Assembly: GCA_028554795.2 (NCBI GenBank)
Contig: CM068828.1
Coordinates: 16,748,630 to 16,812,629 of the forward strand
DNA: 64,000 nucleotides
Source of the DNA: Sinohyriopsis cumingii
Taxonomy: Eukaryota > Mollusca > Bivalvia > Unionida > Unionidae
Direction: 5' to 3'
Shown here one piece after another: positions 1 through 64,000 of the stretch (position 1 is the first letter of the stretch; every line of letters begins with the position of its first letter). The notes beneath the pieces were generated by a model. That model did not search any database. It was not told the origin of the DNA and saw only the letters and a program-made list of their open reading frames with translations. Both the position numbers and the translations under genes were made by a program.

Positions 1-1
1 G

Positions 2-2218
2 TTTGGAATGACAGAAATGGCTAAAGGGTACTTTCCACACTTTTTCAATACGGAAGCCAATCAACATGCCGTTCTACCCCATTTGCCTGAGGCTCACTAT
101 TACGACCCCGACAACATGCGTACCGAACAACGAGAAGATTTCTACGCTTGGTACCAGGCTCATGTCTCTGACCCCTTCGACTTTCAGGAAGAAATGTTAA
201 AGTATTGTCGTTCCGACGTGGACATTTTACGACGTTGCTGTGGAAAATTTCGAGAACTGTTCATGGAACACGGAGGGGTCGATCCTTTGAAAGAAGCTTG
301 CACCATTGCCAAAGCGTGTTCCTTAGTGTACCGGCAACGATTCATGCCTGAAAACACCGTGGCTGTCATCAGCCCTCAAACGACCAACTATGTCAAGCGT
401 CAATACTCGGTCAAAGCCCTACGCTGGTTACATTACTTGTGCGACAAGCAAGACAAATGGATTCAGCATGCCCGCAACGGAGGAGGCGAAAAGACCATCG
501 GAACGTATTCGGTCGATGGCTGGGACTTAGAAAACCCCAAGATCGTGTACGACTTTAACGGTTGCTTATTTCACGGATGTCCCGTCTGTTACCCTGACCG
601 TGGCACTAAAAATCAGTTTTTGCAACGAACCATGGAAGACTTGTACCAGGACACTTGTCAGCGGCGCCTAAAGTTAGAACAGCAAGGATACCAAGTGGTG
701 GAAATGTGGGAACACGAGTACGATCACCGTATGAAAACCGATCCCGAGTTTAAAGGCCTCGTGGAAAGTTACCAGTTCATGGACCCGCTGAACCCGAGGG
801 ATAGTTTGTACGGAGGAAGGACCAATGCCACCTGTTTGCTGTACCAAGCCGATGAAGAGAAAGGAGAAGAAATCAAATACTTGGACGTGTGTTCGCTGTA
901 TCCCTACGTGTGCAAATATTGTCGCTTTCCTGTAGGGCACCCACAATTGTTAACGGAACACATCGACCTGGTCAACATTCGACAATACGAAGGCTTGATC
1001 AAGTGCAAAGTTTTGCCTCCCACGAACCTATACCATCCCGTCTTACCTCACCATTGTCAAGGCAAACTGATGTTTCCCTTGTGTCGTACTTGTGCCGAAA
1101 CGTGCAACCAAGACCAGCCTTGTCATCACAGCCAGGAAGAACGGGCCTTGACGGGAACCTGGGTCAGCGTAGAATTGTTCAAAGCTTTGGACATGGGATA
1201 CCAACTGTTAGAAGTGTACGAAATTTGTCACTTTCCCAAGATACAACAATACCACAGTCAGAAAGGCATTTTCGCTGACTACGTGGATGCCTTTTTGAAA
1301 CTGAAGCAAGAAGCCAGCGGCTATCCTTCCTGGTGTCACACTCCCGAAGACCAAATACAATTCAAAGAGAAATACTATGAACAAGAAGGCATCACTTTAG
1401 ACCACATCGAGAAAAACGAAGGCAGGCGATCGTTTGCCAAAGTGATGTTAAATTGCTTGTGGGGTAAAATGGCACAACGACCGTGTTTACCCAAGACGGA
1501 ATATTTGACAGAACCTTCCCGCTACTTCCAGATGATTCACGACAAAACCAAATACATGAAACACGTGGACGTCGTTCGCGAGGATTTGATCTTGGTCAAT
1601 TACGAAGAAGATCTGGACTTTGTACAAGACGACCCTTTTGGAAATGTCATCATTGCGGCTTACGTGACAGCTCATGCTCGCTTAAAATTGTACGAAGCTT
1701 TAGAACTGTTAGGGGAACGCGTCCTGTACTTTGACACGGACAGTTGCATTTACATCCATCACCCGATTCAACATCACCCTGACATCGAAGGAGACCGTTT
1801 AGGAGCCTGGACAGACGAACATCCCGACGACAAGATTCTAAGTTTCGTCAGTGGTGGTCCCAAAAATTACGGCTACGAATACCGGGACCCACAAGGAGAA
1901 TTGCACACGACGTGCAAAGTGAAAGGACTGACTCTGAATCATCGTACCAGTCGTGTGGTGAACTTTGGGGTATTGAAAGAAGCCTTGCAATCGGGAGAGG
2001 ATGGAAACTTTAAAGTGACCACTTACCAACCCAAGATTGTACAAGATTGTACGTTTACCCACTCACCACATCGTCAGTCGGCCCTTGGAAAAAGTCTATC
2101 AGATCGTGTACCAGAAGCGAGTGCGACTTCCCAATCATTTTACCTTACCTTATGGACACGTCGGTATTGGTCTGTATATAAAAAAGGAACCCTAGGCAAG
2201 ATCGATAGTTCATTGTGA
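2..2218 (+). pseudogene. PolB: Protein-primed DNA polymerase B, C-terminal half, frameshifted tail
   Basis: This is the replicative polymerase of the Polinton. The open frame enters from the window edge and corresponds to about residue 618 onward of the intact copy at 23536-27600. The third exonuclease motif (YCRSDVDIL) and polymerase motifs A (DVCSLYP), B (KVMLNCLWGKM) and C (YFDTDS) are all present. A 10-bp direct duplication, AAGATTGTAC at 2033-2042 and 2043-2052, together with a small neighbouring length change, shifts the frame. About the last 57 residues therefore differ entirely from the B copy, so the conserved C-terminus is lost. The catalytic motifs lie upstream of the break. Whether any product would function cannot be judged from sequence. 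Confidence 0.9.
2175..2183 (+). promoter_or_regulatory. TATA box inside the 3' end of PolB
   Basis: TATATAAAA lies in the last codons of PolB, about 58 bp upstream of the ATG of the BIR gene. It is conserved at the same place in element B (27568-27576). The position suits a TATA-driven promoter for the BIR gene (inference). Confidence 0.55.
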
Positions 2219-2240
2219 CTACCAAGACCGAGCGAACAAG

Positions 2241-2879
2241 ATGAATACTTTCAGAAAAACACAAAACAAGTTGTTTAGAAAGGCACAATTCAAGTGTGGG
2301 GCTTCGGAAGTGGAATGCGATTGTGAGCCTTGTGATGGATACGATGCTGTACCTTGTGACCTGAGCGATGGTGTAAAGCATCATGGGAACTTTAGTGTCA
2401 CTACCCCTATCATGGAAAGTGATGCTGTGCGTGTCAAACCTGAGGGATGCGAAAGGGATGCCGCTCGTCCTCTTGGACATTTTACCTGGTTTCGTTTTAA
2501 AGGGGAATGTTCACCTTCACGTCTACCCCCCTACGGATGTCATCCAGCCCTGAGCAAACTCCTGTTCCTGTCACCCAACCCTCATCGAAACGAACCTGTG
2601 AAAGACGAATATTCGTTCCCTGTGCGTTTGTCGGAATACTGCGACTTTGAAAATCGTCTTCAATCGTTCAAAGGAAAATGGCCTAAGTATCTGGGAGGAC
2701 CAACCCCCGAAGAATTAGCCAGAGCCGGATTTTTCTACTTGGGCGAAGGAGATAAAGTCAAGTGCTTCAGTTGCGGTGTGTCACTTCACCACTGGGAACC
2801 GCAAGATTCGGCCTACGTAGAACATGCTCGATGGTCACCGAATTGTCATTACTTACCCTTAGTGGGACCGAGACATTGA
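2241..2879 (+). CDS. BIR-domain (IAP-like) protein, intact copy
   Basis: This is a 212-residue protein with one C-terminal BIR domain, the fold of inhibitor-of-apoptosis proteins. The zinc-binding pattern C-x2-C-x16-H-x6-C is complete (CFSC ... VEH ... NCHYL). It is preceded by the usual helix region (FENRLQSFKGKWP) and a GFFYLGEGDKVKCF core. The N-terminal 120 residues are Cys-rich (CDCEPCDGYDAVPCD) and match nothing I recognise; there is no RING domain. BIR proteins bind caspases or IAP antagonists, so an anti-apoptotic role is likely but inferred. The start at 2241 lies just behind a TATA box, and the homologous start is kept in element B. There the N-terminus is longer, and a stop codon separates it from the BIR domain. 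Confidence 0.85.
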   Translation: MNTFRKTQNKLFRKAQFKCGASEVECDCEPCDGYDAVPCDLSDGVKHHGNFSVTTPIMESDAVRVKPEGCERDAARPLGHFTWFRFKGECSPSRLPPYGCHPALSKLLFLSPNPHRNEPVKDEYSFPVRLSEYCDFENRLQSFKGKWPKYLGGPTPEELARAGFFYLGEGDKVKCFSCGVSLHHWEPQDSAYVEHARWSPNCHYLPLVGPRH

Positions 2880-2905
2880 AGTAACTTTACCATAATAATC
2901 TGTTC

Positions 2906-3361
2906 ATGAATACTTTACAAAAGAACATTCGTGCTTTGCCTGTGGAGTTGAGAGAACGCATTTACCGAGAGCTGGTCAAAATACAAGTGAAACGTAAAGA
3001 ACAATTGCATCCGTTACGTCACCGGTGTTTGAACCACTGGTACTTGAAGGCTATACAAGGACTGATTCAATTGAAAGTGTTCCATCGGACAGACATTGAT
3101 GAACGATCCCCTAGCTTTAAAAAGGATTTGTTTGGTATGGACGATTCTAGCTACATCGTTGTAAACGTACTGCGTCGAATTCCAGAGGAAGAGTTAACGA
3201 ATTACCAACATCTTGAACACAATGTCAACTTAGTGAAAGAGGAAACTTCTGAACGAATTGTAATGTGTAGATTAGTGACTGAACGATTTAAATTCGACAC
3301 TGAAGTAAAACCATGTTTGTGCAAACAGTACATTTCTTGTGTCAGACCAAAGAGGATTTAG
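2906..3361 (+). CDS. F-box-like protein, paralogue 1 (A)
   Basis: This is a 151-residue basic protein starting MNTLQKN. Residues 10-23 read ALPVELRERIYREL, which resembles the first helix of an F-box (LP-x-EL-xx-I). It continues VKIQVKRKEQLHPLRHR and a variable C-terminus. F-box proteins recruit substrates to SCF ubiquitin ligases through Skp1. Only the first helix is recognisable here, so the assignment is tentative. It is the first of three tandem paralogues in A (two in B) lying between the BIR gene and the packaging genes. The C-terminal CLCKQYISCVRPKR segment has a counterpart in paralogue 3 (LARKYVYCIRKKR). I see no TATA box directly upstream; only the BIR stop codon lies 26 bp away. 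Confidence 0.6.
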   Translation: MNTLQKNIRALPVELRERIYRELVKIQVKRKEQLHPLRHRCLNHWYLKAIQGLIQLKVFHRTDIDERSPSFKKDLFGMDDSSYIVVNVLRRIPEEELTNYQHLEHNVNLVKEETSERIVMCRLVTERFKFDTEVKPCLCKQYISCVRPKRI

Positions 3362-3373
3362 TATAACCTATTC

Positions 3374-3700
3374 ATGGATACTTTGTTAGAGAACATTCGT
3401 GCTTTGCCTGTGGAGTTGAGAGAACGCATTTACCGAGAACTGATCAAAAGACAAGTGAAACGCAAACTCAGAGTGATTCGTCCGTTTTTAAATTATGCTA
3501 TGTTCCAAAGTACAGGAAGACTGATTATGAGTGGATATTACATTAGGCACAAAGTTAAACGAGGCTATTGGCCACCACCCAACGATTCCAAAAACAGTGT
3601 ATATACTTATGGATACTTTACAAGAGAACATTTTGGGCTTGCCTGGGGAGTTGAGAGAAAGGATTTACCGAGAACTGGTCAAAATACAAGTCAAACGTAA
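3374..3700 (+). CDS. F-box-like protein, paralogue 2, apparently truncated
   Basis: This frame of 108 residues starts MDTLLEN and repeats the ALPVELRERIYREL motif. After residue 75 it runs out of frame into the start of paralogue 3 (ATG at 3609). Its own C-terminal half is therefore missing, and the last 30 residues are the shifted reading of the neighbour's F-box-like segment. Element B has no equivalent extra copy; there the second paralogue corresponds to paralogue 3. The simplest explanation is unequal recombination between tandem paralogues, leaving a hybrid. It may be non-functional. Confidence 0.45.
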   Translation: MDTLLENIRALPVELRERIYRELIKRQVKRKLRVIRPFLNYAMFQSTGRLIMSGYYIRHKVKRGYWPPPNDSKNSVYTYGYFTREHFGLAWGVERKDLPRTGQNTSQT

Positions 3701-4214
3701 AGAACAATTGCATCCGTTACGTCACCAGATCTTTAACCACTGGTACCTGAATGGTATACGAAAACTGATTCGTCAGAAATTGTTTCAGTGGTCAGACATT
3801 GTTCAAAACTTTGAGGTCGCCAATGATGTACATATTCATAATTTTGGTTACTTCGACATTCACTTACTGCAACGTATTGAGGAAGACGAGTTAAAGGATT
3901 ACCAACATTTGTTACGTGGAATCTGCTTAGCGGAAGACGAAACTTCTAAACGAACTCTGACGTTTCGGTTACAGTATGTAACATTTAAATTCCCTACTGG
4001 AGAACGAAGATCTCTGGCTAGAAAGTACGTGTATTGCATCCGAAAAAAAAGAGAATATAAAAGCAGGCTGCCATGCCACGACTTATGTCACATGTCATTG
4101 AACAGATTCCGTGGAAGGAACTCAACGACCATATTCAAACCGTGGATCATTACCATCGATTATTACAAGAACTGTATCCATTCAATTTGGGACGACAAGT
4201 GGTGTGTGTCTTAG
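3609..4214 (+). CDS. F-box-like protein, paralogue 3 (A)
   Basis: Starting at the ATG at 3609 (MDTLQEN) rather than the upstream non-ATG extension, this gives a 201-residue frame with the motif GLPGELRERIYREL. TATATA at 3600-3605 sits directly before the ATG. The body (HWYLNGIRKLIRQKLFQWSD ... RLQYVTFKFPTGERRSLARKYVYCIRKKR) matches the B gene at 28873-29391. The final 40 or so residues continue over a downstream TATA box and the next ORF (4073), so the annotated C-terminus differs from B, which stops at 29391. The role, probably host ubiquitin-pathway interaction, is inferred from the F-box-like helix only. Confidence 0.55.
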   Translation: MDTLQENILGLPGELRERIYRELVKIQVKRKEQLHPLRHQIFNHWYLNGIRKLIRQKLFQWSDIVQNFEVANDVHIHNFGYFDIHLLQRIEEDELKDYQHLLRGICLAEDETSKRTLTFRLQYVTFKFPTGERRSLARKYVYCIRKKREYKSRLPCHDLCHMSLNRFRGRNSTTIFKPWIITIDYYKNCIHSIWDDKWCVS

Positions 4215-4297
4215 TGACTTGTTTCCTGGGATTTCGTTTACCAGCCGATTCTTTGTGGACTCTTTACGATCAGTACTTACCACCTCAATGGCCTTAA
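4073..4297 (+). CDS. Small conserved ORF of unknown function (first of overlapping trio, A)
   Basis: This is a 74-residue frame (MPRLMSHVIEQIPWKEL ... LYDQYLPP) with a hydrophobic middle (VVCVLVTCFLGF). Nothing in it is recognised. It is kept in element B (29336-29560) with only a few substitutions, which argues for coding. TATAAAAG at 4056-4063 lies only 10 bp before the first ATG. If that box sets the transcript start, the second ATG (4085) or the next gene would be used instead. Its last codons overlap the start of the next ORF (ATG 4288) in another frame. Confidence 0.5.
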   Translation: MPRLMSHVIEQIPWKELNDHIQTVDHYHRLLQELYPFNLGRQVVCVLVTCFLGFRLPADSLWTLYDQYLPPQWP

Positions 4298-4611
4298 ATG
4301 GTCACGAAAAACTCCTTTTGCTCAAAGCCTTGCGTTTTCATCTGGATACTTCTCGACCTCAACAGGAAAAAAAGATTCGTCAACTTTTAGCGACCCAAGA
4401 CGTGTATGACGATGTGTGTGTAGCTTGTGACTTACATCCCCATTGGACAGATGTCCGTGCCTGGAAAGAATGGGGTTTTGAGGCTTGGACGCAAGAGGTG
4501 GCTCAGTATGCACGAGAGTTGTTCAAGGAAAAAAGTTACTTTTCAACCCGTGTTAGTGACGATGCCAGAAGAACCCGTCACCCAGGACAGGACTGTCGTG
4601 GACAGACCTGA
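4288..4611 (+). CDS. Conserved hypothetical protein MALNGHEK (second of overlapping trio, A)
   Basis: This is a 107-residue protein starting MALNGHEKLLLLKAL. It has a helical, charged N-terminus (RPQQEKKIRQLLATQD), then VCVACDLHPHWTDV and a helical EVAQYARELFKEKSYF segment. The ATG overlaps the end of the 4073 frame, and the C-terminus overlaps the following membrane-protein ORF. The frame and start are conserved in B (29551-29892). CxxC-D-x-HPHW might bind metal, but there is no family match. Function unknown. Confidence 0.55.
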   Translation: MALNGHEKLLLLKALRFHLDTSRPQQEKKIRQLLATQDVYDDVCVACDLHPHWTDVRAWKEWGFEAWTQEVAQYARELFKEKSYFSTRVSDDARRTRHPGQDCRGQT

Positions 4612-4795
4612 AAGACCCTTTCGGGAGGACACTTGTGTGACCTTACCCCCTACTATAGAACTGGTTAGAACATTACCCAAAACATGTTGTACAGACACTT
4701 GTGTTTATTCCACGTTAATGGTTATCATGTGCCTTTTATTCTTGTACTTAAGCCTTTGGCTTTTATGTATTTTTGTCTTTCGTATTCATGTTTGA
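4562..4795 (+). CDS. Small tail-anchored membrane protein (third of overlapping trio, A)
   Basis: From the ATG at 4562 (MPEEPVTQDRTV) this gives 77 residues. The N-terminal part is polar with a Cys cluster (KTCCTDTCVYS), followed by one strong C-terminal membrane segment (MVIMCLLFLYLSLWLLCIFVF). Topology suggests a type II or tail-anchored protein. The start overlaps the upstream ORF by 50 bp. B keeps the membrane segment, but the equivalent start codon is GTG there. AATAAA follows at 4803. Function unknown. Confidence 0.5.
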   Translation: MPEEPVTQDRTVVDRPERPFREDTCVTLPPTIELVRTLPKTCCTDTCVYSTLMVIMCLLFLYLSLWLLCIFVFRIHV

Positions 4796-4802
4796 AACAG
4801 TC

Positions 4803-4832
4803 AATAAACGTGTTCTGAAAAAAGTATATAAA
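4803..4832 (+). promoter_or_regulatory. AATAAA polyadenylation signal followed by ATPase TATA box
   Basis: AATAAA at 4803-4808 ends the overlapping ORF trio, and TATATAAA at 4825-4832 stands 47 bp before the ATPase ATG. The same pair occurs in B (30108-30113 and 30130-30137). The compact signal pair suggests separate transcription units (inference). Confidence 0.6.
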
Positions 4833-4878
4833 CTCTTGTCTTGTTTGTTTTCGTGTCACAAGTGACATTCCTGACACT

Positions 4879-5634
4879 ATGGCTACCTCTGCTGTCTCTG
4901 CTCCCTCTTCCTCTACTGTCAAAGTCATCGACGAAGACTTAGATCGTGCCAGTTGGGAGGCTTTGTATCTTCGCCATCCCTTTAACATGCTCATTGCTGG
5001 ACCTAGCGGTTCAGGCAAAACCGAATTCGTCAAACGTTTGATCGAACATAAACATCATTTGATCGATCGGCCACCTCAACGGATCGTGTGGTGTTACAAA
5101 GAGTGGCAATCGGCGTACAGCCTTTTGCGAGAAAGTCAAGGCGATTCCATCGTGTTTGTGGAAGGCATTCCTAAAGAAGACGACGGCATCGTCTCTGACT
5201 CCCGTCAAACCCATTTGGTCATTTTCGACGACATGTTAGGAGAAGACGAAGAAGAAATTAAATTGTGGTTCACGCGCAAAGGGCATCACCGTAATGCCAG
5301 TGTCGTTTACATCACCCAAAATTTGTTTCAACAAAGTAAAGCCCATCGCACCATCAGTCTCAATGCGCATTACGTGGTCTTGTCTAAAAGCCCTCGAGAT
5401 AAATCGCAAGTGCAAGGCTTAGCCAAACAGTTAGGAACACCTTGGCTGACTCAGGCATACGACGATGCCACTCAAACGCCACACGCCTATTTACTCGTCG
5501 ATTTGAAACCTACCACCCCCGAGGATTTGCGATTTCGTACCCACTTGTTTCACCAATGGTGCCAAGACGGAGGGCCTGTCCTGTACACGTCTCCGTCCTC
5601 GACTTCATTTCACTCCCCATCAAAAAATCTATAA
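4879..5634 (+). CDS. ATP: FtsK/HerA-type genome packaging ATPase (A)
   Basis: This 251-residue P-loop ATPase is expected to pump Polinton DNA into capsids. Walker A is GPSGSGKTEF at about residues 40-49. Walker B is HLVIFDDMLGED around residues 113-124. A sensor-like segment, SVVYITQNLFQQ, follows. Length and motifs fit the A32-like packaging ATPases of Polintons and related double-jelly-roll viruses. The start at 4879 (MATSAVSAP) is 47 bp behind a TATA box and is shared with B. The protein is almost unchanged between A and B, unlike several neighbours, which suggests late or strongly constrained divergence. Confidence 0.92.
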   Translation: MATSAVSAPSSSTVKVIDEDLDRASWEALYLRHPFNMLIAGPSGSGKTEFVKRLIEHKHHLIDRPPQRIVWCYKEWQSAYSLLRESQGDSIVFVEGIPKEDDGIVSDSRQTHLVIFDDMLGEDEEEIKLWFTRKGHHRNASVVYITQNLFQQSKAHRTISLNAHYVVLSKSPRDKSQVQGLAKQLGTPWLTQAYDDATQTPHAYLLVDLKPTTPEDLRFRTHLFHQWCQDGGPVLYTSPSSTSFHSPSKNL

Positions 5635-5637
5635 AAA
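5630..5637 (+). promoter_or_regulatory. TATA box overlapping the ATPase stop codon
   Basis: TATAAAAA spans the end of the ATPase frame, 39 bp before the ATG of the core-protein gene (5676). It is identical in B at 30936-30943. The spacing is right for a TATA-driven start just upstream of that ATG. Confidence 0.55.
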
Positions 5638-5675
5638 CCTCAGACCCTTTTTCGTCTGTCTCACACAGTGTGAAC

Positions 5676-6620
5676 ATGACGTCCCTTCAGTCGCATCTTC
5701 CCGTCAAATTGATTCGTGCCTTGTATGGCATCAGTCGAGAAAAAGATCCACAAACACGAGCTCGTGTCTTAGAAGCTAGTCTCAAAGAAGTCTTACGATG
5801 GTTCACGGTGACGGCACGTCAATTACTCCAAGGAATCATTCAGATTCCTCATCAAACCAAACGCTTTTTCGATCGAAACAAAGTCGCTTTGGTCCAACTG
5901 GCTGATCCCCGCATCGACACTCAAACCAAAAAACAAATCATTTTGAAACCTGGAGGGAGCGGTACTCTAGGAGGGGTCATCATTCGCTCACTCTTAAGAT
6001 GGGATCCTAATGCCCCCAAAGTTATCCCCAAGAAAAAAGTCCAACGAAGCCCCAAGAAGGAAAAGACCAAGTCCCCAAGGAGAACTTCTCCAGTGGCGGG
6101 ACCCTCCTCTTACCAGACACCACCCCGGAAAAAGAAAAGAAGCCCCCAGAAAAAGAAACAGAGAAAAAGTCCCCAGAAAAAGAAAAGTCCACAGAAGAAA
6201 ACTAGTCGCAAGAGAGGCACTTCGGCCAGGACGCAACCTTACACTCGCAAACCACGACCTGCCACGGCGGTGACTGTGTCTCCGTCAGCCTCACGTTTAT
6301 CCACTTCTCCGTTGATGACACCAGGAACTGAAGAGTACTTGGAGACGTTGATCACACAAAGAACTTCTCCGTTGATGACCCCCAAAAGAACTTCTCCAGT
6401 GGCAGGACCCTCCAATTTAGTGACAGTGGCTGCTGCTCACAAAGTACCTTCTCCCAAAATCAAAGTCCATGAAAGATCGGGCATGTTACAAAGTTTACTG
6501 GATTTGTCCAAGCAAGAACTGACTCGATTTAGTCCGTTGCCTACCCCTGCACGACGTGTCATGCCTGTCCTCAAACTGATACGACGTAAAGACAATCAGT
6601 GGCGACGCGTTCCAGTATGA
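5676..6620 (+). CDS. Basic core-like protein with KSP-rich tail (A)
   Basis: This is a 314-residue protein. I chose the ATG at 5676 (MTSLQSHLPVKL), behind the TATA box, over the longer frame that runs back into the ATPase gene. Residues 1-110 look folded (VKLIRALYGISREKD ... LLQGIIQIPHQTKRFFDRNK). From about residue 110 the chain is extremely basic, with repeated Lys-Ser-Pro blocks (RSPKK, KSPQKK) and RTSPLMTP/RTSPVAGPS repeats. That composition resembles histone H1 tails and adenovirus core proteins, so DNA condensation inside the capsid is likely (inference). It sits between the ATPase and the pX-like gene in both elements, and the repeat tail varies slightly in length. Confidence 0.65.
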   Translation: MTSLQSHLPVKLIRALYGISREKDPQTRARVLEASLKEVLRWFTVTARQLLQGIIQIPHQTKRFFDRNKVALVQLADPRIDTQTKKQIILKPGGSGTLGGVIIRSLLRWDPNAPKVIPKKKVQRSPKKEKTKSPRRTSPVAGPSSYQTPPRKKKRSPQKKKQRKSPQKKKSPQKKTSRKRGTSARTQPYTRKPRPATAVTVSPSASRLSTSPLMTPGTEEYLETLITQRTSPLMTPKRTSPVAGPSNLVTVAAAHKVPSPKIKVHERSGMLQSLLDLSKQELTRFSPLPTPARRVMPVLKLIRRKDNQWRRVPV

Positions 6621-6681
6621 AAAAGGTGTGTGACCAAGTCGGGGGTATCAGTGTTTTTTTGGTGCTCCTGAAGATTCAAAG

Positions 6682-7068
6682 ATGTCACCCTCCAGAAAAC
6701 CCCAAGGAAAGAAAAAGAAAGGAATACCACCACGTTTAGTCAAACATGGGGACATGTTATCTGTCCTGTCCAAAGCTTCTTCACCTCTACGAAAAAAACT
6801 CATTCAATCAGCCTCCAAAGAGGTCATCGATACCGTGTGCGAATGTTGTTTGAATGTTTTGAAAGGCACGATCCCTTTGTCCAAACACCAGAAACAATGC
6901 TTAGGCAAACATCGTCACGTTCTTCGGAAAATGGTTCAAAAGAAAATTCCCATTCGTCAAAAAAAGAAGATGTTAGTCCAACGTGGAGGCATTTTGCCTC
7001 TCTTGTTAGGCCCCATACTGAAAGGAGTCTTGGGAACCATGTTGGGAGGACTGGTGGGAGCAAGATAA
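6682..7068 (+). CDS. Small basic pX/minor-core-like protein (A)
   Basis: This is a 128-residue protein. The N-terminus is very basic (MSPSRKPQGKKKKG). The middle is a conserved helical segment with a Cys pair (VIDTVCECCLNVLKG) and the stretch IPIRQKKKMLVQRGG. The C-terminus is a glycine-rich hydrophobic segment (LLLGPILKGVLGTMLGGL). This architecture recurs in Polinton elements between the ATPase and integrase regions as I know them. It has been compared with adenovirus small core or membrane-lytic proteins; that comparison is inference here. It is intact and nearly identical in B (31989-32375). Confidence 0.65.
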   Translation: MSPSRKPQGKKKKGIPPRLVKHGDMLSVLSKASSPLRKKLIQSASKEVIDTVCECCLNVLKGTIPLSKHQKQCLGKHRHVLRKMVQKKIPIRQKKKMLVQRGGILPLLLGPILKGVLGTMLGGLVGAR

Positions 7069-7117
7069 AAAGGCTCTCGGAAGTCCCAAGATCTGAGAAT
7101 CGACCCCTGACAACCCC

Positions 7118-7819
7118 ATGGAAGGACGAAATCTAGCTTTAGTGCCTTACAAACGATGGATGGAATACCATCGTTGGCAAGAACAACGCACCCCGCATTT
7201 ACCTCCCAATCCCAATTTGAGCGAGATGTCCCAGTTACAACACGAATTGCAGTCCTTGATGGATCGCCAAGATTTGTCCGAAACAGAAAAATCGCAAAAG
7301 TACGGTCAACTTTTGCAACGACTGCAACTCTTTCACCAGAAAGCTTTAGACGAAACAGCTCTACCCATTCTGAAAGATTTTAAGACCTTGATGAAAAGTC
7401 CAGCACCATCATTATTACCACCAACACTACTACCATCCCCAGGGGTCACCAGAGATGCTACCCCACGAAGACCTGAGGAAGAAGAGATGCGAGAAGTGTT
7501 TCAAACACCGTCAGCAGCTCCCAGTTCAAGTAAGATTGCAGCATCCTTGCTGACACCGTCCCCCACACCCCAACGAGAAGAAATCAAAGCTTGGGTTAAA
7601 AAGATGATGTCCACTCCTCCTTCGACAGAAGTGAAAAAGAAAGAAGGGAAACCAGAAGCGAAAAAAGGAAAGAAAACCAAAGCCATTCCATTGCCACCTC
7701 CACCACCACCACTACCTTCGACTTCTACTCCCGTAGCCCATCGGACACGTAAATCCGTTTCCAAACCACCCTTCCGTCCCACCCAAAGTAGCATCACCGA
7801 AGAGTGGGTGACTTATTAA
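7118..7819 (+). CDS. Coiled-coil protein with variable low-complexity tail (A)
   Basis: This is a 233-residue protein. The N-terminal 95 residues (ALVPYKRWMEYHRWQEQR; LQHELQSLMDRQDLSE; YGQLLQRLQLFHQKAL) are helical and practically the same as in B. The remaining region is low complexity, rich in Pro, Ser, Lys and Glu, with a run PPPPPPPLP, and differs strongly from B in sequence and length. The last residues (EEWVTY in A, QEWVPY in B) are again conserved. This suggests two functional ends joined by a fast-evolving linker. I associate the N-terminal pattern with a recurrent Polinton protein of unknown role. Confidence 0.6.
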   Translation: MEGRNLALVPYKRWMEYHRWQEQRTPHLPPNPNLSEMSQLQHELQSLMDRQDLSETEKSQKYGQLLQRLQLFHQKALDETALPILKDFKTLMKSPAPSLLPPTLLPSPGVTRDATPRRPEEEEMREVFQTPSAAPSSSKIAASLLTPSPTPQREEIKAWVKKMMSTPPSTEVKKKEGKPEAKKGKKTKAIPLPPPPPPLPSTSTPVAHRTRKSVSKPPFRPTQSSITEEWVTY

Positions 7820-7829
7820 CACACATAAA

Positions 7830-8943
7830 ATGGAAAATGTCTTAGCCAGCATTTACTAAGATCCCTCCCATCCTGCAGGTTACGCAGGAGTTCAAAAATT
7901 GTATCGTGCTGCCAAAACGCGACTGAAAAGTCTCCGTTTACCTCAAGTGCAACGATGGTTACAAGAACAATCTACCTACACTTTGCACAAACCCATTCGA
8001 CGCAAGTTTGCCAGAAGTTGCACCCGAGTGGAAGGCATCGATCATCAATGGCAAGCCGATTTAGCCGATGTCTCTCATTTGGCCAGCTACAATCGTGGCT
8101 ACAAATATTTGTTTTGTGTCATCGACGTCTTTTCCAAATTTGCCTGGGTCGTGCCCTTGACTTCCAAATCGAGCAGCGAGTTAGTGCGAGCCCTGCAACG
8201 GGTGCTGAAACAAAGCGGTCGTCACCCTCTTCGATGGCAAACAGACAAAGGCACCGAATTTTTGAACCAAGCTTTCCAAAAAGAATTAAAGAAACGTGAC
8301 ATTCATTTTGTTTACCACCGAGAATCCCGAAACCAAAGCCAGCATTGTGGAACGTTTTCAACGCACTTTGAAAGAACGCATGTGGAAATATTTTACGCAT
8401 CACCACACTCTGAAGTACATCGACATCTTACCTCACCTGGTGCAAGCGTACAACCAATCTTACCATCGAAGCATCGGACGTGCCCCGCAAGACGTGACTC
8501 CCGACAACGAAGTGTTGGTGTTTGAGCGTCTGTTTGGTACGTCCCCGACGAGTGATGCCCCCAAGAAAAGTGGAGAGTTGGTCGTAGGAGATTGGGTGCG
8601 CATTGGCAAAACCAAACGCACTTTCGACAAAGGTTACTTACCTAACTGGACGACCGAATTGTTTCGCGTCACTGGACGAGTGCATGGCCGTCATCCTACC
8701 GTCTATAAATTGGAAGACATGAACGGAGAAGTGCTCAAAGGAACGTTTTATTTGCCCGAGTTACAACGTGTCACCAAAAAAGAAGACGACGTGTACGACA
8801 TCGAAAGCATTCTCGAACGTAGAACCCGTAAAGTGGGCAAACGACGTGTCAAAGAAGTCAAAGTACGTTGGAAAGGATATCCACCCAGTTTTGATTCTTG
8901 GATCGACGCTTCGCAAGGCATCGACTATAAAAAGAAGAAGTGA
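7830..8943 (+). pseudogene. INT: Retroviral-type integrase with chromodomain, broken copy (A)
   Basis: This enzyme would insert the element at target sites with a 6-bp duplication. The rve core is recognisable: first Asp in WQADLADVS, second Asp in WQTDKGTEF, Glu in TKASIVERF. It is followed by an SH3-like C-terminal region (LPNWTTELFRVTGRV) and a chromodomain (YDIESILE ... VRWKGYPPSFDSWID), which may direct insertion to modified chromatin. There are two breaks: a TAA at codon 10 (7857-7859), and a one-base frame change near 8310 that separates the two Asp residues from the Glu. The same frame change exists in B. An ATG at 8296 could start the Glu/chromodomain part separately. Confidence 0.9.
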
Positions 8944-8948
8944 CCATC

Positions 8949-9365
8949 ATGCCCTTTCACACAGCAGGCGCAGCTACGTCGACCACTCCTCCTTCACCTA
9001 GTTCTTCTGTGCAAGATTTACAAAAACAACCCTTGTGGGTGTAGTGTGGAGAACGTGTGCCTAAAACGCAAATCGTCTTTTTCTGCCAAATCTTCGTGGT
9101 GTATTGTGTCATCGGGGCAGCCATAGCCAATTTGAGTTTGCAACACGGAGACAAACAATTGTGGACCATTTTATTGAGCAGTTGCATCGGTTACCTGCTT
9201 CCCAATCCTTCCCTGAAATTCTCCTCGAACGGGAACCACGGGAACCTTGTGTCCAGTGCCAGTGTCAGTCACCAGTCCAACCACAATCAGAACCCCATTT
9301 TGGGCGGAGACACGCCTCTGACGTCCAGTAACCCCTCGGACAGCCACAGAACTCTGGAATTATGA
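8949..9365 (+). pseudogene. Polinton transmembrane protein, nonsense-mutated (A)
   Basis: The frame starts at ATG 8949 (MPFHTAGAATS). A TAG at 9042-9044 replaces a Trp codon that is still intact in B. Beyond it the frame continues with two hydrophobic segments (IVFFCQIFVVYCVIGAAIANL and LWTILLSSCIGYLLP) and a Ser/Asn-rich tail (SSASVSHQSNHNQ). The segment GERVPKTQIVFF is typical of the membrane protein that sits next to the penton gene in many Polintons. The stop codon overlaps the mCP start as ATGA (9362-9365). Confidence 0.75.
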
Positions 9366-10294
9366 GTCACCAAAACCAATTTTACTTAACCTTACCCAGT
9401 GACAGTTCCATGGAGGTGTTTCCCCACAACACGTTGTGCTGTTACACGGCCAAATTACCTCAAGCCATCCCCTTAGATCACGAAGCCCATTGGGAAGTGG
9501 CTTTAGTAGAAATGATTCACCCGACCCAAGTCCTCAATGTCCTTCCCAATCAAAATGTTTTTGATGTGGAAGTTCATGACGAACAATTGCAACAGTACTT
9601 GGATACCTATGTCAAATATGACAAGAAAACCCCTGGCACAAAAAATCAAAAGTACACCACCTATCACTTGTTCATTCCCCCAGGGTATTATTTTAGTGGT
9701 CAACATTTGGTGAGCACCATTACCTCCAGGTTTAATGTCGTGTTTCTGAAAGCTTTGGAAAGTGTCAAAAAAAGTGTCACCATGCAATACCACAAAACAG
9801 CTCGTCGCTTCTTGATGAAATTTGACGGGAGTAAAATCCTGTCCATTTTATTTTGTCCTGAATTGTTTGACATGTTGGGCGGAGACATGGACATGAGAAT
9901 GGCCATGACGAAGAAAAACGAATCACCCATCGTTTACGACAACGAGTCTTTTAGCAAGTTATTTCGTGCCCCGGTAGAACTGAACCAAGGACTGAATTTG
10001 ATGTTTGTGTACTCCGATGTGGTGGAGTATAACGTGGTGGGACACACCTCTGTACCGTTACTGCGTGTCATTCCTTTCAAAGTGGATTCTGCCACGAACG
10101 CTGACGAGGAAGGTGGAAACACTTACCACGTCCACCGCGAATTTGTCCATCCTCACTATTTACCGGTCAGCAAATCGTATTTGGACACGGTCAACATTGC
10201 TATAAAAGGAGATTTGGGACAAAATATTCTATTCACCAAAGGAAAAGTCACGGTGAAACTCCATTTTCGAAAACGGTTCTCTCACGACACGTAA
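9362..10294 (+). CDS. mCP: Minor capsid (penton-like) protein (A)
   Basis: This is a 310-residue protein beginning MSHQNQFYLTLPSDSSMEVF. The FYLTLPS-S-S-M start, the LPQAIPLDHEAHWEVALVEM segment and the GYYFSGQHLV region are hallmarks of the Polinton single-jelly-roll minor capsid protein. That protein forms the capsid vertices, as penton base does in adenovirus. It is intact in both elements. Differences from B cluster in two surface-like stretches (residues about 75-95 and 175-200), while the framework is almost identical. The start overlaps the preceding membrane gene by four bases. Confidence 0.85.
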   Translation: MSHQNQFYLTLPSDSSMEVFPHNTLCCYTAKLPQAIPLDHEAHWEVALVEMIHPTQVLNVLPNQNVFDVEVHDEQLQQYLDTYVKYDKKTPGTKNQKYTTYHLFIPPGYYFSGQHLVSTITSRFNVVFLKALESVKKSVTMQYHKTARRFLMKFDGSKILSILFCPELFDMLGGDMDMRMAMTKKNESPIVYDNESFSKLFRAPVELNQGLNLMFVYSDVVEYNVVGHTSVPLLRVIPFKVDSATNADEEGGNTYHVHREFVHPHYLPVSKSYLDTVNIAIKGDLGQNILFTKGKVTVKLHFRKRFSHDT

Positions 10295-10297
10295 GTC

Positions 10298-10714
10298 ATG
10301 TATCCAGTGTACCGAGGGGTTGCTCGACAGCGAGGACACGGTTTAGGAGATATGTTAAAATCGGCCTCTCGTTCGGTGGCCCCGGTGTTGAAACCGATGG
10401 TGACACGCGGATTGCACGCCTTGAAAGATGCGGCACTGACGCAAGGCAAAGAATTTCTCCAAAATGTCATCATCGACAAACAAAACCCTAAAGAAGCCTT
10501 CATGAGGGCTGGCAAAAATGTCTTGCTGCAAACGGGCAAAGACATTTTGGGCCGACGAGACACACCTATAAATGCCCTGCACGCTACCGAGTCAGGCATT
10601 CAGCAAGGACAAGGCAGAAAGAGACGACGCAGAAAACACCCTTTCACCAGACTTCAAGCGAGAAAGGCTAAGAAAAGAAGAACCATTCGAGACTTAGACG
10701 TTTTCGATTATTGA
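10298..10714 (+). CDS. pVI-like minor virion protein (A)
   Basis: This is a 138-residue basic protein: a Gly/Arg N-terminus (RQRGHGLGDMLKS), an amphipathic helical region (SVAPVLKPMVTRGLHALKD), and a C-terminal run of Arg/Lys (GRKRRRRK, KAKKRR) ending DLDVFDY. Position between penton and major capsid genes, size, and the amphipathic plus basic layout resemble adenovirus pVI/pX-type cement proteins. Homology is inferred from layout, not proven. Only three bases separate it from mCP. Intact and nearly identical in B. Confidence 0.65.
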   Translation: MYPVYRGVARQRGHGLGDMLKSASRSVAPVLKPMVTRGLHALKDAALTQGKEFLQNVIIDKQNPKEAFMRAGKNVLLQTGKDILGRRDTPINALHATESGIQQGQGRKRRRRKHPFTRLQARKAKKRRTIRDLDVFDY

Positions 10715-10727
10715 GACACAGAAAAAA

Positions 10728-12056
10728 ATGATGGACCGAGAGTCTTGCGCTTGTTCCAAGACGGAACTGGATATGTTTGCCATGCCCCCCACCATGATGA
10801 CCATGCAAGAATCCCAGTGGGTGGAATTTCACCCCGTCTCCTCACTGACCGATTCCGCTCCCATCGAGTTTGAAATCAAAGGACAGCCCGAAGAGTACAT
10901 CGATCTGAATAGCAGTTACTTGTACTTGAAAGTGAAAGTGATCGAACCACCCAACACTAACCTAGACAATAATGATGCAGTAGCTCCCGTCAACAATTTC
11001 ATGCATTCCTTGTTTAGCGAAGTGGACTTGTACTTGAATAACAAACTAGTCAGCAGCAGCATTTATACTTACCCTTACCGAGCCTACCTAGAAAATCTCT
11101 TGACGTACGGAAAAGAAGCCAAGAACACTCATCTGGATGCTTGCGTGGTATGGAAACCTGACCAAGTGAATAGGTTCAACACCGTTACAATTGCTGGGGA
11201 TGCTCAAAATTTATCGGGATTTGTAGAACGACGAAAGAAAATTGCTGGAAGTCGTAGTTTAGAACTGATGGATCGCTTGCATTTGGACATATGGTTACAA
11301 GAAAAGTATTTGCTGAACGGGGTGGATGTCCGCCTGAGACTGAATCGCAGCAGTGCCGCTTTCCATTTGATGTCTGGTGTTGGTGATGATATCCCTTCTT
11401 ACAAAACCGTCATTCAAGAAGCCAGACTTTACATGCGTCGTGTGGAAGTGTTGCCTAAAGTGGGAAACGACATCAGTCAGACGTTGAGCAGAACGACCGC
11501 CAAGTACCCGATCCGACGCGTAGAAGTGAAAACCTTCACCATTCCTGCTGGACAGCGATCCATGATCGAAGATCATCTGTTCCAAGGACAGTTACCCAAG
11601 CGTTTGATTGTTGGTATCGTCAAGAATACAGTCTTCAACGGAGCCTACAACGAAAATCCTTTTGAGTTTCAACATTACAATGTGTCCAAGATCGAAGTCA
11701 GTCGTGACGGCAAGACCTTGTGTACCCGACCTTTCGAGCCTAACTTTGCCAACAAAAATTACTTGAGATCGTACTTGTCCTTGTACGAAGCCACGGGCCA
11801 GTTAGGAACCAACACCAGTCACGGCATTACGTACGACGATTACGCAGGAGGTTATGCTTTGTTGGCTTTCGATTTCACTCCAAACCAAGGCAGCGACGAG
11901 GGACATTTCCACCCTATAAAATCTGGCCAGATTCGTGTGGAAATTCAGTTTGCGAGTGCACTGGAAGCAGGGAACACAGTGAACGTCATCCTGTATGCAG
12001 AATTTGATAATACCATAGAAATCAACAGTTTCAGAGAAGTCATTCTAGATTACTAG
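10728..12056 (+). CDS. MCP: Major capsid protein, double jelly-roll, intact (A)
   Basis: This is the 442-residue hexon-like coat protein. Typical N-terminal features are TELDMFAMPPTMMTM, QWVEFHPVSSLTDSAPIEF and EYIDLNSSYLYLKVKV, followed by NNFMHSLFSEVDLYLNNKLV and SYPYRAYLENLLTYG-like segments and the C-terminal VNVILYAEFDNTIEI. This order is characteristic of Polinton/adintovirus double-jelly-roll capsid proteins, which form pseudo-hexagonal trimers. A surface region (residues about 75-85, 140-165 and 205-220) differs from B while the core is nearly unchanged. The B copy has an internal stop. Confidence 0.92.
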   Translation: MMDRESCACSKTELDMFAMPPTMMTMQESQWVEFHPVSSLTDSAPIEFEIKGQPEEYIDLNSSYLYLKVKVIEPPNTNLDNNDAVAPVNNFMHSLFSEVDLYLNNKLVSSSIYTYPYRAYLENLLTYGKEAKNTHLDACVVWKPDQVNRFNTVTIAGDAQNLSGFVERRKKIAGSRSLELMDRLHLDIWLQEKYLLNGVDVRLRLNRSSAAFHLMSGVGDDIPSYKTVIQEARLYMRRVEVLPKVGNDISQTLSRTTAKYPIRRVEVKTFTIPAGQRSMIEDHLFQGQLPKRLIVGIVKNTVFNGAYNENPFEFQHYNVSKIEVSRDGKTLCTRPFEPNFANKNYLRSYLSLYEATGQLGTNTSHGITYDDYAGGYALLAFDFTPNQGSDEGHFHPIKSGQIRVEIQFASALEAGNTVNVILYAEFDNTIEINSFREVILDY

Positions 12057-12061
12057 AAACC

Positions 12062-12553
12062 ATGGAAGACTGTTATCCCTCTTTACATAGTGGAGAAACT
12101 TTGGACATGGAATGTAAGGAGACTGTGGAAGAAGAAGAAGAAGTGATCATGATGAAGTCGAGATGGCCAGAACAAGAAGCTCATTTAGTCTCCTGTTTTG
12201 CCAAACACTTGGTGGAAAAAATAACAGAATTGATCAAGAAAAATTGCTATGGATGTCAAAACGATCATCCCATTCAAATTCAACACGATAAATGCCTGAT
12301 GCTGAGTCAAGAAGAAAAATTGGACGAGTATCTGGACGATGCTTGGAGTCTCATCTCGGACAAAGACGTGTTGCATCAGTGGTATAAAGACTTGCGTGAA
12401 CATTCTTGTCCACCATTAACCACTCAAGAGATCCATCGTATCGAAACTCTCCTGAATCAGAGGAGTGAGGAGACGAAACGAAGAAACGGTTATTTGTCAG
12501 ACATTTTCAAGCAAAAAGTCAGGATCGAATTGACGACGTATTATTACCTGTAA
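12062..12553 (+). CDS. Conserved Polinton protein with CYGCQ motif (A)
   Basis: This is a 163-residue acidic/helical protein of unknown function. The central signature KKNCYGCQNDHPIQIQHDKC (C-x2-C...H...H-x2-C) could bind a metal ion, and is followed by CLMLSQEEKLDEYLDDAW. I recall comparable CYGCQ...HPSQ...H-x-CLM proteins in other Polintons, normally between capsid and protease genes as here. The start at 12062 is 5 bp behind the MCP stop. Intact in B (37280-37765). Confidence 0.6.
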   Translation: MEDCYPSLHSGETLDMECKETVEEEEEVIMMKSRWPEQEAHLVSCFAKHLVEKITELIKKNCYGCQNDHPIQIQHDKCLMLSQEEKLDEYLDDAWSLISDKDVLHQWYKDLREHSCPPLTTQEIHRIETLLNQRSEETKRRNGYLSDIFKQKVRIELTTYYYL

Positions 12554-12576
12554 AGAAGAAAAAAAAAACAACACAA

Positions 12577-13137
12577 ATGGATACCTGGGAACTTTATTAC
12601 CTTTTGAACCACAGTTCGTATACGGCTTCTTGGAATCCTGTCGTCTGTGCTAAAGATGAACTCCCTCATCGCAAACCTAAAGACCATCAAGCTTACGTGA
12701 TCAACACGGACGACAGTCATCTCCCAGGAACCCACTGGGTAGCCGTCTACTTTCCTCAAGAAGGATGTGTGGAATATTTCGATTCGTATGGATAGCCCCC
12801 TTTGGAAGACGATATCATTGACTTTATGAGAAGAAATGCTCAGACCACCCGATTCAATAATGTGAAATTACAAGGCACAGATTCCTTGGTGTGTGGACAG
12901 TACTGTGTGTATTTTCTGCATCATCGCAGCCTGGGCTATTCCTTAGAACATTTAGTGACTCATTTTGATCCTCGTTCTTCTACTAGAAACGATGTGAAAG
13001 TAGATCGATGGTTTTGTGACCATTATGCTTATCTTTTGTCTCAAGCTAGGAAACGTAGTGTCCATCAATGGCCTAATGATTTCCAACAGTGGAAATCACA
13101 ATTTCATTCACAACGTTGTCAGCCCTGTTTAAAGTAG
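12577..13137 (+). pseudogene. PRO: Adenain-type cysteine protease, nonsense-mutated (A)
   Basis: This is the maturation protease of the particle (adenovirus protease/Ulp1 fold). The catalytic His lies in GTHWVAVYF, the acidic partner in VEYFDSYG, and the nucleophile in SLVCGQYCVYF with Gln seven residues before it. A TAG at 12793-12795, just after the acidic residue, replaces a Leu codon of B and cuts the protein before the catalytic Cys. The rest of the frame (from 12802) is still open, so the lesion looks recent. Confidence 0.9.
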
Positions 13138-13227
13138 ACTGTAAATTGAGAAAAAATTGTTCGATGTTATATCGTTGGATTATTGTTAAAAATGTTAGAG
13201 TTGTTGTTTAGTGTTAAGTGATTTTTG

Positions 13228-13233
13228 AATAAA
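13228..13233 (+). terminator. AATAAA polyadenylation signal after protease (A)
   Basis: AATAAA lies 91 bp after the protease stop in an AT-rich tail, with the same signal in B at 38466-38471. It marks the likely 3' end of the capsid/protease gene block, in contrast to the histone-type signals of the terminal genes further right. Confidence 0.5.
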
Positions 13234-13363
13234 AAATGTTGTGTTTTGAAAAAAAATGCCTTTGTCTTTTGTTTAGCTATAAGAATGTTGGATTGATGCT
13301 CTTTCATTTCTTACTATCCCTCTCATGACACTCACTAAACGTTGCGGCTCGAAAACTGTGGGG

Positions 13364-13401
13364 GGGGATGTTTTCCTTCACGTCCGCGCTTTGACTTTAA
13401 G
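13364..13401 (+). promoter_or_regulatory. Right-end promoter module 1 (A)
   Basis: A G-rich start and the core GATGTTTTCCTTCACGTC followed by CGCGC (13364-13389) is followed after 5 bp by CTTTAAGAA, a weak TATA-like box, about 60 bp before the ATG at 13456. The same core precedes all three right-end genes of A and B. Confidence 0.6.
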
Positions 13402-13455
13402 AACCGGGGTTGTTTCCAGTCTAACCATCCATTGTCGACTCATCCTCCTAAGAAG

Positions 13456-13818
13456 ATGTGCTCCAAACTAGCAAAGCTCAACGAAGCCTACGTGAATTTG
13501 CATAGGGTCAGACACAGTCTGATACCGAAGCCAGAAGAAATAGAGAATGTGAGAATGTTAAAAATCACTGAAGACCTGATAGAAGAGCTCTTCAGAGAAG
13601 AAATGAACATGGAGAAAGAAGAATGGACAGAGAAGTACAGACTTCAGAGACAGCAGCAGCAACAGCAACAACAACAACAACAACAGCAGCAGCAACCTGA
13701 ACCTGACAGAGGCTTTGTCGATTGCCGTATCGACACCAAAGAGTTCTTCTCTTTCCGAAGAAGCAGACCTATTGCCAGAAAGTCTATAATCAGAGGACAT
13801 CGCATTCTTAGAAACTAA
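13456..13818 (+). CDS. Right-end gene 1: polyglutamine protein (A)
   Basis: This is a 120-residue protein starting at ATG 13456 (MCSKLAKLNEAYVNLHRV). It has a helical N-terminus, an acidic helix (KITEDLIEELFREE), a polyglutamine run encoded by mixed CAG/CAA codons, and a basic C-terminus (RRSRPIARKSIIRGHRIL). The N-terminal helix resembles that of right-end gene 2 (SKL-KL-E--V-L---R), suggesting they are paralogues. Preceded by the conserved promoter module and followed by a histone-type stem-loop at 13848. Function unknown; the position suggests an early regulatory gene. Confidence 0.65.
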   Translation: MCSKLAKLNEAYVNLHRVRHSLIPKPEEIENVRMLKITEDLIEELFREEMNMEKEEWTEKYRLQRQQQQQQQQQQQQQQQPEPDRGFVDCRIDTKEFFSFRRSRPIARKSIIRGHRILRN

Positions 13819-13847
13819 AAAAAAAATGCCATAGCAAACAAAAAAAC

Positions 13848-13887
13848 AGCCCTTTTCAGGGCTACCCCAATACTCTAGAAAAGAAAT
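13848..13887 (+). terminator. Histone-type 3' stem-loop plus downstream element (A, gene 1)
   Basis: AGCCCTTTTCAGGGCT at 13848-13863 is a 6-bp stem with a TTTC loop. It is followed by ACCCC and, 13 nt on, AGAAAAGAAA (13877-13886). This matches the layout of replication-dependent histone mRNA 3' ends (stem-loop for SLBP, purine-rich element for U7 snRNA). The stop codon of gene 1 is 30 nt upstream. Confidence 0.7.
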
Positions 13888-14212
13888 AACGATCCATTTG
13901 CCAATGTGTGTAGGTAGAGTAGTGTGAATATAAAACTCTTTATTGATAGTGAGAGTGTATGTGTTTGTGTTTGTAAGAGTTTACGTAAGTTTGTGTGAAT
14001 AGTAGATTGAAATAATGTCTTTTTTGGTGTTTGAGGTGTATATTTGGGGTTAGATTGGATTGCTTTGGGTATGTAAATAGTCTATTGAAGTGATTTATAA
14101 AAAATTTTAAAATAGTGATGGGTAGCATAAAAAAGTGAGTGAGTGTTTCTTTTAGGTCCGCGCGTTGTTTTTTTTGGTCATGATCTAGGTAAGATCAATT
14201 TTATGTTTTAGG

Positions 14213-14250
14213 GGGGATGTTTTCCTTCACGTCGGCGCTTTTACTATAAA
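14213..14250 (+). promoter_or_regulatory. Right-end promoter module 2 (A)
   Basis: Core GATGTTTTCCTTCACGTC followed by GGCGC (14213-14238), then TATAAA at 14245-14250, 52 bp before the ATG at 14302. A partial copy (GGTCCGCGCG at 14155) and the segment ATGATCTAGGTAAGATCAA lie just upstream. The same arrangement precedes gene 3 and both B counterparts. Confidence 0.65.
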
Positions 14251-14301
14251 TTGAAACTCGTTCGGCAGTCTAGCTACCCTTGTTGATTGATCAACACCAA
14301 A

Positions 14302-14676
14302 ATGAACACGAGACTGTCTAAACTGCTGGAACTTCATGTGCATCTGGAATATGCCAGGCGCATATTAAATGAACTGGCCGCGGAAGCCATTGTGGAGGAG
14401 GGAAGGATAAAAGAGGAGGAGGAAAGAAGAAATAAAGAAGAGGAGGAGAGAAGATATACAGAAGAAGAGGAAAGAAGATACAAAGAGGAGGAGAGAAGAT
14501 ACAAAGAAGAGGAGGAGGAAAAGGAGAGAAGAAGAAAAAATTTCAGAATCCCAGAAACCGAAAATTGGGATTCTGAAGCCACATATCCTGCCTCTGCTCT
14601 CTCCCCCCAAAAGGTAAAAAGTAACTGGGGGACAAGATGTGTATGTGGCGCCAGGCCTGGAAGGTGTCACCATTAA
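14302..14676 (+). CDS. Right-end gene 2: Glu/Arg-rich coiled-coil protein (A)
   Basis: This is a 124-residue protein from ATG 14302 (MNTRLSKLLELHVHLEYA). After the N-terminal helix comes a long charged repeat (EEERRYKEEE units), expected to form a single alpha helix or coiled coil. It ends in a distinctive conserved tail, RCVCGARPGRCHH, with three Cys and two His that could bind metal. The B homologue (39567-40037) has a longer, different middle but keeps both ends. Followed by a histone-type stem-loop at 14708. Function unknown. Confidence 0.6.
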   Translation: MNTRLSKLLELHVHLEYARRILNELAAEAIVEEGRIKEEEERRNKEEEERRYTEEEERRYKEEERRYKEEEEEKERRRKNFRIPETENWDSEATYPASALSPQKVKSNWGTRCVCGARPGRCHH

Positions 14677-14707
14677 CCTGGTGTCCATGAAGTTCAAAAA
14701 AAAAAAC

Positions 14708-14745
14708 AGCCCTTTTCAGGGCTACCCAATACTCTAGAAAAGAAA
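14708..14745 (+). terminator. Histone-type 3' stem-loop plus downstream element (A, gene 2)
   Basis: AGCCCTTTTCAGGGCT at 14708-14723 is followed by ACCC and AGAAAAGAAA at 14736-14745. It is the same arrangement as after gene 1, 31 nt behind the stop codon of gene 2. Confidence 0.7.
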
Positions 14746-14943
14746 TAACGATCGATTTGCCAATGTGTGTAGGTAGAGTAGTGTGAATATAAACACTAAC
14801 TCTTTATTAATAGTGGGAGTGTATGTGTTTCTGTGTTTGTGTTAGTAACTGTTCACGTAAGTTTGTGTGAATAGTAGATGATGGGTTTCTTAGCGTAGGT
14901 GGAGAGTATAGTTTGGGTTTTATTATATGAAATGAGAAAAGTA

Positions 14944-15057
14944 GGGGATGTTTTCCTTCACGTCCGCGCGTTGCTGTTTCTTTGGTCATGATCTAGGTAA
15001 GATCAATTTTATGTTTTAGGGGAATGTTTTCCTTCACGTCCGCGCATTCACTATAAG
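14944..15057 (+). promoter_or_regulatory. Right-end promoter module 3, duplicated box (A)
   Basis: Two copies of the module core (14944-14969 and 15019-15045) flank the segment ATGATCTAGGTAAGATCAA. Only the second is followed by a TATA-like box (TATAAG, 15052-15057), 57 bp before the ATG at 15114. The first copy may be an upstream activating site (inference). Confidence 0.6.
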
Positions 15058-15113
15058 AACCCACAGTATTCGTCGTTCAAACCATTCTACAAAGAAGATG
15101 GCTTCTAACCAAA

Positions 15114-15488
15114 ATGGACAAAATACAAACATTGCAAGACGTTTTAGACAACTTAGGAATGATGGAACAGATGTTAATAAGACTCGTTGAAGACCATTAT
15201 TCCTATAATCCCCATCGTGTAAAGATGGAAATTAATAACTTAAAAAAGGTAAAGGACAAGATTAGTGGTGTCATGAAAGAGATAAAGGAGGAGAAGGAGG
15301 ATGAAGAGGAAAGAATAAGAATAAGCAAATGGAACGAAAAAATTGAAAAAGAAGAAGAAAATGAGAAGAGGAAGAAAGAAGAGGAGGAAGAGAAGAAGAA
15401 AGAAGAGCAGGAGAAAAAAAAGAAAGTGAAGAAGAGAAAGAGTGTAGGAGATAAAATAAGAACTTGGTGGAGAAAAAGAAGAAATTAG
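15114..15488 (+). CDS. Right-end gene 3: Glu/Lys-rich coiled-coil protein (A)
   Basis: This is a 124-residue protein. The N-terminal 60 residues (LQDVLDNLGMMEQMLIRL; DHYSYNPHRVKMEINNL) are conserved with B. The next 50 are almost only Glu and Lys. The C-terminus is basic and aromatic (SVGDKIRTWWRKRRN), possibly membrane- or nucleic-acid-binding. In B translation starts at an upstream ATG (MASNHLNK). In A the equivalent ATG (15098) is out of frame, so the start at 15114 is the best available. Followed by a histone-type stem-loop at 15511. Function unknown. Confidence 0.6.
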   Translation: MDKIQTLQDVLDNLGMMEQMLIRLVEDHYSYNPHRVKMEINNLKKVKDKISGVMKEIKEEKEDEEERIRISKWNEKIEKEEENEKRKKEEEEEKKKEEQEKKKKVKKRKSVGDKIRTWWRKRRN

Positions 15489-15510
15489 AAGCAGAAGAAG
15501 AAAACCCAAA

Positions 15511-15550
15511 GGCCCTTTTCAGGGCCCGCCATATTTCTCGAAAAGAGATA
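15511..15550 (+). terminator. Histone-type 3' stem-loop plus AAAAGAG element (A, gene 3)
   Basis: CCAAAGGCCCTTTTCAGGGCC (stem-loop proper 15511-15526) has both the stem and the 5' CCAAA flank of animal histone messages. CGAAAAGAGATAG follows at 15539-15551, and AAAAGAG is complementary to the CUCUUUU of U7 snRNA. It lies at the inner edge of the terminal repeat. Confidence 0.75.
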
Positions 15551-15846
15551 GCCTTTCAATTGCCTACCCTTTTATAAATTTAAATTTAAATTTAAATTTA
15601 AATTTTAAAACAAAATTAAAAAAGAAAAAATCCCATATTCAATTCCCTTGTCCCTAGACAAGCCCAAACTCTATTCCCATGTTAATTTCCCTTGTCCCTA
15701 GACAGACCCAAACTCTGTTAAATTCCCATTGTCCCTAAAGTGACCCACGATTTTTCTCCATGTTAAATTTCCATTGTCCCTAAAGTGACCCAGGGGTCTT
15801 TTAAATGCTAAGTCCCATTGTCCCTAAAGTGACCCACTTTACTACT
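15511..15846 (+). repeat. Right terminal inverted repeat region of element A
   Basis: After the stem-loop come AAATTT repeats, then four to five imperfect repeats of about 40 bp with the core TTGTCCCTAAAGTGACCCA, ending TTTACTACT. B has the same architecture (repeats with GTCCGTAGAGTGTCCCA, ending TTCACTACT), but the sequence differs at many positions. The left partner is outside the window. Confidence 0.65.
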
Positions 15847-15852
15847 AGCGAT

Positions 15853-16500
15853 GACACACAAAAGGCATATCCAATGCGTGGGGCTGCGTGGGGCTAAGAG
15901 CGTGGGAAAATTGGGTCGTTTTTCAGTCCAGAACGTGACATGGAGCGTGCTTGTTCGCAGAGTGCAAAATACTGATTTTTCCCTAACCATCTAATCTCAG
16001 ATGAACTAAACTGATCAGAATTGTTTGGCTATGAAATCCTGTGCATACCAGATTCATGAATTTGGCTGAATAATGTTTAATTTAACTGGAGAAGAACCAT
16101 GTAAAAATGTATTTGACAACGTGCACTCCTCGCTCTATTTTCACTGAACTTCTATAAATAGAGATTTGACCGAGATCAGCATTGACTCCACTCTGTTTTT
16201 ATTAACATCCCATAATTACGGCTTTGATAGACCTGTTTCGTTCTCAGCGAGCTGAAATCTTTATAGAACTACATCGTTTTGAATAACGACCGTTGAAACG
16301 CAAACTTTATTTGACAACGTACACCCTCCCCCTTTATATTTTTCAGAAGTTGATGAGCTTGATACTGAATTTATCGAAAGCCCACGACAGATTTTCAGTA
16401 ACAGCAACAATAACAATAACAACAATAACAGCAACAATAACAACAATAGCAACAATGATATCTCTCCAGCTTTTACACATGATTTGATTCATTGTTCAGT
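15853..16500. other. Host intergenic DNA with (AAC)n microsatellite
   Basis: No gene is seen. AT-rich single-copy-looking sequence, with an imperfect (AAC)n tract at about 16404-16454. Confidence 0.6.
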
Positions 16501-16504
16501 ATTA

Positions 16505-16807
16505 ATCATTTGATGTGCGGGAGGTCGTGGGTTCGATCCCCGACCGAGTCATACCAAAGACTTACAAAAAAATGGCACTAACAGCTGCCTCGCTTGGCGC
16601 TCAGCATTAAGAGGTTAGTGTTTGGACTGGTCGGCCCGGTGTCAGGATAATGTGACTGGGCGGGACATCATGCTACATGTTTGCGGCATGATGTCCCAGT
16701 GCTAGACATCACTATAAACTGCCACATTGCAGACATCGTAGCGATATGACTGAAAAATTGTTAAAGCTACGTTAAAAATCCAAATCACATCACATCAAAT
16801 CACATCA
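16505..16807 (+). mobile_element. tRNA-derived SINE, family 1, 5'-truncated
   Basis: A Pol III B-box-like GGTTCGATCCCC is followed by the family body (GCTGCCTCGCTTGGCGCTC, GGACATCATG, CATCGTAGCGATATGA) and a CACATCA-rich tail. A second copy of the same family with an A-box-like 5' end lies at 56779-57131. Confidence 0.75.
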
Positions 16808-17550
16808 TTTGATGTTGCGACTGGCAAGAAGTAAATCTCCAGGAATGTCCCGGTTATTATAAATAATATTTGGGTTGTGATTGCCGACAGTGAGCTGGAA
16901 TGGGTACATCAGTACCACCGGGTGTCAAGGGCGAATCTTGACGATATAAAATGTATTGTCTCGAAGCATAGAGAACACTCCGTAATGGATAATGATGTTC
17001 GATCCCTTGTGACCTGTGCTGGACGAGAGTGTCCATTTTAACATAAATGCACGTGCACTCGGTGCATTGCGTGTATGGGTTAGGTACGTGACTATCAAGG
17101 AGAGGCAAGACACTAATCCACTTTGAATATCCATATAAAAGTCTTGTTTCGCTGGTAGAAAATGCCATTTATTGGAAACGCGCAAGAAACCTGGAATTTG
17201 AGGTCGGGCGCAGTCTCCCTAAATGACAGAAGCGACGATATAAAATTATATGATGGGTAATAGCTGTTCCCTGGACTATTAAAATTGGATGGGTTAAGAC
17301 AAATTGTCTTCGGGTTGAGATACAAAAGCCGCGCAGATAAAATCGGATTGAACTTGCGTCCATCGGAGATGTATATAGCGTGATTCTAGTTGATTTAGTT
17401 ATCTGATGACAGATGTTTGTTTTTTTTGTGTTTTTTTTCTTCAGATGGTTAAGGTGTATAGATTGATCGTGTTCGTTGTTAGGTCAGAAAATTTGTTAGA
17501 AGTTGTTTGCTGCTTGGAACCAGATTTTGGTAAATTAGATATATTTCTTT
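16808..17550. other. Host intergenic DNA, nothing recognised
   Basis: Short frames occur on both strands, but none has coding character or similarity that I recognise. Confidence 0.5.
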
Positions 17551-17848
17551 GGTATGTGCTCCTGAAGAAAGCATTCTCTGACCTCGTTGTAAACAGGAAT
17601 TTTCCTGTGTTAACAGTTTCTTTTAAATGCTAGCGACTTGCCATTTTTTGTGTACAATGTATTTTGAGAGCTGTAAGCTACCATGTTGACATTTGTATTG
17701 GTATGTGCTCCCGAAGAAAGTATTCTCTGACCTCACTGTGCACAGGAATTTTCCTGTGTTATAGTTTCTTTGTCCTGCTAGCGACTTGCCAGTTTGTTTG
17801 TACAGTGTATTTTGAGAGCTGTTCGCTACCATGTTGACACTTGTAATG
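17551..17848 (+). repeat. Tandem duplication, two units of about 149 bp
   Basis: Units 17551-17699 and 17700-17848 both begin GGTATGTGCTCC and run through TAGCGACTTGCCA and ATTTTGAGAGCTGT to a GTTGACA-TTGTA end, with scattered substitutions. Confidence 0.8.
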
Positions 17849-19097
17849 GTCCATTATGGTTTCCATCATGCATAGCTTGAATCGTCTGCTTGGAGAGATC
17901 AGTATTTATTAGGAAGTTCTGAAGGATAATTAATGGCACATGACAAAACACTAGCAGCATGGACGGATGATACTGCATACCCTTGATTAATTGAATCAAT
18001 TATGTGATAGTATTCGGACTGTGCTTTCGGATGTAGGTTTTCGTAGAACCATTTTCGGTCGCTGTAGCATTGGTCAATTAGCTGACACCTACTGAGTCGA
18101 CGAAGATATTTCGCGCATTTGCGCTAAAGTCTTTTGGGAGGTATTTTATCCCAGTGGAAACGCAATCCCCGACCTGAGTTCGTTGGGTAAATAGGTATGG
18201 TCATGTATTACATATTTTTGTGTTGTTAGAGACCTATGTGTTGAGAAAACTCTTCTGTAGCGTATACCGAAGGATGTTGTGAGAGAGTTTGGCCCTGGAT
18301 GGCCAGTCAAAACAGTTTCATGTTGGATTACATAATGTGTTTTCATTGTTGACATTTAGTTTACTTCTAAGCAATGAGTGATTTAAAAAAGAGATTTTAT
18401 TCTGATTTGCGGCACGGGCAGTAAGAAACAAGCCCATCTTAATCATGTTTGGGAATCATTAATCAGGATGGTGGTTGATTTGAGGGCAGTCATTAAATTT
18501 AATTAATGACCACATACGTGTGACGTGTCACTCGAGGACGAGTGATCATTTGAAGACAGGGGTAATGCAATAAATTTGGATTATGCGCATTTATTTATAG
18601 TACGCCATTTTAAGGATTTCTAAAAAAATTTTGATTACTTGCTTGATTATTGACGGTTGGTGCTGGGGATATAGTCCTCAGACCGAACAATTAACTAATT
18701 ACTAGTAGCAAACGTCACGGAGAGAAGTTTTAGTGAAACTTCGTGATGTCATGGTTAACGTTTGGTGAATTCAGGCCAGAGCCGCATGAGTGTCCCTGTA
18801 GTTCAGTTGTCCCTATTAAAATCTAGATGTGTTAATTGGTTGTGTGACTATGTGCGGTAGTTTGGTTTTGGGATTGGTACAATGCACAATGGAATAAATG
18901 AGAAAGGACTGTTTCATCATCTGGTGGCGCCGTTTATTGTTACTATGGTAGTAAATATGGCGTAGAGTTACAGGCGAAATGAGGCTTAAGAGCATGATTT
19001 GAATGGCCTAAGGTGGCGTAGTAAAAAGAGTTCCCTGTATTAGGTGGCTGAGTTGTATATTTTCACGGCGTGAAATACTGGCGGTACGATACAGGAG
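17849..19097. other. Host intergenic DNA, nothing recognised
   Basis: No gene or family repeat is recognised. A short perfect hairpin (GAAGTTT-TAGT-GAAACTTC) lies near 18734. Confidence 0.5.
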
Positions 19098-19225
19098 TTT
19101 GACAGGCAATTAGTAAGTTATGAGGTTGACAGGCAGTTAGTAAGTTGTGAGGTTGACAGGCAATTAGTAAGTTGTGAGGTTGACAGGCAATTAGTAAGTT
19201 GTGAGGTTGACATGAAATTAGTACG
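19098..19225 (+). repeat. 26-bp minisatellite, about five units
   Basis: Direct repeats with core TTGACAGGCAATTAGTAAGT. The last unit is degenerate. Confidence 0.8.
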
Positions 19226-19309
19226 CTGTAATAATGACCTTATTTAAACAGGGTAACACAATTAGCAAAAAACTAATCTACCTTGAGGCCCTCATACAAA
19301 GGAATTCAT

Positions 19310-19700
19310 TTATTTAAGCTGCATCTCTGAAGCCACTGGATATATTGGGTTTGGAAGAAGGAAATAGAGTGGGCATTTCTAGTCTCATCTGGAATACTAT
19401 TCCAGAGCAGAGTTGCAGAGTATTGGAAACTTTTTTAAATAACTCCTTATTTGGTTTGGGAATTTTATACTGTTTGGTAGACATGGATCGCAGGTGGGGA
19501 GTATTACCAGGTAGCCTATACTGGAATAGTGATTGTAAATATTCAGGAGCACTATTATGAGATATCCTGTACATTAATTGGGCTTTTCTCAAACAGATTC
19601 GGTCTTTAATAGGTAATATTTTTAACCTACCAGCTAAACTTTCCTTGCTTTCTTTTTGGATTGATATTAGCCCAAATGCTCTTTTTTTGAAGATGTGCCA
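19310..19700 (-). mobile_element. LINE remnant (C-terminal part of a non-LTR ORF2)
   Basis: On the minus strand a frame reads RKAQLMYRISHNSAPEYLQ ... NTPHLRSMSTKQYKIPKPN. That is typical of the region after the reverse transcriptase in CR1/Jockey-type elements. No reverse transcriptase motifs remain, so this is a 5'-truncated, decayed copy. Confidence 0.6.
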
Positions 19701-19960
19701 GCCTTGCTATGTATTTATCATTTGAATTACCCCATACTGTACTATACTGTACTATAATTTTTCAATCTAACTAACAGCACGTTCAGACGCACCTAGTGCC
19801 CTTCTTTGAACTATGATATCAGGAATGTGTACATTGTGTGCACACTGGCGCTGCGTGTCCTGAAATTTGCTCTTACCGCCTACTCGCACAGAAATGTACT
19901 GGCAGGTACTGCATGCATTGAACGCTGCTCATGCCATGCAAACTCCGTTTGATTATTATG

Positions 19961-20007
<47 letters not shown>

Positions 20008-21295
20008 CATTGGGTTGTTATTGTTATTAATCCTCGAAAGTAAATTAGACATAATAACCACAAACATATATTTGCTTCATTTTCATCCGAGTTACTTTCG
20101 TGTCAGGCCATCATCATCTTTAACAATTATTATCAATTGATTCTCATTTGTACGATAACACTATCGACTTAAACATTACCTGACATCCTATTGTTTATAG
20201 TAAATACAAGTTTGTGCATATAGTGTGTGTCTTTTCACTCTTTTCATCGGTTAGTAAGTGTGGGTGTTGGAGATTCAAAATGGCGTAAAATGGCTAATAA
20301 TTGACACAAATGTGTTACAATCTGTAAAACTGCGTCATAAAGACTTAAAAAGGTATTCTCAGAATTTTAAAAAAATGTAAACTTTAAAATTTGTCCGGAC
20401 AATTTTTAATCTCTGCTAAAATTGGCACATTTAATGTCCGCTAAATTCCATATTATTTCCAGTTTGAAGATTACCTTTATTCGTGGCCATTTTTATGTAA
20501 GACATTTTAGGCTCCGTTAAAGTGAAAACTATTATCGGAATTTGAGTAGTTCTTTTAGACTAAGCCATAATGTTTGTCAACTTTAATAAATCGTTCAAAG
20601 TTTCATAATTTTAGTACTGCTTTTAGTCTAGTCCAAAATCTTTTACACTTCTCAGAATTTTTGTTGTCGCACTACTTTTTGCCGAAGCAATATCATGTTT
20701 CTTAATTTTTGTTTGTTTTGAGTCTCCTTTAAAGCCTATTTTAGATTTGCAAAATTAATACAACTTTAGGTGTACGGCATGTGTTTTACATTTTTTCCGG
20801 AAATGTTCCAATCTTCGATAAAGGCCGTGACATTTTGTTATATTTGTGTTACATTTTGTCTAGGCCAAACGTTTACATCTTACGCTATAAAATATAGTAC
20901 CAGCATTCTCCTATAAAGCATCCTAATTTGCAAACAACTGGATAACTAAATATTACTTGCCTTGGAAGATTGAATATGGTATCGTCATGCAAATATTGTG
21001 TTATATTTTAAAGATGTGATCTTTGTTCTAAATTTGAGCAAAGGGGTTCCAAATGTAGCACTTGTTGTATACCTGAATGTGTGATGAGTGCTACTTTATC
21101 CATCAATTAGATTTTACTTTTTCATCCCTCATGTGTATTGAGAAGACATCAATCCCATCAAAATATATTTGTATCCATGACTGTGTGCTTTATGTCAATA
21201 ATATCTACTTGGCACAAGTCATCTACGTCAGTAACATCGATTTTTTTTCATGTAAGCCTTGTTCTATTCTGCTTGTGTAAAATGCAGGCAATATT
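19701..21295. other. Host intergenic DNA with (ATT)n microsatellite
   Basis: No gene is recognised. An (ATT)n tract lies at about 19949-20012; the rest is AT-rich and without repeats that I recognise. It ends at the target duplication of element B. Confidence 0.55.
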
Positions 21296-21301
21296 GTTCA
21301 G
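21296..21301. repeat. Left target-site duplication of element B (GTTCAG)
   Basis: GTTCAG directly precedes AGTAGTG, the first bases of the element. The identical hexamer follows the other end at 41128-41133. A 6-bp duplication is the known Polinton insertion signature. Confidence 0.95.
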
Positions 21302-21600
21302 AGTAGTGAATGGGGATACCCTACGGACAATGGGAATTAGCATTACAGAACCCCTTGGGACACTCTACGGACAATGGAAATTTAACATGGCGAAAAATCG
21401 TGGGACACTCTACGGACAAGGGGAATTAACATGGGAATAAATCGTGGGACACTCTACGGACAAGGGGAATTAACATGGGAATAAATCGTGGGACACTCTA
21501 CGGACAAGGGGAATTTTTAAAAAATTTTTAAAAAAGGGGTAGGCAATGGAAAGGCTATCTCTTTTCGAGAAATATGGCTGGCCCTGAAAAGGGCCTTTGG
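21302..21600 (+). repeat. Left terminal inverted repeat of element B (299 bp)
   Basis: It matches the reverse complement of 40873-41127 from the AGTAGTG end to the CTTTGG at 21600. It carries five imperfect tandem units with the core GGGACACTCTACGGACAA, the last ones exactly 44 bp long. The right repeat has one unit fewer, which explains the 44-bp length difference. Its inner end holds a histone-type stem-loop for the minus-strand gene. Confidence 0.93.
21557..21595 (-). terminator. Histone-type 3' stem-loop plus AAAAGAG element (left-end gene 1, B)
   Basis: On the minus strand CCAAAGGCCCTTTTCAGGGCC (stem-loop 21595-21580) stands 22 nt after the stop codon of the gene at 21618-21848. CGAAAAGAGATA follows at 21566-21555. 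The whole signal lies inside the terminal inverted repeat. Confidence 0.75.
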
Positions 21601-21617
21601 TTTATGTTAATATGCCC

Positions 21618-21848
21618 TTAACATAAAGGGCATTTGCGACATCTTCTTGTCCTCAAACTTCGTCTTACAGCAGGGCCATACATCAGAGTCCTCTTGAGGC
21701 AACCTTGTCTCTCTATATAGACTCTTCTTATCCACAGGCTGCTGTTGGTCCTGTGGACAACGGTCCACTTGGATCGGACATACATGAGCATGTCCGTCCT
21801 GAACATCATTGTTGACACAAGGGTTGAAGATTCAACGTCTGTCCACAT
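21618..21848 (-). CDS. Left-end gene 1: small basic Cys-containing protein (B)
   Basis: This is a 76-residue Arg-rich protein (MWTDVESSTLVSTMMF ... ) ending RTRRCRKCPLC, where the C-x2-C-x2-C tail could bind metal. I regard it as real because it has a complete set of signals on the minus strand: TATAAATA at 21900-21893, 45 bp before the ATG, and a histone-type stem-loop just after the stop. No family recognised. It is divergent to left-end gene 2, and probably an early gene (inference). The equivalent part of element A is outside the window. Confidence 0.55.
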   Translation of the reverse strand: MWTDVESSTLVSTMMFRTDMLMYVRSKWTVVHRTNSSLWIRRVYIERQGCLKRTLMYGPAVRRSLRTRRCRKCPLC

Positions 21849-22067
21849 GTTGAGGCTCCGAGAATAGGTGAATCAATGCAGTGAACGGCGCTTATTTATA
21901 GGGACAGGAAGGATTGAAACGGATTGAGTTCATTCACCAATCCGAACACGCGTTACAGAATTCAGTCAGCCCGCATCCAATCCGAAGAGTGCAGTCTGTG
22001 ACGTCACGTAGTTTATATAGATTCGCTAGCGCTTGTGTGCAGTCAATCTATGCGACAGTGATTCAAC
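21849..22067. promoter_or_regulatory. Divergent promoter of left-end genes, with CRE and CCAAT boxes
   Basis: Leftward TATAAATA at 21893-21900 and rightward TATATAG at 22014-22020 point away from each other. Between them lie two direct CCAATCCGAA repeats (from 21937 and 21977) and a perfect palindromic cAMP-response element TGACGTCA at 21999-22006, 7 bp before the rightward TATA box. This looks like a host-factor-responsive early promoter (inference). Confidence 0.6.
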
Positions 22068-22642
22068 ATGACGGAAACTCAGAAAACGATCCATTGGGGT
22101 GCACCAGCAGGGGAGACTGCCCAAGGGAACTCGGACTTACTTTCAGAAGAGGTGAATTGGGATTTTGTGGATTTTCTCTCCTCGCAAGAATTTGTTCCGG
22201 AACCTTCGTTACCTTCTTCATTACCGCAAGTGGAGAATTTTAGACAGAGACAGAAAGAAGAATTGGAGAAATTTATACAACGACAAAAGGAAGCGGAACA
22301 GGCTTTTCTCCTACAGCAACAGCAACAAGAAGAAGAGGTAAGAAAAAACAACAGCAACAACAGCAAGAAGAAGTAGCAGCAAAGAAACAAGAGGGTGAAA
22401 ATCAAACGGTCACGGTACTGTTGGACATTTTAGCGGAGTTAAGAAGTCTGAAACAAATATATCAGACTTCTTTATCACGACCGAAGAGAATACGACCTTC
22501 CCGAGCTAAACACGTCAACCCTGTGACTAAGCCTACCGTACCACCCTTAGTGATTTCAACCCAATCATCATCAACATTACGCAGTCCAGAAGTAGGCCTT
22601 GGCCGTGGCAAAGGCATAAGGCAGTTAAAGTTGATTGCTTAA
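22068..22642 (+). pseudogene. Left-end gene 2: Gln/Glu-rich protein with frame break (B)
   Basis: The first frame (22068-22376) starts MTETQKTIHWGAPAGET. It has an acidic-hydrophobic stretch (SEEVNWDFVDFLSSQEF) and then a Gln/Glu-rich coiled coil, and stops at a TAG. An overlapping frame, two bases back, continues the same Gln/Glu-rich composition and ends in a basic region (SRPKRIRPSRAKH) at 22642. The switch lies at an A6 run near 22341-22347, so a one-base loss is the simplest explanation. A strong splice-donor-like AG|GTAAGA at 22336-22343 is an alternative. It has a TATA box and CRE upstream and a histone-type stem-loop at 22669. Function unknown. Confidence 0.5.
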
Positions 22643-22668
22643 ACTCACCCCTTCACCATGAAGAAAAA

Positions 22669-22707
22669 GGCCCTTTTCAGGGCCAGCCACATTTCTCGAA
22701 AAGAAAT
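22669..22707 (+). terminator. Histone-type 3' stem-loop plus downstream element (left-end gene 2, B)
   Basis: GGCCCTTTTCAGGGCC at 22669-22684, then AGCCA and CGAAAAGAAATA at 22697-22708, begins 26 nt after the stop codon at 22642. It has the same layout as the signal at the right end but lies outside the inverted repeat. Confidence 0.72.
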
Positions 22708-22844
22708 ACAATTTCAATTTGCCAATAACTCAAAAAAAACCCCACCCATTTTACCCTTATAGTACGTGTCTGTGTATGAGTGTGTGAGTGTAGCTTCTTA
22801 TTTAAAATCACAACTCAAAGACACTTACCTTTTATCATTCATTT

Positions 22845-22850
22845 ATTCTT
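22845..22850 (-). terminator. Possible AATAAA signal for the zinc-knuckle gene
   Basis: On the minus strand AATAAA occurs about 80 bp after the stop codon of the zinc-knuckle gene, within AT-rich sequence. No histone-type stem-loop is present for this gene. Confidence 0.35.
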
Positions 22851-22927
22851 TTATCCATTTTTTTTACAATCCAATTCACAACACAACACTTTAATAAAAA
22901 GTTCATTGACTTCTTCTTTCTCCTTGT

Positions 22928-23401
22928 TTACTCTCTCTGTTTTTTAAATTTCTTCACCGTCTTTTCCTCATTTTCTTCCCTTCTTCTTTTCTTCTTCTCC
23001 TGTTTCTTTGCCTCTTGTAAATAGAATTGTCTTTTTTTTTCCTCTTCTTCCTCAGAAGAATCCCTCTCTTCCTCTGAAGAATCCCTTTCTTCTTCTGAAG
23101 AATTCCTCTTTTCTTCTGACTCCTCTTGTTTCTTTTTTGGGCAATCTGGAGACCAATGTCCTTTTTCTTTACAATAATAACAGGTATCTTGACTTTTGTC
23201 TTTTTTAGTCCCTGTTTTTGTTCTTTTTTGACGGTCTGGACACTCTGAAGACCAATGCCCTTTCTTCTGACAGACATAGCAAGTATCTTGACTTTTATCT
23301 CGAAAGGAAGGAGAGTAGTCCGTAGGCTGGTCTGAAGAGAATTTTCTAATGACCCCTCGCAAAGCTCTGACGAAACGTTCCATCTGGTTAGTCTCTTCCA
23401 T
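22928..23401 (-). CDS. CCHC zinc-knuckle protein, divergent to PolB (B)
   Basis: This is a 157-residue protein from the ATG at 23401 (MEETNQMERFVRALRG). A start at 23449 is possible but lies only 6 bp from its TATA box (23464-23455), so the transcript probably begins after it. Two zinc knuckles (CYVCQKKGHWSSEC and CYYCKEKGHWSPDC) match C-x2-C-x4-H-x4-C, as in retroviral nucleocapsid and CNBP proteins, and imply single-strand nucleic acid binding. An acidic repeat (ERDSSEEERDSSEE) and a Lys-rich helix follow. It shares a short bidirectional promoter with PolB, suggesting co-expression with replication (inference). The A counterpart lies outside the window. Confidence 0.75.
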   Translation of the reverse strand: MEETNQMERFVRALRGVIRKFSSDQPTDYSPSFRDKSQDTCYVCQKKGHWSSECPDRQKRTKTGTKKDKSQDTCYYCKEKGHWSPDCPKKKQEESEEKRNSSEEERDSSEEERDSSEEEEEKKRQFYLQEAKKQEKKKRRREENEEKTVKKFKKQRE

Positions 23402-23535
23402 CGTTGTGCTCGGCTTGAGAGTGAAATGAATAGTGAAAGGACAAGACACACACCCTTTTATATACGCTGGTCTGCTATGACTATAAAGTAGTTTATGGTG
23501 TTTGAACTTGAGTCATTTGACTTTTTGCTTTCAAG
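23402..23535. promoter_or_regulatory. Bidirectional promoter between zinc-knuckle gene and PolB (B)
   Basis: Leftward TATATAAAAG (23464-23455) and rightward TATAAAG (23483-23489) are 18 bp apart on opposite strands. The PolB ATG is 47 bp after its box. Confidence 0.6.
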
Positions 23536-26500
23536 ATGAAACGATCCCATTCATTCGAGAAGAAAGAAGAAGAAGAAAGTAAGAGGCAGAAACGTGATCT
23601 ATCGCCTCGTACCAGGGCTGAAATCTTGGCACAAATTCATGCCAGTGATTTTGAAGAGGACATGAGTGAACCAGAATCCGAACCCTCTAAACCAAGTCCA
23701 CCACCCTTTGTCAACCCTGAAAAGTACTATTCCATTCGAGAGACGGAAAAGCGCTCCTCTAGAAAATTTAGAACCACGGCTTACAAATACACGGTGAAGT
23801 TTAAAGATTTCAAGGCTGAAGTGCCGTTAGAGAAAGCAGAAGTGTTCATCACCGAGGTGTGGGATTCTTTGCTCACTGCACTCAAGCGACAATGTCAACC
23901 CAAAGAAGACGATCGCTTGAGACTTTCCATACAACACGACGGTTTGAAATCCCCTGTTTGGATCGAGTTTAGCACCCCTGCAGAATTGACTGCTTCCAAA
24001 GTCATGGACAAGATTCAACACGTACAACAATCTAATGATCAGTTTGACATCACCGATGGTAAAGCCACACTGGACATGACCCACGTCTCTCCTCCTCAAG
24101 GGACAGGACGCAAAAAGATGTTATTGGTGGACGACCTTCGCAACACCAAAACGAGTCTCGTCCGAATTAACAACCCTCATGACCAGATGTGTTTAGCCCG
24201 TGCCATCGTGGTGGGACGAACCTATGCCAACAAGAACGACACGGTAGAATGGAAAAGAACCTGGGACACTATTCAACGTTCCGACCGAGCCAAACAACGA
24301 AACGAAGCAGAACTCCTGTTACAACAAGCCGGACTGCCCAAAGACACACTCTGCGGCATTCCTGAGATGCAAAAATTGCAAGATGTCCTAGCTCCACGAT
24401 ACACCTTGAAAGTGCACCCTCAAGAAATGCGCGGGCCTCTATTGTTTCGAGGCCAAGATTTTAAGGACGGAAAATACATTCATGTTTATCATCACGATGA
24501 CCATTTCGATACCATTACCAGTATCACCGGATTCCTAGTATACGGTTATTACTGTGAGAAATGTGACCATGGTTATAACAATCGAGAGCAACACAAGCAT
24601 TGTGGATCGAAATGCACAGGATGTTTGGCCTCTTCACCCTGTCTGAGCGAAGAACCAGTGCCTTGTTCAACTTGTCTGCGCACGTTTGTCAGCCCTACCT
24701 GTTACCAACAACATTTGAAGACGCAAGGTTCACAGAAAAAATGCGCTTGTCAACTCCTGAGATTGTGCTCTACGTGTGGACAAGGCATACGTACCAATAG
24801 TACCAAGGCACACGTATGTTCAGGAAAAAAGAAATGTCACATTTGTCATCACATCGTGGACTTGGAACACGAATGTTACGTGCAAAAATACCAACCCCCA
24901 ACAGAGAAAGAGGACAGTCACAAGAAGAAAGGCAATTTCATCTTTTTCGATTTCGAATGCATGCAAGAGACTGGTATTCACATTCCTAATTTCTGCGTGG
25001 CTCATCGAGCGTGCGAGAAGTGCATTCAAGAACCTATCTTCAGTCATTGCCCTCACTGCAGCAAGATTCCCGGAGGACGTGAAAAAATCTTTCGGGGACC
25101 AAACACGTTAGCCGATTTTGCCCAATGGGTCTTAGACCCCGTCGACAAGACGTGGAGCCAAGAGGACATCGAACGTTACGGAGATTGTCATCGTCATGCC
25201 ACGGTGATGGCTCACAATTTCTCCGGATACGATGGACAGTTTCTTTTGAGGTACTATACGGAACAAGGCACCGAGCGTCCTAAAGTGACTTTGAACGGAG
25301 CCAAAATCATTTTCATGCAAGTGGGACAAGTGCAGTTTAAAGATTCGATGAGCTATTTGGCCATGCCTTTGAGTCGAATGCCTAAAACGTTTGGAATGAC
25401 AGAAATGGCTAAAGGGTACTTTCCACACTTTTTCAATACGGAAGCCAATCAACATGCCGTTCTACCCCATTTGCCTGAGGCTCACTATTACGACCCCGAC
25501 AACATGCGTACCGAACAACGAGAAGCTTTCTACGCTTGGTACCAGATTCACGCCTCGGACCCTTTCGACTTTCAGGAAGAAATGCTAAAGTATTGTCGTG
25601 CCGACGTGGACATTTTACGGCGTTGCTGTGGAAAATTTCGAGAACTGTTCATGGAACACGGAGGGGTCGATCCTTTGAAAGAAGCTTGCACCATTGCCAA
25701 AGCGTGTTCCTTAGTGTATCGACAACGATTCATGCCTGAAAACACCGTAGCTGTCATCAGCCCTCAAACGACCCACTTTGTCAAACGTCAATACTCGGTC
25801 AAAGCCCTACGTTGGTTACATTACTTGTGCGACAAGGAAGACAAGTGGATTCAGCATGCCCGCAACGGAGGGGGCGAAAAGACCATCGGAACGTATTCGG
25901 TCGATGGCTGGGACTTAGAAAACCCCAAGATCGTGTACGAGTTTAACGGTTGCTTATTTCACGGATGTCCCGTCTGTTACCCTGACCGTGGCACCAAGAA
26001 TCAGTTTTTGCAACGAACCATGGAAGACTTGTACCAGGACACTTGTCAGCGACGCCTAAAGTTAGAACAGCAAGGATACCAAGTGGTGGAAATGTGGGAA
26101 CACGAGTACGATCACCGTATGAAAACCGATCCCGAGTTTAAAGACCTCGTGGAAAGTTACCAGTTCATGGACCCGCTGAACCCGAGGGATAGTTTGTACG
26201 CAGGAAGGACCAATGCCACCTGTTTGCTGTACCAAGCCGACGAAGAGAAAGGAGAAGAAATCAAATACTTGGACGTGTGTTCGCTGTATCCCTACGTGTG
26301 CAAATATTGTCGCTTTCCTGTAGGGCACCCGCAATTGTTAACGGAACACATCGACCTGAAAAACATTCGACAATACGAAGGCTTGATCAAGTGTAAAGTT
26401 TTGCCTCCCACGAACCTATACCATCCCGTCTTACCTCACCATTGTCAAGGCAAACTGATGTTTCCCTTGTGCCGTACTTGTGCCGAAACGTGCAACCAAG

Positions 26501-27600
26501 ACCAACCTTGTCAGCACACCCAGGAAGAACGTGCCTTGACGGGAACCTGGGTCAGCGTAGAATTGTTCAAAGCTCTGGACATGGGATACGAACTGTTAGA
26601 AGTATACGAAATTTGCCACTTTCCCAAGACACAACAGTACCACAAGGGTGACCCTACTCAGAAAGTCATTTTCGCCGACTACGTGGATGCCTTTTTGAAA
26701 CTGAAGCAAGAAGCCAGCGGCTATCCTTCCTGGTGTCACACTCCCGAAGACCAAATAAAATTCAAAGAGAAATATTACGAACAAGAAGGCATCACTTTAG
26801 ACCACATCGAGAAAAACGAAGGCAGGCGATCGTTTGCCAAAGTGATGTTAAATTGCTTGTGGGGTAAAATGGCACAACGGCCGTGTTTACCCAAGACGGA
26901 ATATTTGACAGAACCTTCCCGCTACTTCCAGATGATTCACGACAAAACCAAATACATGAAACACGTGGACGTCGTTCGAGAGAATTTAATCTTGGTCAAT
27001 TACGAAGAAGATCTGGACTTTGTACAAGACGACCCTTTTGGAAATGTCATCATTGCGGCTTACGTGACAGCCCATGCTCGCTTAAAATTGTACGAAGCTT
27101 TAGAACTGTTAGAAGAACGCGTCCTGTACTTTGACACGGACAGTTGCATTTACATCCATCACCCGATTCAACATCACCCTAACATCGAAGGAGACTGTTT
27201 AGGAGCCTGGACAGACGAGCATCCCGACGACAAGATTCTAAGTTTCGTCAGTGGCGGTCCCAAAAATTACGGCTACGAATACCGGGACAAACAAGGAGAA
27301 GTGCACACGACGTGCAAAGTGAAAGGACTGACTCTGAATTATCGTACCAGTCGAGTGGTCAACTTTGGGGTATTGAAAGAAGCCTTGCAATCGGGAGAGG
27401 ATGGAAACTTTAAAGTGACCACCTATCAACCGAACAAGATTGTACGTTTACCCACTCACCACATCGTCAGTCGACCCTTGGAAAAAGTCTATCAAATCGT
27501 GTACCAGAAGCGAGTGCGACTTCCCAATCATTTCACCTTACCGTACGGTCACGTTGGTATTGGTCTGTATATAAAAAGGAACCCTAGGCAAGATCGATAG
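23536..27600 (+). CDS. PolB: Protein-primed DNA polymerase B, full length (B)
   Basis: This is a 1,354-residue replicative polymerase. The N-terminus (1-260) is charged. Residues about 335-455 hold a Cys/His-rich zinc-finger region (YYCEKCDHGY ... CHICHHIVDLEHEC). The exonuclease motifs are IFFDFECMQE (about 470), HNFSGYDGQF (about 560) and YCRADVDIL (about 686). The polymerase motifs are DVCSLYP (about 914), KVMLNCLWGKM (about 1102) and YFDTDS (about 1198). The layout is that of Polinton protein-primed B-family polymerases. The frame is uninterrupted, unlike copy A, whose C-terminus is shifted. The start is chosen for its TATA box at 23483. The TATA box of the next gene lies inside the last codons. 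Confidence 0.95.
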   Translation: MKRSHSFEKKEEEESKRQKRDLSPRTRAEILAQIHASDFEEDMSEPESEPSKPSPPPFVNPEKYYSIRETEKRSSRKFRTTAYKYTVKFKDFKAEVPLEKAEVFITEVWDSLLTALKRQCQPKEDDRLRLSIQHDGLKSPVWIEFSTPAELTASKVMDKIQHVQQSNDQFDITDGKATLDMTHVSPPQGTGRKKMLLVDDLRNTKTSLVRINNPHDQMCLARAIVVGRTYANKNDTVEWKRTWDTIQRSDRAKQRNEAELLLQQAGLPKDTLCGIPEMQKLQDVLAPRYTLKVHPQEMRGPLLFRGQDFKDGKYIHVYHHDDHFDTITSITGFLVYGYYCEKCDHGYNNREQHKHCGSKCTGCLASSPCLSEEPVPCSTCLRTFVSPTCYQQHLKTQGSQKKCACQLLRLCSTCGQGIRTNSTKAHVCSGKKKCHICHHIVDLEHECYVQKYQPPTEKEDSHKKKGNFIFFDFECMQETGIHIPNFCVAHRACEKCIQEPIFSHCPHCSKIPGGREKIFRGPNTLADFAQWVLDPVDKTWSQEDIERYGDCHRHATVMAHNFSGYDGQFLLRYYTEQGTERPKVTLNGAKIIFMQVGQVQFKDSMSYLAMPLSRMPKTFGMTEMAKGYFPHFFNTEANQHAVLPHLPEAHYYDPDNMRTEQREAFYAWYQIHASDPFDFQEEMLKYCRADVDILRRCCGKFRELFMEHGGVDPLKEACTIAKACSLVYRQRFMPENTVAVISPQTTHFVKRQYSVKALRWLHYLCDKEDKWIQHARNGGGEKTIGTYSVDGWDLENPKIVYEFNGCLFHGCPVCYPDRGTKNQFLQRTMEDLYQDTCQRRLKLEQQGYQVVEMWEHEYDHRMKTDPEFKDLVESYQFMDPLNPRDSLYAGRTNATCLLYQADEEKGEEIKYLDVCSLYPYVCKYCRFPVGHPQLLTEHIDLKNIRQYEGLIKCKVLPPTNLYHPVLPHHCQGKLMFPLCRTCAETCNQDQPCQHTQEERALTGTWVSVELFKALDMGYELLEVYEICHFPKTQQYHKGDPTQKVIFADYVDAFLKLKQEASGYPSWCHTPEDQIKFKEKYYEQEGITLDHIEKNEGRRSFAKVMLNCLWGKMAQRPCLPKTEYLTEPSRYFQMIHDKTKYMKHVDVVRENLILVNYEEDLDFVQDDPFGNVIIAAYVTAHARLKLYEALELLEERVLYFDTDSCIYIHHPIQHHPNIEGDCLGAWTDEHPDDKILSFVSGGPKNYGYEYRDKQGEVHTTCKVKGLTLNYRTSRVVNFGVLKEALQSGEDGNFKVTTYQPNKIVRLPTHHIVSRPLEKVYQIVYQKRVRLPNHFTLPYGHVGIGLYIKRNPRQDR
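27568..27576 (+). promoter_or_regulatory. TATA box inside the 3' end of PolB (B)
   Basis: TATATAAAA lies 57 bp before the ATG at 27633, the same position as in element A. Confidence 0.55.
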
Positions 27601-27632
27601 TTCATTGGGACTACCAAGACCGAGCGAACAAG

Positions 27633-28376
27633 ATGAATACTTTGAAAGAGACATCGTTCCAGTTTGGGGATTGTAAAAAAGTTGTATCTTCCTCTAGTGT
27701 GACTAATACTGGATGGATAAGACCCAGGCATTGCGACGGAAAATGTCCGGAAGGAAACTGCGATTGTCCATGTGGTTACCATTGTAATTGCGTAACGGAG
27801 TTTGCAGACGAGTGCGATTGTGAGCCTTGCGATGTGTACGATGCTGTACGTTGTGACCTGAGCGATGCCGTAAAGCATCATGGGAACTTTAGTGTCCCTA
27901 CCCCTATCATGGAAAGCGATGCTGTGCGTGTCAAACCTGTGGGATGCGAAAGTGATGCCGCTCGTCCTCTTGGACATTTTACTGGGTTTCGTTTTAAAGG
28001 GGAATGTTCACCTTCACGTCTACCCCCCTACGGATGTCATCCAGCCCTGAGCAAACTCCTGCCCATGTCACTCAATCCTCATCGAAACGAACCTGTGAAA
28101 GACGAATATTAGTTCCCTGTGCGTTTGTCGGAATACTTCGACTTTGAAAATCGTCTTCAATCGTTCAAAGGAAAATGGCCTAAGTATCTGGGAGGATCGA
28201 CCCCCGAAGAATTAGCCAGAGCCGGATTTTTCTACTTGGGCGAAGGAGATAAAGTCAAGTGCTTCAGTTGCGGTGTGTCACTTCACCACTGGGAACCACA
28301 AGATTCGGCCTACGTTGAACATGCTCGATGGTCACCGAATTGTCATTACTTACCTTTAGTGGGACCGAGACATTGA
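27633..28376 (+). pseudogene. BIR-domain (IAP-like) protein, nonsense-mutated (B)
   Basis: The N-terminal part (MNTLKETSFQFGDCKK) has an additional Cys-rich stretch compared with A (CDGKCPEGNCDCPCGYHCNC), which may be the ancestral form. A TAG at 28110-28112, where A has TCG, separates it from the BIR domain. The BIR domain itself remains open in frame (28119-28376) with the full zinc pattern. No ATG is seen in a good position to start the BIR domain alone. Confidence 0.85.
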
Positions 28377-28404
28377 AGTAACTTCTTACCAAAATAATCT
28401 GTTC

Positions 28405-28860
28405 ATGAATACTTTACAAGAGAACATTCGTGCTTTGCCTGTGGAGTTGAGAGAACGCATTTACCGAGAGCTGGTCAAAATACAAGTGAAACGTAAAGAA
28501 CAATTGCATCCGTTACGTCACCGGTGTTTGAACCACTGGTACCTTCAGGCTATACAAGGACTGATTGAGTTGAAAGTGTTCCATTGGACAGACATTGATC
28601 AACGACCTCCTGGTTATAAAAAGGAATGGTTTGGTATTGACGATTCTATCTACTACATTGTAAACGTACTGCATCGAATTCCAGAGGAAGAGTTAACGAA
28701 TTACCAACATCTTTCACGCAATGTCAACTTAGTGAAAGAGGAAACTTCTGAACGAATTGTAATGTGTAGATTAGTGGTGAAATGATTTAGATTCGACAAT
28801 GAATTAAAACCATGTTTGTGCAAACAGTACATTTCTTGTGTCAGACCAAAGAGGATTTAG
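28405..28860 (+). pseudogene. F-box-like protein, paralogue 1, truncated by stop (B)
   Basis: MNTLQEN followed by ALPVELRERIYREL and a body matching the A gene at 2906. A CGA to TGA change (28783-28785) ends translation after 126 residues. The remaining sequence to 28860 still encodes the conserved CLCKQYISCVRPKR end in frame. The F-box-like N-terminus would survive, so a shortened product is possible. Confidence 0.55.
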
Positions 28861-28872
28861 TATGACCTATTC

Positions 28873-29391
28873 ATGGATACTTTGCTAGAGAACATTCGTG
28901 CTTTGCCTGTGGAGTTGAGAGAACGCATTTACCGAGAGCTGGTCAAAATACAAGTGAAACGTAAAGAACAATTGCATCCGTTACGTCACCGGTGTTTGAA
29001 CCACTGGTACCTGAAGGGTATAAGAGAACTGATTCGTCAGAAATTGTTTCAATGGTCAGACCTTGTTCAATACTTCCAGGCCCCCGATGATTCACGTGTT
29101 GATCATTTTGGTTACTTCGAGATTCACCTAGAGCAACCCATTGAGGAAGACGAGGTAAAGGATTACCAACATATTTTCCGTGGAATCTACTTAGCGGAAG
29201 AGGAAACTTCTAATCGAACTCTGACGTTTCGGTTACAGTATGCAAGATTTACATTCCCCACTGGAGAACGAAGATCACTGGCTAGAAAGTACGTGTATTC
29301 TTTTCGAAACAAAGAGACTATAAAAACAGGCAGCTATGCCACGACTTATGTCGTATGTCATCCAACAGATTCCGTGGAAGGAACTCAATGA
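28873..29391 (+). CDS. F-box-like protein, paralogue 2 (B)
   Basis: This is a 172-residue protein from MDTLLEN with the ALPVELRERIYREL motif and the first 58 residues nearly identical to paralogue 1. The remainder corresponds to paralogue 3 of A (HWYLKGIRELIRQKLFQWSD ... RRSLARKYVYSFRNK). The near-perfect N-terminal match between paralogues suggests recent gene conversion. TATAAAA at 29319-29325 near its end belongs to the next gene. Confidence 0.6.
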   Translation: MDTLLENIRALPVELRERIYRELVKIQVKRKEQLHPLRHRCLNHWYLKGIRELIRQKLFQWSDLVQYFQAPDDSRVDHFGYFEIHLEQPIEEDEVKDYQHIFRGIYLAEEETSNRTLTFRLQYARFTFPTGERRSLARKYVYSFRNKETIKTGSYATTYVVCHPTDSVEGTQ

Positions 29392-29560
29392 CCATATTCA
29401 AACCGTGGATCATTACCATCGATTATTACAAGAACTTTATCCATTCAATTTGGGACGACAAGTGGTGTGTGTCTTAGTGACTTGTTTTCTGGGATTTCGT
29501 TTACCAGCCGATTCTTTGTGGACTCTTTACGATCAGTACTTACCACCTCCATGGCCTTAA
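29336..29560 (+). CDS. Small conserved ORF of unknown function (first of overlapping trio, B)
   Basis: These 74 residues (MPRLMSYVIQQIPWKEL) match the A ORF at 4073 with few substitutions. TATAAAA at 29319-29325 is 11 bp before the ATG. Its end overlaps the next ORF (29551) in another frame. Confidence 0.5.
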   Translation: MPRLMSYVIQQIPWKELNDHIQTVDHYHRLLQELYPFNLGRQVVCVLVTCFLGFRLPADSLWTLYDQYLPPPWP

Positions 29561-29892
29561 ATGGTCACGAAAAACTCCTTTTGCTCAAAGCCTTGCGGTT
29601 TCATCTGGATACTTCTCGACCTCAACAGGAAAAAAAGATTCGTCAACTTTTAGCTACCCAAGACGTGTATGACGATGTGTGTGTAGCTTGTGACTTACAC
29701 CCTCATTGGACAGATGTTCGTGACTGGAAAAAGGGGGGTTTTGAGGCTTGGACCCAAGAAGTGGCCCAGTATGCACAAGAGTTGTTCAAGGAAAAAAGTT
29801 ACTTTTCAACCTGTGTTAGTGACGGTGCCAGAAGAACCCGTCACCGAGAACAACCACTCGCTTCAGGACAGGACTGTCATGGACATTCCTGA
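29551..29892 (+). CDS. Conserved hypothetical protein MALNGHEK (second of overlapping trio, B)
   Basis: A 113-residue counterpart of the A gene at 4288, with the same start and the same VCVACDLHPHWTDV segment. The C-terminus is longer because of a small insertion (near HREQPLASGQD). Helical and charged; function unknown. Confidence 0.55.
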   Translation: MALNGHEKLLLLKALRFHLDTSRPQQEKKIRQLLATQDVYDDVCVACDLHPHWTDVRDWKKGGFEAWTQEVAQYAQELFKEKSYFSTCVSDGARRTRHREQPLASGQDCHGHS

Positions 29893-30100
29893 AAGGTCAT
29901 TCCGGGAGGACACTTGTGTGACAATACCTCATGTAGAGACTGTAAGAACATTACACACTGTCCCTAGGACATCTTGGTTACCCAAAACATGTTGTACAGA
30001 CACTTGTTTATATTCCACTTTGATCGCTTTGCTGTGTTTTATATTCCTGTACATCACTATTTGGGTTGTATGTATTTTTGTCTTTCGTGTTCATATTTGA
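29879..30100 (+). CDS. Small tail-anchored membrane protein (third of overlapping trio, B)
   Basis: From ATG 29879 (MDIPERSFREDTCV) the frame gives 73 residues: a Cys cluster (KTCCTDTCLYS), then one C-terminal membrane segment (LIALLCFIFLYITIWVVCIFVF). The start used in A is GTG here, so B either starts later, as annotated, or at in-frame ATGs upstream (29714) that overlap the second ORF. The membrane segment is conserved in character rather than in exact sequence. Confidence 0.45.
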   Translation: MDIPERSFREDTCVTIPHVETVRTLHTVPRTSWLPKTCCTDTCLYSTLIALLCFIFLYITIWVVCIFVFRVHI

Positions 30101-30107
30101 AACATTC

Positions 30108-30137
30108 AATAAACGTGTTCTGAAAAAAGTATATAAA
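30108..30137 (+). promoter_or_regulatory. AATAAA signal and ATPase TATA box (B)
   Basis: AATAAA at 30108-30113 and TATATAAA at 30130-30137, 47 bp before the ATPase ATG, are arranged as in element A. Confidence 0.6.
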
Positions 30138-30184
30138 CTCTTGTCTTGTTTGTTTTTCGTGTCACAAGTGACATTTCTCAAACC

Positions 30185-30940
30185 ATGGCTACCTCTGCTG
30201 TCTCTGCTCCCTCTTCCTCTACTGTCAAAGTCATCGACGAACACTTAGATCGTGCCAGTTGGGAGGCTTTGTATCTTCGCCATCCCTTTAACATGCTCAT
30301 TGCTGGACCTAGCGGTTCAGGCAAAACCGAATTCGTCAAACGTTTGATCGAACATAAACATCATTTGATCGATCGGCCACCTCAACGGATCGTGTGGTGT
30401 TACAAAGAGTGGCAATCGGCGTACAGCCTTTTGCGAGAAAGTCAAGGCGATTCCATCGTGTTTGTGGAAGGCATTCCTAAAGAAGACGACGGCATCGTCT
30501 CTGACTCCCGTCAAACCCATTTGGTCATTTTCGACGACATGTTAGGAGAAGACGAAGAAGAAATTAAATTGTGGTTCACGCGCAAAGGGCATCACCGTAA
30601 TGCCAGTGTCGTTTACATCACCCAAAATTTGTTTCAACAAAGTAAAGCCCATCGCACCATCAGTCTCAATGCACATTACGTGGTCTTGTTTAAAAGCCCT
30701 CGAGATAAATCGCAAGTGCAAGTCTTAGCCAAACAGTTAGGAACGCCTTGGCTGACTCAGGCGTACGACGATGCCACTCAAACGCCACACGCCTATTTAC
30801 TCGTCGATTTGAAACCTACCACTCCCGAGGATTTGCGATTTCGTACCCACTTGTTTCACCACTGGTGCCAAGACGGAGGGCCTGTCCTGTACTCGTCTCC
30901 GTCCTCGACTTCATTTCACTCCCCATCAAAAAATCTATAA
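30185..30940 (+). CDS. ATP: FtsK/HerA-type genome packaging ATPase (B)
   Basis: 251 residues from ATG 30185, with Walker A GPSGSGKTEF and Walker B HLVIFDDMLGED. Only a handful of residues differ from A (for example D to H at residue 20, S to F near residue 170). Fully open. The next gene's TATA box overlaps the stop codon (30936-30943). Confidence 0.92.
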   Translation: MATSAVSAPSSSTVKVIDEHLDRASWEALYLRHPFNMLIAGPSGSGKTEFVKRLIEHKHHLIDRPPQRIVWCYKEWQSAYSLLRESQGDSIVFVEGIPKEDDGIVSDSRQTHLVIFDDMLGEDEEEIKLWFTRKGHHRNASVVYITQNLFQQSKAHRTISLNAHYVVLFKSPRDKSQVQVLAKQLGTPWLTQAYDDATQTPHAYLLVDLKPTTPEDLRFRTHLFHHWCQDGGPVLYSSPSSTSFHSPSKNL

Positions 30941-30943
30941 AAA
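30936..30943 (+). promoter_or_regulatory. TATA box overlapping the ATPase stop codon (B)
   Basis: TATAAAAA, 39 bp before the core-protein ATG at 30982; sequence and spacing are the same as in A. Confidence 0.55.
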
Positions 30944-30981
30944 CCTCAGACCCTTTTTCGTCTGTCTCACACAGTGTGAAC

Positions 30982-31929
30982 ATGACGTCCCTTCAGTCGC
31001 ATCTTCCCGTCAAATTGATTCGTGCCTTGTATGGCATCAGTCGAGAAAAAGATCCACAAACACGAGTTCGTGTCTTAGAAGCTAGTCTCAAAGAAGTCTT
31101 ACGATGGTTTACGGTGACGGCACGTCAATTACTCCAAGGAATCATTCAGATTCCTCATCAAACCCAACGCTTTTTCGATCGAAACAAAGTCGCTTTGGTC
31201 CAACTGGCCGATCCCCGCATCGACACTCAAACCAAAAAACAAATCATTTTGAAACCTGGAGGGAGCGGTACTCTAGGAGGGGTCATCATTCGCTCACTCT
31301 TAAGATGGGATCCTAATGCCCCCAAAGTTATCCCTAAGACAAAAGTCCAACGAAGCCCCAAGAAGAAAAAGACCAGGTCCCCAAAGAGAAGAACTTCTCC
31401 AGTGGCGGGACCCTCCTCTTACCAGACACCACCCCGGAAAAAGAAAAGAAGCCCCAAGAAAAAGAAACAGAGAAAAAGTCCCCAGAAAAAGAAAAGTCCA
31501 CAGAAGAAAACTAGTCGTAAGAGAGGCACTGCGGCCAGGACACAGCCTTACACTCGCAAACCACGACCTGCCACAGCGGTGACTGTGTCTCCGACAGCCT
31601 CACGTTTATCCACTTCTCCGTTGATGTCACCAGGAACTGAAGAGTATTTGGAGACGTTAATCACACCAAGAACTTCTCCGTTGATGACCCCCAAAAGAAC
31701 TTCCCCAGTGGCAGGACCCTCCAATTTAGTGGCAGTGGCTGCTGCTCACAAAGTACCTTCTCCCAAAATCAAAGTCCATGAAAGATCGGGCATGTTACAA
31801 AGTTTACTGGATTTGTCCAAGCAAGAACTGACTCGATTTAGTTCGTTACGTACCCCTGCACGACGTGTCATGCCTGTCATGAAGTTGATACGCCGTAAAG
31901 ACAATCAGTGGCGACGCGTTCCAGTATAA
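30982..31929 (+). CDS. Basic core-like protein with KSP-rich tail (B)
   Basis: 315 residues. The N-terminal 110 residues are almost identical to A. The Lys-Ser-Pro tail (RSPKKKKTRSPKRR, RKSPQKKKSPQKK) differs by small substitutions and one extra residue. Expected to condense the element's DNA within the particle (inference from composition). Confidence 0.65.
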   Translation: MTSLQSHLPVKLIRALYGISREKDPQTRVRVLEASLKEVLRWFTVTARQLLQGIIQIPHQTQRFFDRNKVALVQLADPRIDTQTKKQIILKPGGSGTLGGVIIRSLLRWDPNAPKVIPKTKVQRSPKKKKTRSPKRRTSPVAGPSSYQTPPRKKKRSPKKKKQRKSPQKKKSPQKKTSRKRGTAARTQPYTRKPRPATAVTVSPTASRLSTSPLMSPGTEEYLETLITPRTSPLMTPKRTSPVAGPSNLVAVAAAHKVPSPKIKVHERSGMLQSLLDLSKQELTRFSSLRTPARRVMPVMKLIRRKDNQWRRVPV

Positions 31930-31988
31930 AAAAGGCCTGTGACCAAGTAGGGTATCAGTGTTCTTTTGGTGCTCCTAAAGACTCAAAG

Positions 31989-32375
31989 ATGTCACCCTCC
32001 AGAAAACCCCAAGGAAAGAAAAGGAAAGGACTGCCACCACGTTTAGCCAAACATGGGGACCTGTTATCTGTCCTGTCCAAAGCTTCTCCACCCCTACGAA
32101 AAAAACTCATTCAAACAGCCTCCAAAGAGGTCATCGATACCGTGTGCGAATGTTGTTTGAACGTTTTGAAAGGCACGATCCCTTTGTCCAAACACCAGAA
32201 ACAATGCTTAGGCAAACATCGTCACGTTCTTCGCCAAATGGTTCAAAAGAAAATCCCCATTCGTCAAAAAAAGAAGATGTTAGTGCAACGTGGAGGCATT
32301 TTGCCTCTCTTGTTAGGCCCCATACTGAAAGGAGTCTTGGGAACCATGTTGGGAGGACTGATGGGAGCAAGATAA
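31989..32375 (+). CDS. Small basic pX/minor-core-like protein (B)
   Basis: 128 residues from ATG 31989 (MSPSRKPQGKKRKG), with VIDTVCECCLNVLKG, LVQRGG and the hydrophobic glycine-rich C-terminus. The frame is open upstream to 31908 without an ATG, so the internal ATG shared with A is taken. Confidence 0.65.
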   Translation: MSPSRKPQGKKRKGLPPRLAKHGDLLSVLSKASPPLRKKLIQTASKEVIDTVCECCLNVLKGTIPLSKHQKQCLGKHRHVLRQMVQKKIPIRQKKKMLVQRGGILPLLLGPILKGVLGTMLGGLMGAR

Positions 32376-32424
32376 AAAGGCCTTCGAAAATCCCAAGATC
32401 TCAGAATCGACCCCTGACAACCCC

Positions 32425-33060
32425 ATGGAAGGACGAAAACTAGCTTTAGTGCCTTACAAACGATGGATGGAATACCATCGGTGGCAAGAACAACGCACCC
32501 CGCATTTACCTCCCAATCCCAATTTGAGCGAGATGTCCCAGTTACAACACGAATTGCAGTCCTTGATGGATCGCCAAGATTTGTCCGAAACAGAAAAATC
32601 GCAAAAGTACGGTCAACTCTTGCAACGACTGCAACTCTTTCACCAGAAAGCTTTAGACGAAACAGCTCTACCCACTCTGAAAGATTTTAAGACCTTGATG
32701 AAAAGTCCAGCACCATCACCAGTACCAGTACCAGTACCAGTGACCAAGACAGAAAAAGGAAAAGAAGAAGAAGAAGAAGGGTTTCAAACTCCACCAGAAA
32801 AAGTACGCAAGTTAACAACACCACCTACCTCCAGAATTGGATGGATTAAAAAGATGATGGCCACCCCTTCTTCATCACAAGAGAAAAAGAAAGTGAAGAC
32901 AGAAGTGAAGACAGAAGTGAAACAAGAACCGATATCCCCCGCTCAGACATCCTCCTCCTCTTCGACACCTATTGCCGGTCGCACACGCAAAGCCTTGCAA
33001 TCCAAGAAAATACCCCAAGAGAAAAAGAGTAGCCTCTTCCAAGAGTGGGTGCCTTATTAA
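32425..33060 (+). CDS. Coiled-coil protein with variable low-complexity tail (B)
   Basis: 211 residues. The first 95 residues match A. The middle is different, with PVPVPVPV, KGKEEEEE and a repeated VKTEVKTEVKQEP stretch, and is 22 residues shorter overall. The end (FQEWVPY) again resembles A. See the A entry at 7118 for interpretation. Confidence 0.6.
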   Translation: MEGRKLALVPYKRWMEYHRWQEQRTPHLPPNPNLSEMSQLQHELQSLMDRQDLSETEKSQKYGQLLQRLQLFHQKALDETALPTLKDFKTLMKSPAPSPVPVPVPVTKTEKGKEEEEEGFQTPPEKVRKLTTPPTSRIGWIKKMMATPSSSQEKKKVKTEVKTEVKQEPISPAQTSSSSSTPIAGRTRKALQSKKIPQEKKSSLFQEWVPY

Positions 33061-33082
33061 CACACCAACCAACACAAAAAAA

Positions 33083-34193
33083 ATGGAAAAAGTCTTAGCC
33101 AGCATTTACTACGATCCCTCCCATCCTGCAGGTTACGCAGGAGTTCAAAAATTGTATCGTGCTGCCAAAACGCGACTGAAAAGTCTCCGTTTACCTCAAG
33201 TGCAACGATGGTTACAAGAACAAGCTACCTACACTTTACACAAACCCATTCGACGCAAGTTTGCCAGAAGTCGCACCCGAGTGGAAGGCATCGATCATCA
33301 ATGGCAAGCCGATTTAGCCGATGTCTCTCATTTGGCCAGCTACAATCGTGGCTACAAATATTTGTTTTGTGTCATCGACGTCTTTTCCAAATTTGCCTGG
33401 GTCGTGCCCTTGACTTCCAAATCGAGCAGCGAGTTAGTGCGAGCCCTACAACGGGTGTTGAAACAAAGCGGTCGTCACCCTCTTCGATGGCAAACGGACA
33501 AAGGCACCGAATTTCTGAACCAAGCTTTCCAAAAAGAATTATAGAAACGTGACATTCATTTTTTTTACCACCGAGAATCCCGAAACCAAAGCCAGCATTG
33601 TGGAACGTTTTCAACGGACTTTGAAAGAACGCATGTGGAAATATTTTACGCATCACCACACTCTGAAGTACATCGACATCTTACCGCACCTGGTGCAAGC
33701 GTACAACCAATCTTACCATCGAAGCATCGGACGTGCCCCGCAAGACGTGATTCCCGACAACGAAGTGCTGGTGTTCGAACGCCTGTTCCGTACGTCCCCG
33801 ACGAGGGTTGTCCCCAAGAAAAGTGGAGAGTTGGCCGTAGGAGATTGGGTGCGCATTGGCAAAACCAAACGCACTTTCGACAAAGGTTACTTACCTAACT
33901 GGACGACCGAATTGTTTCGCGTCACTGGACGAGTGCATGGCCGTCATCCTACCGTCTATAAATTGGAAGACATGAACGGAGAAGTACTCAAAGGAACGTT
34001 TTATTTGCCCGAGTTACAACGTGTCACCAAAAAAGAAGACGACGTGTACGACATCGAAAACATTCTCGAACGCAGAACCCGTAAAGTGGGCAAACGACGT
34101 GTCAAAGAAGTCAAAGTACGTTGGAAAGGATATCCACCCAGTTTCTATTCTTGGATCGACGCTTCGCAAGTCATCGACTATAAAAAGAAGTGA
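33083..34193 (+). pseudogene. INT: Retroviral-type integrase with chromodomain, broken copy (B)
   Basis: From ATG 33083 (MEKVLASIYYDPSHPAG) the frame is open through both catalytic Asp residues (WQADLADVS, WQTDKGTEF) to a TAG at 33542-33544. About 20 bases later, at a run of eight T, the frame must move by one base to continue with the Glu segment (TKASIVERF), the SH3-like region and the chromodomain (VRWKGYPPSFYSWID). The frame change is at the same site and of the same size as in A. The TAG is private to B, and the codon-10 stop is private to A. Confidence 0.9.
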
Positions 34194-34198
34194 CCATC

Positions 34199-34606
34199 AT
34201 GCCCTTTCACACATCAGACGCAGCTACGTCGACCACTCCTTCTTCACCCAGTTCTTCTGTGCAAGATTTACAAAAACAACCCTTGTGGGTGTGGTGTGGA
34301 GAACGTGTGCCTAAAACGCAAATCGTCTTTTTCTGCCAAATCTTCGTGGTGTATTGTGTCATCGGGGCAGCCATCGCCAATTTGAGTTTGCAACAAGGAG
34401 ACAAACAATTGTGGACCATTTTATTGAGCAGTTGCATCGGTTACCTGCTTCCTAATCCCTCCCTGAAATTCTCCTCGAACGGGAACCTTGTGTCCAGTGC
34501 CAGTGTCAGTCACCAGTCCAACCACAATCAGAACCCCATTTTGGGCGGAGACACGCCTCTGACGTCCACTAACCCCTCGGACAGCCACAGAACTCTGGAA
34601 TTATGA
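34199..34606 (+). CDS. Polinton transmembrane protein, intact (B)
   Basis: 135 residues from ATG 34199 (MPFHTSDAATSTTPSS). A Ser/Thr-rich head is followed by LWVWCGERVPKTQ, two membrane segments (IVFFCQIFVVYCVIGAAIANL, LWTILLSSCIGYLLP) and a polar Ser/Asn tail. A similar membrane protein next to the minor capsid gene is common in Polintons; a role in particle assembly or release is inference. Its TGA overlaps the mCP ATG (ATGA). Confidence 0.72.
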   Translation: MPFHTSDAATSTTPSSPSSSVQDLQKQPLWVWCGERVPKTQIVFFCQIFVVYCVIGAAIANLSLQQGDKQLWTILLSSCIGYLLPNPSLKFSSNGNLVSSASVSHQSNHNQNPILGGDTPLTSTNPSDSHRTLEL

Positions 34607-35538
34607 GTCACGAAAACCAGTTTTACTTAACCTTACCCAGTGACAGTTCCATGGAGGTGTTTCCCCACAACACGTTGTGCTGTTACACGGCCAAATTACC
34701 TCAAGCCATCCCCTTAGATCACGAAGCCCATTGGGAAGTTGCTTTAGTAGAAATGATTCACCCGACCCAAGTCCTCAATGTCCTTCCCAGTCAAAATAAA
34801 TTTGATGTGGAAGTTCATGACGAGCAAATGCAACAGTGGATGGATACCCATAGCAAATATGACAAGAAAACCCGTACACCAAATCTAAAGTGGACCACCT
34901 ATCACTTGTTCATTCCCCCAGGCTATTATTTTAGTGGTCAACATTTGGTCAACACCATAGCCACCAGGTTTAATGGTGTGTTTCTGAAAGCTTTGGAAAG
35001 TGTCAAAAAAAGTGTCACCCTGGAGTACCACAAAACAGCTCGTCGCTTCCTGATGAAATTTCCTGAGGGGCCTAAAATCATGTCTTTCTTATTTTGTCCT
35101 GAATTGTTTGACATGTTAGGCGGTGACATGGAGCTGAGGAAGAAAGTAGAAAAAGAAAAAGGTGAATTACCAATCATTTCTGACAACGATTCTTTTGCCA
35201 AGTATTTTCGTACCCCGGTAGAACTGAACCAAGGACTGAATTTGATGTTCGTGTACTCCGATGTGGTGAAGTATAATGTGGTGGGACACACCTCCGTACC
35301 GTTACTGCGTGTCATTCCTTTCAAAGTGGATTCTGCCGCAAACGCTGACGAGGAAGGTGGAAACACTTACCACGTCCACCGCGAATTTGTCCATCCTCAC
35401 TATTTACCTGTCAGCAAGTCGTATTTGGACACGGTCAACATTACTATAAAAGGAGATTTAGGACAAAATATTCCATTCACCAAAGGAAAAGTCACGGTGA
35501 AACTCCATTTTCGAAAACGGTTTTCTCACGACTCGTAA
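34603..35538 (+). CDS. mCP: Minor capsid (penton-like) protein (B)
   Basis: 311 residues, MSHENQFYLTLPSDSSMEVF, with the same jelly-roll signature as A and two divergent stretches (KFDVEVHDEQMQQWMDTHS; ELRKKVEKEKGELP). Open throughout. It is a single-jelly-roll vertex protein by family. Confidence 0.85.
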   Translation: MSHENQFYLTLPSDSSMEVFPHNTLCCYTAKLPQAIPLDHEAHWEVALVEMIHPTQVLNVLPSQNKFDVEVHDEQMQQWMDTHSKYDKKTRTPNLKWTTYHLFIPPGYYFSGQHLVNTIATRFNGVFLKALESVKKSVTLEYHKTARRFLMKFPEGPKIMSFLFCPELFDMLGGDMELRKKVEKEKGELPIISDNDSFAKYFRTPVELNQGLNLMFVYSDVVKYNVVGHTSVPLLRVIPFKVDSAANADEEGGNTYHVHREFVHPHYLPVSKSYLDTVNITIKGDLGQNIPFTKGKVTVKLHFRKRFSHDS

Positions 35539-35545
35539 GTAAGTC

Positions 35546-35962
35546 ATGTATCCAGTGTACCAAGGGGTTGCACGACAGCGAGGACACGGCTTAGGAGACA
35601 TGTTAAAATCGGCCTTTCGTTCGGTGGCCCCAGTCTTGAAACCGATGGTGACACGCGGATTGCACGCCTTGAAAGATGCGGCACTGACGCAAGGCAAAGA
35701 ATTTCTCCAAAATGTCATCATCGACAAACAAAACCCTAAAGAAGCCTTCATGAGGGCAGGCAAAAATGTCTTGCTGCAAACGGGCAAAGACATTTTGGGC
35801 CGACGAGACACACCTATAAATGCTCTGCACGCTACCGAGTCAGGCATTCAGCAAGGACAAGGCAGAAAGAGACGACGAAGAAAAGACCCTTTCACCAGAC
35901 TTCAAGCGAGAAAGGCTAAGAAAAGAAGAACCGTTCGAGACTTAGACGTTTTCGATTATTGA
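35546..35962 (+). CDS. pVI-like minor virion protein (B)
   Basis: 138 residues (RQRGHGLGDMLKSAFRS ... GRKRRRRK ... DLDVFDY), nearly identical to A. It lies between mCP and MCP with only short gaps, as expected for a virion cement or core protein. Confidence 0.65.
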   Translation: MYPVYQGVARQRGHGLGDMLKSAFRSVAPVLKPMVTRGLHALKDAALTQGKEFLQNVIIDKQNPKEAFMRAGKNVLLQTGKDILGRRDTPINALHATESGIQQGQGRKRRRRKDPFTRLQARKAKKRRTVRDLDVFDY

Positions 35963-35975
35963 GACACAGAGAAAA

Positions 35976-37274
35976 ATGATGCACCGAGAGTCTTGCGCTT
36001 GTTCCAAGACGGAACTGGATCTGTTTGCCATGCCCCCCACCATGATGACGATGCAAGAATCTCAATGGGTGGAATTTCATCCCGTCTCCTCATTGACAGC
36101 CTCAGCTCCCATCGAGTTTGAAATCAAAGGACAGCCCGAAGATTACATCGATCTGAATAGCAGTTACTTGTACTTGAAAGTCAAAGTTCTAGATAAGGAT
36201 GATGGTGCAGTAGATGACACTGAGAATATAGCTCCCGTCAACAATTTCATGCATTCCTTGTTTAGTGGAGTGGACTTGTACTTGAATAACAAACTGGTCA
36301 GCAGCAGCATGGATACTTACCCTTACCGTGCCTACCTGGAAAATCTCTTGACGTACGGAATAGATGCCAAGGATACCCATCTCAATGCTTGTGTGCTGTG
36401 GGAACCTGACGAAGCGGGCAAGTTCGACCTTGTAGATGGAACCAATAACGGCTTTGAGCAAAGAGAACTCAAAATCTTAGATAAGAAGAGTTTAGAACTG
36501 ATGGATCGTTTGCATTTGGACATGTGGTTGCAAGAGAAATATTTGCTGAACGGAGTCAATGTCCGCTTGAGACTGAATCGTAGCAGTACCGCTTTCCATT
36601 TGTTGGCTGAGGATGCTAAGGCTCCTAAAAGCAAAATCGAAAAGGCCAAACTCTACGTACGACGCGTGGAAGTGTTACCCAAAGTAGGTAACGACATCAG
36701 TTAAACGTTGAGCAGAACGACCGCCAAGTATCCCATACGACGCGTGGAAGTGAAAACGTTCACCATTCCCGTTGGACATCATTCCATGATCGAAGATCAT
36801 CTGTTCCAAGGACAGCTACCCAAACGTTTGATCCTTGGTATGATCTCGAATTCAGCCTTCAACGGAGCCTTCGCTCAAAATCCTTTCAACTTTCAACACT
36901 TTAACGTGAAGAAAATCGAAGTCAGTCGCGATGGCAAGACCTTGTGTACCCGACCTTTCGAACCTGACTTTACCAACAAAAATTACCTGAGATCGTACTT
37001 GTCCCTGTACGAAGCCACCGGACAGTTAGGAACCAACACCAGTCACGGTATTACGTACGAGGATTACGCAGGAGGCTATGCTTTGTGGGCTTTTGATTTC
37101 ACTCCAGACCAAGGCAGCGACGAGGGACATTTCCACCCTATAAAATCAGGCCAGATTCGTGTGGAACTTGAGTTTGCAGAACCACTGAAAGAGACAGTGA
37201 ACGTCATCCTGTATGCAGAATTCGATAATACCATAGAAATCAACAGTTTGAGAGAAGTCATCCTAGATTACTAG
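35976..37274 (+). pseudogene. MCP: Major capsid protein, double jelly-roll, nonsense-mutated (B)
   Basis: The frame starts MMHRESCACSKTELDLF and is open to a TAA at 36702-36704, where A has CAG. It then continues in frame (RTTAKYPIRRVEVKTF ... VNVILYAEFDNTIEI) to 37274. The stop falls between the two jelly rolls, so only the N-terminal one would be made. Elsewhere it matches A except in three variable surface-like regions (residues about 75-85, 145-165, 205-220). Confidence 0.92.
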
Positions 37275-37279
37275 AAACC

Positions 37280-37765
37280 ATGGAAGACTGTTGTCCCTCT
37301 TTACCTAGTGGAGAAACTTTGGAGATGGAATGTGAGGAGACCGTGGAAAAAGAAGAAGTGATCATGATGAAGTCGAGATGGCCAGAACAAGAAGCCCATT
37401 TAGTCTCCTGTTTTGCCAAACACTTGGTCGAAAAAATGACGGAATTGATGAAGAAAAATTGTTATGGATGTCAAAACGATCATCCCAGTCAAATTCAACA
37501 CGATAAATGCCTGATGTTAAGTCAAGAAGAAAAATTGGACGAGTGTCTGGACGAAGCTTGGAGTCTCATCTCGAACAAAGACGTGTTGCACCAGTGGTAT
37601 AAAGACTTGCGTGAACATTCTTGTCCACCATTAACCACTCAAGAGATCCATCGTATCGAAGCTCTCCTGAATCAGAGTGAGGAAACAGAACGAATAACCG
37701 TTTATTCGTCAGACATTTTCAAGCAAAAAGTCAGGATCGAATTGACGACTTATTATTACCTGTGA
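37280..37765 (+). CDS. Conserved Polinton protein with CYGCQ motif (B)
   Basis: 161 residues, MEDCCPSLPSGETLEM, with the KKNCYGCQNDHPSQIQHDKC signature. Open and close to A, with small length differences in the acidic N-terminus and near residue 140. Function unknown. Confidence 0.6.
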   Translation: MEDCCPSLPSGETLEMECEETVEKEEVIMMKSRWPEQEAHLVSCFAKHLVEKMTELMKKNCYGCQNDHPSQIQHDKCLMLSQEEKLDECLDEAWSLISNKDVLHQWYKDLREHSCPPLTTQEIHRIEALLNQSEETERITVYSSDIFKQKVRIELTTYYYL

Positions 37766-37792
37766 AGAAGAAGAAAAAAAAAACACAAAACA

Positions 37793-38353
37793 ATGGATAC
37801 CTGGGAACTTTATTACCTTTTGAACCACAGTTCGTATACGGCTTCTTGGAATCCTGTCGTCTGTGCTAAAGATGAACTCCCTCATCGCAAACCTAAAGAC
37901 CATCAAGCTTACGTGATCAACACGGACGACAGTCATCTCCCAGGAACCCACTGGGTAGCCGTCTACTTTCCTCAAGAAGGATGTGTGGAATATTTCGATT
38001 CGTACGGATTGCCCCCTTTGGAAGACGATATCATCGACTTTATGAGAAGAAATGCTCAAACCACCCGATTCAATAACGTGAAATTACAAGGCACAGATTC
38101 CTTGGTGTGTGGACAGTACTGCGTGTATTTTCTGCATCATCGCAGCCTGGGCTATTCCTTAGAACATTTAGTGACTCATTTTGATCCTCGTTCTTCTGCT
38201 AGAAACGATGTGAAAGTAGATCGATGGTTTTGTGACCATTATGCTTATCTTTTGTCTCAAGCTAGGAAACGTAGTGTCCATCAATGGCCTAATGATTTCC
38301 AACAGTGGAAATCACAATTTCATTCACAACGTTGTCAACCCTGTTTAAAGTAG
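37793..38353 (+). CDS. PRO: Adenain-type cysteine protease, intact (B)
   Basis: This 186-residue maturation protease has its catalytic His in GTHWVAVYF, acidic partner in VEYFDSYGLPP, nucleophile Cys in SLVCGQYCVYF and oxyanion Gln in LQGTDS. Length fits adenovirus-type proteases. It is expected to cleave virion precursors after assembly. A has a stop codon in the same gene. Confidence 0.92.
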   Translation: MDTWELYYLLNHSSYTASWNPVVCAKDELPHRKPKDHQAYVINTDDSHLPGTHWVAVYFPQEGCVEYFDSYGLPPLEDDIIDFMRRNAQTTRFNNVKLQGTDSLVCGQYCVYFLHHRSLGYSLEHLVTHFDPRSSARNDVKVDRWFCDHYAYLLSQARKRSVHQWPNDFQQWKSQFHSQRCQPCLK

Positions 38354-38465
38354 ATTGTTAATTGAGAAAAAAATGTTTGTGATTAGAAAAAAAATGTTTG
38401 ATGTTATAATGTTGGATTATTGTTAAAAAATGTTAGAGTTGTTGTTTAGTGTTAAGTGATTTTTG

Positions 38466-38471
38466 AATAAA
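38466..38471 (+). terminator. AATAAA polyadenylation signal after protease (B)
   Basis: AATAAA in an AT-rich tail, 113 bp after the protease stop; it is the counterpart of 13228-13233. Confidence 0.5.
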
Positions 38472-38599
38472 AAATGTTGTGTTTTGAAAAAAATGTCTTT
38501 GTCTTTTGTTTACCTAGAAGAATGTTTGATTGATGCTCTTTGATTTCTTACTATCCCTCTCATGACACTCACTAAACGTTGCAGCTCGAAAACCGTGTG

Positions 38600-38640
38600 G
38601 GGGATGTTTTCCTTCACGTCCGCGCTTTGACTTTAAGAAC
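38600..38640 (+). promoter_or_regulatory. Right-end promoter module 1 (B)
   Basis: Core GATGTTTTCCTTCACGTC within 38600-38625, followed by CTTTAAGAAC (38631-38640), 52 bp before the ATG at 38692. Almost identical to the A module at 13364. Confidence 0.6.
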
Positions 38641-38691
38641 CGGGTTTGTTTCCAGTCTAACCATCCATTGTCGACTCATCCTCCTACGAAG

Positions 38692-39063
38692 ATGTGCTCC
38701 AAACTAGCTAAGCTCAACGAAGCCTACGTGAATTTGCATAGGGTCAGACACAGTCTGATACCAAAGCCAGAAGAAATAGAGAATGTGAGAATGTTAAAAA
38801 TCACTGAAGACCTAATAGAAGAGCTCTTCAGAGAAGAAGTGAACAGGGAAAAAGAAGAATGGACAGAGAAGTACAGACTTCAGAGACAGCAGCAACAGCA
38901 GCAACAACAGCAACAACAACAACAACAGCAACAGCAACCTGAAGCTGACAGAGGCTTTGTCGATTGCCGTATCGACACCAAAAAGTTCTTCTTCTCTTTC
39001 CGAAGAAGCAGACCTATCGCCAGAAAGTCTATAATCAGAGGACATCGCATTCTTAGAAACTAA
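38692..39063 (+). CDS. Right-end gene 1: polyglutamine protein (B)
   Basis: 123 residues, MCSKLAKLNEAYVNLHRV, same layout as A. The polyglutamine run is slightly longer than in A and there is one extra Phe near FFFSFRRS. A histone-type stem-loop follows at 39094. Confidence 0.65.
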   Translation: MCSKLAKLNEAYVNLHRVRHSLIPKPEEIENVRMLKITEDLIEELFREEVNREKEEWTEKYRLQRQQQQQQQQQQQQQQQQQPEADRGFVDCRIDTKKFFFSFRRSRPIARKSIIRGHRILRN

Positions 39064-39093
39064 AAAAAGAATGCCATAGCAAACAAAAAAAAC

Positions 39094-39133
39094 AGCCCTT
39101 TTCAGGGCTACCCCAATACTCTAGAAAAGAAAT
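39094..39133 (+). terminator. Histone-type 3' stem-loop plus downstream element (B, right-end gene 1)
   Basis: AGCCCTTTTCAGGGCT at 39094-39109, then ACCCC and AGAAAAGAAATAAC from 39123. It begins 31 nt after the stop codon. Confidence 0.7.
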
Positions 39134-39474
39134 AACGATCGATTTGCCAATGTGTGTAGGTAGAGTAGTGTGAAAATAAACACTAACTCTTGCTTTTAAA
39201 AATGTGAGGGTATGTGTTGGTGTGTTAGTGTTAGTAAGTGATAAAGTAAGTTGGTATGGATAGTAGATTAAAATGATGTCTTTTTGGTGTTTGAGGTGTA
39301 TATTTGGAGTTAGATTGAATTGCTTTGAGTATGTGGATAGTCTATTGAAGTGATTAATAAAAAATTTTAAAATGGTGATGGGTAGCATAAAAAAGTGAGT
39401 GAGTGTTTCTTTTAGGTCCGCGCGTTGTTGTTGTTTTGGTTATGATCTAGGTAAGATGAATTTTATGTTATTAG

Positions 39475-39512
39475 GTGGATGTTTTCATTCACGTCCGCGC
39501 TTTCAGTATAAA
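39475..39512 (+). promoter_or_regulatory. Right-end promoter module 2 (B)
   Basis: A variant core GATGTTTTCATTCACGTC (within 39475-39500), then TATAAA at 39507-39512, 55 bp before the ATG at 39567. A partial box and ATGATCTAGGTAAGATGAA lie upstream, as in A. Confidence 0.62.
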
Positions 39513-39566
39513 TTGAAACTCGTTCGGCAGTCCAGCTACCCTTGTTGATTGTTCAACACTAGAAAA

Positions 39567-40037
39567 ATGAGCAGCAGACTGAGTAAATTGATGGAACTTC
39601 AGATGCATCTGGAGTATGCCAGATGCCTCCTGAATGAGCTGACTGCAGAGACCCTTGTGGAAGAAGCCAGGATAGAACAAGAGGAAGAAGAAAGAAAACT
39701 GAAAGAAGAGGAAGAAAAAAAGAGAGGGATAAGGTCTCACGTGTTCATGATAGAGAAATGTGAGGTGAAGCCCTGGGTGATGGAACCTCCACAAGTAATG
39801 ACTGCACCACAGTTACAACCACAACAAGAGGTAATTGTTCATCCTCGAATGAGGAATAGAAGAGAAAGAAGACAAAGGGAAGAAGAAGAAGAAGTGTTCA
39901 CTATTCCGCAAACGGAGGAGTGGGATAGTGAAGCCACTCACCCCCCGTCAGCTCTTCCAACAACTTCAGTCAATTGGACCAATGACTGGAGTAGGCGTTG
40001 TGTCTGTGGTGCCAGACCCGGAAGGTGCCACCATTAG
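39567..40037 (+). CDS. Right-end gene 2: charged coiled-coil protein with RCVCGARPGRCHH tail (B)
   Basis: 156 residues from ATG 39567 (MSSRLSKLMELQMHLEYA). The N-terminal helix and the C-terminal RCVCGARPGRCHH match A. The middle is 32 residues longer and contains Pro/Gln-rich sequence (MTAPQLQPQQEVIVHP) absent from A. The E-W-DSEATHP motif before the tail is shared. Function unknown. Confidence 0.6.
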   Translation: MSSRLSKLMELQMHLEYARCLLNELTAETLVEEARIEQEEEERKLKEEEEKKRGIRSHVFMIEKCEVKPWVMEPPQVMTAPQLQPQQEVIVHPRMRNRRERRQREEEEEVFTIPQTEEWDSEATHPPSALPTTSVNWTNDWSRRCVCGARPGRCHH

Positions 40038-40063
40038 CCAGGTGCCTCTGAAGTTCCAAAAAC

Positions 40064-40103
40064 AGTCCTTTTCAGGGCTACCCCAATACTCTAGAAAAGA
40101 AAT
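40064..40103 (+). terminator. Histone-type 3' stem-loop, one wobble pair (B, right-end gene 2)
   Basis: AGTCCTTTTCAGGGCT at 40064-40079 keeps the stem through a G-U type pair. AGAAAAGAAATAAC follows from 40093. It begins 27 nt after the stop codon. Confidence 0.65.
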
Positions 40104-40309
40104 AACAATCCATTTGCCAATGTGTGTAGGTAGATTAGTGTGATTATAAACACTAACTCTTTTTCAAAAAATGTGAGGGTATGTGTTTGTGTATGTGTTT
40201 GTAAGAGCTCTGGTATGTTTGTGTGAATAGTAGATTATGGGTTTCTTTATTGTTTCTTAGAGTATGTGGAGAGTATAGTTTGGGTTTGATTATATGAAAT
40301 GAGAAAAGT

Positions 40310-40417
40310 GGGAATGTTTTCCTTCACGTCCGCACGTTGTTTGGTTATGATCTAGGTAAGATCAATTTTATGTTTTTAGGGGGATGTTTTCCATCACGTC
40401 CGCGCTTTTTGTATAAG
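40310..40417 (+). promoter_or_regulatory. Right-end promoter module 3, duplicated box (B)
   Basis: Core boxes at 40310-40335 and 40380-40405 flank ATGATCTAGGTAAGATCAA. TATAAG at 40412-40417 follows the second box, 52 bp before the ATG at 40469. Confidence 0.6.
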
Positions 40418-40468
40418 AACCCACAGTATTAGTGGTTCAAACCATTCTGCAAAGAATAAAAAAAGAAG

Positions 40469-40855
40469 ATGGCTTCAAACCACCTTAACAAAATGGAAAA
40501 ATTGCAAAACGTCATGGACAATTTAGGAATGTTTGAGCAAATGTTGGTTAACTTAAACGAGGATCACTACTCATATAGTCCCCATAGAGTGAAGATGGAG
40601 ATAAACAATTTACGAAAAATGAAGGTAATCATCAGTGATCTGTGGAAAGAAATAAAGGAGGAAAAGGAGGATGAAGAGGAAAGGATAAGGATGAGAGAAT
40701 GGAATGAAAAAATTGAAAAAGAAGAAGAAAATGAAAAGAGGAAGAAAGAAGAGGAGGAAGAGAAGAAGAAAGAAGAGGAGGAGAAGAAAAAAAAGAAAGA
40801 GAAGAAGAGTGTAGGAGATAAAATAAGAACTTGGTGGAGGAAAAGAAGAAATTAG
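40469..40855 (+). CDS. Right-end gene 3: Glu/Lys-rich coiled-coil protein (B)
   Basis: 128 residues from ATG 40469 (MASNHLNKMEKLQNVMDN). The N-terminal domain (DHYSYSPHRVKMEINNL), a long Glu/Lys helix and the SVGDKIRTWWRKRRN end are as in A. It has a complete set of signals: duplicated promoter box, TATA-like box, and a histone-type stem-loop 23 nt after the stop. Confidence 0.62.
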   Translation: MASNHLNKMEKLQNVMDNLGMFEQMLVNLNEDHYSYSPHRVKMEINNLRKMKVIISDLWKEIKEEKEDEEERIRMREWNEKIEKEEENEKRKKEEEEEKKKEEEEKKKKKEKKSVGDKIRTWWRKRRN

Positions 40856-40872
40856 AAGAAGAAGAAGAAAAC

Positions 40873-41127
40873 CCAAAGGCCCTTTTCAGGGCCAGCCATA
40901 TTTCTCGAAAAGAGATAGCCTTTCCATTGCCTACCCCTTTTTTAAAAATTTTTTAAAAATTCCCCTTGTCCGTAGAGTGTCCCACGATTTATTCCCATGT
41001 TAATTCCCCTTGTCCGTAGAGTGTCCCACGATTTTTCGCCATGTTAAATTTCCATTGTCCATAGAGTGTCCCAAGGGGTTCTGTAATGCTAATTCCCATT
41101 GTCCGTAGGGTATCCCCATTCACTACT
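40873..41127 (-). repeat. Right terminal inverted repeat of element B (255 bp)
   Basis: Reverse complement of 21302-21600 with one fewer 44-bp tandem unit; ends TTCACTACT. The inner end contains the stem-loop of right-end gene 3. Confidence 0.93.
40878..40917 (+). terminator. Histone-type 3' stem-loop plus AAAAGAG element (B, right-end gene 3)
   Basis: CCAAAGGCCCTTTTCAGGGCC (stem-loop 40878-40893), then AGCCA and CGAAAAGAGATAG from 40906. It lies inside the right inverted repeat and is the mirror of 21557-21595. Confidence 0.75.
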
Positions 41128-41133
41128 GTTCAG
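41128..41133. repeat. Right target-site duplication of element B (GTTCAG)
   Basis: Identical to 21296-21301. Confidence 0.95.
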
Positions 41134-41294
41134 CTACCCATTCTTTGAATTCAACGCTTAGTAATTTATTTATTTGTCCTGTTTAATTTTGACAAGCAAC
41201 GGATTGATGTTTGTATAAGCAGCTGTTATTTGAAGATCGTAGTAATAATGATCTTACTTTTTACCTTTGTCTTTCTCTGCAAAATCTTGGACGT

Positions 41295-41530
41295 CAGCCA
41301 TATAATACAATGTCAATAATATGCATGATTGAACACAATGTCATTAATATGCATGATTGAACACAATGTAATTAATATGCATGATTGAAAACAATGTCAT
41401 TAATATGCATTATTGAAAATAATGTCAATAATATACATGATTGAAAACAATGTAATTAATATGCATGATTGAAAACAATGTCATTGCTATGCATGATTAA
41501 AAACAATGTCAATAATATGCATTACATTGT
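41295..41530 (+). repeat. 28-bp minisatellite
   Basis: About eight imperfect units with the core ATGCATGATTGAAAACAATG. Confidence 0.85.
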
Positions 41531-41539
41531 TTCGAGGCC

Positions 41540-43497
41540 AAGAGTCAATTCAGCTGACTATAAAGCAGGCCAAGATATAATTCAGCTGAATATAAAGCAA
41601 GCCAAGAGTCAATTCAGCTGAATATAAAGCAGGCCAAGAGTCAGTTCAGCTGACTATATAGCAGGCCAAGAGTCAATTCAGCTGACTATAAAGCAGGCCA
41701 AGATATAATTCAGCTGAATATAAAGCAGGCCAAGAGTCAATTGAGCTGAATATAAAGCAAGCCAAGAGATAATTCAGCTGAATATAAAGCAGGCCAAGAG
41801 ATAATTCAGCTAAATATAAAGCAAGCCAAGAGATAATACAGCTGAATATAAAGCAAGCCAAGAGTCAATTCAGCTGAATATAAAGCAGACCAAGATATAA
41901 TTCAGCTGATTATAAAGCAAGCCAAGAGATAATTCAGCTGAAATATAAAACAGGCCAAGAGTCAATTCAGCTGAATATAAAGCAAGCCAAGAGATAATTC
42001 AGCTGAATATAAAGCAGGCCAAGAGATAATTCAGCTGACTATAAAGCAGGCCAAAAGATAATTCAGCTGAATATAAAGCAAGCCAAGAGTCAATTCAGTT
42101 GACCATAAAGCAGACCAAGATATAATTCAGCTGATTATAAAGCAGGCCAAGAGATAATTCAGCTGAATATAAAGCAGGCCAAGAGTCAAACCAGCTGAAT
42201 ATAAAGCAAGCCAAGAGATAATTCAGCTGAATATAAAGCAAGCCAAGAGATAATTTAGCTGAATATAAAGCAGGCCAAGAGTCAAATCAGCTGAATATAA
42301 AGCAGGTCAAGATATAATTCAGCTGAAATATAAAGCAGGCCAAGAGATAATTCAGCTGAATATAAAGCAAGCCAAGAGATAATTCAGCTGAAATATAAAG
42401 CAAGCCAAGAGATAATTCAGCTGAAATATAAAGCAGGCCAAGAGTCAGTTCAGCTAAATATAAAGCAAGCCAAGAGATAATTCAGCTGAATATAAAGCAA
42501 GCCAAGAGATAATTCATCTGAAATATAAAGCAGGCCAAGAGATAATTTAACTGAATATAAAGCAAGCCAAGAGATAATTAGCTGAAATATAAAGCAAGCC
42601 AAGAGATAATTCAGCTGAAATATAAAACAGGCCAAGAGTCAAATCTGCTGAATATAAAGCAGGCTAAGAGATAATTCAGCTGAATATAAAGCAAGCCAAG
42701 AGATAATTCAGCTGAATATAAAGCAGGCCAAGAGTCACATCAGCTGAATATAAAGCAGGCCAAAAGAAAATTCAGCTGAATATAAAGCAGGCCAAGAGTC
42801 AATTCAGCTGAATATAAAGCAGGCCACGAGTCAGTTCAGCTGAATATAAAGCAGGCCAAAAGATAATTCAGCTGAATATAAAGCAGGCCGAGAGTCAATT
42901 CAGCTGACTATAAAGCAGGCCAGGCCAAGCGTCAAATCAGCTGAATATAAAGCAGGCCAAGAGATAATTCAGCTGAATATAAAGCAAGCTAAGAGTCAAT
43001 TCAGCTGAATATAAGGCAGGCCAAGAGTCAATTCAGCTGAATATAAAGCAGGCCAAGATATAATTCAGCTGAATATAAAGCAGGCCAAGAGTCAATTCAG
43101 CTGAATATAAAGCAGGCCAAGAGTCAGTTCAGCTGAATATAAAGCAGGCCAAAAGATAATTCAGCTGAATATAAAGCAGGCCAAGAGTCAATTGAGCTGA
43201 TTATAAAGCAGGCCAAGAGATAATTCAGCTGAATATAAAGCAGGCCAAGAGTCAGTTCAGCTGAATATAAAGCAGGCCCAAAGATAATTCAGCTGAATAT
43301 AAAGCAGGCCAAGAGTCAGTTCAGCTGAATATAAAGCAGGCCAAGATATAATTCAGCTGAATATAAAGCAAGCCAAGAGTCAATTCAGCTGACTATAAAG
43401 CAGACCAAGAGATAATTCAGCTGAATATAAAGCAGGCCAAGAGATAATTCAGCTGAATATAAAGCAAGCCAAGAGATAATTCAGCTGAATATAAAGT
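41540..43497 (+). repeat. 32-bp satellite array, about 60 units
   Basis: Units contain CAGCTGAATATAAAGCAGG followed by CCAAGAGTCAATT or CCAAGAGATAATT. The two variants alternate irregularly, and some units carry an extra A (GAAATATAAA). Every unit contains an E-box-like CAGCTG and most contain TATAAA. Frames on the minus strand (LACFIFSS repeats) are by-products of the repeat. Confidence 0.93.
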
Positions 43498-44514
43498 AGC
43501 ATATTTGTTCACATAAAACTACTTAATTTCTTCCTTACTTATGCTATACTATTTAACTGTATTGTCATCAGAATAATTGATGCTGATCTCTGTTTTAATC
43601 AGTAAATGCAATCTTTAAATCTTGTTGCTTCTAAGAGACTGCAAGATACCGTTTTCGATGATAGCAATCGACAATTCAAGGTCTGTATTGTCTTGCATGT
43701 TAGTTTGGAACTCAACTAACTTTTACCACACTTTTATACGATCTCCAAATAACGCAGTACATGTTATCTCTTGATTGCGTTTGTTGCTTTTGTGTTACAC
43801 TTATACAATATTTGTCATCCTCTGAAAACTCGCAAATCTACCGCAATGGAGCTTTGTGTCACTATATATGTTGATAACATTATTTCAGTTCATGTCAATT
43901 AATGCTCTCTACCCAAGTTTAAATCAAAATATTAAAATGTTCGGACTCTGGTACATCGAGTGTCTGCTCTGCGTTAGAAATGTATCAATATGGACATTGC
44001 ACTTTAAACATCCACAAGTGTGCCCGTTGTGTTGTCGACATGTATAGGTGCTCCACTTCTTTCTTTGAAACAAGAAATATTTTCTTTGGAACATAATCGA
44101 ATCCCTAAGCGAGATAGAAATATAAATATTGTAAAGTAGTACAAGGTTTGCTTGCAGGTAAAAAGCGATTAAAAGGGAACACATATGATCTCGTACACCT
44201 ACATAAGATGGTTCATGTAAGATAGTACATGCTCCACTTTCTTCAGTACTCATTTAAGACACCTCTAATGTATACGGTATTTTTCCCCGAAATCATCACT
44301 TTGTCAGCCAGCAAAGCGAAATGAATAGGATTTTGACATTCTTATAAGATTTATTGGAAAAACTCAACTTTAAACAATCAGATAAAGAAGAATGGAGCAA
44401 AACATATAATCAGCAAACAAAAAGCCATAAACTTACACAAATATTGAATGTTTCATGCAATGTTTCTCTTCTTGAAGAGCTTTTTAATCACCCACCAATT
44501 CCTTATGCCTTTAA
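43498..44514. other. Host intergenic DNA, nothing recognised
   Basis: Short frames on both strands lack coding character. No known repeat is recognised. Confidence 0.5.
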
Positions 44515-44690
44515 CCATGACGCCCACCAACTCCTTATGCCTTAAACCATGCCGCCCACCAACTCCTTATGCCTTAAACCATGCCGCCCACCAACTCCTT
44601 ATGCCTTAAACCATGACGCCCATCAACTCCTTATGCCGTTAACCATGACGCCCACCAACTCCTTATCCTTTTAACGGCGAGAACCACCTT
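44515..44690 (+). repeat. 32-bp minisatellite, about five units
   Basis: Units with GCCCACCAACTCCTTATGCC, mostly exact, just upstream of the LINE. Confidence 0.85.
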
Positions 44691-44727
44691 CTTTTTATCC
44701 CTTTAACATTGACGCCCACTTATTATT

Positions 44728-46094
44728 CTAAAAGTAGTCAATGACATTCTCTCTGCGTTGGATAGCGGAACGATTGCAGTCCTCACCCTCATTGATTTGT
44801 CTGCAGCATTTGACACAATAGACCATGATATATTGCTTCACCGTCTCCAGCATGTATTTGGCATTCATGATACAGCCTTACTGTGGTTCAAATCCTACTT
44901 GGTCAACAGGACACAAATTGTATCTGCAAATGGAATACACTCCAACCCAGTTGATCTATGTTGTGGTGTTCCAGAGGGGTCTGTTCTTGGACCTGTTCTC
45001 TTCATTCTGTACACTCAATCGCTCTCAAGTGTCATATATCATCATCCAGTGTCTCACCAATTGTACGCTGATGACACCCAAATATACAAATCTAGCCACC
45101 CAACTGAAGTTGATGCTACCAGCCAAGGTGTAGAGAGGTGCTTTTCTGATGTGAAATCATGGATGACATGTAACAAGCTGCAGATGAATGATGATAAAAT
45201 TGAGGCCAATCTGATCACAACACAACGACTTTCTCATTCATATCCTTTACCTCAAACAATAAATATCAGCAACACCAACATTAAATTCACACAATCAGTA
45301 CGAAACCTAGGTGTTACTCTGGACAGTACTCTCACATTGCACCAACATGTCATGAACATATGCAAGGTTGCATATCTTGAGCTGAGACGCATCAGCTCAG
45401 TTCGCAAATATCTTTCAGTTGATGCCACTAAAACACTTGTGTGTTCATTAGTACTTTCAAGACTGGACTATTGTAACTCAGTTCTGTCTGGTTCATCTCA
45501 ATATCTGCTCCAGAAACTTCAAAAAGTTCAAAACACAGCTGCTTGGATCATATTTAGAGTACCACAATAAGAGCACATCTCCCTGCTGCTCTGTACCCTA
45601 CAGTGGCTATCCATTCGATCCAGAATCAAACACAATATTTGTTCTCTGTGCCTCGTTTCACTGTCGGAGTCTAGTCCAACGTACATATCCGACCTCACCC
45701 ATGTGTACTTACCAGCAAGATATTTACACTCGTCTTCTGATAATCGTATACTCATTATTCCAAGTATGAAAACAAAGTCATATGGACAGCGTTCTTTTGC
45801 ATACCAGGGCCCAGCAACGTGGAATGAATTGCCCACTGAACTTAGACACAAAGACACAGTAATCACATTCAAGAGGGCTCTCAAAACTCACTTATTTCGA
45901 CTGCAAGAACAATTTTAAAGACCTAATAATGTTTCCTACCTTAAATATTCCCAGCATGTTTTTTTAATGTTTTCTAATTTCATGGTGTCTGTTTTTGTAA
46001 TCATATCTTTATATGTTTCTTTTTTTATCTTATAGGTGTTGTCTAATGTTGTAAAGCGCTATGAGCTTCTAAAGATTAGGCACTATACAAAGAC

Positions 46095-46128
<34 letters not shown>
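44728..46128 (+). mobile_element. CR1/L2-like non-LTR retrotransposon, 5'-truncated
   Basis: The reverse transcriptase frame begins inside the domain (KVVNDILSALDSG) and has the DLSAAFDTIDHDILL, GVPEGSVLGPVLFILYT and YADDTQIY motifs. It stops at 45570 (TAA), and the homologous C-terminal region continues in another frame to 45918 (SYGQRSFAYQGPATWNELP). The endonuclease is missing. The element ends in an (ATT)n tail at about 46098-46128. It is a dead-on-arrival copy with at least one frame break. Confidence 0.88.
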
Positions 46129-46129
<1 letters not shown>

Positions 46130-46799
46130 GTATCCCTTTAATCTTGAGATCCACCAACTTCTTATCATTTTAAGCTTAGTACAAAGCCGAAAAATGGAAC
46201 TGAATCAAGGACAATGCAGTCGAAATAGTTGAAAAAGTAATTTAAAACCAACAATAAGTAAATATACATTAACGACTAGCACTACTAGTCTCTGCATGTT
46301 GTGGTCGTCGTTCAAAATGTCTTCTAACGTTATAATAATTACTATATTATATTATATTATGATCTTAATTTTCAAATGTTTAGTAGCATTGAAAATAAAA
46401 AAATCTTAATTGACAAACTTTATAAAATAATGTAATTGTTCAGTTTTTATTATTCTTATTTTAAAATACTGGTTGGCAGGAACATGGTATGTATATGACA
46501 TACGCCTATCCCATGCGGTCATATCTAGTATATTTCCAGGGAGGTAACATGACCTCTGTGTATAAAGATAAGGTCCGGGCACCAGCGTCATCATTTACGA
46601 CGTTTGAAAACTTTCAGACACTAGGGTAAGTCTCTATGTCATAATTTAGGTCAATTTATTTTTGCAACAAATTTCGCAGCATATCAAATATTACACTTCT
46701 AAAAAAGAAAATACGTGGCATTACATACGACTTGAGGTGCGGTCTCAGTGAAAATAATTCTGAAGGCAAGTCATTCGCATTCTCTGTTAATTTCTTGTT
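46129..46799. other. Host intergenic DNA, nothing recognised
   Basis: AT-rich, with short (ATT)n and TATTA runs near 46350. No gene seen. Confidence 0.5.
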
Positions 46800-47630
46800 T
46801 TATGTCTGCTTTTCTATATTGCTTCTGATATACAGATTCTGACTAAATGTTTTTATATACATATTTTGCTTGCATAAGTTCGATGTATAGATTCGGCTGA
46901 CGTGTTTTGGAGATGCACATTCAGATAAAATTTGATATACATATTTTGGTTGCATTAGTATGACGTGTACATTCTGGCGACACGTTTTTGATATACACAT
47001 TCTGGTAATATAGATTTGATATACACTTTATGGTATCACGTTTGATATACAGCTTATTGTATCATGTTTGATATACTCATTCTGGTTTCCCAGTTTCATA
47101 CACACTTTCTGGCATACATATTCTTGTAACATGTTTTACATAACATTTTGGTAACATGCTTTTGATATTCGCATTCTGGTTTCATTGTTTAGTATACACA
47201 TTCTGGTAACATATTTTTGACATAACATTCTGCTAACATCTTTTTTGGATATTTGCATTCTGGTTTCATTGTTTAGTATACACATTTTGGTAACATATTT
47301 TTGACATAGCATTTTGCTAACATGTTTTTTGGATATTTGCGTTCTGGTTTCATTGCTTGGTATACACATTCTGGAAACATTTTTTTTACAACATTCTGGT
47401 AACATGCTTTTGATACTTAAATTCTGGTTTCATTGGTTGGTATACACATTCTGGTAAAACAATGTTGACATAACATTCTGGTAACATAAGTTTCTCATAC
47501 GCATTATGGATCAGTCTATATGGTATACACGCTCTGGTGCGATGTTTTATTTATACTTTCAGGTTCCTCGTTAGTAATCTTCTCATTCTGATTATGTTTT
47601 TTTTTCGATATACACATTGTGGTAAGATGT
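46800..47630 (+). repeat. Degenerate tandem repeat array (about 26-32 bp units)
   Basis: Many diverged units resemble GATATACACATTCTGGTAAC. Some longer pieces (TTCATTGTTTAGTATACACA) recur at about 100-bp spacing, suggesting a higher-order unit around 47170-47400. Confidence 0.7.
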
Positions 47631-47661
47631 GATCGTTATTAAAATCCTTGTGACATTAAGG

Positions 47662-47729
<68 letters not shown>

Positions 47730-48329
47730 GCTGTATCATTAATATACCACAAGATGCATACATTTTTCATCAAAAGGAAACTTGGCCTGCCGAGTTTCCT
47801 TATAATGAAACACTGATACAACGAGTGGTATATCATTGATACAGCGTACATACTATACATATATTTTATTTATATCACATACAAATACACATATTTGCAC
47901 TTTGAATGGAGATACAGTATGCTTTGGGCAACTGTGTATTGACCGAGTGAATGAACTCTTCACATCCCTGCGAGTGTGTGACCGCTACAAAAGTAGTTCT
48001 ATGATCACAATCACATGCAAATTGTTAAGTTGAATTTTTTCTTTTGGAGTTTCTATTTTTATTCATATTTGTTGAATCAATATAAGACACACTCGTGATT
48101 TAAACATGAATTATAGATTTTGTAAAGAAAATAGTGCACTAGAAACACGATTAGCTTCATGTACACTGACCCTGAACTGTCAGTCATTCAAGTACTGGCG
48201 TATTGAAATTAGCTTGATATAGAAACTAAGCAAGATGGCGAACAAACAAGAAGTAATTAAAATATTATAATATATTGACAGTTCATTTAAGTCATTGTTC
48301 CGCTTTAATTAACATTTCTAAAGAATACA

Positions 48330-48401
<72 letters not shown>

Positions 48402-48447
48402 TAACTTCCAAAGTCATGGACATTCACTGGTATCTAGCTATGATAAT

Positions 48448-48485
<38 letters not shown>

Positions 48486-48654
48486 TAATTAATAATCGAT
48501 TTCTTAAACATTCCAATTGGTTCATCAAACAATAACCGACAAATTTTAACTTATAGGCTTAGTGTCGACTGGCTATTGCAACTAGATATCATTGATATTA
48601 TGAACACTGTATATAGACCCAAAAGAACCCGTAAACATACTGTTACGACGAACC
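47631..48654. other. Host DNA with (AT)n, (CT)n and (GA)n microsatellites
   Basis: (AT)n at 47664-47726, (CT)n at 48331-48397, (GA)n at 48451-48480. An inverted copy of a GTACGCTGTATCA stretch flanks 47727-47850. No gene seen. Confidence 0.6.
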
Positions 48655-48905
48655 AGATTTGTTGTTGTGGGGTTTAACACCATTGTCAGCACACGATAGG
48701 CTATGCATGGCGGCCAGTATTAATGGTGGAGGAAGAACCCGGGAAAACCCCGCGAAGAACCATCGACCCACGAGAAGCTACTGGCAAGCTTTCTCACATA
48801 CCCACATTGGCCGAATCCTAGACTAGAACCTACGCAGAAGTGAGATGGCAGTGATCCGTAACGGAGAGCGCTTTAGACCACTCGGCCACTCACGGCCCCA
48901 AGCCA
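48655..48905 (-). mobile_element. tRNA-derived SINE, family 2
   Basis: On the minus strand GTGGCCGAGTGGTCTAAAGC resembles a Leu/Ser-tRNA A box and is followed by GGTTCTAGTC (B box). The body contains GAAAGCTTGCCAGTA, GGTTCTTCCTCCACCA and GTTAAACCCCA, shared with 50505-50735. Confidence 0.75.
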
Positions 48906-49213
48906 GATTACGTTACTTAGTACAAGTTCAGGTTTGATGTTTTCGTCCAGCGCAATGTGTTTTACTCACTCACCCCAGAGTTTTGCTTATTTTATTCCTT
49001 ACGGACGAGAGGGGAGTGGGGAATGGAAAATGAGAGGGTTCCGATGAAATTGTGTGCTATTTTAATTTCATTTATTAACTGGGACTATTAATACTTTTTA
49101 TCGTTATTTTCATATGTCATTTATGATTAATGAATGAGTAGTAATTCATAATTGACTTATAGGCCTGCAGTGGAAAGAATGTTTATTTATTCGTATTATT
49201 GAGCCATGGGAGG

Positions 49214-49289
<76 letters not shown>

Positions 49290-50504
49290 TTAAAAAATCT
49301 TGTTTTATCTTTAATGGCCTTCGTTTGTGCCAGAGTTGTCTGCAAATCTACAACCACTTATAGCTTTCCTATGCTTCCATCAGTGCATGACGATATTTAT
49401 ATAGCCATGCATAGATTAAATAAAATTTTAACTTTATTATTAGTGTTTTCAAACCAGATTCAGGATAGTTACGATGAGCAGGACTTCAACTGATTCTAAT
49501 CTCATATAGAAGACTTGAGGACAATCTGGAAAAAGTATCTGTAATTTCCTGACAGCTGGTCAATGTTATTTACTAAACACTGTCATATAAATGCACACTG
49601 GCATAGATTAACTGTTCTTTGAAATGATCAAGACATTAGGTTTAAACGCCGTTCAATTATTCAGTTTAGAATTAATATGTGCAACCTTTTAAGTCGGTCA
49701 CAAAGTAGCTTTTATTCGGTTCTTTCTCGGAAGTACTCCAAAAAGCAGTGATGTAAAACAGTCGAGGAATTCCGTTTGCAACGAATCTAATAACAACAAC
49801 ATTCATAAGTGGCAGATTAGAGAGGAAATGAAGAGAGTCAGGTCCTCTTTCTTTAAGCGGAACTGACACGAAAAAGAGTGTATTTGATAAAACTAAGGCT
49901 CGGGTGAATATTGTTGATCAGAAAGGGCCCTGAAATACTTCGAAGGGCGAACATTTCCTGAAGACAAACCCAGCTGTTGCGGATTTCCATTTTATTTGGT
50001 AGGCATACAACACGGACTTGCAACAGATAATTTACTTCAGTCATTTCTTTAAAGAAACATAATCGAAAATTATAGGCCGAGTGCTCTAATATATAAAAAT
50101 CAAAATGCAAATAGCGTATCACATAATTATCATCTACGATATCCTTCATATCGTGGTGTTTGCCGATCAACATTGGATTAATTATTACGCATGTGAACAA
50201 TGGCCGGGTTTCTTAGAATGAGAGTGAGATCACATGGTTCACACTGTTCTTAAATGTAGATACTATTTATTTTTAATGGCAACCAATCATTTTTAAGACC
50301 AATGTCTTTAAGATTCAGTACTATTCAGATATTTTGGCATATACTTCTTTAAGCAGATAACGGCGGCATTGGGGCTTTAACCTCATGGTCGAGTGAAGGT
50401 ACGTATTTGAAAGATATAAAAGCGAAAGGAATAAAGAAGTGACAAATATAGAAATTAGAGAAATCATGGCCTGCTGTACAAATCTTTACGAAACTCTAGG
50501 GCAC
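48906..50504. other. Host intergenic DNA with (AT)n microsatellite
   Basis: (AT)n at 49217-49287. A minus-strand frame at 49853-50200 has no recognisable domain. Nothing else recognised. Confidence 0.5.
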
Positions 50505-50735
50505 CAGGTGATTGAGCTGACTAAGGCGGCTACCTTTGGACACCATTGACATTTCACCTCTGACCGCGTGGGTTCAAGTCTTGGGTATGTGAGAAAGCTT
50601 GCCAGTACAGTAACTTTCCGTTCGTCAGTGGTTCTTCCCCGGGTTTCCTTCGTTTCCTGTGTTCTTCCTCCACCAAATATAGTGACCTCTCTATATACCT
50701 TATCAAGAGCTGACGCGTGACGTTAAACCAACAAA
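50505..50735 (+). mobile_element. tRNA-derived SINE, family 2, second copy
   Basis: A B-box-like GGGTTCAAGTC, then GAAAGCTTGCCAGTA, TTCTTCCCCGGGTTTCC, TCTTCCTCCACCA and GACGTTAAACCA, in the same order as at 48905-48655. Confidence 0.75.
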
Positions 50736-50948
50736 AGAAACAAATAATTTACAGGCTCTTGTTTGGTATAGATATCAAAGAGTTACTTGAGAGATACTAG
50801 CTTGAATTTATCGACCTGATCTCTTGAAATCAAGCGAGATGTGGTTGAGTAAGTCTAAATATTTGATTGATTTTGAGATAAATATTGAACTGGACGCATT
50901 GAATCGCTAATTGCATATGGATTTACAGACATTTGTTTTTACTTTCAG
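50736..50948 (+). promoter_or_regulatory. Intron end and splice acceptor before the LRR gene
   Basis: A pyrimidine-rich TTTGTTTTTACTTTCAG ends at 50948, directly before the ATG at 50949. The coding exon therefore probably follows a 5' non-coding exon that I cannot locate. Confidence 0.5.
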
Positions 50949-52328
50949 ATGGATATCTTCAACGGACTTATCCTTTACCAATGTCTGATGCTAACTTTAG
51001 CTGCCACTGGCTGTCCTAATACACGTGAATGCACGTGCACATTCGAATTAATTGATTGCTCTATACGAGGCCTAACGAACATCCCAGCATTTACGTCCTC
51101 AGACACTGTCCTTCAAACACTTCGTCTTGATAACAACAATCTCAGCTATATCCACAATAATAGCTTCTTTGGCATAAAGGTGTCAGATATTCTGCTAAAT
51201 CACAATAGCATCAGCTCGATTGATCATGGGGCGTTTAATGGGGTTGGGGACCGACTAAACGAACTTGACCTGAGTGGTAATGACCTAAGACATCTTCCAA
51301 CATCTATAGGAACACTGCATCGTATACAGAATCTTGACATATCTAATAACCCTATCGACCTGAGAGCATTTAACACATTAGATGCAGAGGATGTTCTGCG
51401 AAGAGTTGGTGATACTCTCTACGAATTCAGTTTTGGACATGATGCTATTAATGAATGGCCACACACGCTTCGTCATCTTGTGACTTTGAAGACTCTTAAC
51501 GTGTTGGGTGGATCTTTTAAGACGCTTCCCCCTGGAGCATTCCTTGGCTTTGAAGGGACTTTGTTGAACCTTCGCATCGAAAATACAAAGCTAATTGCTA
51601 TCCCCGTCGCTTTGTCCAGACTCATTTACCTTGAGAGACTAAACTTTGATCACAACCATTTCATAGGGGACGCTGGAATTCTAGTTCCCGCTTTCTCCTC
51701 GGCGATCTTGAGACATTTGACAGATCTTACTCTAAAGGACGACAGACTCACCGTGTTTCCCAATATCCTCAAATATTTGCAACATGTGCGTAGACTCAGT
51801 CTCGAAGGTAACAAACTCGATGTTATCGGCGATAATTCTATCCAAATCATCGAATCAAGCAACGTGGAAGACCTGAGCTTGAGAAATTGCAGCCTAAATC
51901 GTGTCCCAGGTGCCATTTCCCGTATGAGAAATCTCAGTATACTGGACCTATCGAAAAACAGCATCCGTACTTTTGAGCGGAACGATTTTACAAACATGAG
52001 CCGGATCACGAATCTTACCGTATCAGACAATCCACTGAGTTACATTTCTCCCGACGCCTTTAACGGGGAGAGTAATTTGATGTACCTGAACCTGCAAGGC
52101 ACCATGTTAACGGAAATACCTACGGCAATCAAGAGCACTCCTTCGCTAAGAGACATCATCCTTCCAAGTGACCAGATCATGTGCACATGTGATCTCGCGT
52201 GGCTGAGGATGTACATGGACCAATACAGACACCAACTACACGTTCAAGGCACGTGCGAAACCATCATATCCGAGATTGAAAACTATCTGAATACCTTCAT
52301 CCCTATGTGTCCAAATTATTACGGATAA
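50949..52328 (+). CDS. Secreted leucine-rich-repeat protein (host gene)
   Basis: 459 residues in a single open exon. A signal peptide-like start (MDIFNGLILYQCLMLTLAA) is followed by a cysteine cap (CPNTRECTCTFELIDCS), about a dozen LRRs (for example LDLSGNDLRHLPTSIGTLHR and LNLQGTMLTEIPTAIKS) and a C-terminal cysteine cap (CTCDLAWLRMYMDQY ... CETIISE ... CPNYYG). There is no membrane segment, so it is probably extracellular. LRR proteins of this type bind ligands or adhesion partners; the specific partner is unknown. Codon use and the splice acceptor mark it as a host gene rather than part of the Polintons. Confidence 0.85.
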   Translation: MDIFNGLILYQCLMLTLAATGCPNTRECTCTFELIDCSIRGLTNIPAFTSSDTVLQTLRLDNNNLSYIHNNSFFGIKVSDILLNHNSISSIDHGAFNGVGDRLNELDLSGNDLRHLPTSIGTLHRIQNLDISNNPIDLRAFNTLDAEDVLRRVGDTLYEFSFGHDAINEWPHTLRHLVTLKTLNVLGGSFKTLPPGAFLGFEGTLLNLRIENTKLIAIPVALSRLIYLERLNFDHNHFIGDAGILVPAFSSAILRHLTDLTLKDDRLTVFPNILKYLQHVRRLSLEGNKLDVIGDNSIQIIESSNVEDLSLRNCSLNRVPGAISRMRNLSILDLSKNSIRTFERNDFTNMSRITNLTVSDNPLSYISPDAFNGESNLMYLNLQGTMLTEIPTAIKSTPSLRDIILPSDQIMCTCDLAWLRMYMDQYRHQLHVQGTCETIISEIENYLNTFIPMCPNYYG

Positions 52329-54271
52329 GGGACATATTCATCTCTTTTCTTCTACATTATCCGAACACCTCCATAGACTATAGTGAAGAGTATTTTTAAA
52401 TTTGATAGGATATCATTTTCATGTTTTTCCCCCTTCTTTAGCAGTTTATTGTTAAGGGACATATGCATCCTATTAATGTTTACCTTACCTGAGCACCTTT
52501 ACTATTTAAAGATAAACGTTTGTTTAAGGTAGGTTTCAGCATAGTCGTAAAAATTCATTAATTTTTTTTCTTTCAATTTGCCATTCAATGGAAAAGCAGA
52601 CATATGGCTCTATTGTTTTAATATGAGATATGAAAACTTTTTACGACCAATTCATTAATAAATAAAAAACCAATATTAACTACACTGTTACTGATATTTA
52701 ACTGAATATTAAAGTTAAAAGCGTATACTGAAGGTCCTTTTAGGTACAAAAGGAGGATGTCAGTGTAATAACTTCGTTGTCTATTTTGTTCCGCGCAAGC
52801 GTTGTCCAATCCTTGCTAGAGGTTTCCGCGTCACCGGTTACTGATACAAACTTATAACTATTCCGCATCTTTTAGGAAGCAATACGAGTAGTCTAGTTCA
52901 ACCAGACTCTCGTGTCACTCTCGTGAGAACTCCGTCATACTGAGGACTGATCAAAATATATATTGGGCTTTATTACCAATAGACGACGCTTGTTTAAAAC
53001 TTTGTTAAATCAAAACTACGGTGACGTTTCTCCGTATCTCTTAGATTGTTTTCCTAGATAAACGTCTGCAATCACTCCAGACTTATTTCTAGATTTTTTT
53101 CTAGATAAACGCCTGCATCATTCCAGACTAAATGAGGTTCAAACGCTAGAACACTATCTTAGAAAACCAATATGTAAGCAGACGCCAATGGAGGAGTCTC
53201 GTATTAATCATCAAATGAAACTGTTATGGTGTATACAAAAAAGGCTCCATCTTATCACCAAGAAGACGTTATATAAAATAGGCAAAGCTGAGAAACGAGC
53301 TGAGTATCGTGTATTTGTGTACTGACTGACATTTTGAGTAAACCGACTGATTGCTTCTCCGTGCAATGGAGGAATACATGCAGATAACAACAACAATATT
53401 TAGTGATGGTATGCCCATGCTTTGAATAGTGTCATGTCTCGTTCTTCGCCTGTGCATAAGAAGTGAATATTAATTTACCAGACGAATAACTAAACTTTAT
53501 TTGAAATCATGACTGTATGTTTGGGAATGATAGCCTTCTCTTCCTTGTTGTTGATTTAATTGATCTCAATATTGTATTCTGCGTTGAATTAATCAAAGGA
53601 AAAAGTTAAGTGACACACTACAACAGAGCAATAATTGTCGACGTAACAATTAACTTGAAAGGAATCTTTATTGTCAAAGTTCAATAAAATTCACTCCAGA
53701 TTGCCAAGGTGGAATAATTTCCACGCTTCTCTACCAGGTTTATGTCAATGACATGTTGAAGTTGATACAAGAGTCCAAATTAAGAATAAAGGCAGTATCA
53801 GTTCTTTCTTAAAACATGGTTTGCTGATGGCACCACACATGTTGTGAGAACTCCTGCCCATTTGCAAGAATGTTTGGTATTACTCACTTGTATTTGGTAA
53901 CCTGGAATTTAAAAATCAGTTTGAATTAGAGTTGCAACGTTATTTTCAAACGCAGCAGACAGAAGAAAATGTTCACTTTCAAGTCTAAAATCGATCCAAA
54001 CGTTATTGTGATTTTCGGAGGAACCGAACACGTAGGTATTCTTATATGCTCATACATGCGGTGTGCAGAAAATAGAAAAAGCACGTTCAAAAGGAAGAAA
54101 TCAATGTATGTTATTATCCTGATTGGGAAAAAGGAAGATAACTTAGGCTTCTAGCAACTTCAAATTATGTCGTATTCCTGAGAAAACGTTGTCCAAACGA
54201 ATATTTTAAATGTGATATTATGCCTTTCTTTGCAGGATTGACCGTGTGAAACAAAATGAAAATGAACGTAT
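52329..54271. other. Host intergenic DNA, nothing recognised
   Basis: AT-rich flank and 3' region of the LRR gene. Two partial copies of TCTAGATAAACG-CTGCA-TCA lie near 53055 and 53100. No further gene seen. Confidence 0.5.
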
Positions 54272-54396
<125 letters not shown>

Positions 54397-56390
54397 TTTT
54401 TCATCAATATGACTTGAAAGAATTTATTTTAATTATTTGCGAGATAGGGCCTTTCCGACAAATGATGGAATGGAGGCACATTAACTGATTATATGGAACA
54501 CCATACATGAATCTGAGAATAATCTCTTAGAGCACATATGTATTAACGAGTCATCATTCCAGAGATTTAAAAATATACATCGTCGTTTTGTGTTGTGGCA
54601 GATGCTAAGGTCTGACAAATAGCTTAAACTGGTTAAGTTTGAACTACAGAAGTACTATGCTTCATTATGGTCCACAATCCATACAGTATGACACTTCATG
54701 ATTGGCAACACCGCATTACTTTATACATAGATGTTATTTATTATATGCTGATCCCATGACGAAGGGTCCATCTTATCAGTAATTTTAATATACTACTTGA
54801 CGCATATCTTCTTAATATATCTGTCGAAGTGTTTGTTCAACACTTATTGTGAATCTCAGACATTTTATGATATAAAAAAATTCTATAAGTTTTAAATGTT
54901 TGTAAAAAATATCGTTTACAAAATTCAATGTTTTAAGAAAGGATTCTCTTCATACATACGAAAGTCATTAATCTTTTTAAGAAGACTACTTACGGGGAGT
55001 AAATGTTGTTGAAATTAATTTATAATCATTATAAAGTCAAATATCGAAGAATCGAAGTAACTGCGTACGTATGTCTGAGAAAACGAGATCTGTAATGTTT
55101 AGATTTTGCTTCGTCCTCACACCAATTGCTTTTGCAATTACGTCTAGTCATCTCAACAGCTAAGCAAATAACCTTTTTAATATTTGGAAAAGCCTCGTTC
55201 TGACGCCTCAAGCACAACAGTGTTCATTGCCATGCTTTCGCTTTGATAGAGGTCACAAATAAGCACGCGAGAGTATTGTTGGATGACAATACAATGATAT
55301 AGATTCTGTGCTAAAGTGACAATGAAGTTTTAAAAAAACGAATAAATATAGGAAACGTCTAAACATAAACAACAGGGAAGAGCTGATTAAAATTGTTCAA
55401 GTAGTTTTACAGCTTGCATCATGAACACATTTTTTCCATGCGAGGTAACTCAAAGCAAATGTATTGCGTTTTACTGATTTGATTGACACAACATATGAAA
55501 AACAAGATTTTGGGGGTGAAATTAATCATTTTTAACAATGTTTAGACCTTTCTTTGTATTATTTTAAAGAAAATTCATTTTGTACATATCACGGAAATTA
55601 GTTTTAAATAGTGAAAACTTGAGGTTTCTAAAAAATGAAGAAAAATAACATCAGATTCAATATATTCTTCATTAGCAAATACATTTCAGATACGTCTAGC
55701 TCCACACTAATAGGGTCAGTCAGGCACAAGACTGAGATTTGCATACATTAAAATTTTATTTAAATCAGTAAAATTTCAATTTTCAATGTTGCAACAATTA
55801 TGCGATCAGCAATCTGTATGTGTAGTACAATCTTCCGTTTCTATAAAAATATTGCAACATAATTGTTTTAAACCTATCTTAACATTGATCATTCGTGTTG
55901 TTACAAGTCTATACTCTTAAAATAAGTTACAGAAACGAGTGAAGGTGAACAATGTTTGTTAACATTTAACAAATAATTTATTTCACTCGAATACAAAGTG
56001 AAAATGAGAAAAAAGAACGGTATTAAGAATTAAATCCCAAAATAATCCAAGACTTACAGACATAGATCCTAAAATAAAAATCAGTACAAGTCCACTCTTA
56101 ATCCAAAAACTGACGGCGATGATGTGTCTATGGTAGGTCCTAGGTTGTTGTGCCAATAGTCTTTTCTTGAATCATAGAAATATAATTCCAGGTTGGAATA
56201 CACTATAAATTCCAGTAAATGTCTCTGTCCAATACTTTTTTCAGAGTACTTCTGTATTTCTAGAGAAAATAATCACTTGAATTTCATAATTTTAAGAAAG
56301 TGGATTCCAGCCCTAAATTACTAGTCTCAATATATAATACAACTTGATTGTGCCAAAACTGAAACCACGAATGATAAAATCCTCTCAGGT

Positions 56391-56393
<3 letters not shown>
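54397..56393. other. Host intergenic DNA, nothing recognised
   Basis: AT-rich; no long frame, RNA gene or family repeat seen. Confidence 0.5.

Positions 56394-56480
<87 letters not shown>
56394..56480. repeat. (AT)n microsatellite
   Basis: Pure AT dinucleotide repeat. Confidence 0.95.
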
Positions 56481-56483
<3 letters not shown>

Positions 56484-56778
56484 CTCTACTTGACCTCAGG
56501 TCACAATTAGCATTTTCACAAAAAAAAACAAAAACATTACCTAATGGAAAATAACTTTCTAGAATGATCCTGAAATTTACAAAACCAAAACCATCACCGA
56601 GTTTACACTCAGAAAATTCCAAAACGTGGACCCAAATAAACATATACAAAGAGAATAATTTAGCTATGTATTGGTTGTTTACAATGAATTTAAAAAATGT
56701 CAAATTCGGTCAATCAGAAATGAACTCAGTTTTGGACAAGGTAAAGCCAACATACAATGCTATATATCAATGGGATTT

Positions 56779-57085
56779 GACTGCTCCAGTGGCCTATTGG
56801 TTAGAGCATCCGTCCCGAAAGGGAGATCGTGGGTTCGAATAGCGGCCGAGTCATACCAAAGTCTTCTAAAACTGGTGCTAACTGCTGCCTCGCTAGGCGC
56901 TCAGCATTAAGAGGTTAGTGTTCGGTCTAATCGGCCAGGTGTCAGGATAATGTGACTGTGTGGGACATCATGTTTCATGTCTGCGGCATGATGCCCTAGT
57001 GCTAGACATTACTTTCAACTGCCACACTGCATACATCGTAGCGATATGATTGGAAAATTGTTAAAGCTACGTTAAAAATCTAAAT

Positions 57086-57131
<46 letters not shown>
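56779..57131 (+). mobile_element. tRNA-derived SINE, family 1, with (AC)n tail
   Basis: TGGCCTATTGGTTAGAGCA (A box) and GGGTTCGAATAGC (B box) form a tRNA-like head. The body shares GCTGCCTCGCTAGGCGCTC and CATCGTAGCGATATGA with 16505-16807. The copy ends in (AC)n at 57089-57131. Confidence 0.82.
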
Positions 57132-57132
<1 letters not shown>

Positions 57133-57519
57133 TTAATGAAATCAAATAAAATTAAACTAACAAACAAAGCAAAATTAAATATACATACTACTATTTTAAA
57201 ACGTCCTTTATCCTTCCATGACATCTTCAAAACTATGAATACTCATGACCTTAACCTAAGTTAAATCCCCTGAAGTTTCTTAGTTTTACAATATGCCTTT
57301 CTTAATCGAGTTTGATGGAATTTTCACTTTCAATTAATGTTGTAGTATCATCTACTCTTTTAAAAATTCGATTTATTTATAACTTTTTATTTCTAAATTT
57401 GTAAAAAGTCATTCAAATCATTAGGTAGCGATATTCTTTTTAATTCATTTTGTATCATAGAAGTCTTCTTGTACGTCACGTTTACGGTTATTTCGAAGGA
57501 AAAATACATACATGGATGC
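57132..57519. other. Host intergenic DNA, nothing recognised
   Basis: AT-rich, no gene seen. Confidence 0.5.
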
Positions 57520-57661
57520 ACACACGCACGCACGCACACACACACACAGAGACACACGCAGAGACACACACACATACACACACACACACACACACACGCA
57601 TACATACATACATACATACATACATACATACATACATACATACATACATACATACATACAT
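57520..57661. repeat. (AC)n and (ACAT)n microsatellites
   Basis: Interrupted AC/ACGC repeats to 57598, then a clean ACAT tetranucleotide repeat to 57661. Frames here are artefacts. Confidence 0.95.
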
Positions 57662-58137
57662 TTAGAACGTGAATATTTGTGCGCTTGGAGAACACATGGT
57701 GTTGATTTTTATATCACTTTTACCCTTTCAACATTTGTTTCACATCGGTGACAGGTAGTATGTTCCTTATATCCTTAAGTATACAAATGTTTCAACAATA
57801 CATTGTTGTGTAACTGTGATACTGTACGACAAAAGTTACGAAAGAAAAACATCCTGATTGACTTCATTTTTACGCTTTACACTAAAAGGTTGAAAAGGCC
57901 ACACAAATGTATTGATTAAATTTGGAAGAATACAAAATAAAGAAAACAAAAACCATATGCTAGTAAGCTAAAAATAATTAAAATCTTTTGTTTAATGATG
58001 TCACACTCTTGCGTCGCTTCAGTAGATATACGGAAATACTTTACTCATCAATTAGAGAAATTACCGTAGCATGTTTATAATTCACGAGTGAAATATTTCC
58101 TTATAATTTGTAAGAAACGTTGATATCCTCTCAATGA

Positions 58138-58203
<66 letters not shown>

Positions 58204-58245
58204 TATAAGCAAAGTTGTGCCGCAAACAATTGTGTGTGTGAGTGT

Positions 58246-58298
<53 letters not shown>

Positions 58299-58319
58299 CT
58301 TAAACACACATGATTAATA
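57662..58319. other. Host DNA with (AT)n and (GA)n microsatellites
   Basis: (AT)n at 58139-58200 and (GA)n at 58250-58292. No gene seen. Confidence 0.6.
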
Positions 58320-58329
58320 TAGCAAGCAG

Positions 58330-58560
58330 CAGAGGGGGCGAATCCTACAAAGGTCTAGAGACCACCAAATGATAAAATAAGCCTTAAAAAAAAAGCTAAT
58401 CCTACAACAAAACGAGACTTCCAAATGCTAAAATAAGCCTTCAGAAAGGGGGGGGGGATTCTACAACAGCAACGAGACAAAAAAACGCGACCCCCCCCCA
58501 ACTTGTTGTCGCCGCCCGGGGCTGCTCTCTTCGAGTTTCTCACGTTAACCATACAATGTA
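58330..58560. repeat. Possible terminal repeat region of element C
   Basis: Two imperfect direct repeats (AATCCTACAA ... CCAAATG-TAAAATAAGCCTT), a G run of about 10 (near 58447) and a C run of 9 (near 58491) that could pair. Tandem repeats inside the termini are also seen in A and B. The partner end is not in the window, so this is a proposal. Confidence 0.4.
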
Positions 58561-58593
58561 TCAAGTCCGATACGGTATCGTGTCCGCGGGTCG

Positions 58594-58600
58594 TATAAAT
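58594..58600 (+). promoter_or_regulatory. TATA box before first gene of element C
   Basis: TATAAAT, 50 bp before the ATG at 58650. Confidence 0.5.
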
Positions 58601-58649
58601 TTATTGTTACAAATCCATGCGGGGGAATTAAATCATGGACAAATAAATA

Positions 58650-59627
58650 ATGGCAAATATTGGCGAATCTCGCGCATCTAGACTAGCACGAGAACGACTC
58701 GAAGCAATTAAAAAATTTATTCCTGTCCGTGATAGTGTCAGAGAAAAATTACAAGCAAGACAAGAAGCAAAAATTGAATTTGCAGCTGGCGCGGAAGAAT
58801 TATTTAAACCCGTTACAACAGCTACACAAAAAGCCGCAACAGCCGCTGAAAAGGCAATATGGGGCGATATTAAAGAGGAGGAGAGAGAAAAGTTGGGTAT
58901 TATCCCGTTGACTCAAAAAATAGCAAAAAGAACGAAGCAAACAAAAAAGATTTTACAAGATCTTCCGGCTGACATAGTTGCAGCTCAGCCTCCACCCGTC
59001 GCTGAAGTCGCTGAAGTCTCCGAAGCTGCTACACCCCAACCAGCAAAGGAAATTGTTGAAATAACTGAGAGATTTGATCCGCTTTTTATTAAATTACTTA
59101 AAAATACACCAGAAGGAAAATTACCTGAAGTGATATGGGAGGGTTTACTCAACAAAGAAGATGCTTTAGACGAGGAATATAAGAAAACGTCTAATTACAA
59201 TTTTGTTAAGTGGGTGTATCGTATATACTACGGCAAGAAAACGGTTAGAGCTGACGATCAAAAATTTTCAGCACTTATGTTCGCAATAAGAGAAATTGAC
59301 AAAAGTAGACAACAAAAATCTCCTCCTCCCTATTCACCGCCACCAGAGAAGCGTCCAGATGAAGGCAGTGATGTTCTCGGAGATCTCGGCCTCTTTGAAG
59401 CTACAGGTAGTGGTCTTGGTGGTCACATTACTTGCCCTGATAATATCGTCAATGACGTATCACGGTTGGAAGTTCTCATCGGAGGAAGACGTGCCGGAAA
59501 CAACTCTCCGGAAATTATAAATGAAGCCGCAGATATCTGTCAGAGACTATTTCAGCGTGGCATTATGGATATCGGCGTTTACCTGGGACTCATTGATGAA
59601 CTCGCGGATGGTTACTACAGCGACTAG
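58650..59627 (+). CDS. Element C gene 1: Ala/Glu-rich protein with PPPY motif
   Basis: 325 residues, MANIGESRASRLARERLEAI. The first 110 residues are helical and charged, followed by an Ala/Pro linker. Residues about 145-215 look globular (ERFDPLFIKLLKNTPEGKLP; NYNFVKWVYRIYYGKK). Then comes a proline-rich stretch with SPPPYSPPP, and a C-terminal helical domain (SPEIINEAADICQRLFQRGI). PPxY recruits NEDD4-type ubiquitin ligases in budding viruses and PPPY occurs in adenovirus pVI; that role here is inference. The LIGG-R stretch before the last domain fits the known adenain cleavage pattern (L-x-G-G). No family recognised. Confidence 0.65.
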   Translation: MANIGESRASRLARERLEAIKKFIPVRDSVREKLQARQEAKIEFAAGAEELFKPVTTATQKAATAAEKAIWGDIKEEEREKLGIIPLTQKIAKRTKQTKKILQDLPADIVAAQPPPVAEVAEVSEAATPQPAKEIVEITERFDPLFIKLLKNTPEGKLPEVIWEGLLNKEDALDEEYKKTSNYNFVKWVYRIYYGKKTVRADDQKFSALMFAIREIDKSRQQKSPPPYSPPPEKRPDEGSDVLGDLGLFEATGSGLGGHITCPDNIVNDVSRLEVLIGGRRAGNNSPEIINEAADICQRLFQRGIMDIGVYLGLIDELADGYYSD

Positions 59628-59660
59628 TAAATTTAGTTAGAGAAACAATAATTAAATAAA

Positions 59661-60119
59661 ATGATACTACACGATTCTTTTCGCAGACCAAGAAGTGTCA
59701 GAGTAGTAAACTCACGATTACCAGTATACGAGGTTGTTTACGGAGATGGAGTCGGTGATGTTGTTAGGGATTTAGTCACAAGAATCGCTCCGAAAGCTGG
59801 ACCGTTAGCAAAACAATTCGCGATGAAAGCCGCTGATGTTGTCAAGGATAAAGCCATTGGCACTGTTGGTAGTCTTGCCGGAAAAGCATTTCAATCAATC
59901 AAGGATCGACTAGCACATCTGATACGAAAAAAAAACCCAGTCGAGAGGTTGGTGCCAGTAAAACTACCATCCACTGAAGCTATGCCGGCAAATGTTAGTA
60001 GCGTAGTAAATAAGGCCGTAAATCAGAAATTAGCTGAGATCGCAACAGCAGGAATTACCTCCAAAGCGTTGCAAGATAGTGTAACTGCTAATTTGATAGC
60101 TGGTAGTGGTTTCCGGTGA
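59661..60119 (+). CDS. Element C gene 2: pVI-like minor virion protein
   Basis: 152 residues, basic N-terminus (MILHDSFRRPRSVRVV), then VYGDGVGDVVRDLVTRIAPK and an amphipathic helical region (AADVVKDKAIGTVGSLAGKA), ending NLIAGSGFR. Position directly before the capsid gene, size and amphipathic character recall the pVI-like gene of A and B (GHGLGDMLKSASRSVAPVLK), but sequence similarity is weak. Confidence 0.5.
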   Translation: MILHDSFRRPRSVRVVNSRLPVYEVVYGDGVGDVVRDLVTRIAPKAGPLAKQFAMKAADVVKDKAIGTVGSLAGKAFQSIKDRLAHLIRKKNPVERLVPVKLPSTEAMPANVSSVVNKAVNQKLAEIATAGITSKALQDSVTANLIAGSGFR

Positions 60120-60156
60120 TGATAACATTTTAATTAGATCATCACAAATAATAATA

Positions 60157-61497
60157 ATGTTTGCACGAAAATCCAATGACGCGTTTGATATGTCCAAACC
60201 AGTACTTAAAGATGATTCTGTACGTGATTTTCAATATTATTCTTATGAAGCACGTGCTCCTAACCAACGCGGAAGAATTGAACTACAGGTCCAGGATACA
60301 AGTAGATACTTCTTGCCCGCTGAGGCCTTCATCGAAGTTGAAGGTAGGCTTTTAAAGAATGATAACACCGGCTACGGAATCGGCGACCGAGTTGGATTTG
60401 TTAACAACGGCATCATGGCGTTATTTAAATCCGCTATTTACATGATAGATGGAAAAGAAATTGAAACAATTCATGATAACGTCGACGTTGCCACAACAAT
60501 TCTCGGGTTGGCGAGATACTCGGATGATTACACCAGATCAGCCGGACCATCAATGATGTTTGCAAAGGATATAACCGACATCCCCGAGAACAGGAATGTA
60601 ACAATGAATGCTGCCGGTGACGCAGTTGCATCGATGAACGAAAATTTTAATTTGGGTTTTGCAACACGTAGATCGATGTTAAGTGGAGATGAAGAGTTCT
60701 CAGGTGTGATTCCATTGTCTCACATCTTTGGATTCTGCAGAGATGTCCACAAGGTCATATTCGGTGCCAAACACACAGTTGTACTTGTGCGAAAACCTGA
60801 TGATAATGACGCTATCTGGCGAGATGCTGCTGTTGCCCCTGGTCAGGTAATACTAACTAAACTGTGGTTGTGGATGCCAGTGTTGTCTCCGTCAATCACC
60901 GAAGAAGAACGACTGTTGTCTTTCATGAACACGGACGGTAAATCACTGCTATCCTGGAAAACAACAACCACAGACGTTATTCAGGGTGATCACGGTGGGT
61001 TGTTTACATGGCATATATCATCGCAACAAGGAGTATCAGCACCACGACATATTTTCATTGCATTTCAACTCCGTGCTAGAATAGGTAGCCAGGAAAGAAA
61101 TCCAATGGTATTTGATACACTTGGAGTTTCTGAAGTTTCGTTGAGAATAAATGGGCATCAGGAGCCATCTGAGGATATATTAATAGATTTCGCACATCAT
61201 CGTGTCGCACGCGCGTATCATCGTCTGATGTCATTTATGGGGCGCGACCTTAATGTAGACACTGGCCTGCAAATATCACAGCGAGACTTTATGAGTTTAT
61301 ATCCGATTTATTACTTTTCGCTGGAACATCTTGATCTGGTTAAACAATCTGTTGTCGACCTACATTTCCGAGCTCGTGTAGGTGTTCCTGCTGGTGGTTA
61401 CAGAGCGATTGCGGTTATACTCTCCGATAAAGCAATGCTGCTTGAAGGTGTTGGCGGACGAATGAGGGTCATCGACGCTCCCGTAGAAAACATGTGA
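60157..61497 (+). CDS. MCP: Element C gene 3: probable major capsid protein
   Basis: 446 residues from ATG 60157 (MFARKSNDAFDMSKPVLKDD). Segments such as YFLPAEAFIEVEGRLLKND, GIMALFKSAIYMIDGKEIET, VILTKLWLWMPVLSPS, QREFMSLYPIYYF-like SQRDFMSLYPIYYFSLEHLD and VDLHFRARVGVPAGGYRAIAV are arranged as in double-jelly-roll capsid proteins of cnidarian and mollusc Polinton-like elements that I recall. It has no direct sequence match to the MCP of A and B, so it belongs to another lineage. No break. Confidence 0.7.
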   Translation: MFARKSNDAFDMSKPVLKDDSVRDFQYYSYEARAPNQRGRIELQVQDTSRYFLPAEAFIEVEGRLLKNDNTGYGIGDRVGFVNNGIMALFKSAIYMIDGKEIETIHDNVDVATTILGLARYSDDYTRSAGPSMMFAKDITDIPENRNVTMNAAGDAVASMNENFNLGFATRRSMLSGDEEFSGVIPLSHIFGFCRDVHKVIFGAKHTVVLVRKPDDNDAIWRDAAVAPGQVILTKLWLWMPVLSPSITEEERLLSFMNTDGKSLLSWKTTTTDVIQGDHGGLFTWHISSQQGVSAPRHIFIAFQLRARIGSQERNPMVFDTLGVSEVSLRINGHQEPSEDILIDFAHHRVARAYHRLMSFMGRDLNVDTGLQISQRDFMSLYPIYYFSLEHLDLVKQSVVDLHFRARVGVPAGGYRAIAVILSDKAMLLEGVGGRMRVIDAPVENM

Positions 61498-61544
61498 TGT
61501 TTTCCAAAAATATGTAACGCAATTAAAATCAAACTTAGGATATA

Positions 61545-62000
61545 ATGTCATACAGTCATGTTAATGTCACCTTGACTTCCGGTCAAACGAAGAAATTGCA
61601 ATCGAAGAACGCAAGCACGTGCGGGACATCAATAACACTAAAACGAGATCAACTTGTTGGTGGTCCAGACAAGCTGTCGTTGACTAATACTCAGATTAAA
61701 CATTTTAATAAGGCACTAACAGCAAAAACCGGTGTCCGACTTAATTTCTCTGCTGCAGCTATCAAGGACATGACTAAAACCGGTGGAATATTTCCTCTTC
61801 TCGCAGCAATACCGGCGTTGATTGCCGCAGCAGCACCAGCCGTAGCAAAGGCAGCAGCACTTGGTGCAGTTGGAACCGCAGCTGGAATGGCACTAAAGAA
61901 AGCAACCGGACACGGGTACAAAAAAAAGGGGAAATCCGCTCGCGGATCAGGTCTAAGACTACCGGGAACTTCCGCATCATGGTACCCAAAACGGGTTTAA
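61545..62000 (+). CDS. Element C gene 4: protein with hydrophobic Ala/Gly-rich segment
   Basis: 151 residues. A polar N-terminus (MSYSHVNVTLTSGQTKKLQS; LSLTNTQIKHFNKALTAKTG) precedes a long hydrophobic Ala/Gly-rich stretch (IFPLLAAIPALIAAAAPAVA; LGAVGTAAGMALKKATG) and a basic tail with GSGLRLPG. A similar arrangement (KTGGIFPLLA compared with RGGILPLLLG) is seen in the pX-like protein of A and B, so an analogous membrane-active virion role is plausible (inference). Confidence 0.6.
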   Translation: MSYSHVNVTLTSGQTKKLQSKNASTCGTSITLKRDQLVGGPDKLSLTNTQIKHFNKALTAKTGVRLNFSAAAIKDMTKTGGIFPLLAAIPALIAAAAPAVAKAAALGAVGTAAGMALKKATGHGYKKKGKSARGSGLRLPGTSASWYPKRV

Positions 62001-62476
62001 AAACGCTTCGTAAGACGCAGTTTCCGATGAGCAATTTTGATTTACTCGATGCTGTTAAAAAATTGCGCATAAAACATTTCAGAGGCGTATTTATGCGAGA
62101 TCAATTACCGCAACGACCGAATAATCCAGAAACTGGCATTATCAATCTCGACAACAAAGATGGTCCGGGAACTCACTGGGTTGCTTACGCGATCGATCCA
62201 CGTGGAATTATCTATTTTGATTCGTACGGTTTAGCACCGCCAGTTGAGTTTCTCAAGTATGTCCGCGGAGTGCCTCGCACTCTCAACAGCAGATTCTCCA
62301 AGAAATCCGAAGGATCTCCAATTCCAGTGTGGCAGTCGACGCTACCAACACAAACATTAATTGATCCGCCCATTTGTGGGAACGAGGTTTTAAATGTTCT
62401 TGATGCAATCTCAAGAAATCCATCAACGTCTCCGCATCGAGTAGTGTATGAATATACCGCATCGAGAAATGCTTAG
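61979..62476 (+). CDS. PRO: Element C gene 5: adenain-type cysteine protease
   Basis: 165 residues from ATG 61979; the ATG at 62027 (MSNFDLLDAVKKLRIKHF) is an equally good start and avoids the 22-bp overlap with gene 4. The catalytic His is in GTHWVAYAI and the acidic partner in IIYFDSYGL. The nucleophile Cys is in PPICGNEVLNVL; the first Cys of the CG pair is the catalytic one in this family. It is the same family as the protease of A and B, but distant. Confidence 0.82.
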   Translation: MVPKTGLKTLRKTQFPMSNFDLLDAVKKLRIKHFRGVFMRDQLPQRPNNPETGIINLDNKDGPGTHWVAYAIDPRGIIYFDSYGLAPPVEFLKYVRGVPRTLNSRFSKKSEGSPIPVWQSTLPTQTLIDPPICGNEVLNVLDAISRNPSTSPHRVVYEYTASRNA

Positions 62477-62515
62477 CATTTTCATGCTCGCATTTGAAAA
62501 ACAGCAATAAGAATA

Positions 62516-63679
62516 ATGGTGGATATTTACGGAAGACCTTTCACACGAAGAGGTAAACCAAGCACAGATGTTGATCTCTCAAAATATGCGACCCGAGATG
62601 AAGTCGATAATCTTTTGAATATAGCTGGAGTTGACCCAGATGAAGTTGCTATTTTCCAAGACAGGCAAGGAAAACTAAGAACGAGCAACATTAAGTGGAA
62701 TGATATAATTCGCAGAGTTCTTGGAGCTACCAAGGATAACTTCGTTGCATTTAGTGATGGCGGCCGGATCAAGGACTCGAACATATCAATCGCAAGCATC
62801 AAAGACAGTATTGATAAAGGTGTTGATAAATGTGTGAAAAAAGCCGGTGACACGATGACAGGCGAACTCAGCATGAGCGGCAACAAAATAACCGTTTTAA
62901 AAAATCCGGAAGGTCCCGAAGATGCCGCAAACAAACAATACGTCGACGCGCAGCACAAACTCGTTGTTGGCCTAGTCAGCGACAGAGTAATAAAATCCGG
63001 CGACGTAATGACCGGCGAACTCAGCATGAGCGGCAACAAAATAACCGCGTTAGCGAATCCCGAATCCGACCAGGATGCGTCAAACAAACAATACGTGGAC
63101 ATCATCAACGGTAAACTAAATACGCTGCGGTCAGAGTATGATGTTCACGTGAACGGGTTTAAAAGACTCCAAAGAAACCTTCAAAAAACCAGTGAAACCG
63201 TGGATAAGTTCTTTGGGACTCCTCCAGTCGTCGGTGTAAACCTCGCTGATGTAAAGAACGACATCAGCACGATCAAACAAACACAGCACGATATAGTATC
63301 GGGAATTCCTGAGATCGTTAACAAAACCAGTTTGATTAAAGTTCCCACTGGAGTTACTCCGGGGCATATCACCAACATCGTATTCACGGTATCATCGGGA
63401 TTCGCAACATGGTCACGACAAAATAGCACTATCAAATATACAGCAACAGCCACCGGTGTTTACAGGTTGTCTGTGTTTTCAGCCGCTAAATTTGAAATCT
63501 TCACAACATATCCTTGGAGACATTCCACCGATAAGTATTCGGGGGTTTGCACTGTAATACTAAACAGCGGAACCGAGGAAACATTTATGCTTGAAGCCGA
63601 CGACGATAGTTTAACAGCAACATCCTACTGGTGGTGTTTGGAATTCGTCGCTGCAACACCTCAATTGGTTACCGCGTAA
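62516..63679 (+). CDS. Element C gene 6: phage-tail-fibre-like protein
   Basis: 387 residues. The N-terminal ATRDEVDNLLNIAG resembles coiled-coil trimerisation starts. Two near-identical repeats at residues about 110-140 and 160-190 (GDTMTGELSMSGNKIT, then NPEGPEDAANKQYVD; GDVMTGELSMSGNKIT, NPESDQDASNKQYVD) are the repeat type of bacteriophage tail fibres. A helical shaft region follows (FKRLQRNLQKTSETVDKFF). The end is a beta-rich domain of about 110 residues (GVYRLSVFSAAKFEIFTTYP), probably a knob. The protein is likely a surface fibre for attachment (inference). Confidence 0.78.
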   Translation: MVDIYGRPFTRRGKPSTDVDLSKYATRDEVDNLLNIAGVDPDEVAIFQDRQGKLRTSNIKWNDIIRRVLGATKDNFVAFSDGGRIKDSNISIASIKDSIDKGVDKCVKKAGDTMTGELSMSGNKITVLKNPEGPEDAANKQYVDAQHKLVVGLVSDRVIKSGDVMTGELSMSGNKITALANPESDQDASNKQYVDIINGKLNTLRSEYDVHVNGFKRLQRNLQKTSETVDKFFGTPPVVGVNLADVKNDISTIKQTQHDIVSGIPEIVNKTSLIKVPTGVTPGHITNIVFTVSSGFATWSRQNSTIKYTATATGVYRLSVFSAAKFEIFTTYPWRHSTDKYSGVCTVILNSGTEETFMLEADDDSLTATSYWWCLEFVAATPQLVTA

Positions 63680-63707
63680 TTGAAAATCGCCAGCGATTTT
63701 AAATAAT

Positions 63708-64000
63708 ATGTTAACGTTGAAATCCGAAACATTTCCAGATGCTCAACAATATCGATACAATCAAGTCCGTGAGTGGCAATCTGAGTTAAAAACTGTCATC
63801 GAAGTAACCAGTCAAAAAGTAAAAAAATACCGCAGACGCATAACAGTGTTAGACGTTATGGTTTATTCAGTATCTGCCGTTGTTGCATCCGCGGCAGTAA
63901 TACTATCAGCGGTCACTCCGGTAACAGCAGTAGTCGCTGCCACGATCTCTGTTTGTGCGACCACAACCACGGCAGGAGTTTTCGGCATCATAGCAAAAAA
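63708..64000 (+). CDS. Element C gene 7: membrane protein, partial at window end
   Basis: The frame opens at ATG 63708 (MLTLKSETFPDAQQYRYN) and is still open at base 64000 (97 codons). A charged helical N-terminus (WQSELKTVIEVTSQKVKKYR) is followed by two hydrophobic segments (VMVYSVSAVVASAAVILSAV; VVAATISVCATTTTAGVFGI). It sits 28 bp behind the fibre gene. Function unknown; a virion or assembly membrane protein is possible. Confidence 0.55.
   Translation, partial: MLTLKSETFPDAQQYRYNQVREWQSELKTVIEVTSQKVKKYRRRITVLDVMVYSVSAVVASAAVILSAVTPVTAVVAATISVCATTTTAGVFGIIAK

Follow-up and report, generated by a model that had tools for sequence, protein, structure and literature searches.

Small terminal genes of a Polinton family in Sinohyriopsis cumingii are very likely expressed as mimics of host replication-dependent histone genes

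The replication-dependent histone mRNAs of animals end in a short hairpin (Rfam family RF00032) and belong to a pathway that includes SLBP, the U7 snRNP and CPSF73. Viruses can carry histone genes, as do bracoviruses (H4) and marseilleviruses, and in linear elements hairpins close to the ends can have a role in replication. The literature matches listed include no earlier report of histone-type ends in Polintons, transposons or viruses. In a Polinton/adintovirus text (PMC11071308), the terms 'histone' and 'stem-loop' are absent. Another (PMC11071296) names histones twice, as histone-like viral proteins, and lacks 'stem-loop'.

We analysed a stretch of 64,000 nucleotides from S. cumingii (the window), which holds two Polintons: element B is complete, and element A is partial, its left end lying outside the window. 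They resemble Polintons/Mavericks and adintoviruses in PolB and an A32-type ATPase (A) and in an rve integrase, TIRs and a 6-bp target duplication (B), and differ from them in that their terminal genes are of histone type. The PolB piece in A matched PF03175 (E 1.1e-35), and its packaging ATPase matched Pox_A32 (E 4.8e-8). PolB of B had 1652 homologues at E <= 0.001, and the best 120 of the 1652 all carry PF03175. The retrovirus-type integrase of B lies in separate open stretches, rve at 32972-33544 and a chromodomain at 33549-34193. Its putative adenovirus-type protease matched Peptidase_C5 below cut-off (E 0.0084), and the scanned subset of A and B ORFs gave no Pfam match for a double jelly-roll capsid protein. 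GTTCAG at 21296-21301 and 41128-41133 forms the target duplication of B, whose TIR begins AGTAGTGAATGG.

The right end of element A carries three small genes, each followed by a histone-type stem-loop and an element like the histone downstream element (HDE-like). All three stem-loops fall below the RF00032 gathering score:
13456..13818, plus strand: gene R1, about 120 aa, middle Gln-rich, C-terminus basic
13848..13863, plus strand: R1 stem-loop, RF00032 E 2.7e-4
13878..13887, plus strand: R1 HDE-like GAAAAGAAAT, 14 nt past the stem-loop
14302..14676, plus strand: gene R2, C-terminus RCVCGARPGRCHH
14708..14723, plus strand: R2 stem-loop, RF00032 E 6.4e-5
14737..14746, plus strand: R2 HDE-like GAAAAGAAAT, 13 nt past the stem-loop
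15114..15488, plus strand: gene R3, Glu/Lys-rich, C-terminus basic
15511..15526, plus strand: R3 stem-loop, RF00032 E 1.3e-4
15540..15549, plus strand: R3 HDE-like GAAAAGAGAT, 13 nt past the stem-loop

The original prediction placed such ends on these three genes, and its sequence particulars hold. The stem-loop sequences are exact: R1 (13848) and R2 (14708) have AGCCCTTTTCAGGGCT, and R3 (15511) has GGCCCTTTTCAGGGCC. The distance from stop codon to stem-loop, given as 22-31 nt, measures 29, 31 and 22 nt for R1, R2 and R3, and the purine element, put at about 12-14 nt downstream, begins with GAAAAG 14, 13 and 13 nt past the stem-loops. The count of three was correct for element A and incomplete for the window, since element B adds five stem-loops, two of them left-end:
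21302..41127, no strand: element B, complete Polinton, TIRs 21302-21608 and 40865-41127
21618..21848, minus strand: gene L0 (P0142), 76 aa, Arg-rich
21580..21595, minus strand: L0 stem-loop within the left TIR, RF00032 35.6 bits, E 1.2e-6; GAAAAG 21566-21561
22068..22642, plus strand: gene L1, frame broken in this copy, intact copies elsewhere in the genome
22669..22684, plus strand: L1 stem-loop, RF00032 34.4 bits, E 3.5e-6; GAAAAG at 22698
23536..27600, plus strand: PolB, a core gene without stem-loop
38692..39063, plus strand: gene R1, 123 aa
39094..39109, plus strand: R1 stem-loop, RF00032 E 0.00027; GAAAAG at 39124
39567..40037, plus strand: gene R2, 156 aa
40064..40079, plus strand: R2 stem-loop, one change giving a T-G pair, RF00032 E 0.16; GAAAAG at 40094
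40469..40855, plus strand: gene R3, 128 aa
40878..40893, plus strand: R3 stem-loop within the right TIR, RF00032 35.6 bits, E 1.2e-6; GAAAAG at 40907

L0 and L1 form a divergent pair at the left end of B, and R1 of A is the counterpart of 38692-39063 in B. Each of the eight stem-loops follows a small terminal gene, 22-31 nt past its stop codon. Searching the window with Rfam at E up to 1, we find that RF00032 matches 8/8 of them and nothing else. Three of the eight, all in B, score above the gathering score (21555-21600 minus, 22664-22708 and 40873-40918). The pattern that finds the eight (<=2 mismatches) is expected 0.01 times by chance in shuffles. The terminal proteins gave nothing informative in a Pfam scan: R1 of A had a single weak match only, and an RPN2_C match of R3 (E 3e-4) was rejected, being below its own cut-off and in charged low-complexity sequence. 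A structure predicted for L0 from 3 sequences had a mean pLDDT of 53 and was left unused.

We compared these ends with the host histone repeat, a unit of about 8.27 kb with H4, H2B, H2A, H1 and H3; the comparison rests on one unit. Its stem-loops are GGCCCTTTTTAGGGCC for H4 and H3, GGCCCTTTTCAGGGCC for H2B, GGCCCTTTTAAGGGCC for H2A and GGTCCTTTTCAGGACC for H1, and they score 35.0-39.4 bits with RF00032. In this one unit, the stem-loop is of the same kind in 5/5 genes, no clearly different consensus was found, and GAAAAG follows at 13-14 nt in 5/5, a motif and spacing common to host and Polinton. This likeness supports the prediction that the Polinton genes would borrow the histone 3' pathway.

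The whole genome holds 53,193 exact modules of stem-loop plus GAAAAGA (0 in the reversed control), roughly 90 times the number of histone genes (~570, if the 114 H4 matches in the genome represent units of five). We fetched 68 RF00032 loci, and 68/68 are Polinton ends; this is not a census, as the genome search scored 75 of 589,472 candidates and missed the histone loci. The 75 scored matches all lie above the gathering score, at 34.5-45.6 bits. A low score does not explain why histone genes are missing among the 68 loci, because the histone range falls within these values. The right end of this Polinton family carries R1, R2 and either R3 or an alternative R3, and the left end L0 and L1. Of the 124 gene copies in the 68 loci and the window that extend to the C-terminus, 120 carry the stem-loop (<=1 mismatch), or 77/81 when the search-anchor stem-loops are subtracted. 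A GAAAA/RAAAAGA motif lies 13 nt (114) or 14 nt (7) past the stem-loop in 121/124 and is absent in 3. Thus, nearly all the terminal-gene copies examined end, by sequence, in a host-type histone 3' cassette, with stem-loop, 13-14-nt spacer and GAAAAG-type element.

The likeness extends upstream of the right-end genes:
13367..13389, plus strand: promoter block of A R1, H2B/H1-type, exact to the pattern
14146..14166, plus strand: upstream block of A R2, H4-type, a 21-mer identical to the host H4 promoter
14216..14238, plus strand: promoter block of A R2, H2B/H1-type, 1 mismatch, then TATAAA
14947..14969, plus strand: first promoter block of A R3, exact
15023..15045, plus strand: second promoter block of A R3, 1 mismatch, then TATAAG
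38603..38625, plus strand: promoter block of B R1, H2B/H1-type, exact
39406..39426, plus strand: upstream block of B R2, H4-type, the same 21-mer as in the host H4 promoter
39478..39500, plus strand: promoter block of B R2, H2B/H1-type, 1 mismatch
40313..40335, plus strand: first promoter block of B R3, 2 mismatches
40383..40406, plus strand: promoter block of B R3, a 24-mer shared exactly with the host H2B promoter

The 23-nt block pattern occurs 8 times in the window vs 0 in shuffles. Upstream of right-end gene copies, GTCCGCGC was found in 42/43 and the full block in 35, and the histone-shared blocks are mostly followed by a TATA-like box. Right-end genes thus start from putative promoter blocks common to host histone promoters. 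The block (GTCCGCGC) is absent in 95/95 copies of L0 and L1, whose common divergent promoter region has CCAAT and CRE-like motifs. Since this region is without the block, L0 and L1 may owe their timing solely to the 3' end. The shared promoter blocks and the left-end genes go beyond the earlier observation.

Taken together, these features make it very likely that this Polinton family expresses its small terminal genes in imitation of host replication-dependent histone genes. With a histone-type on-switch and a histone-type message ending, they would probably be made like histones, during DNA copying. The promoter blocks may bring the same transcription factor(s) as the histone genes, perhaps at the histone locus body, and the benefit would be that small proteins, several with basic C-termini, are made when host DNA and element replicate. 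We hold it somewhat less firmly, though still probable, that the mimicry is full, so that histone-type promoters and non-polyadenylated stem-loop mRNAs would tie expression to S phase, perhaps at the histone locus body.

Ordinary poly(A) signals are also present in the elements:
13228..13233, plus strand: AATAAA of the putative protease gene of A, then GU-rich sequence
38466..38471, plus strand: AATAAA of the putative protease gene of B, plus GU-rich sequence

Because the putative protease gene retains such a signal in place of the histone-type end, two programmes of expression are probable for the element. Signals also occur downstream of some stem-loops, AATAAA at 39175 and ATTAAA at 39267 (B R1), AATAAA at 22893 (L1) and ATTAAA at 15615 (A R3); host H4, too, has AATAAA/ATTAAA downstream of its stem-loop. 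The Polinton signals would fit a reading in which the cassette, though recognised, plays a minor part: most transcripts would be polyadenylated downstream, and the histone end would act as a back-up or in translation only. We regard this as unlikely, although it is the strongest of the alternatives. Element A has no AATAAA/ATTAAA from R1 or R2 to the next gene, which argues against it. Passages of PMC1924863 report that C. elegans histone genes bear poly(A) signals too, which agrees with this reading, but that these are used rarely, if ever, which does not.

The exact promoter block occurs 31,228 times in the genome (reversed control 0), and the histone repeat would account for no more than a few hundred (two exact in the unit analysed, 114 H4 matches). 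This abundance raises the improbable alternative that the host histone repeat acquired the block from the Polinton. However, the blocks stand at the promoter positions of H4, H2B and H1 in the host unit, with a degenerate inverted form ahead of H2A, and the 3' cassette shared along with them is the general animal histone one.

Conservation among copies is in part shared ancestry, because the copies are young (intact L1 copies have a mean identity of 0.958). This, and the fact that 2/5 stem-loops of B sit in the TIRs, a pair of repeats that are alike in any case, would suit the idea that the stem-loops were captured once and are inherited in recently amplified copies, without present function. 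We consider this very improbable on several grounds. The cassette is common to gene families of different coding sequence, and the stretch before the stem-loop is largely variable, yet the spacer is kept at exactly 13 nt in 114 of the 121 copies. Stem pair 1 is G-C in 86/124 and A-T in 31/124 and differs between gene families in a compensated way. Intact copies show dN/dS of 0.40 (L1) and 0.20 (L0). Two read-through proteins, P0129 (an L1 relative) and P0141 (an L0 relative), back-translate to stem-loop, 13 nt and GAAAA, with one mismatch each vs the fuller motif; relatives whose proteins are 65-75% identical would accordingly have the same kind of 3' end.

Least probable of all is that the hairpins serve DNA replication, packaging or plain transcription termination and resemble histone ends by convergence. 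The replication roles of terminal hairpins and the two within TIRs would suit it, but stem, loop, GAAAAG and spacing agree with those of the host histone genes, an agreement for which a terminator has no need. Moreover, a terminal-gene match precedes 147/153 stem-loops on their own strand (68/68 loci with at least one), right-end genes carry histone promoter blocks too, and 3/5 stem-loops of B (L1, R1, R2) lie outside the TIRs, so that a TIR-only feature was also rejected. A chance origin was discarded, as shuffles gave 0.01 stem-loops and 0 promoter blocks and reversed patterns gave 0 genome-wide.

We also searched for the host factors. The best U7 match with RF00066 (E 0.27) was below cut-off and not U7-like by eye. 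A AATTTGTCTAG-type pattern gave 23 matches vs 42 in the reversed control (20/23 inspected), and a second Sm variant gave 15 vs 13 (8/15 inspected); no inspected match was accepted by eye in either set. Some of the 28/38 candidates inspected have a weak hairpin past an Sm-like site, the best at -8.0 kcal/mol (L142), and three (L161-L163) have the 18-mer TCTTTTCAATTTCTCTAG in common with differing flanks. For SLBP, neither PF15247 (controls silent too) nor a typed human domain gave a match, which introns may split. These searches are weak, and the existence of host U7 and SLBP is implied by the host histone genes. In IMG/VR, no relatives came up by PolB, PolB alignment, L1 alignment, promoter block or 3' module. 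Among 65 stretches with the bare 16-mer, a loose purine pattern flagged 5, with 0 at 13-14 nt by eye, and the 16/65 scanned with Rfam had no RF00032. A search of genome contigs returned 4 loci with a distant PolB, in assemblies of prokaryotes.

If the full-mimicry reading is true, the Polinton could draw on SLBP and U7 in competition with the host, and histone supply and transposon load would thereby become linked. If processed as predicted, the terminal genes would form a second class, non-histone and non-cellular, outnumbering the histone genes in this genome, and poly(A)-selected RNA-seq would miss them. They would offer a natural test bed for what being 'histone-like' requires (which promoter blocks and which spacing suffice), and would suggest how, in dividing cells, Polintons coordinate their expression with DNA replication.

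Compared with the animal replication-dependent histone 3' end, the Polinton cassette is alike in its 6-pair stem and 4-nt loop just past the stop and in a GAAAAG-type element at 13-14 nt; it differs in that the genes of A and B are mobile-element genes, not histones. With the host histone repeat it has in common the 3' cassette type (all five genes) and the promoter blocks (H4, H2B, H1). In contrast, the proteins of the Polinton do not resemble histones, their genes lie scattered through the genome, and the 3' flank is ACCCA, where the host histone genes have ACACA, ACAAA, ATACA or ACTTT. Viruses that carry histone genes provide another viral link to histones; those viruses borrow the histone protein, whereas the Polinton would borrow only the regulatory ends.

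The window holds two Polintons, and a stem-loop lies 3′ of each of their small terminal genes, namely the right-end genes R1, R2 and R3 and, at the left end of element B, the divergent pair L0 (minus strand) and L1 (plus strand).

Element A, partial Polinton, extends past the window's left edge
21302-41127, element B, complete Polinton bounded by TIRs and flanked on each side by the target duplication GTTCAG

Performing a pattern search for RGCCCTTTTCAGGGCY with at most 2 mismatches, we found 8 matches in the 64 kb, against 0.01 expected. The original prediction had placed histone-type 3′ ends on the three right-end genes of element A (13848..15550), and these stem-loops were confirmed base for base. 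The Rfam model RF00032 matched the same 8 sites and no further ones in the window. Three of them, all in element B, exceeded its gathering score; the other five, including the three predicted in element A, fell below it (E 6.4e-5, 1.3e-4, 2.7e-4, 2.7e-4 and 0.16). All eight begin 22-31 nt after the stop codon. The putative protease gene 5′ of R1 ends without a stem-loop; there, AATAAA (13228 in A, 38466 in B) precedes a GU-rich stretch.

We compared these ends with the host histone genes, which form tandem repeats of ~8.27 kb per unit (114 H4 matches in the genome). The comparison rests on one unit read (L135), containing H4, H2B, H2A, H1 and H3. A stem-loop closes each of the five genes (GGCCCTTTTYAGGGCC in H4, H3 and H2B, GGCCCTTTTAAGGGCC in H2A, GGTCCTTTTCAGGACC in H1) with GAAAAG 13 or 14 nt past it, so the Polinton stem-loops are of the host type with the host spacing.

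Aligning six terminal proteins (R1, R2, R3, L0, L1 and alternative R3, a different gene in the R3 place) by tblastn to 68 fetched loci and the window, we counted 124 copies whose match extends to the C-terminus and leaves space 3′ of it. A stem-loop with at most one mismatch follows 120 of these, 103 without mismatch. As the loci had been selected by stem-loop, we also omitted the anchoring stem-loops, and 77 of 81 copies still had one. GAAAA or RAAAAGA follows in 121/124 copies, at 13 nt (114) or 14 nt (7). The first stem pair is G-C in 86 copies, A-T in 31 and other in 7, A-T being the rule in R1 and R2 and G-C in the remaining families. Conversely, 147 of 153 stem-loops have a same-strand terminal-gene match ending within 250 nt upstream; of the remaining six, two lie at locus ends, three were judged by eye to follow an R3-like C-terminus, and the last (L134, 961) is immediately past a TIR end. 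The dN/dS values were 0.40 for L1 (22 copies) and 0.20 for L0 (18 copies), the coding regions of the copies being intact as they stand. We also noticed a conserved stretch, TTTCAATTGCCTA or ATTTGCCAA, 3′ of the GAAAAG element in the six gene families (13894-13904, 22710-22725, 40920-40934 and equivalents); host H2A has CAATTTTGCCA at roughly the same distance.

The right-end genes also share promoter sequence with the histone genes. A block, GATGTTTTCCTTCACGTCCGCGC or a close form, lies 5′ of R1, R2 and R3 (8 in the window versus 0 in shuffles). The block 5′ of host H2B has 24 bases identical to the R3 promoter of element B, that of H1 has one mismatch to GATGTTTTCCNTCACGTCCGCGC, and that of H2A is inverted with 4 mismatches. 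Likewise, TTTCTTTTAGGTCCGCGCGTT of the host H4 promoter has an exact match 5′ of R2 in both elements. No words common to the window and the histone unit are longer than these H2B/R3 and H4/R2 promoter words; the stem-loop ranks next, and outside the terminal genes the longest matches are three 16-base words. All 8 occurrences of GTCCGCGC in the window fall in right-end gene promoters. The sequence 5′ of the start was long enough for this check in 43 fetched right-end gene copies and 95 fetched L0 or L1 copies. Of the right-end copies, 42/43 have GTCCGCGC no more than 250 nt from the start (R1 2/2, R2 16/16, R3 14/14, alternative R3 10/11), 35/43 the full block and 41/43 a TATA-like motif, by a loose pattern. 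None of the 95 L0 or L1 copies has GTCCGCGC in this range; CCAAT is shared by 95/95 of them and a TGACGT/ACGTCA motif by 94/95.

Genome-wide (2.9-Gb assembly), the exact 3′ module GCCCTTTTCAGGGC-N12-16-GAAAAGA occurs 53,193 times, host H2B modules included, and the exact promoter block GATGTTTTCNNTCACGTCCGCGC 31,228 times, H2B and H1 blocks included; both reversed controls gave 0. By our reckoning, host histones contribute a few hundred at most to either count. By eye, the first 100 module sites (first 3.1 Mb, one contig) contain 18 divergent pairs, spaced ~1.1 kb, and, ~17 kb from the pairs, groups of at most three, the order expected from whole elements. Assuming five modules each, we estimate a family on the order of ten thousand elements. 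An RF00032 genome search scored 75 of 589,472 candidates (34.5-45.6 bits); all 68 loci fetched from these are Polinton ends, with no histone gene among them. This list is not a full ranking, because the host histone stem-loops are absent despite scores in its range (35.0-39.4 bits). The search control gave one prokaryote match, below the cut-off.

Homologues of L1 (n=19, mostly on short contigs) are 56-69% identical, except P0121 (91%), and two of L0 are 70 and 75% identical. Two homologue proteins, P0129 and P0141, read through the usual stop. Back-translated, P0129 permits the stem-loop, 13 nt and GAAAAG, on to CGAAAAGAGATA, with one mismatch, a fit equalled by 0/2000 shuffles and 0/7048 other protein windows. 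P0141 permits the stem-loop, 13 nt and GAAAA without mismatch (GAAAAGA with one); its GAAAA fit was equalled by 0/1000 shuffles, and the best of 139 other proteins had 5. Both permit AATTGCCAA further downstream. Relatives with 65-75% identical proteins thus very probably share the same 3′ end. Among the 120 PolB matches listed, most of the named relatives come from bivalves such as oysters, mussels and clams, at ~44-50% identity; the few others are from a coral, echinoderms, a hemichordate and a beetle. The host is by this measure probably a bivalve.

Pfam recognised PolB, an A32-type ATPase and a BIR-domain protein as core genes of element A, and in element B an rve integrase and a chromodomain, as separate open stretches, and weakly an adenovirus-type protease; it recognised no capsid protein among the scanned ORFs of either. 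The BIR-domain protein (inhibitor-of-apoptosis-like; 2241-2879; PF00653, E 9.5e-24) lies immediately 3′ of PolB. In element B, a minus-strand gene with CCHC zinc-knuckle-like motifs (by eye) lies between L1 and PolB (22928-23451), with AATAAA on its strand at 22847. A tandem repeat (41535-43496; 61 copies, 32-nt unit) starts ~0.4 kb right of element B. The alternative R3 (MDVEYV..., 182 aa in L069) replaces R3 in some elements (L069, L073) and has the stem-loop and mostly the promoter block too. A third, different virus-like element occupies the window's right part and L160:

58650-63679, third virus-like element
60106-61497, double jelly-roll domain (PF21738)
61979-62476, Peptidase_C5, weak
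62516-63679, T7 tail-fibre-type N-terminus

We found no histone stem-loop in 58650-63679. Three palindromic hairpins, GAAACTC-NNN-GAGTTTC, lie near ORF ends just outside the window (L160 1805, 2041, 3437) and are not found in its first 42 kb; they are perhaps another type of hairpin 3′ end.

At the sequence level, then, all terminal genes match the host histone genes in their 3′ ends, and the right-end genes in their promoters too. The U7 snRNP cuts 4-5 nt past the stem-loop, and the resulting mRNA end lacks a poly(A) tail (PMC7026596). The transcripts of the Polinton terminal genes would be processed likewise, by U7-type cleavage without a poly(A) tail, and may accumulate in S phase. Searches of the genome for U7 and SLBP, weak for both, found neither. 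L0 (76 aa) is Arg-rich, and the C-termini of L0, R1, R3 and alternative R3 are basic; the L1 frame is broken in element B, with intact copies at other genome sites. Our guess is that the terminal proteins have a DNA-binding role and are made in step with replication.

Poly(A) signals lie 3′ of some Polinton stem-loops and of that of host H4, as in worms (PMC1924863). The Polinton flanks (CCAAA or AAAAC 5′, ACCCA 3′) resemble those of the host histone unit (mostly AAAC 5′; ACACA, ACAAA, ATACA or ACTTT 3′) but are not identical to them.
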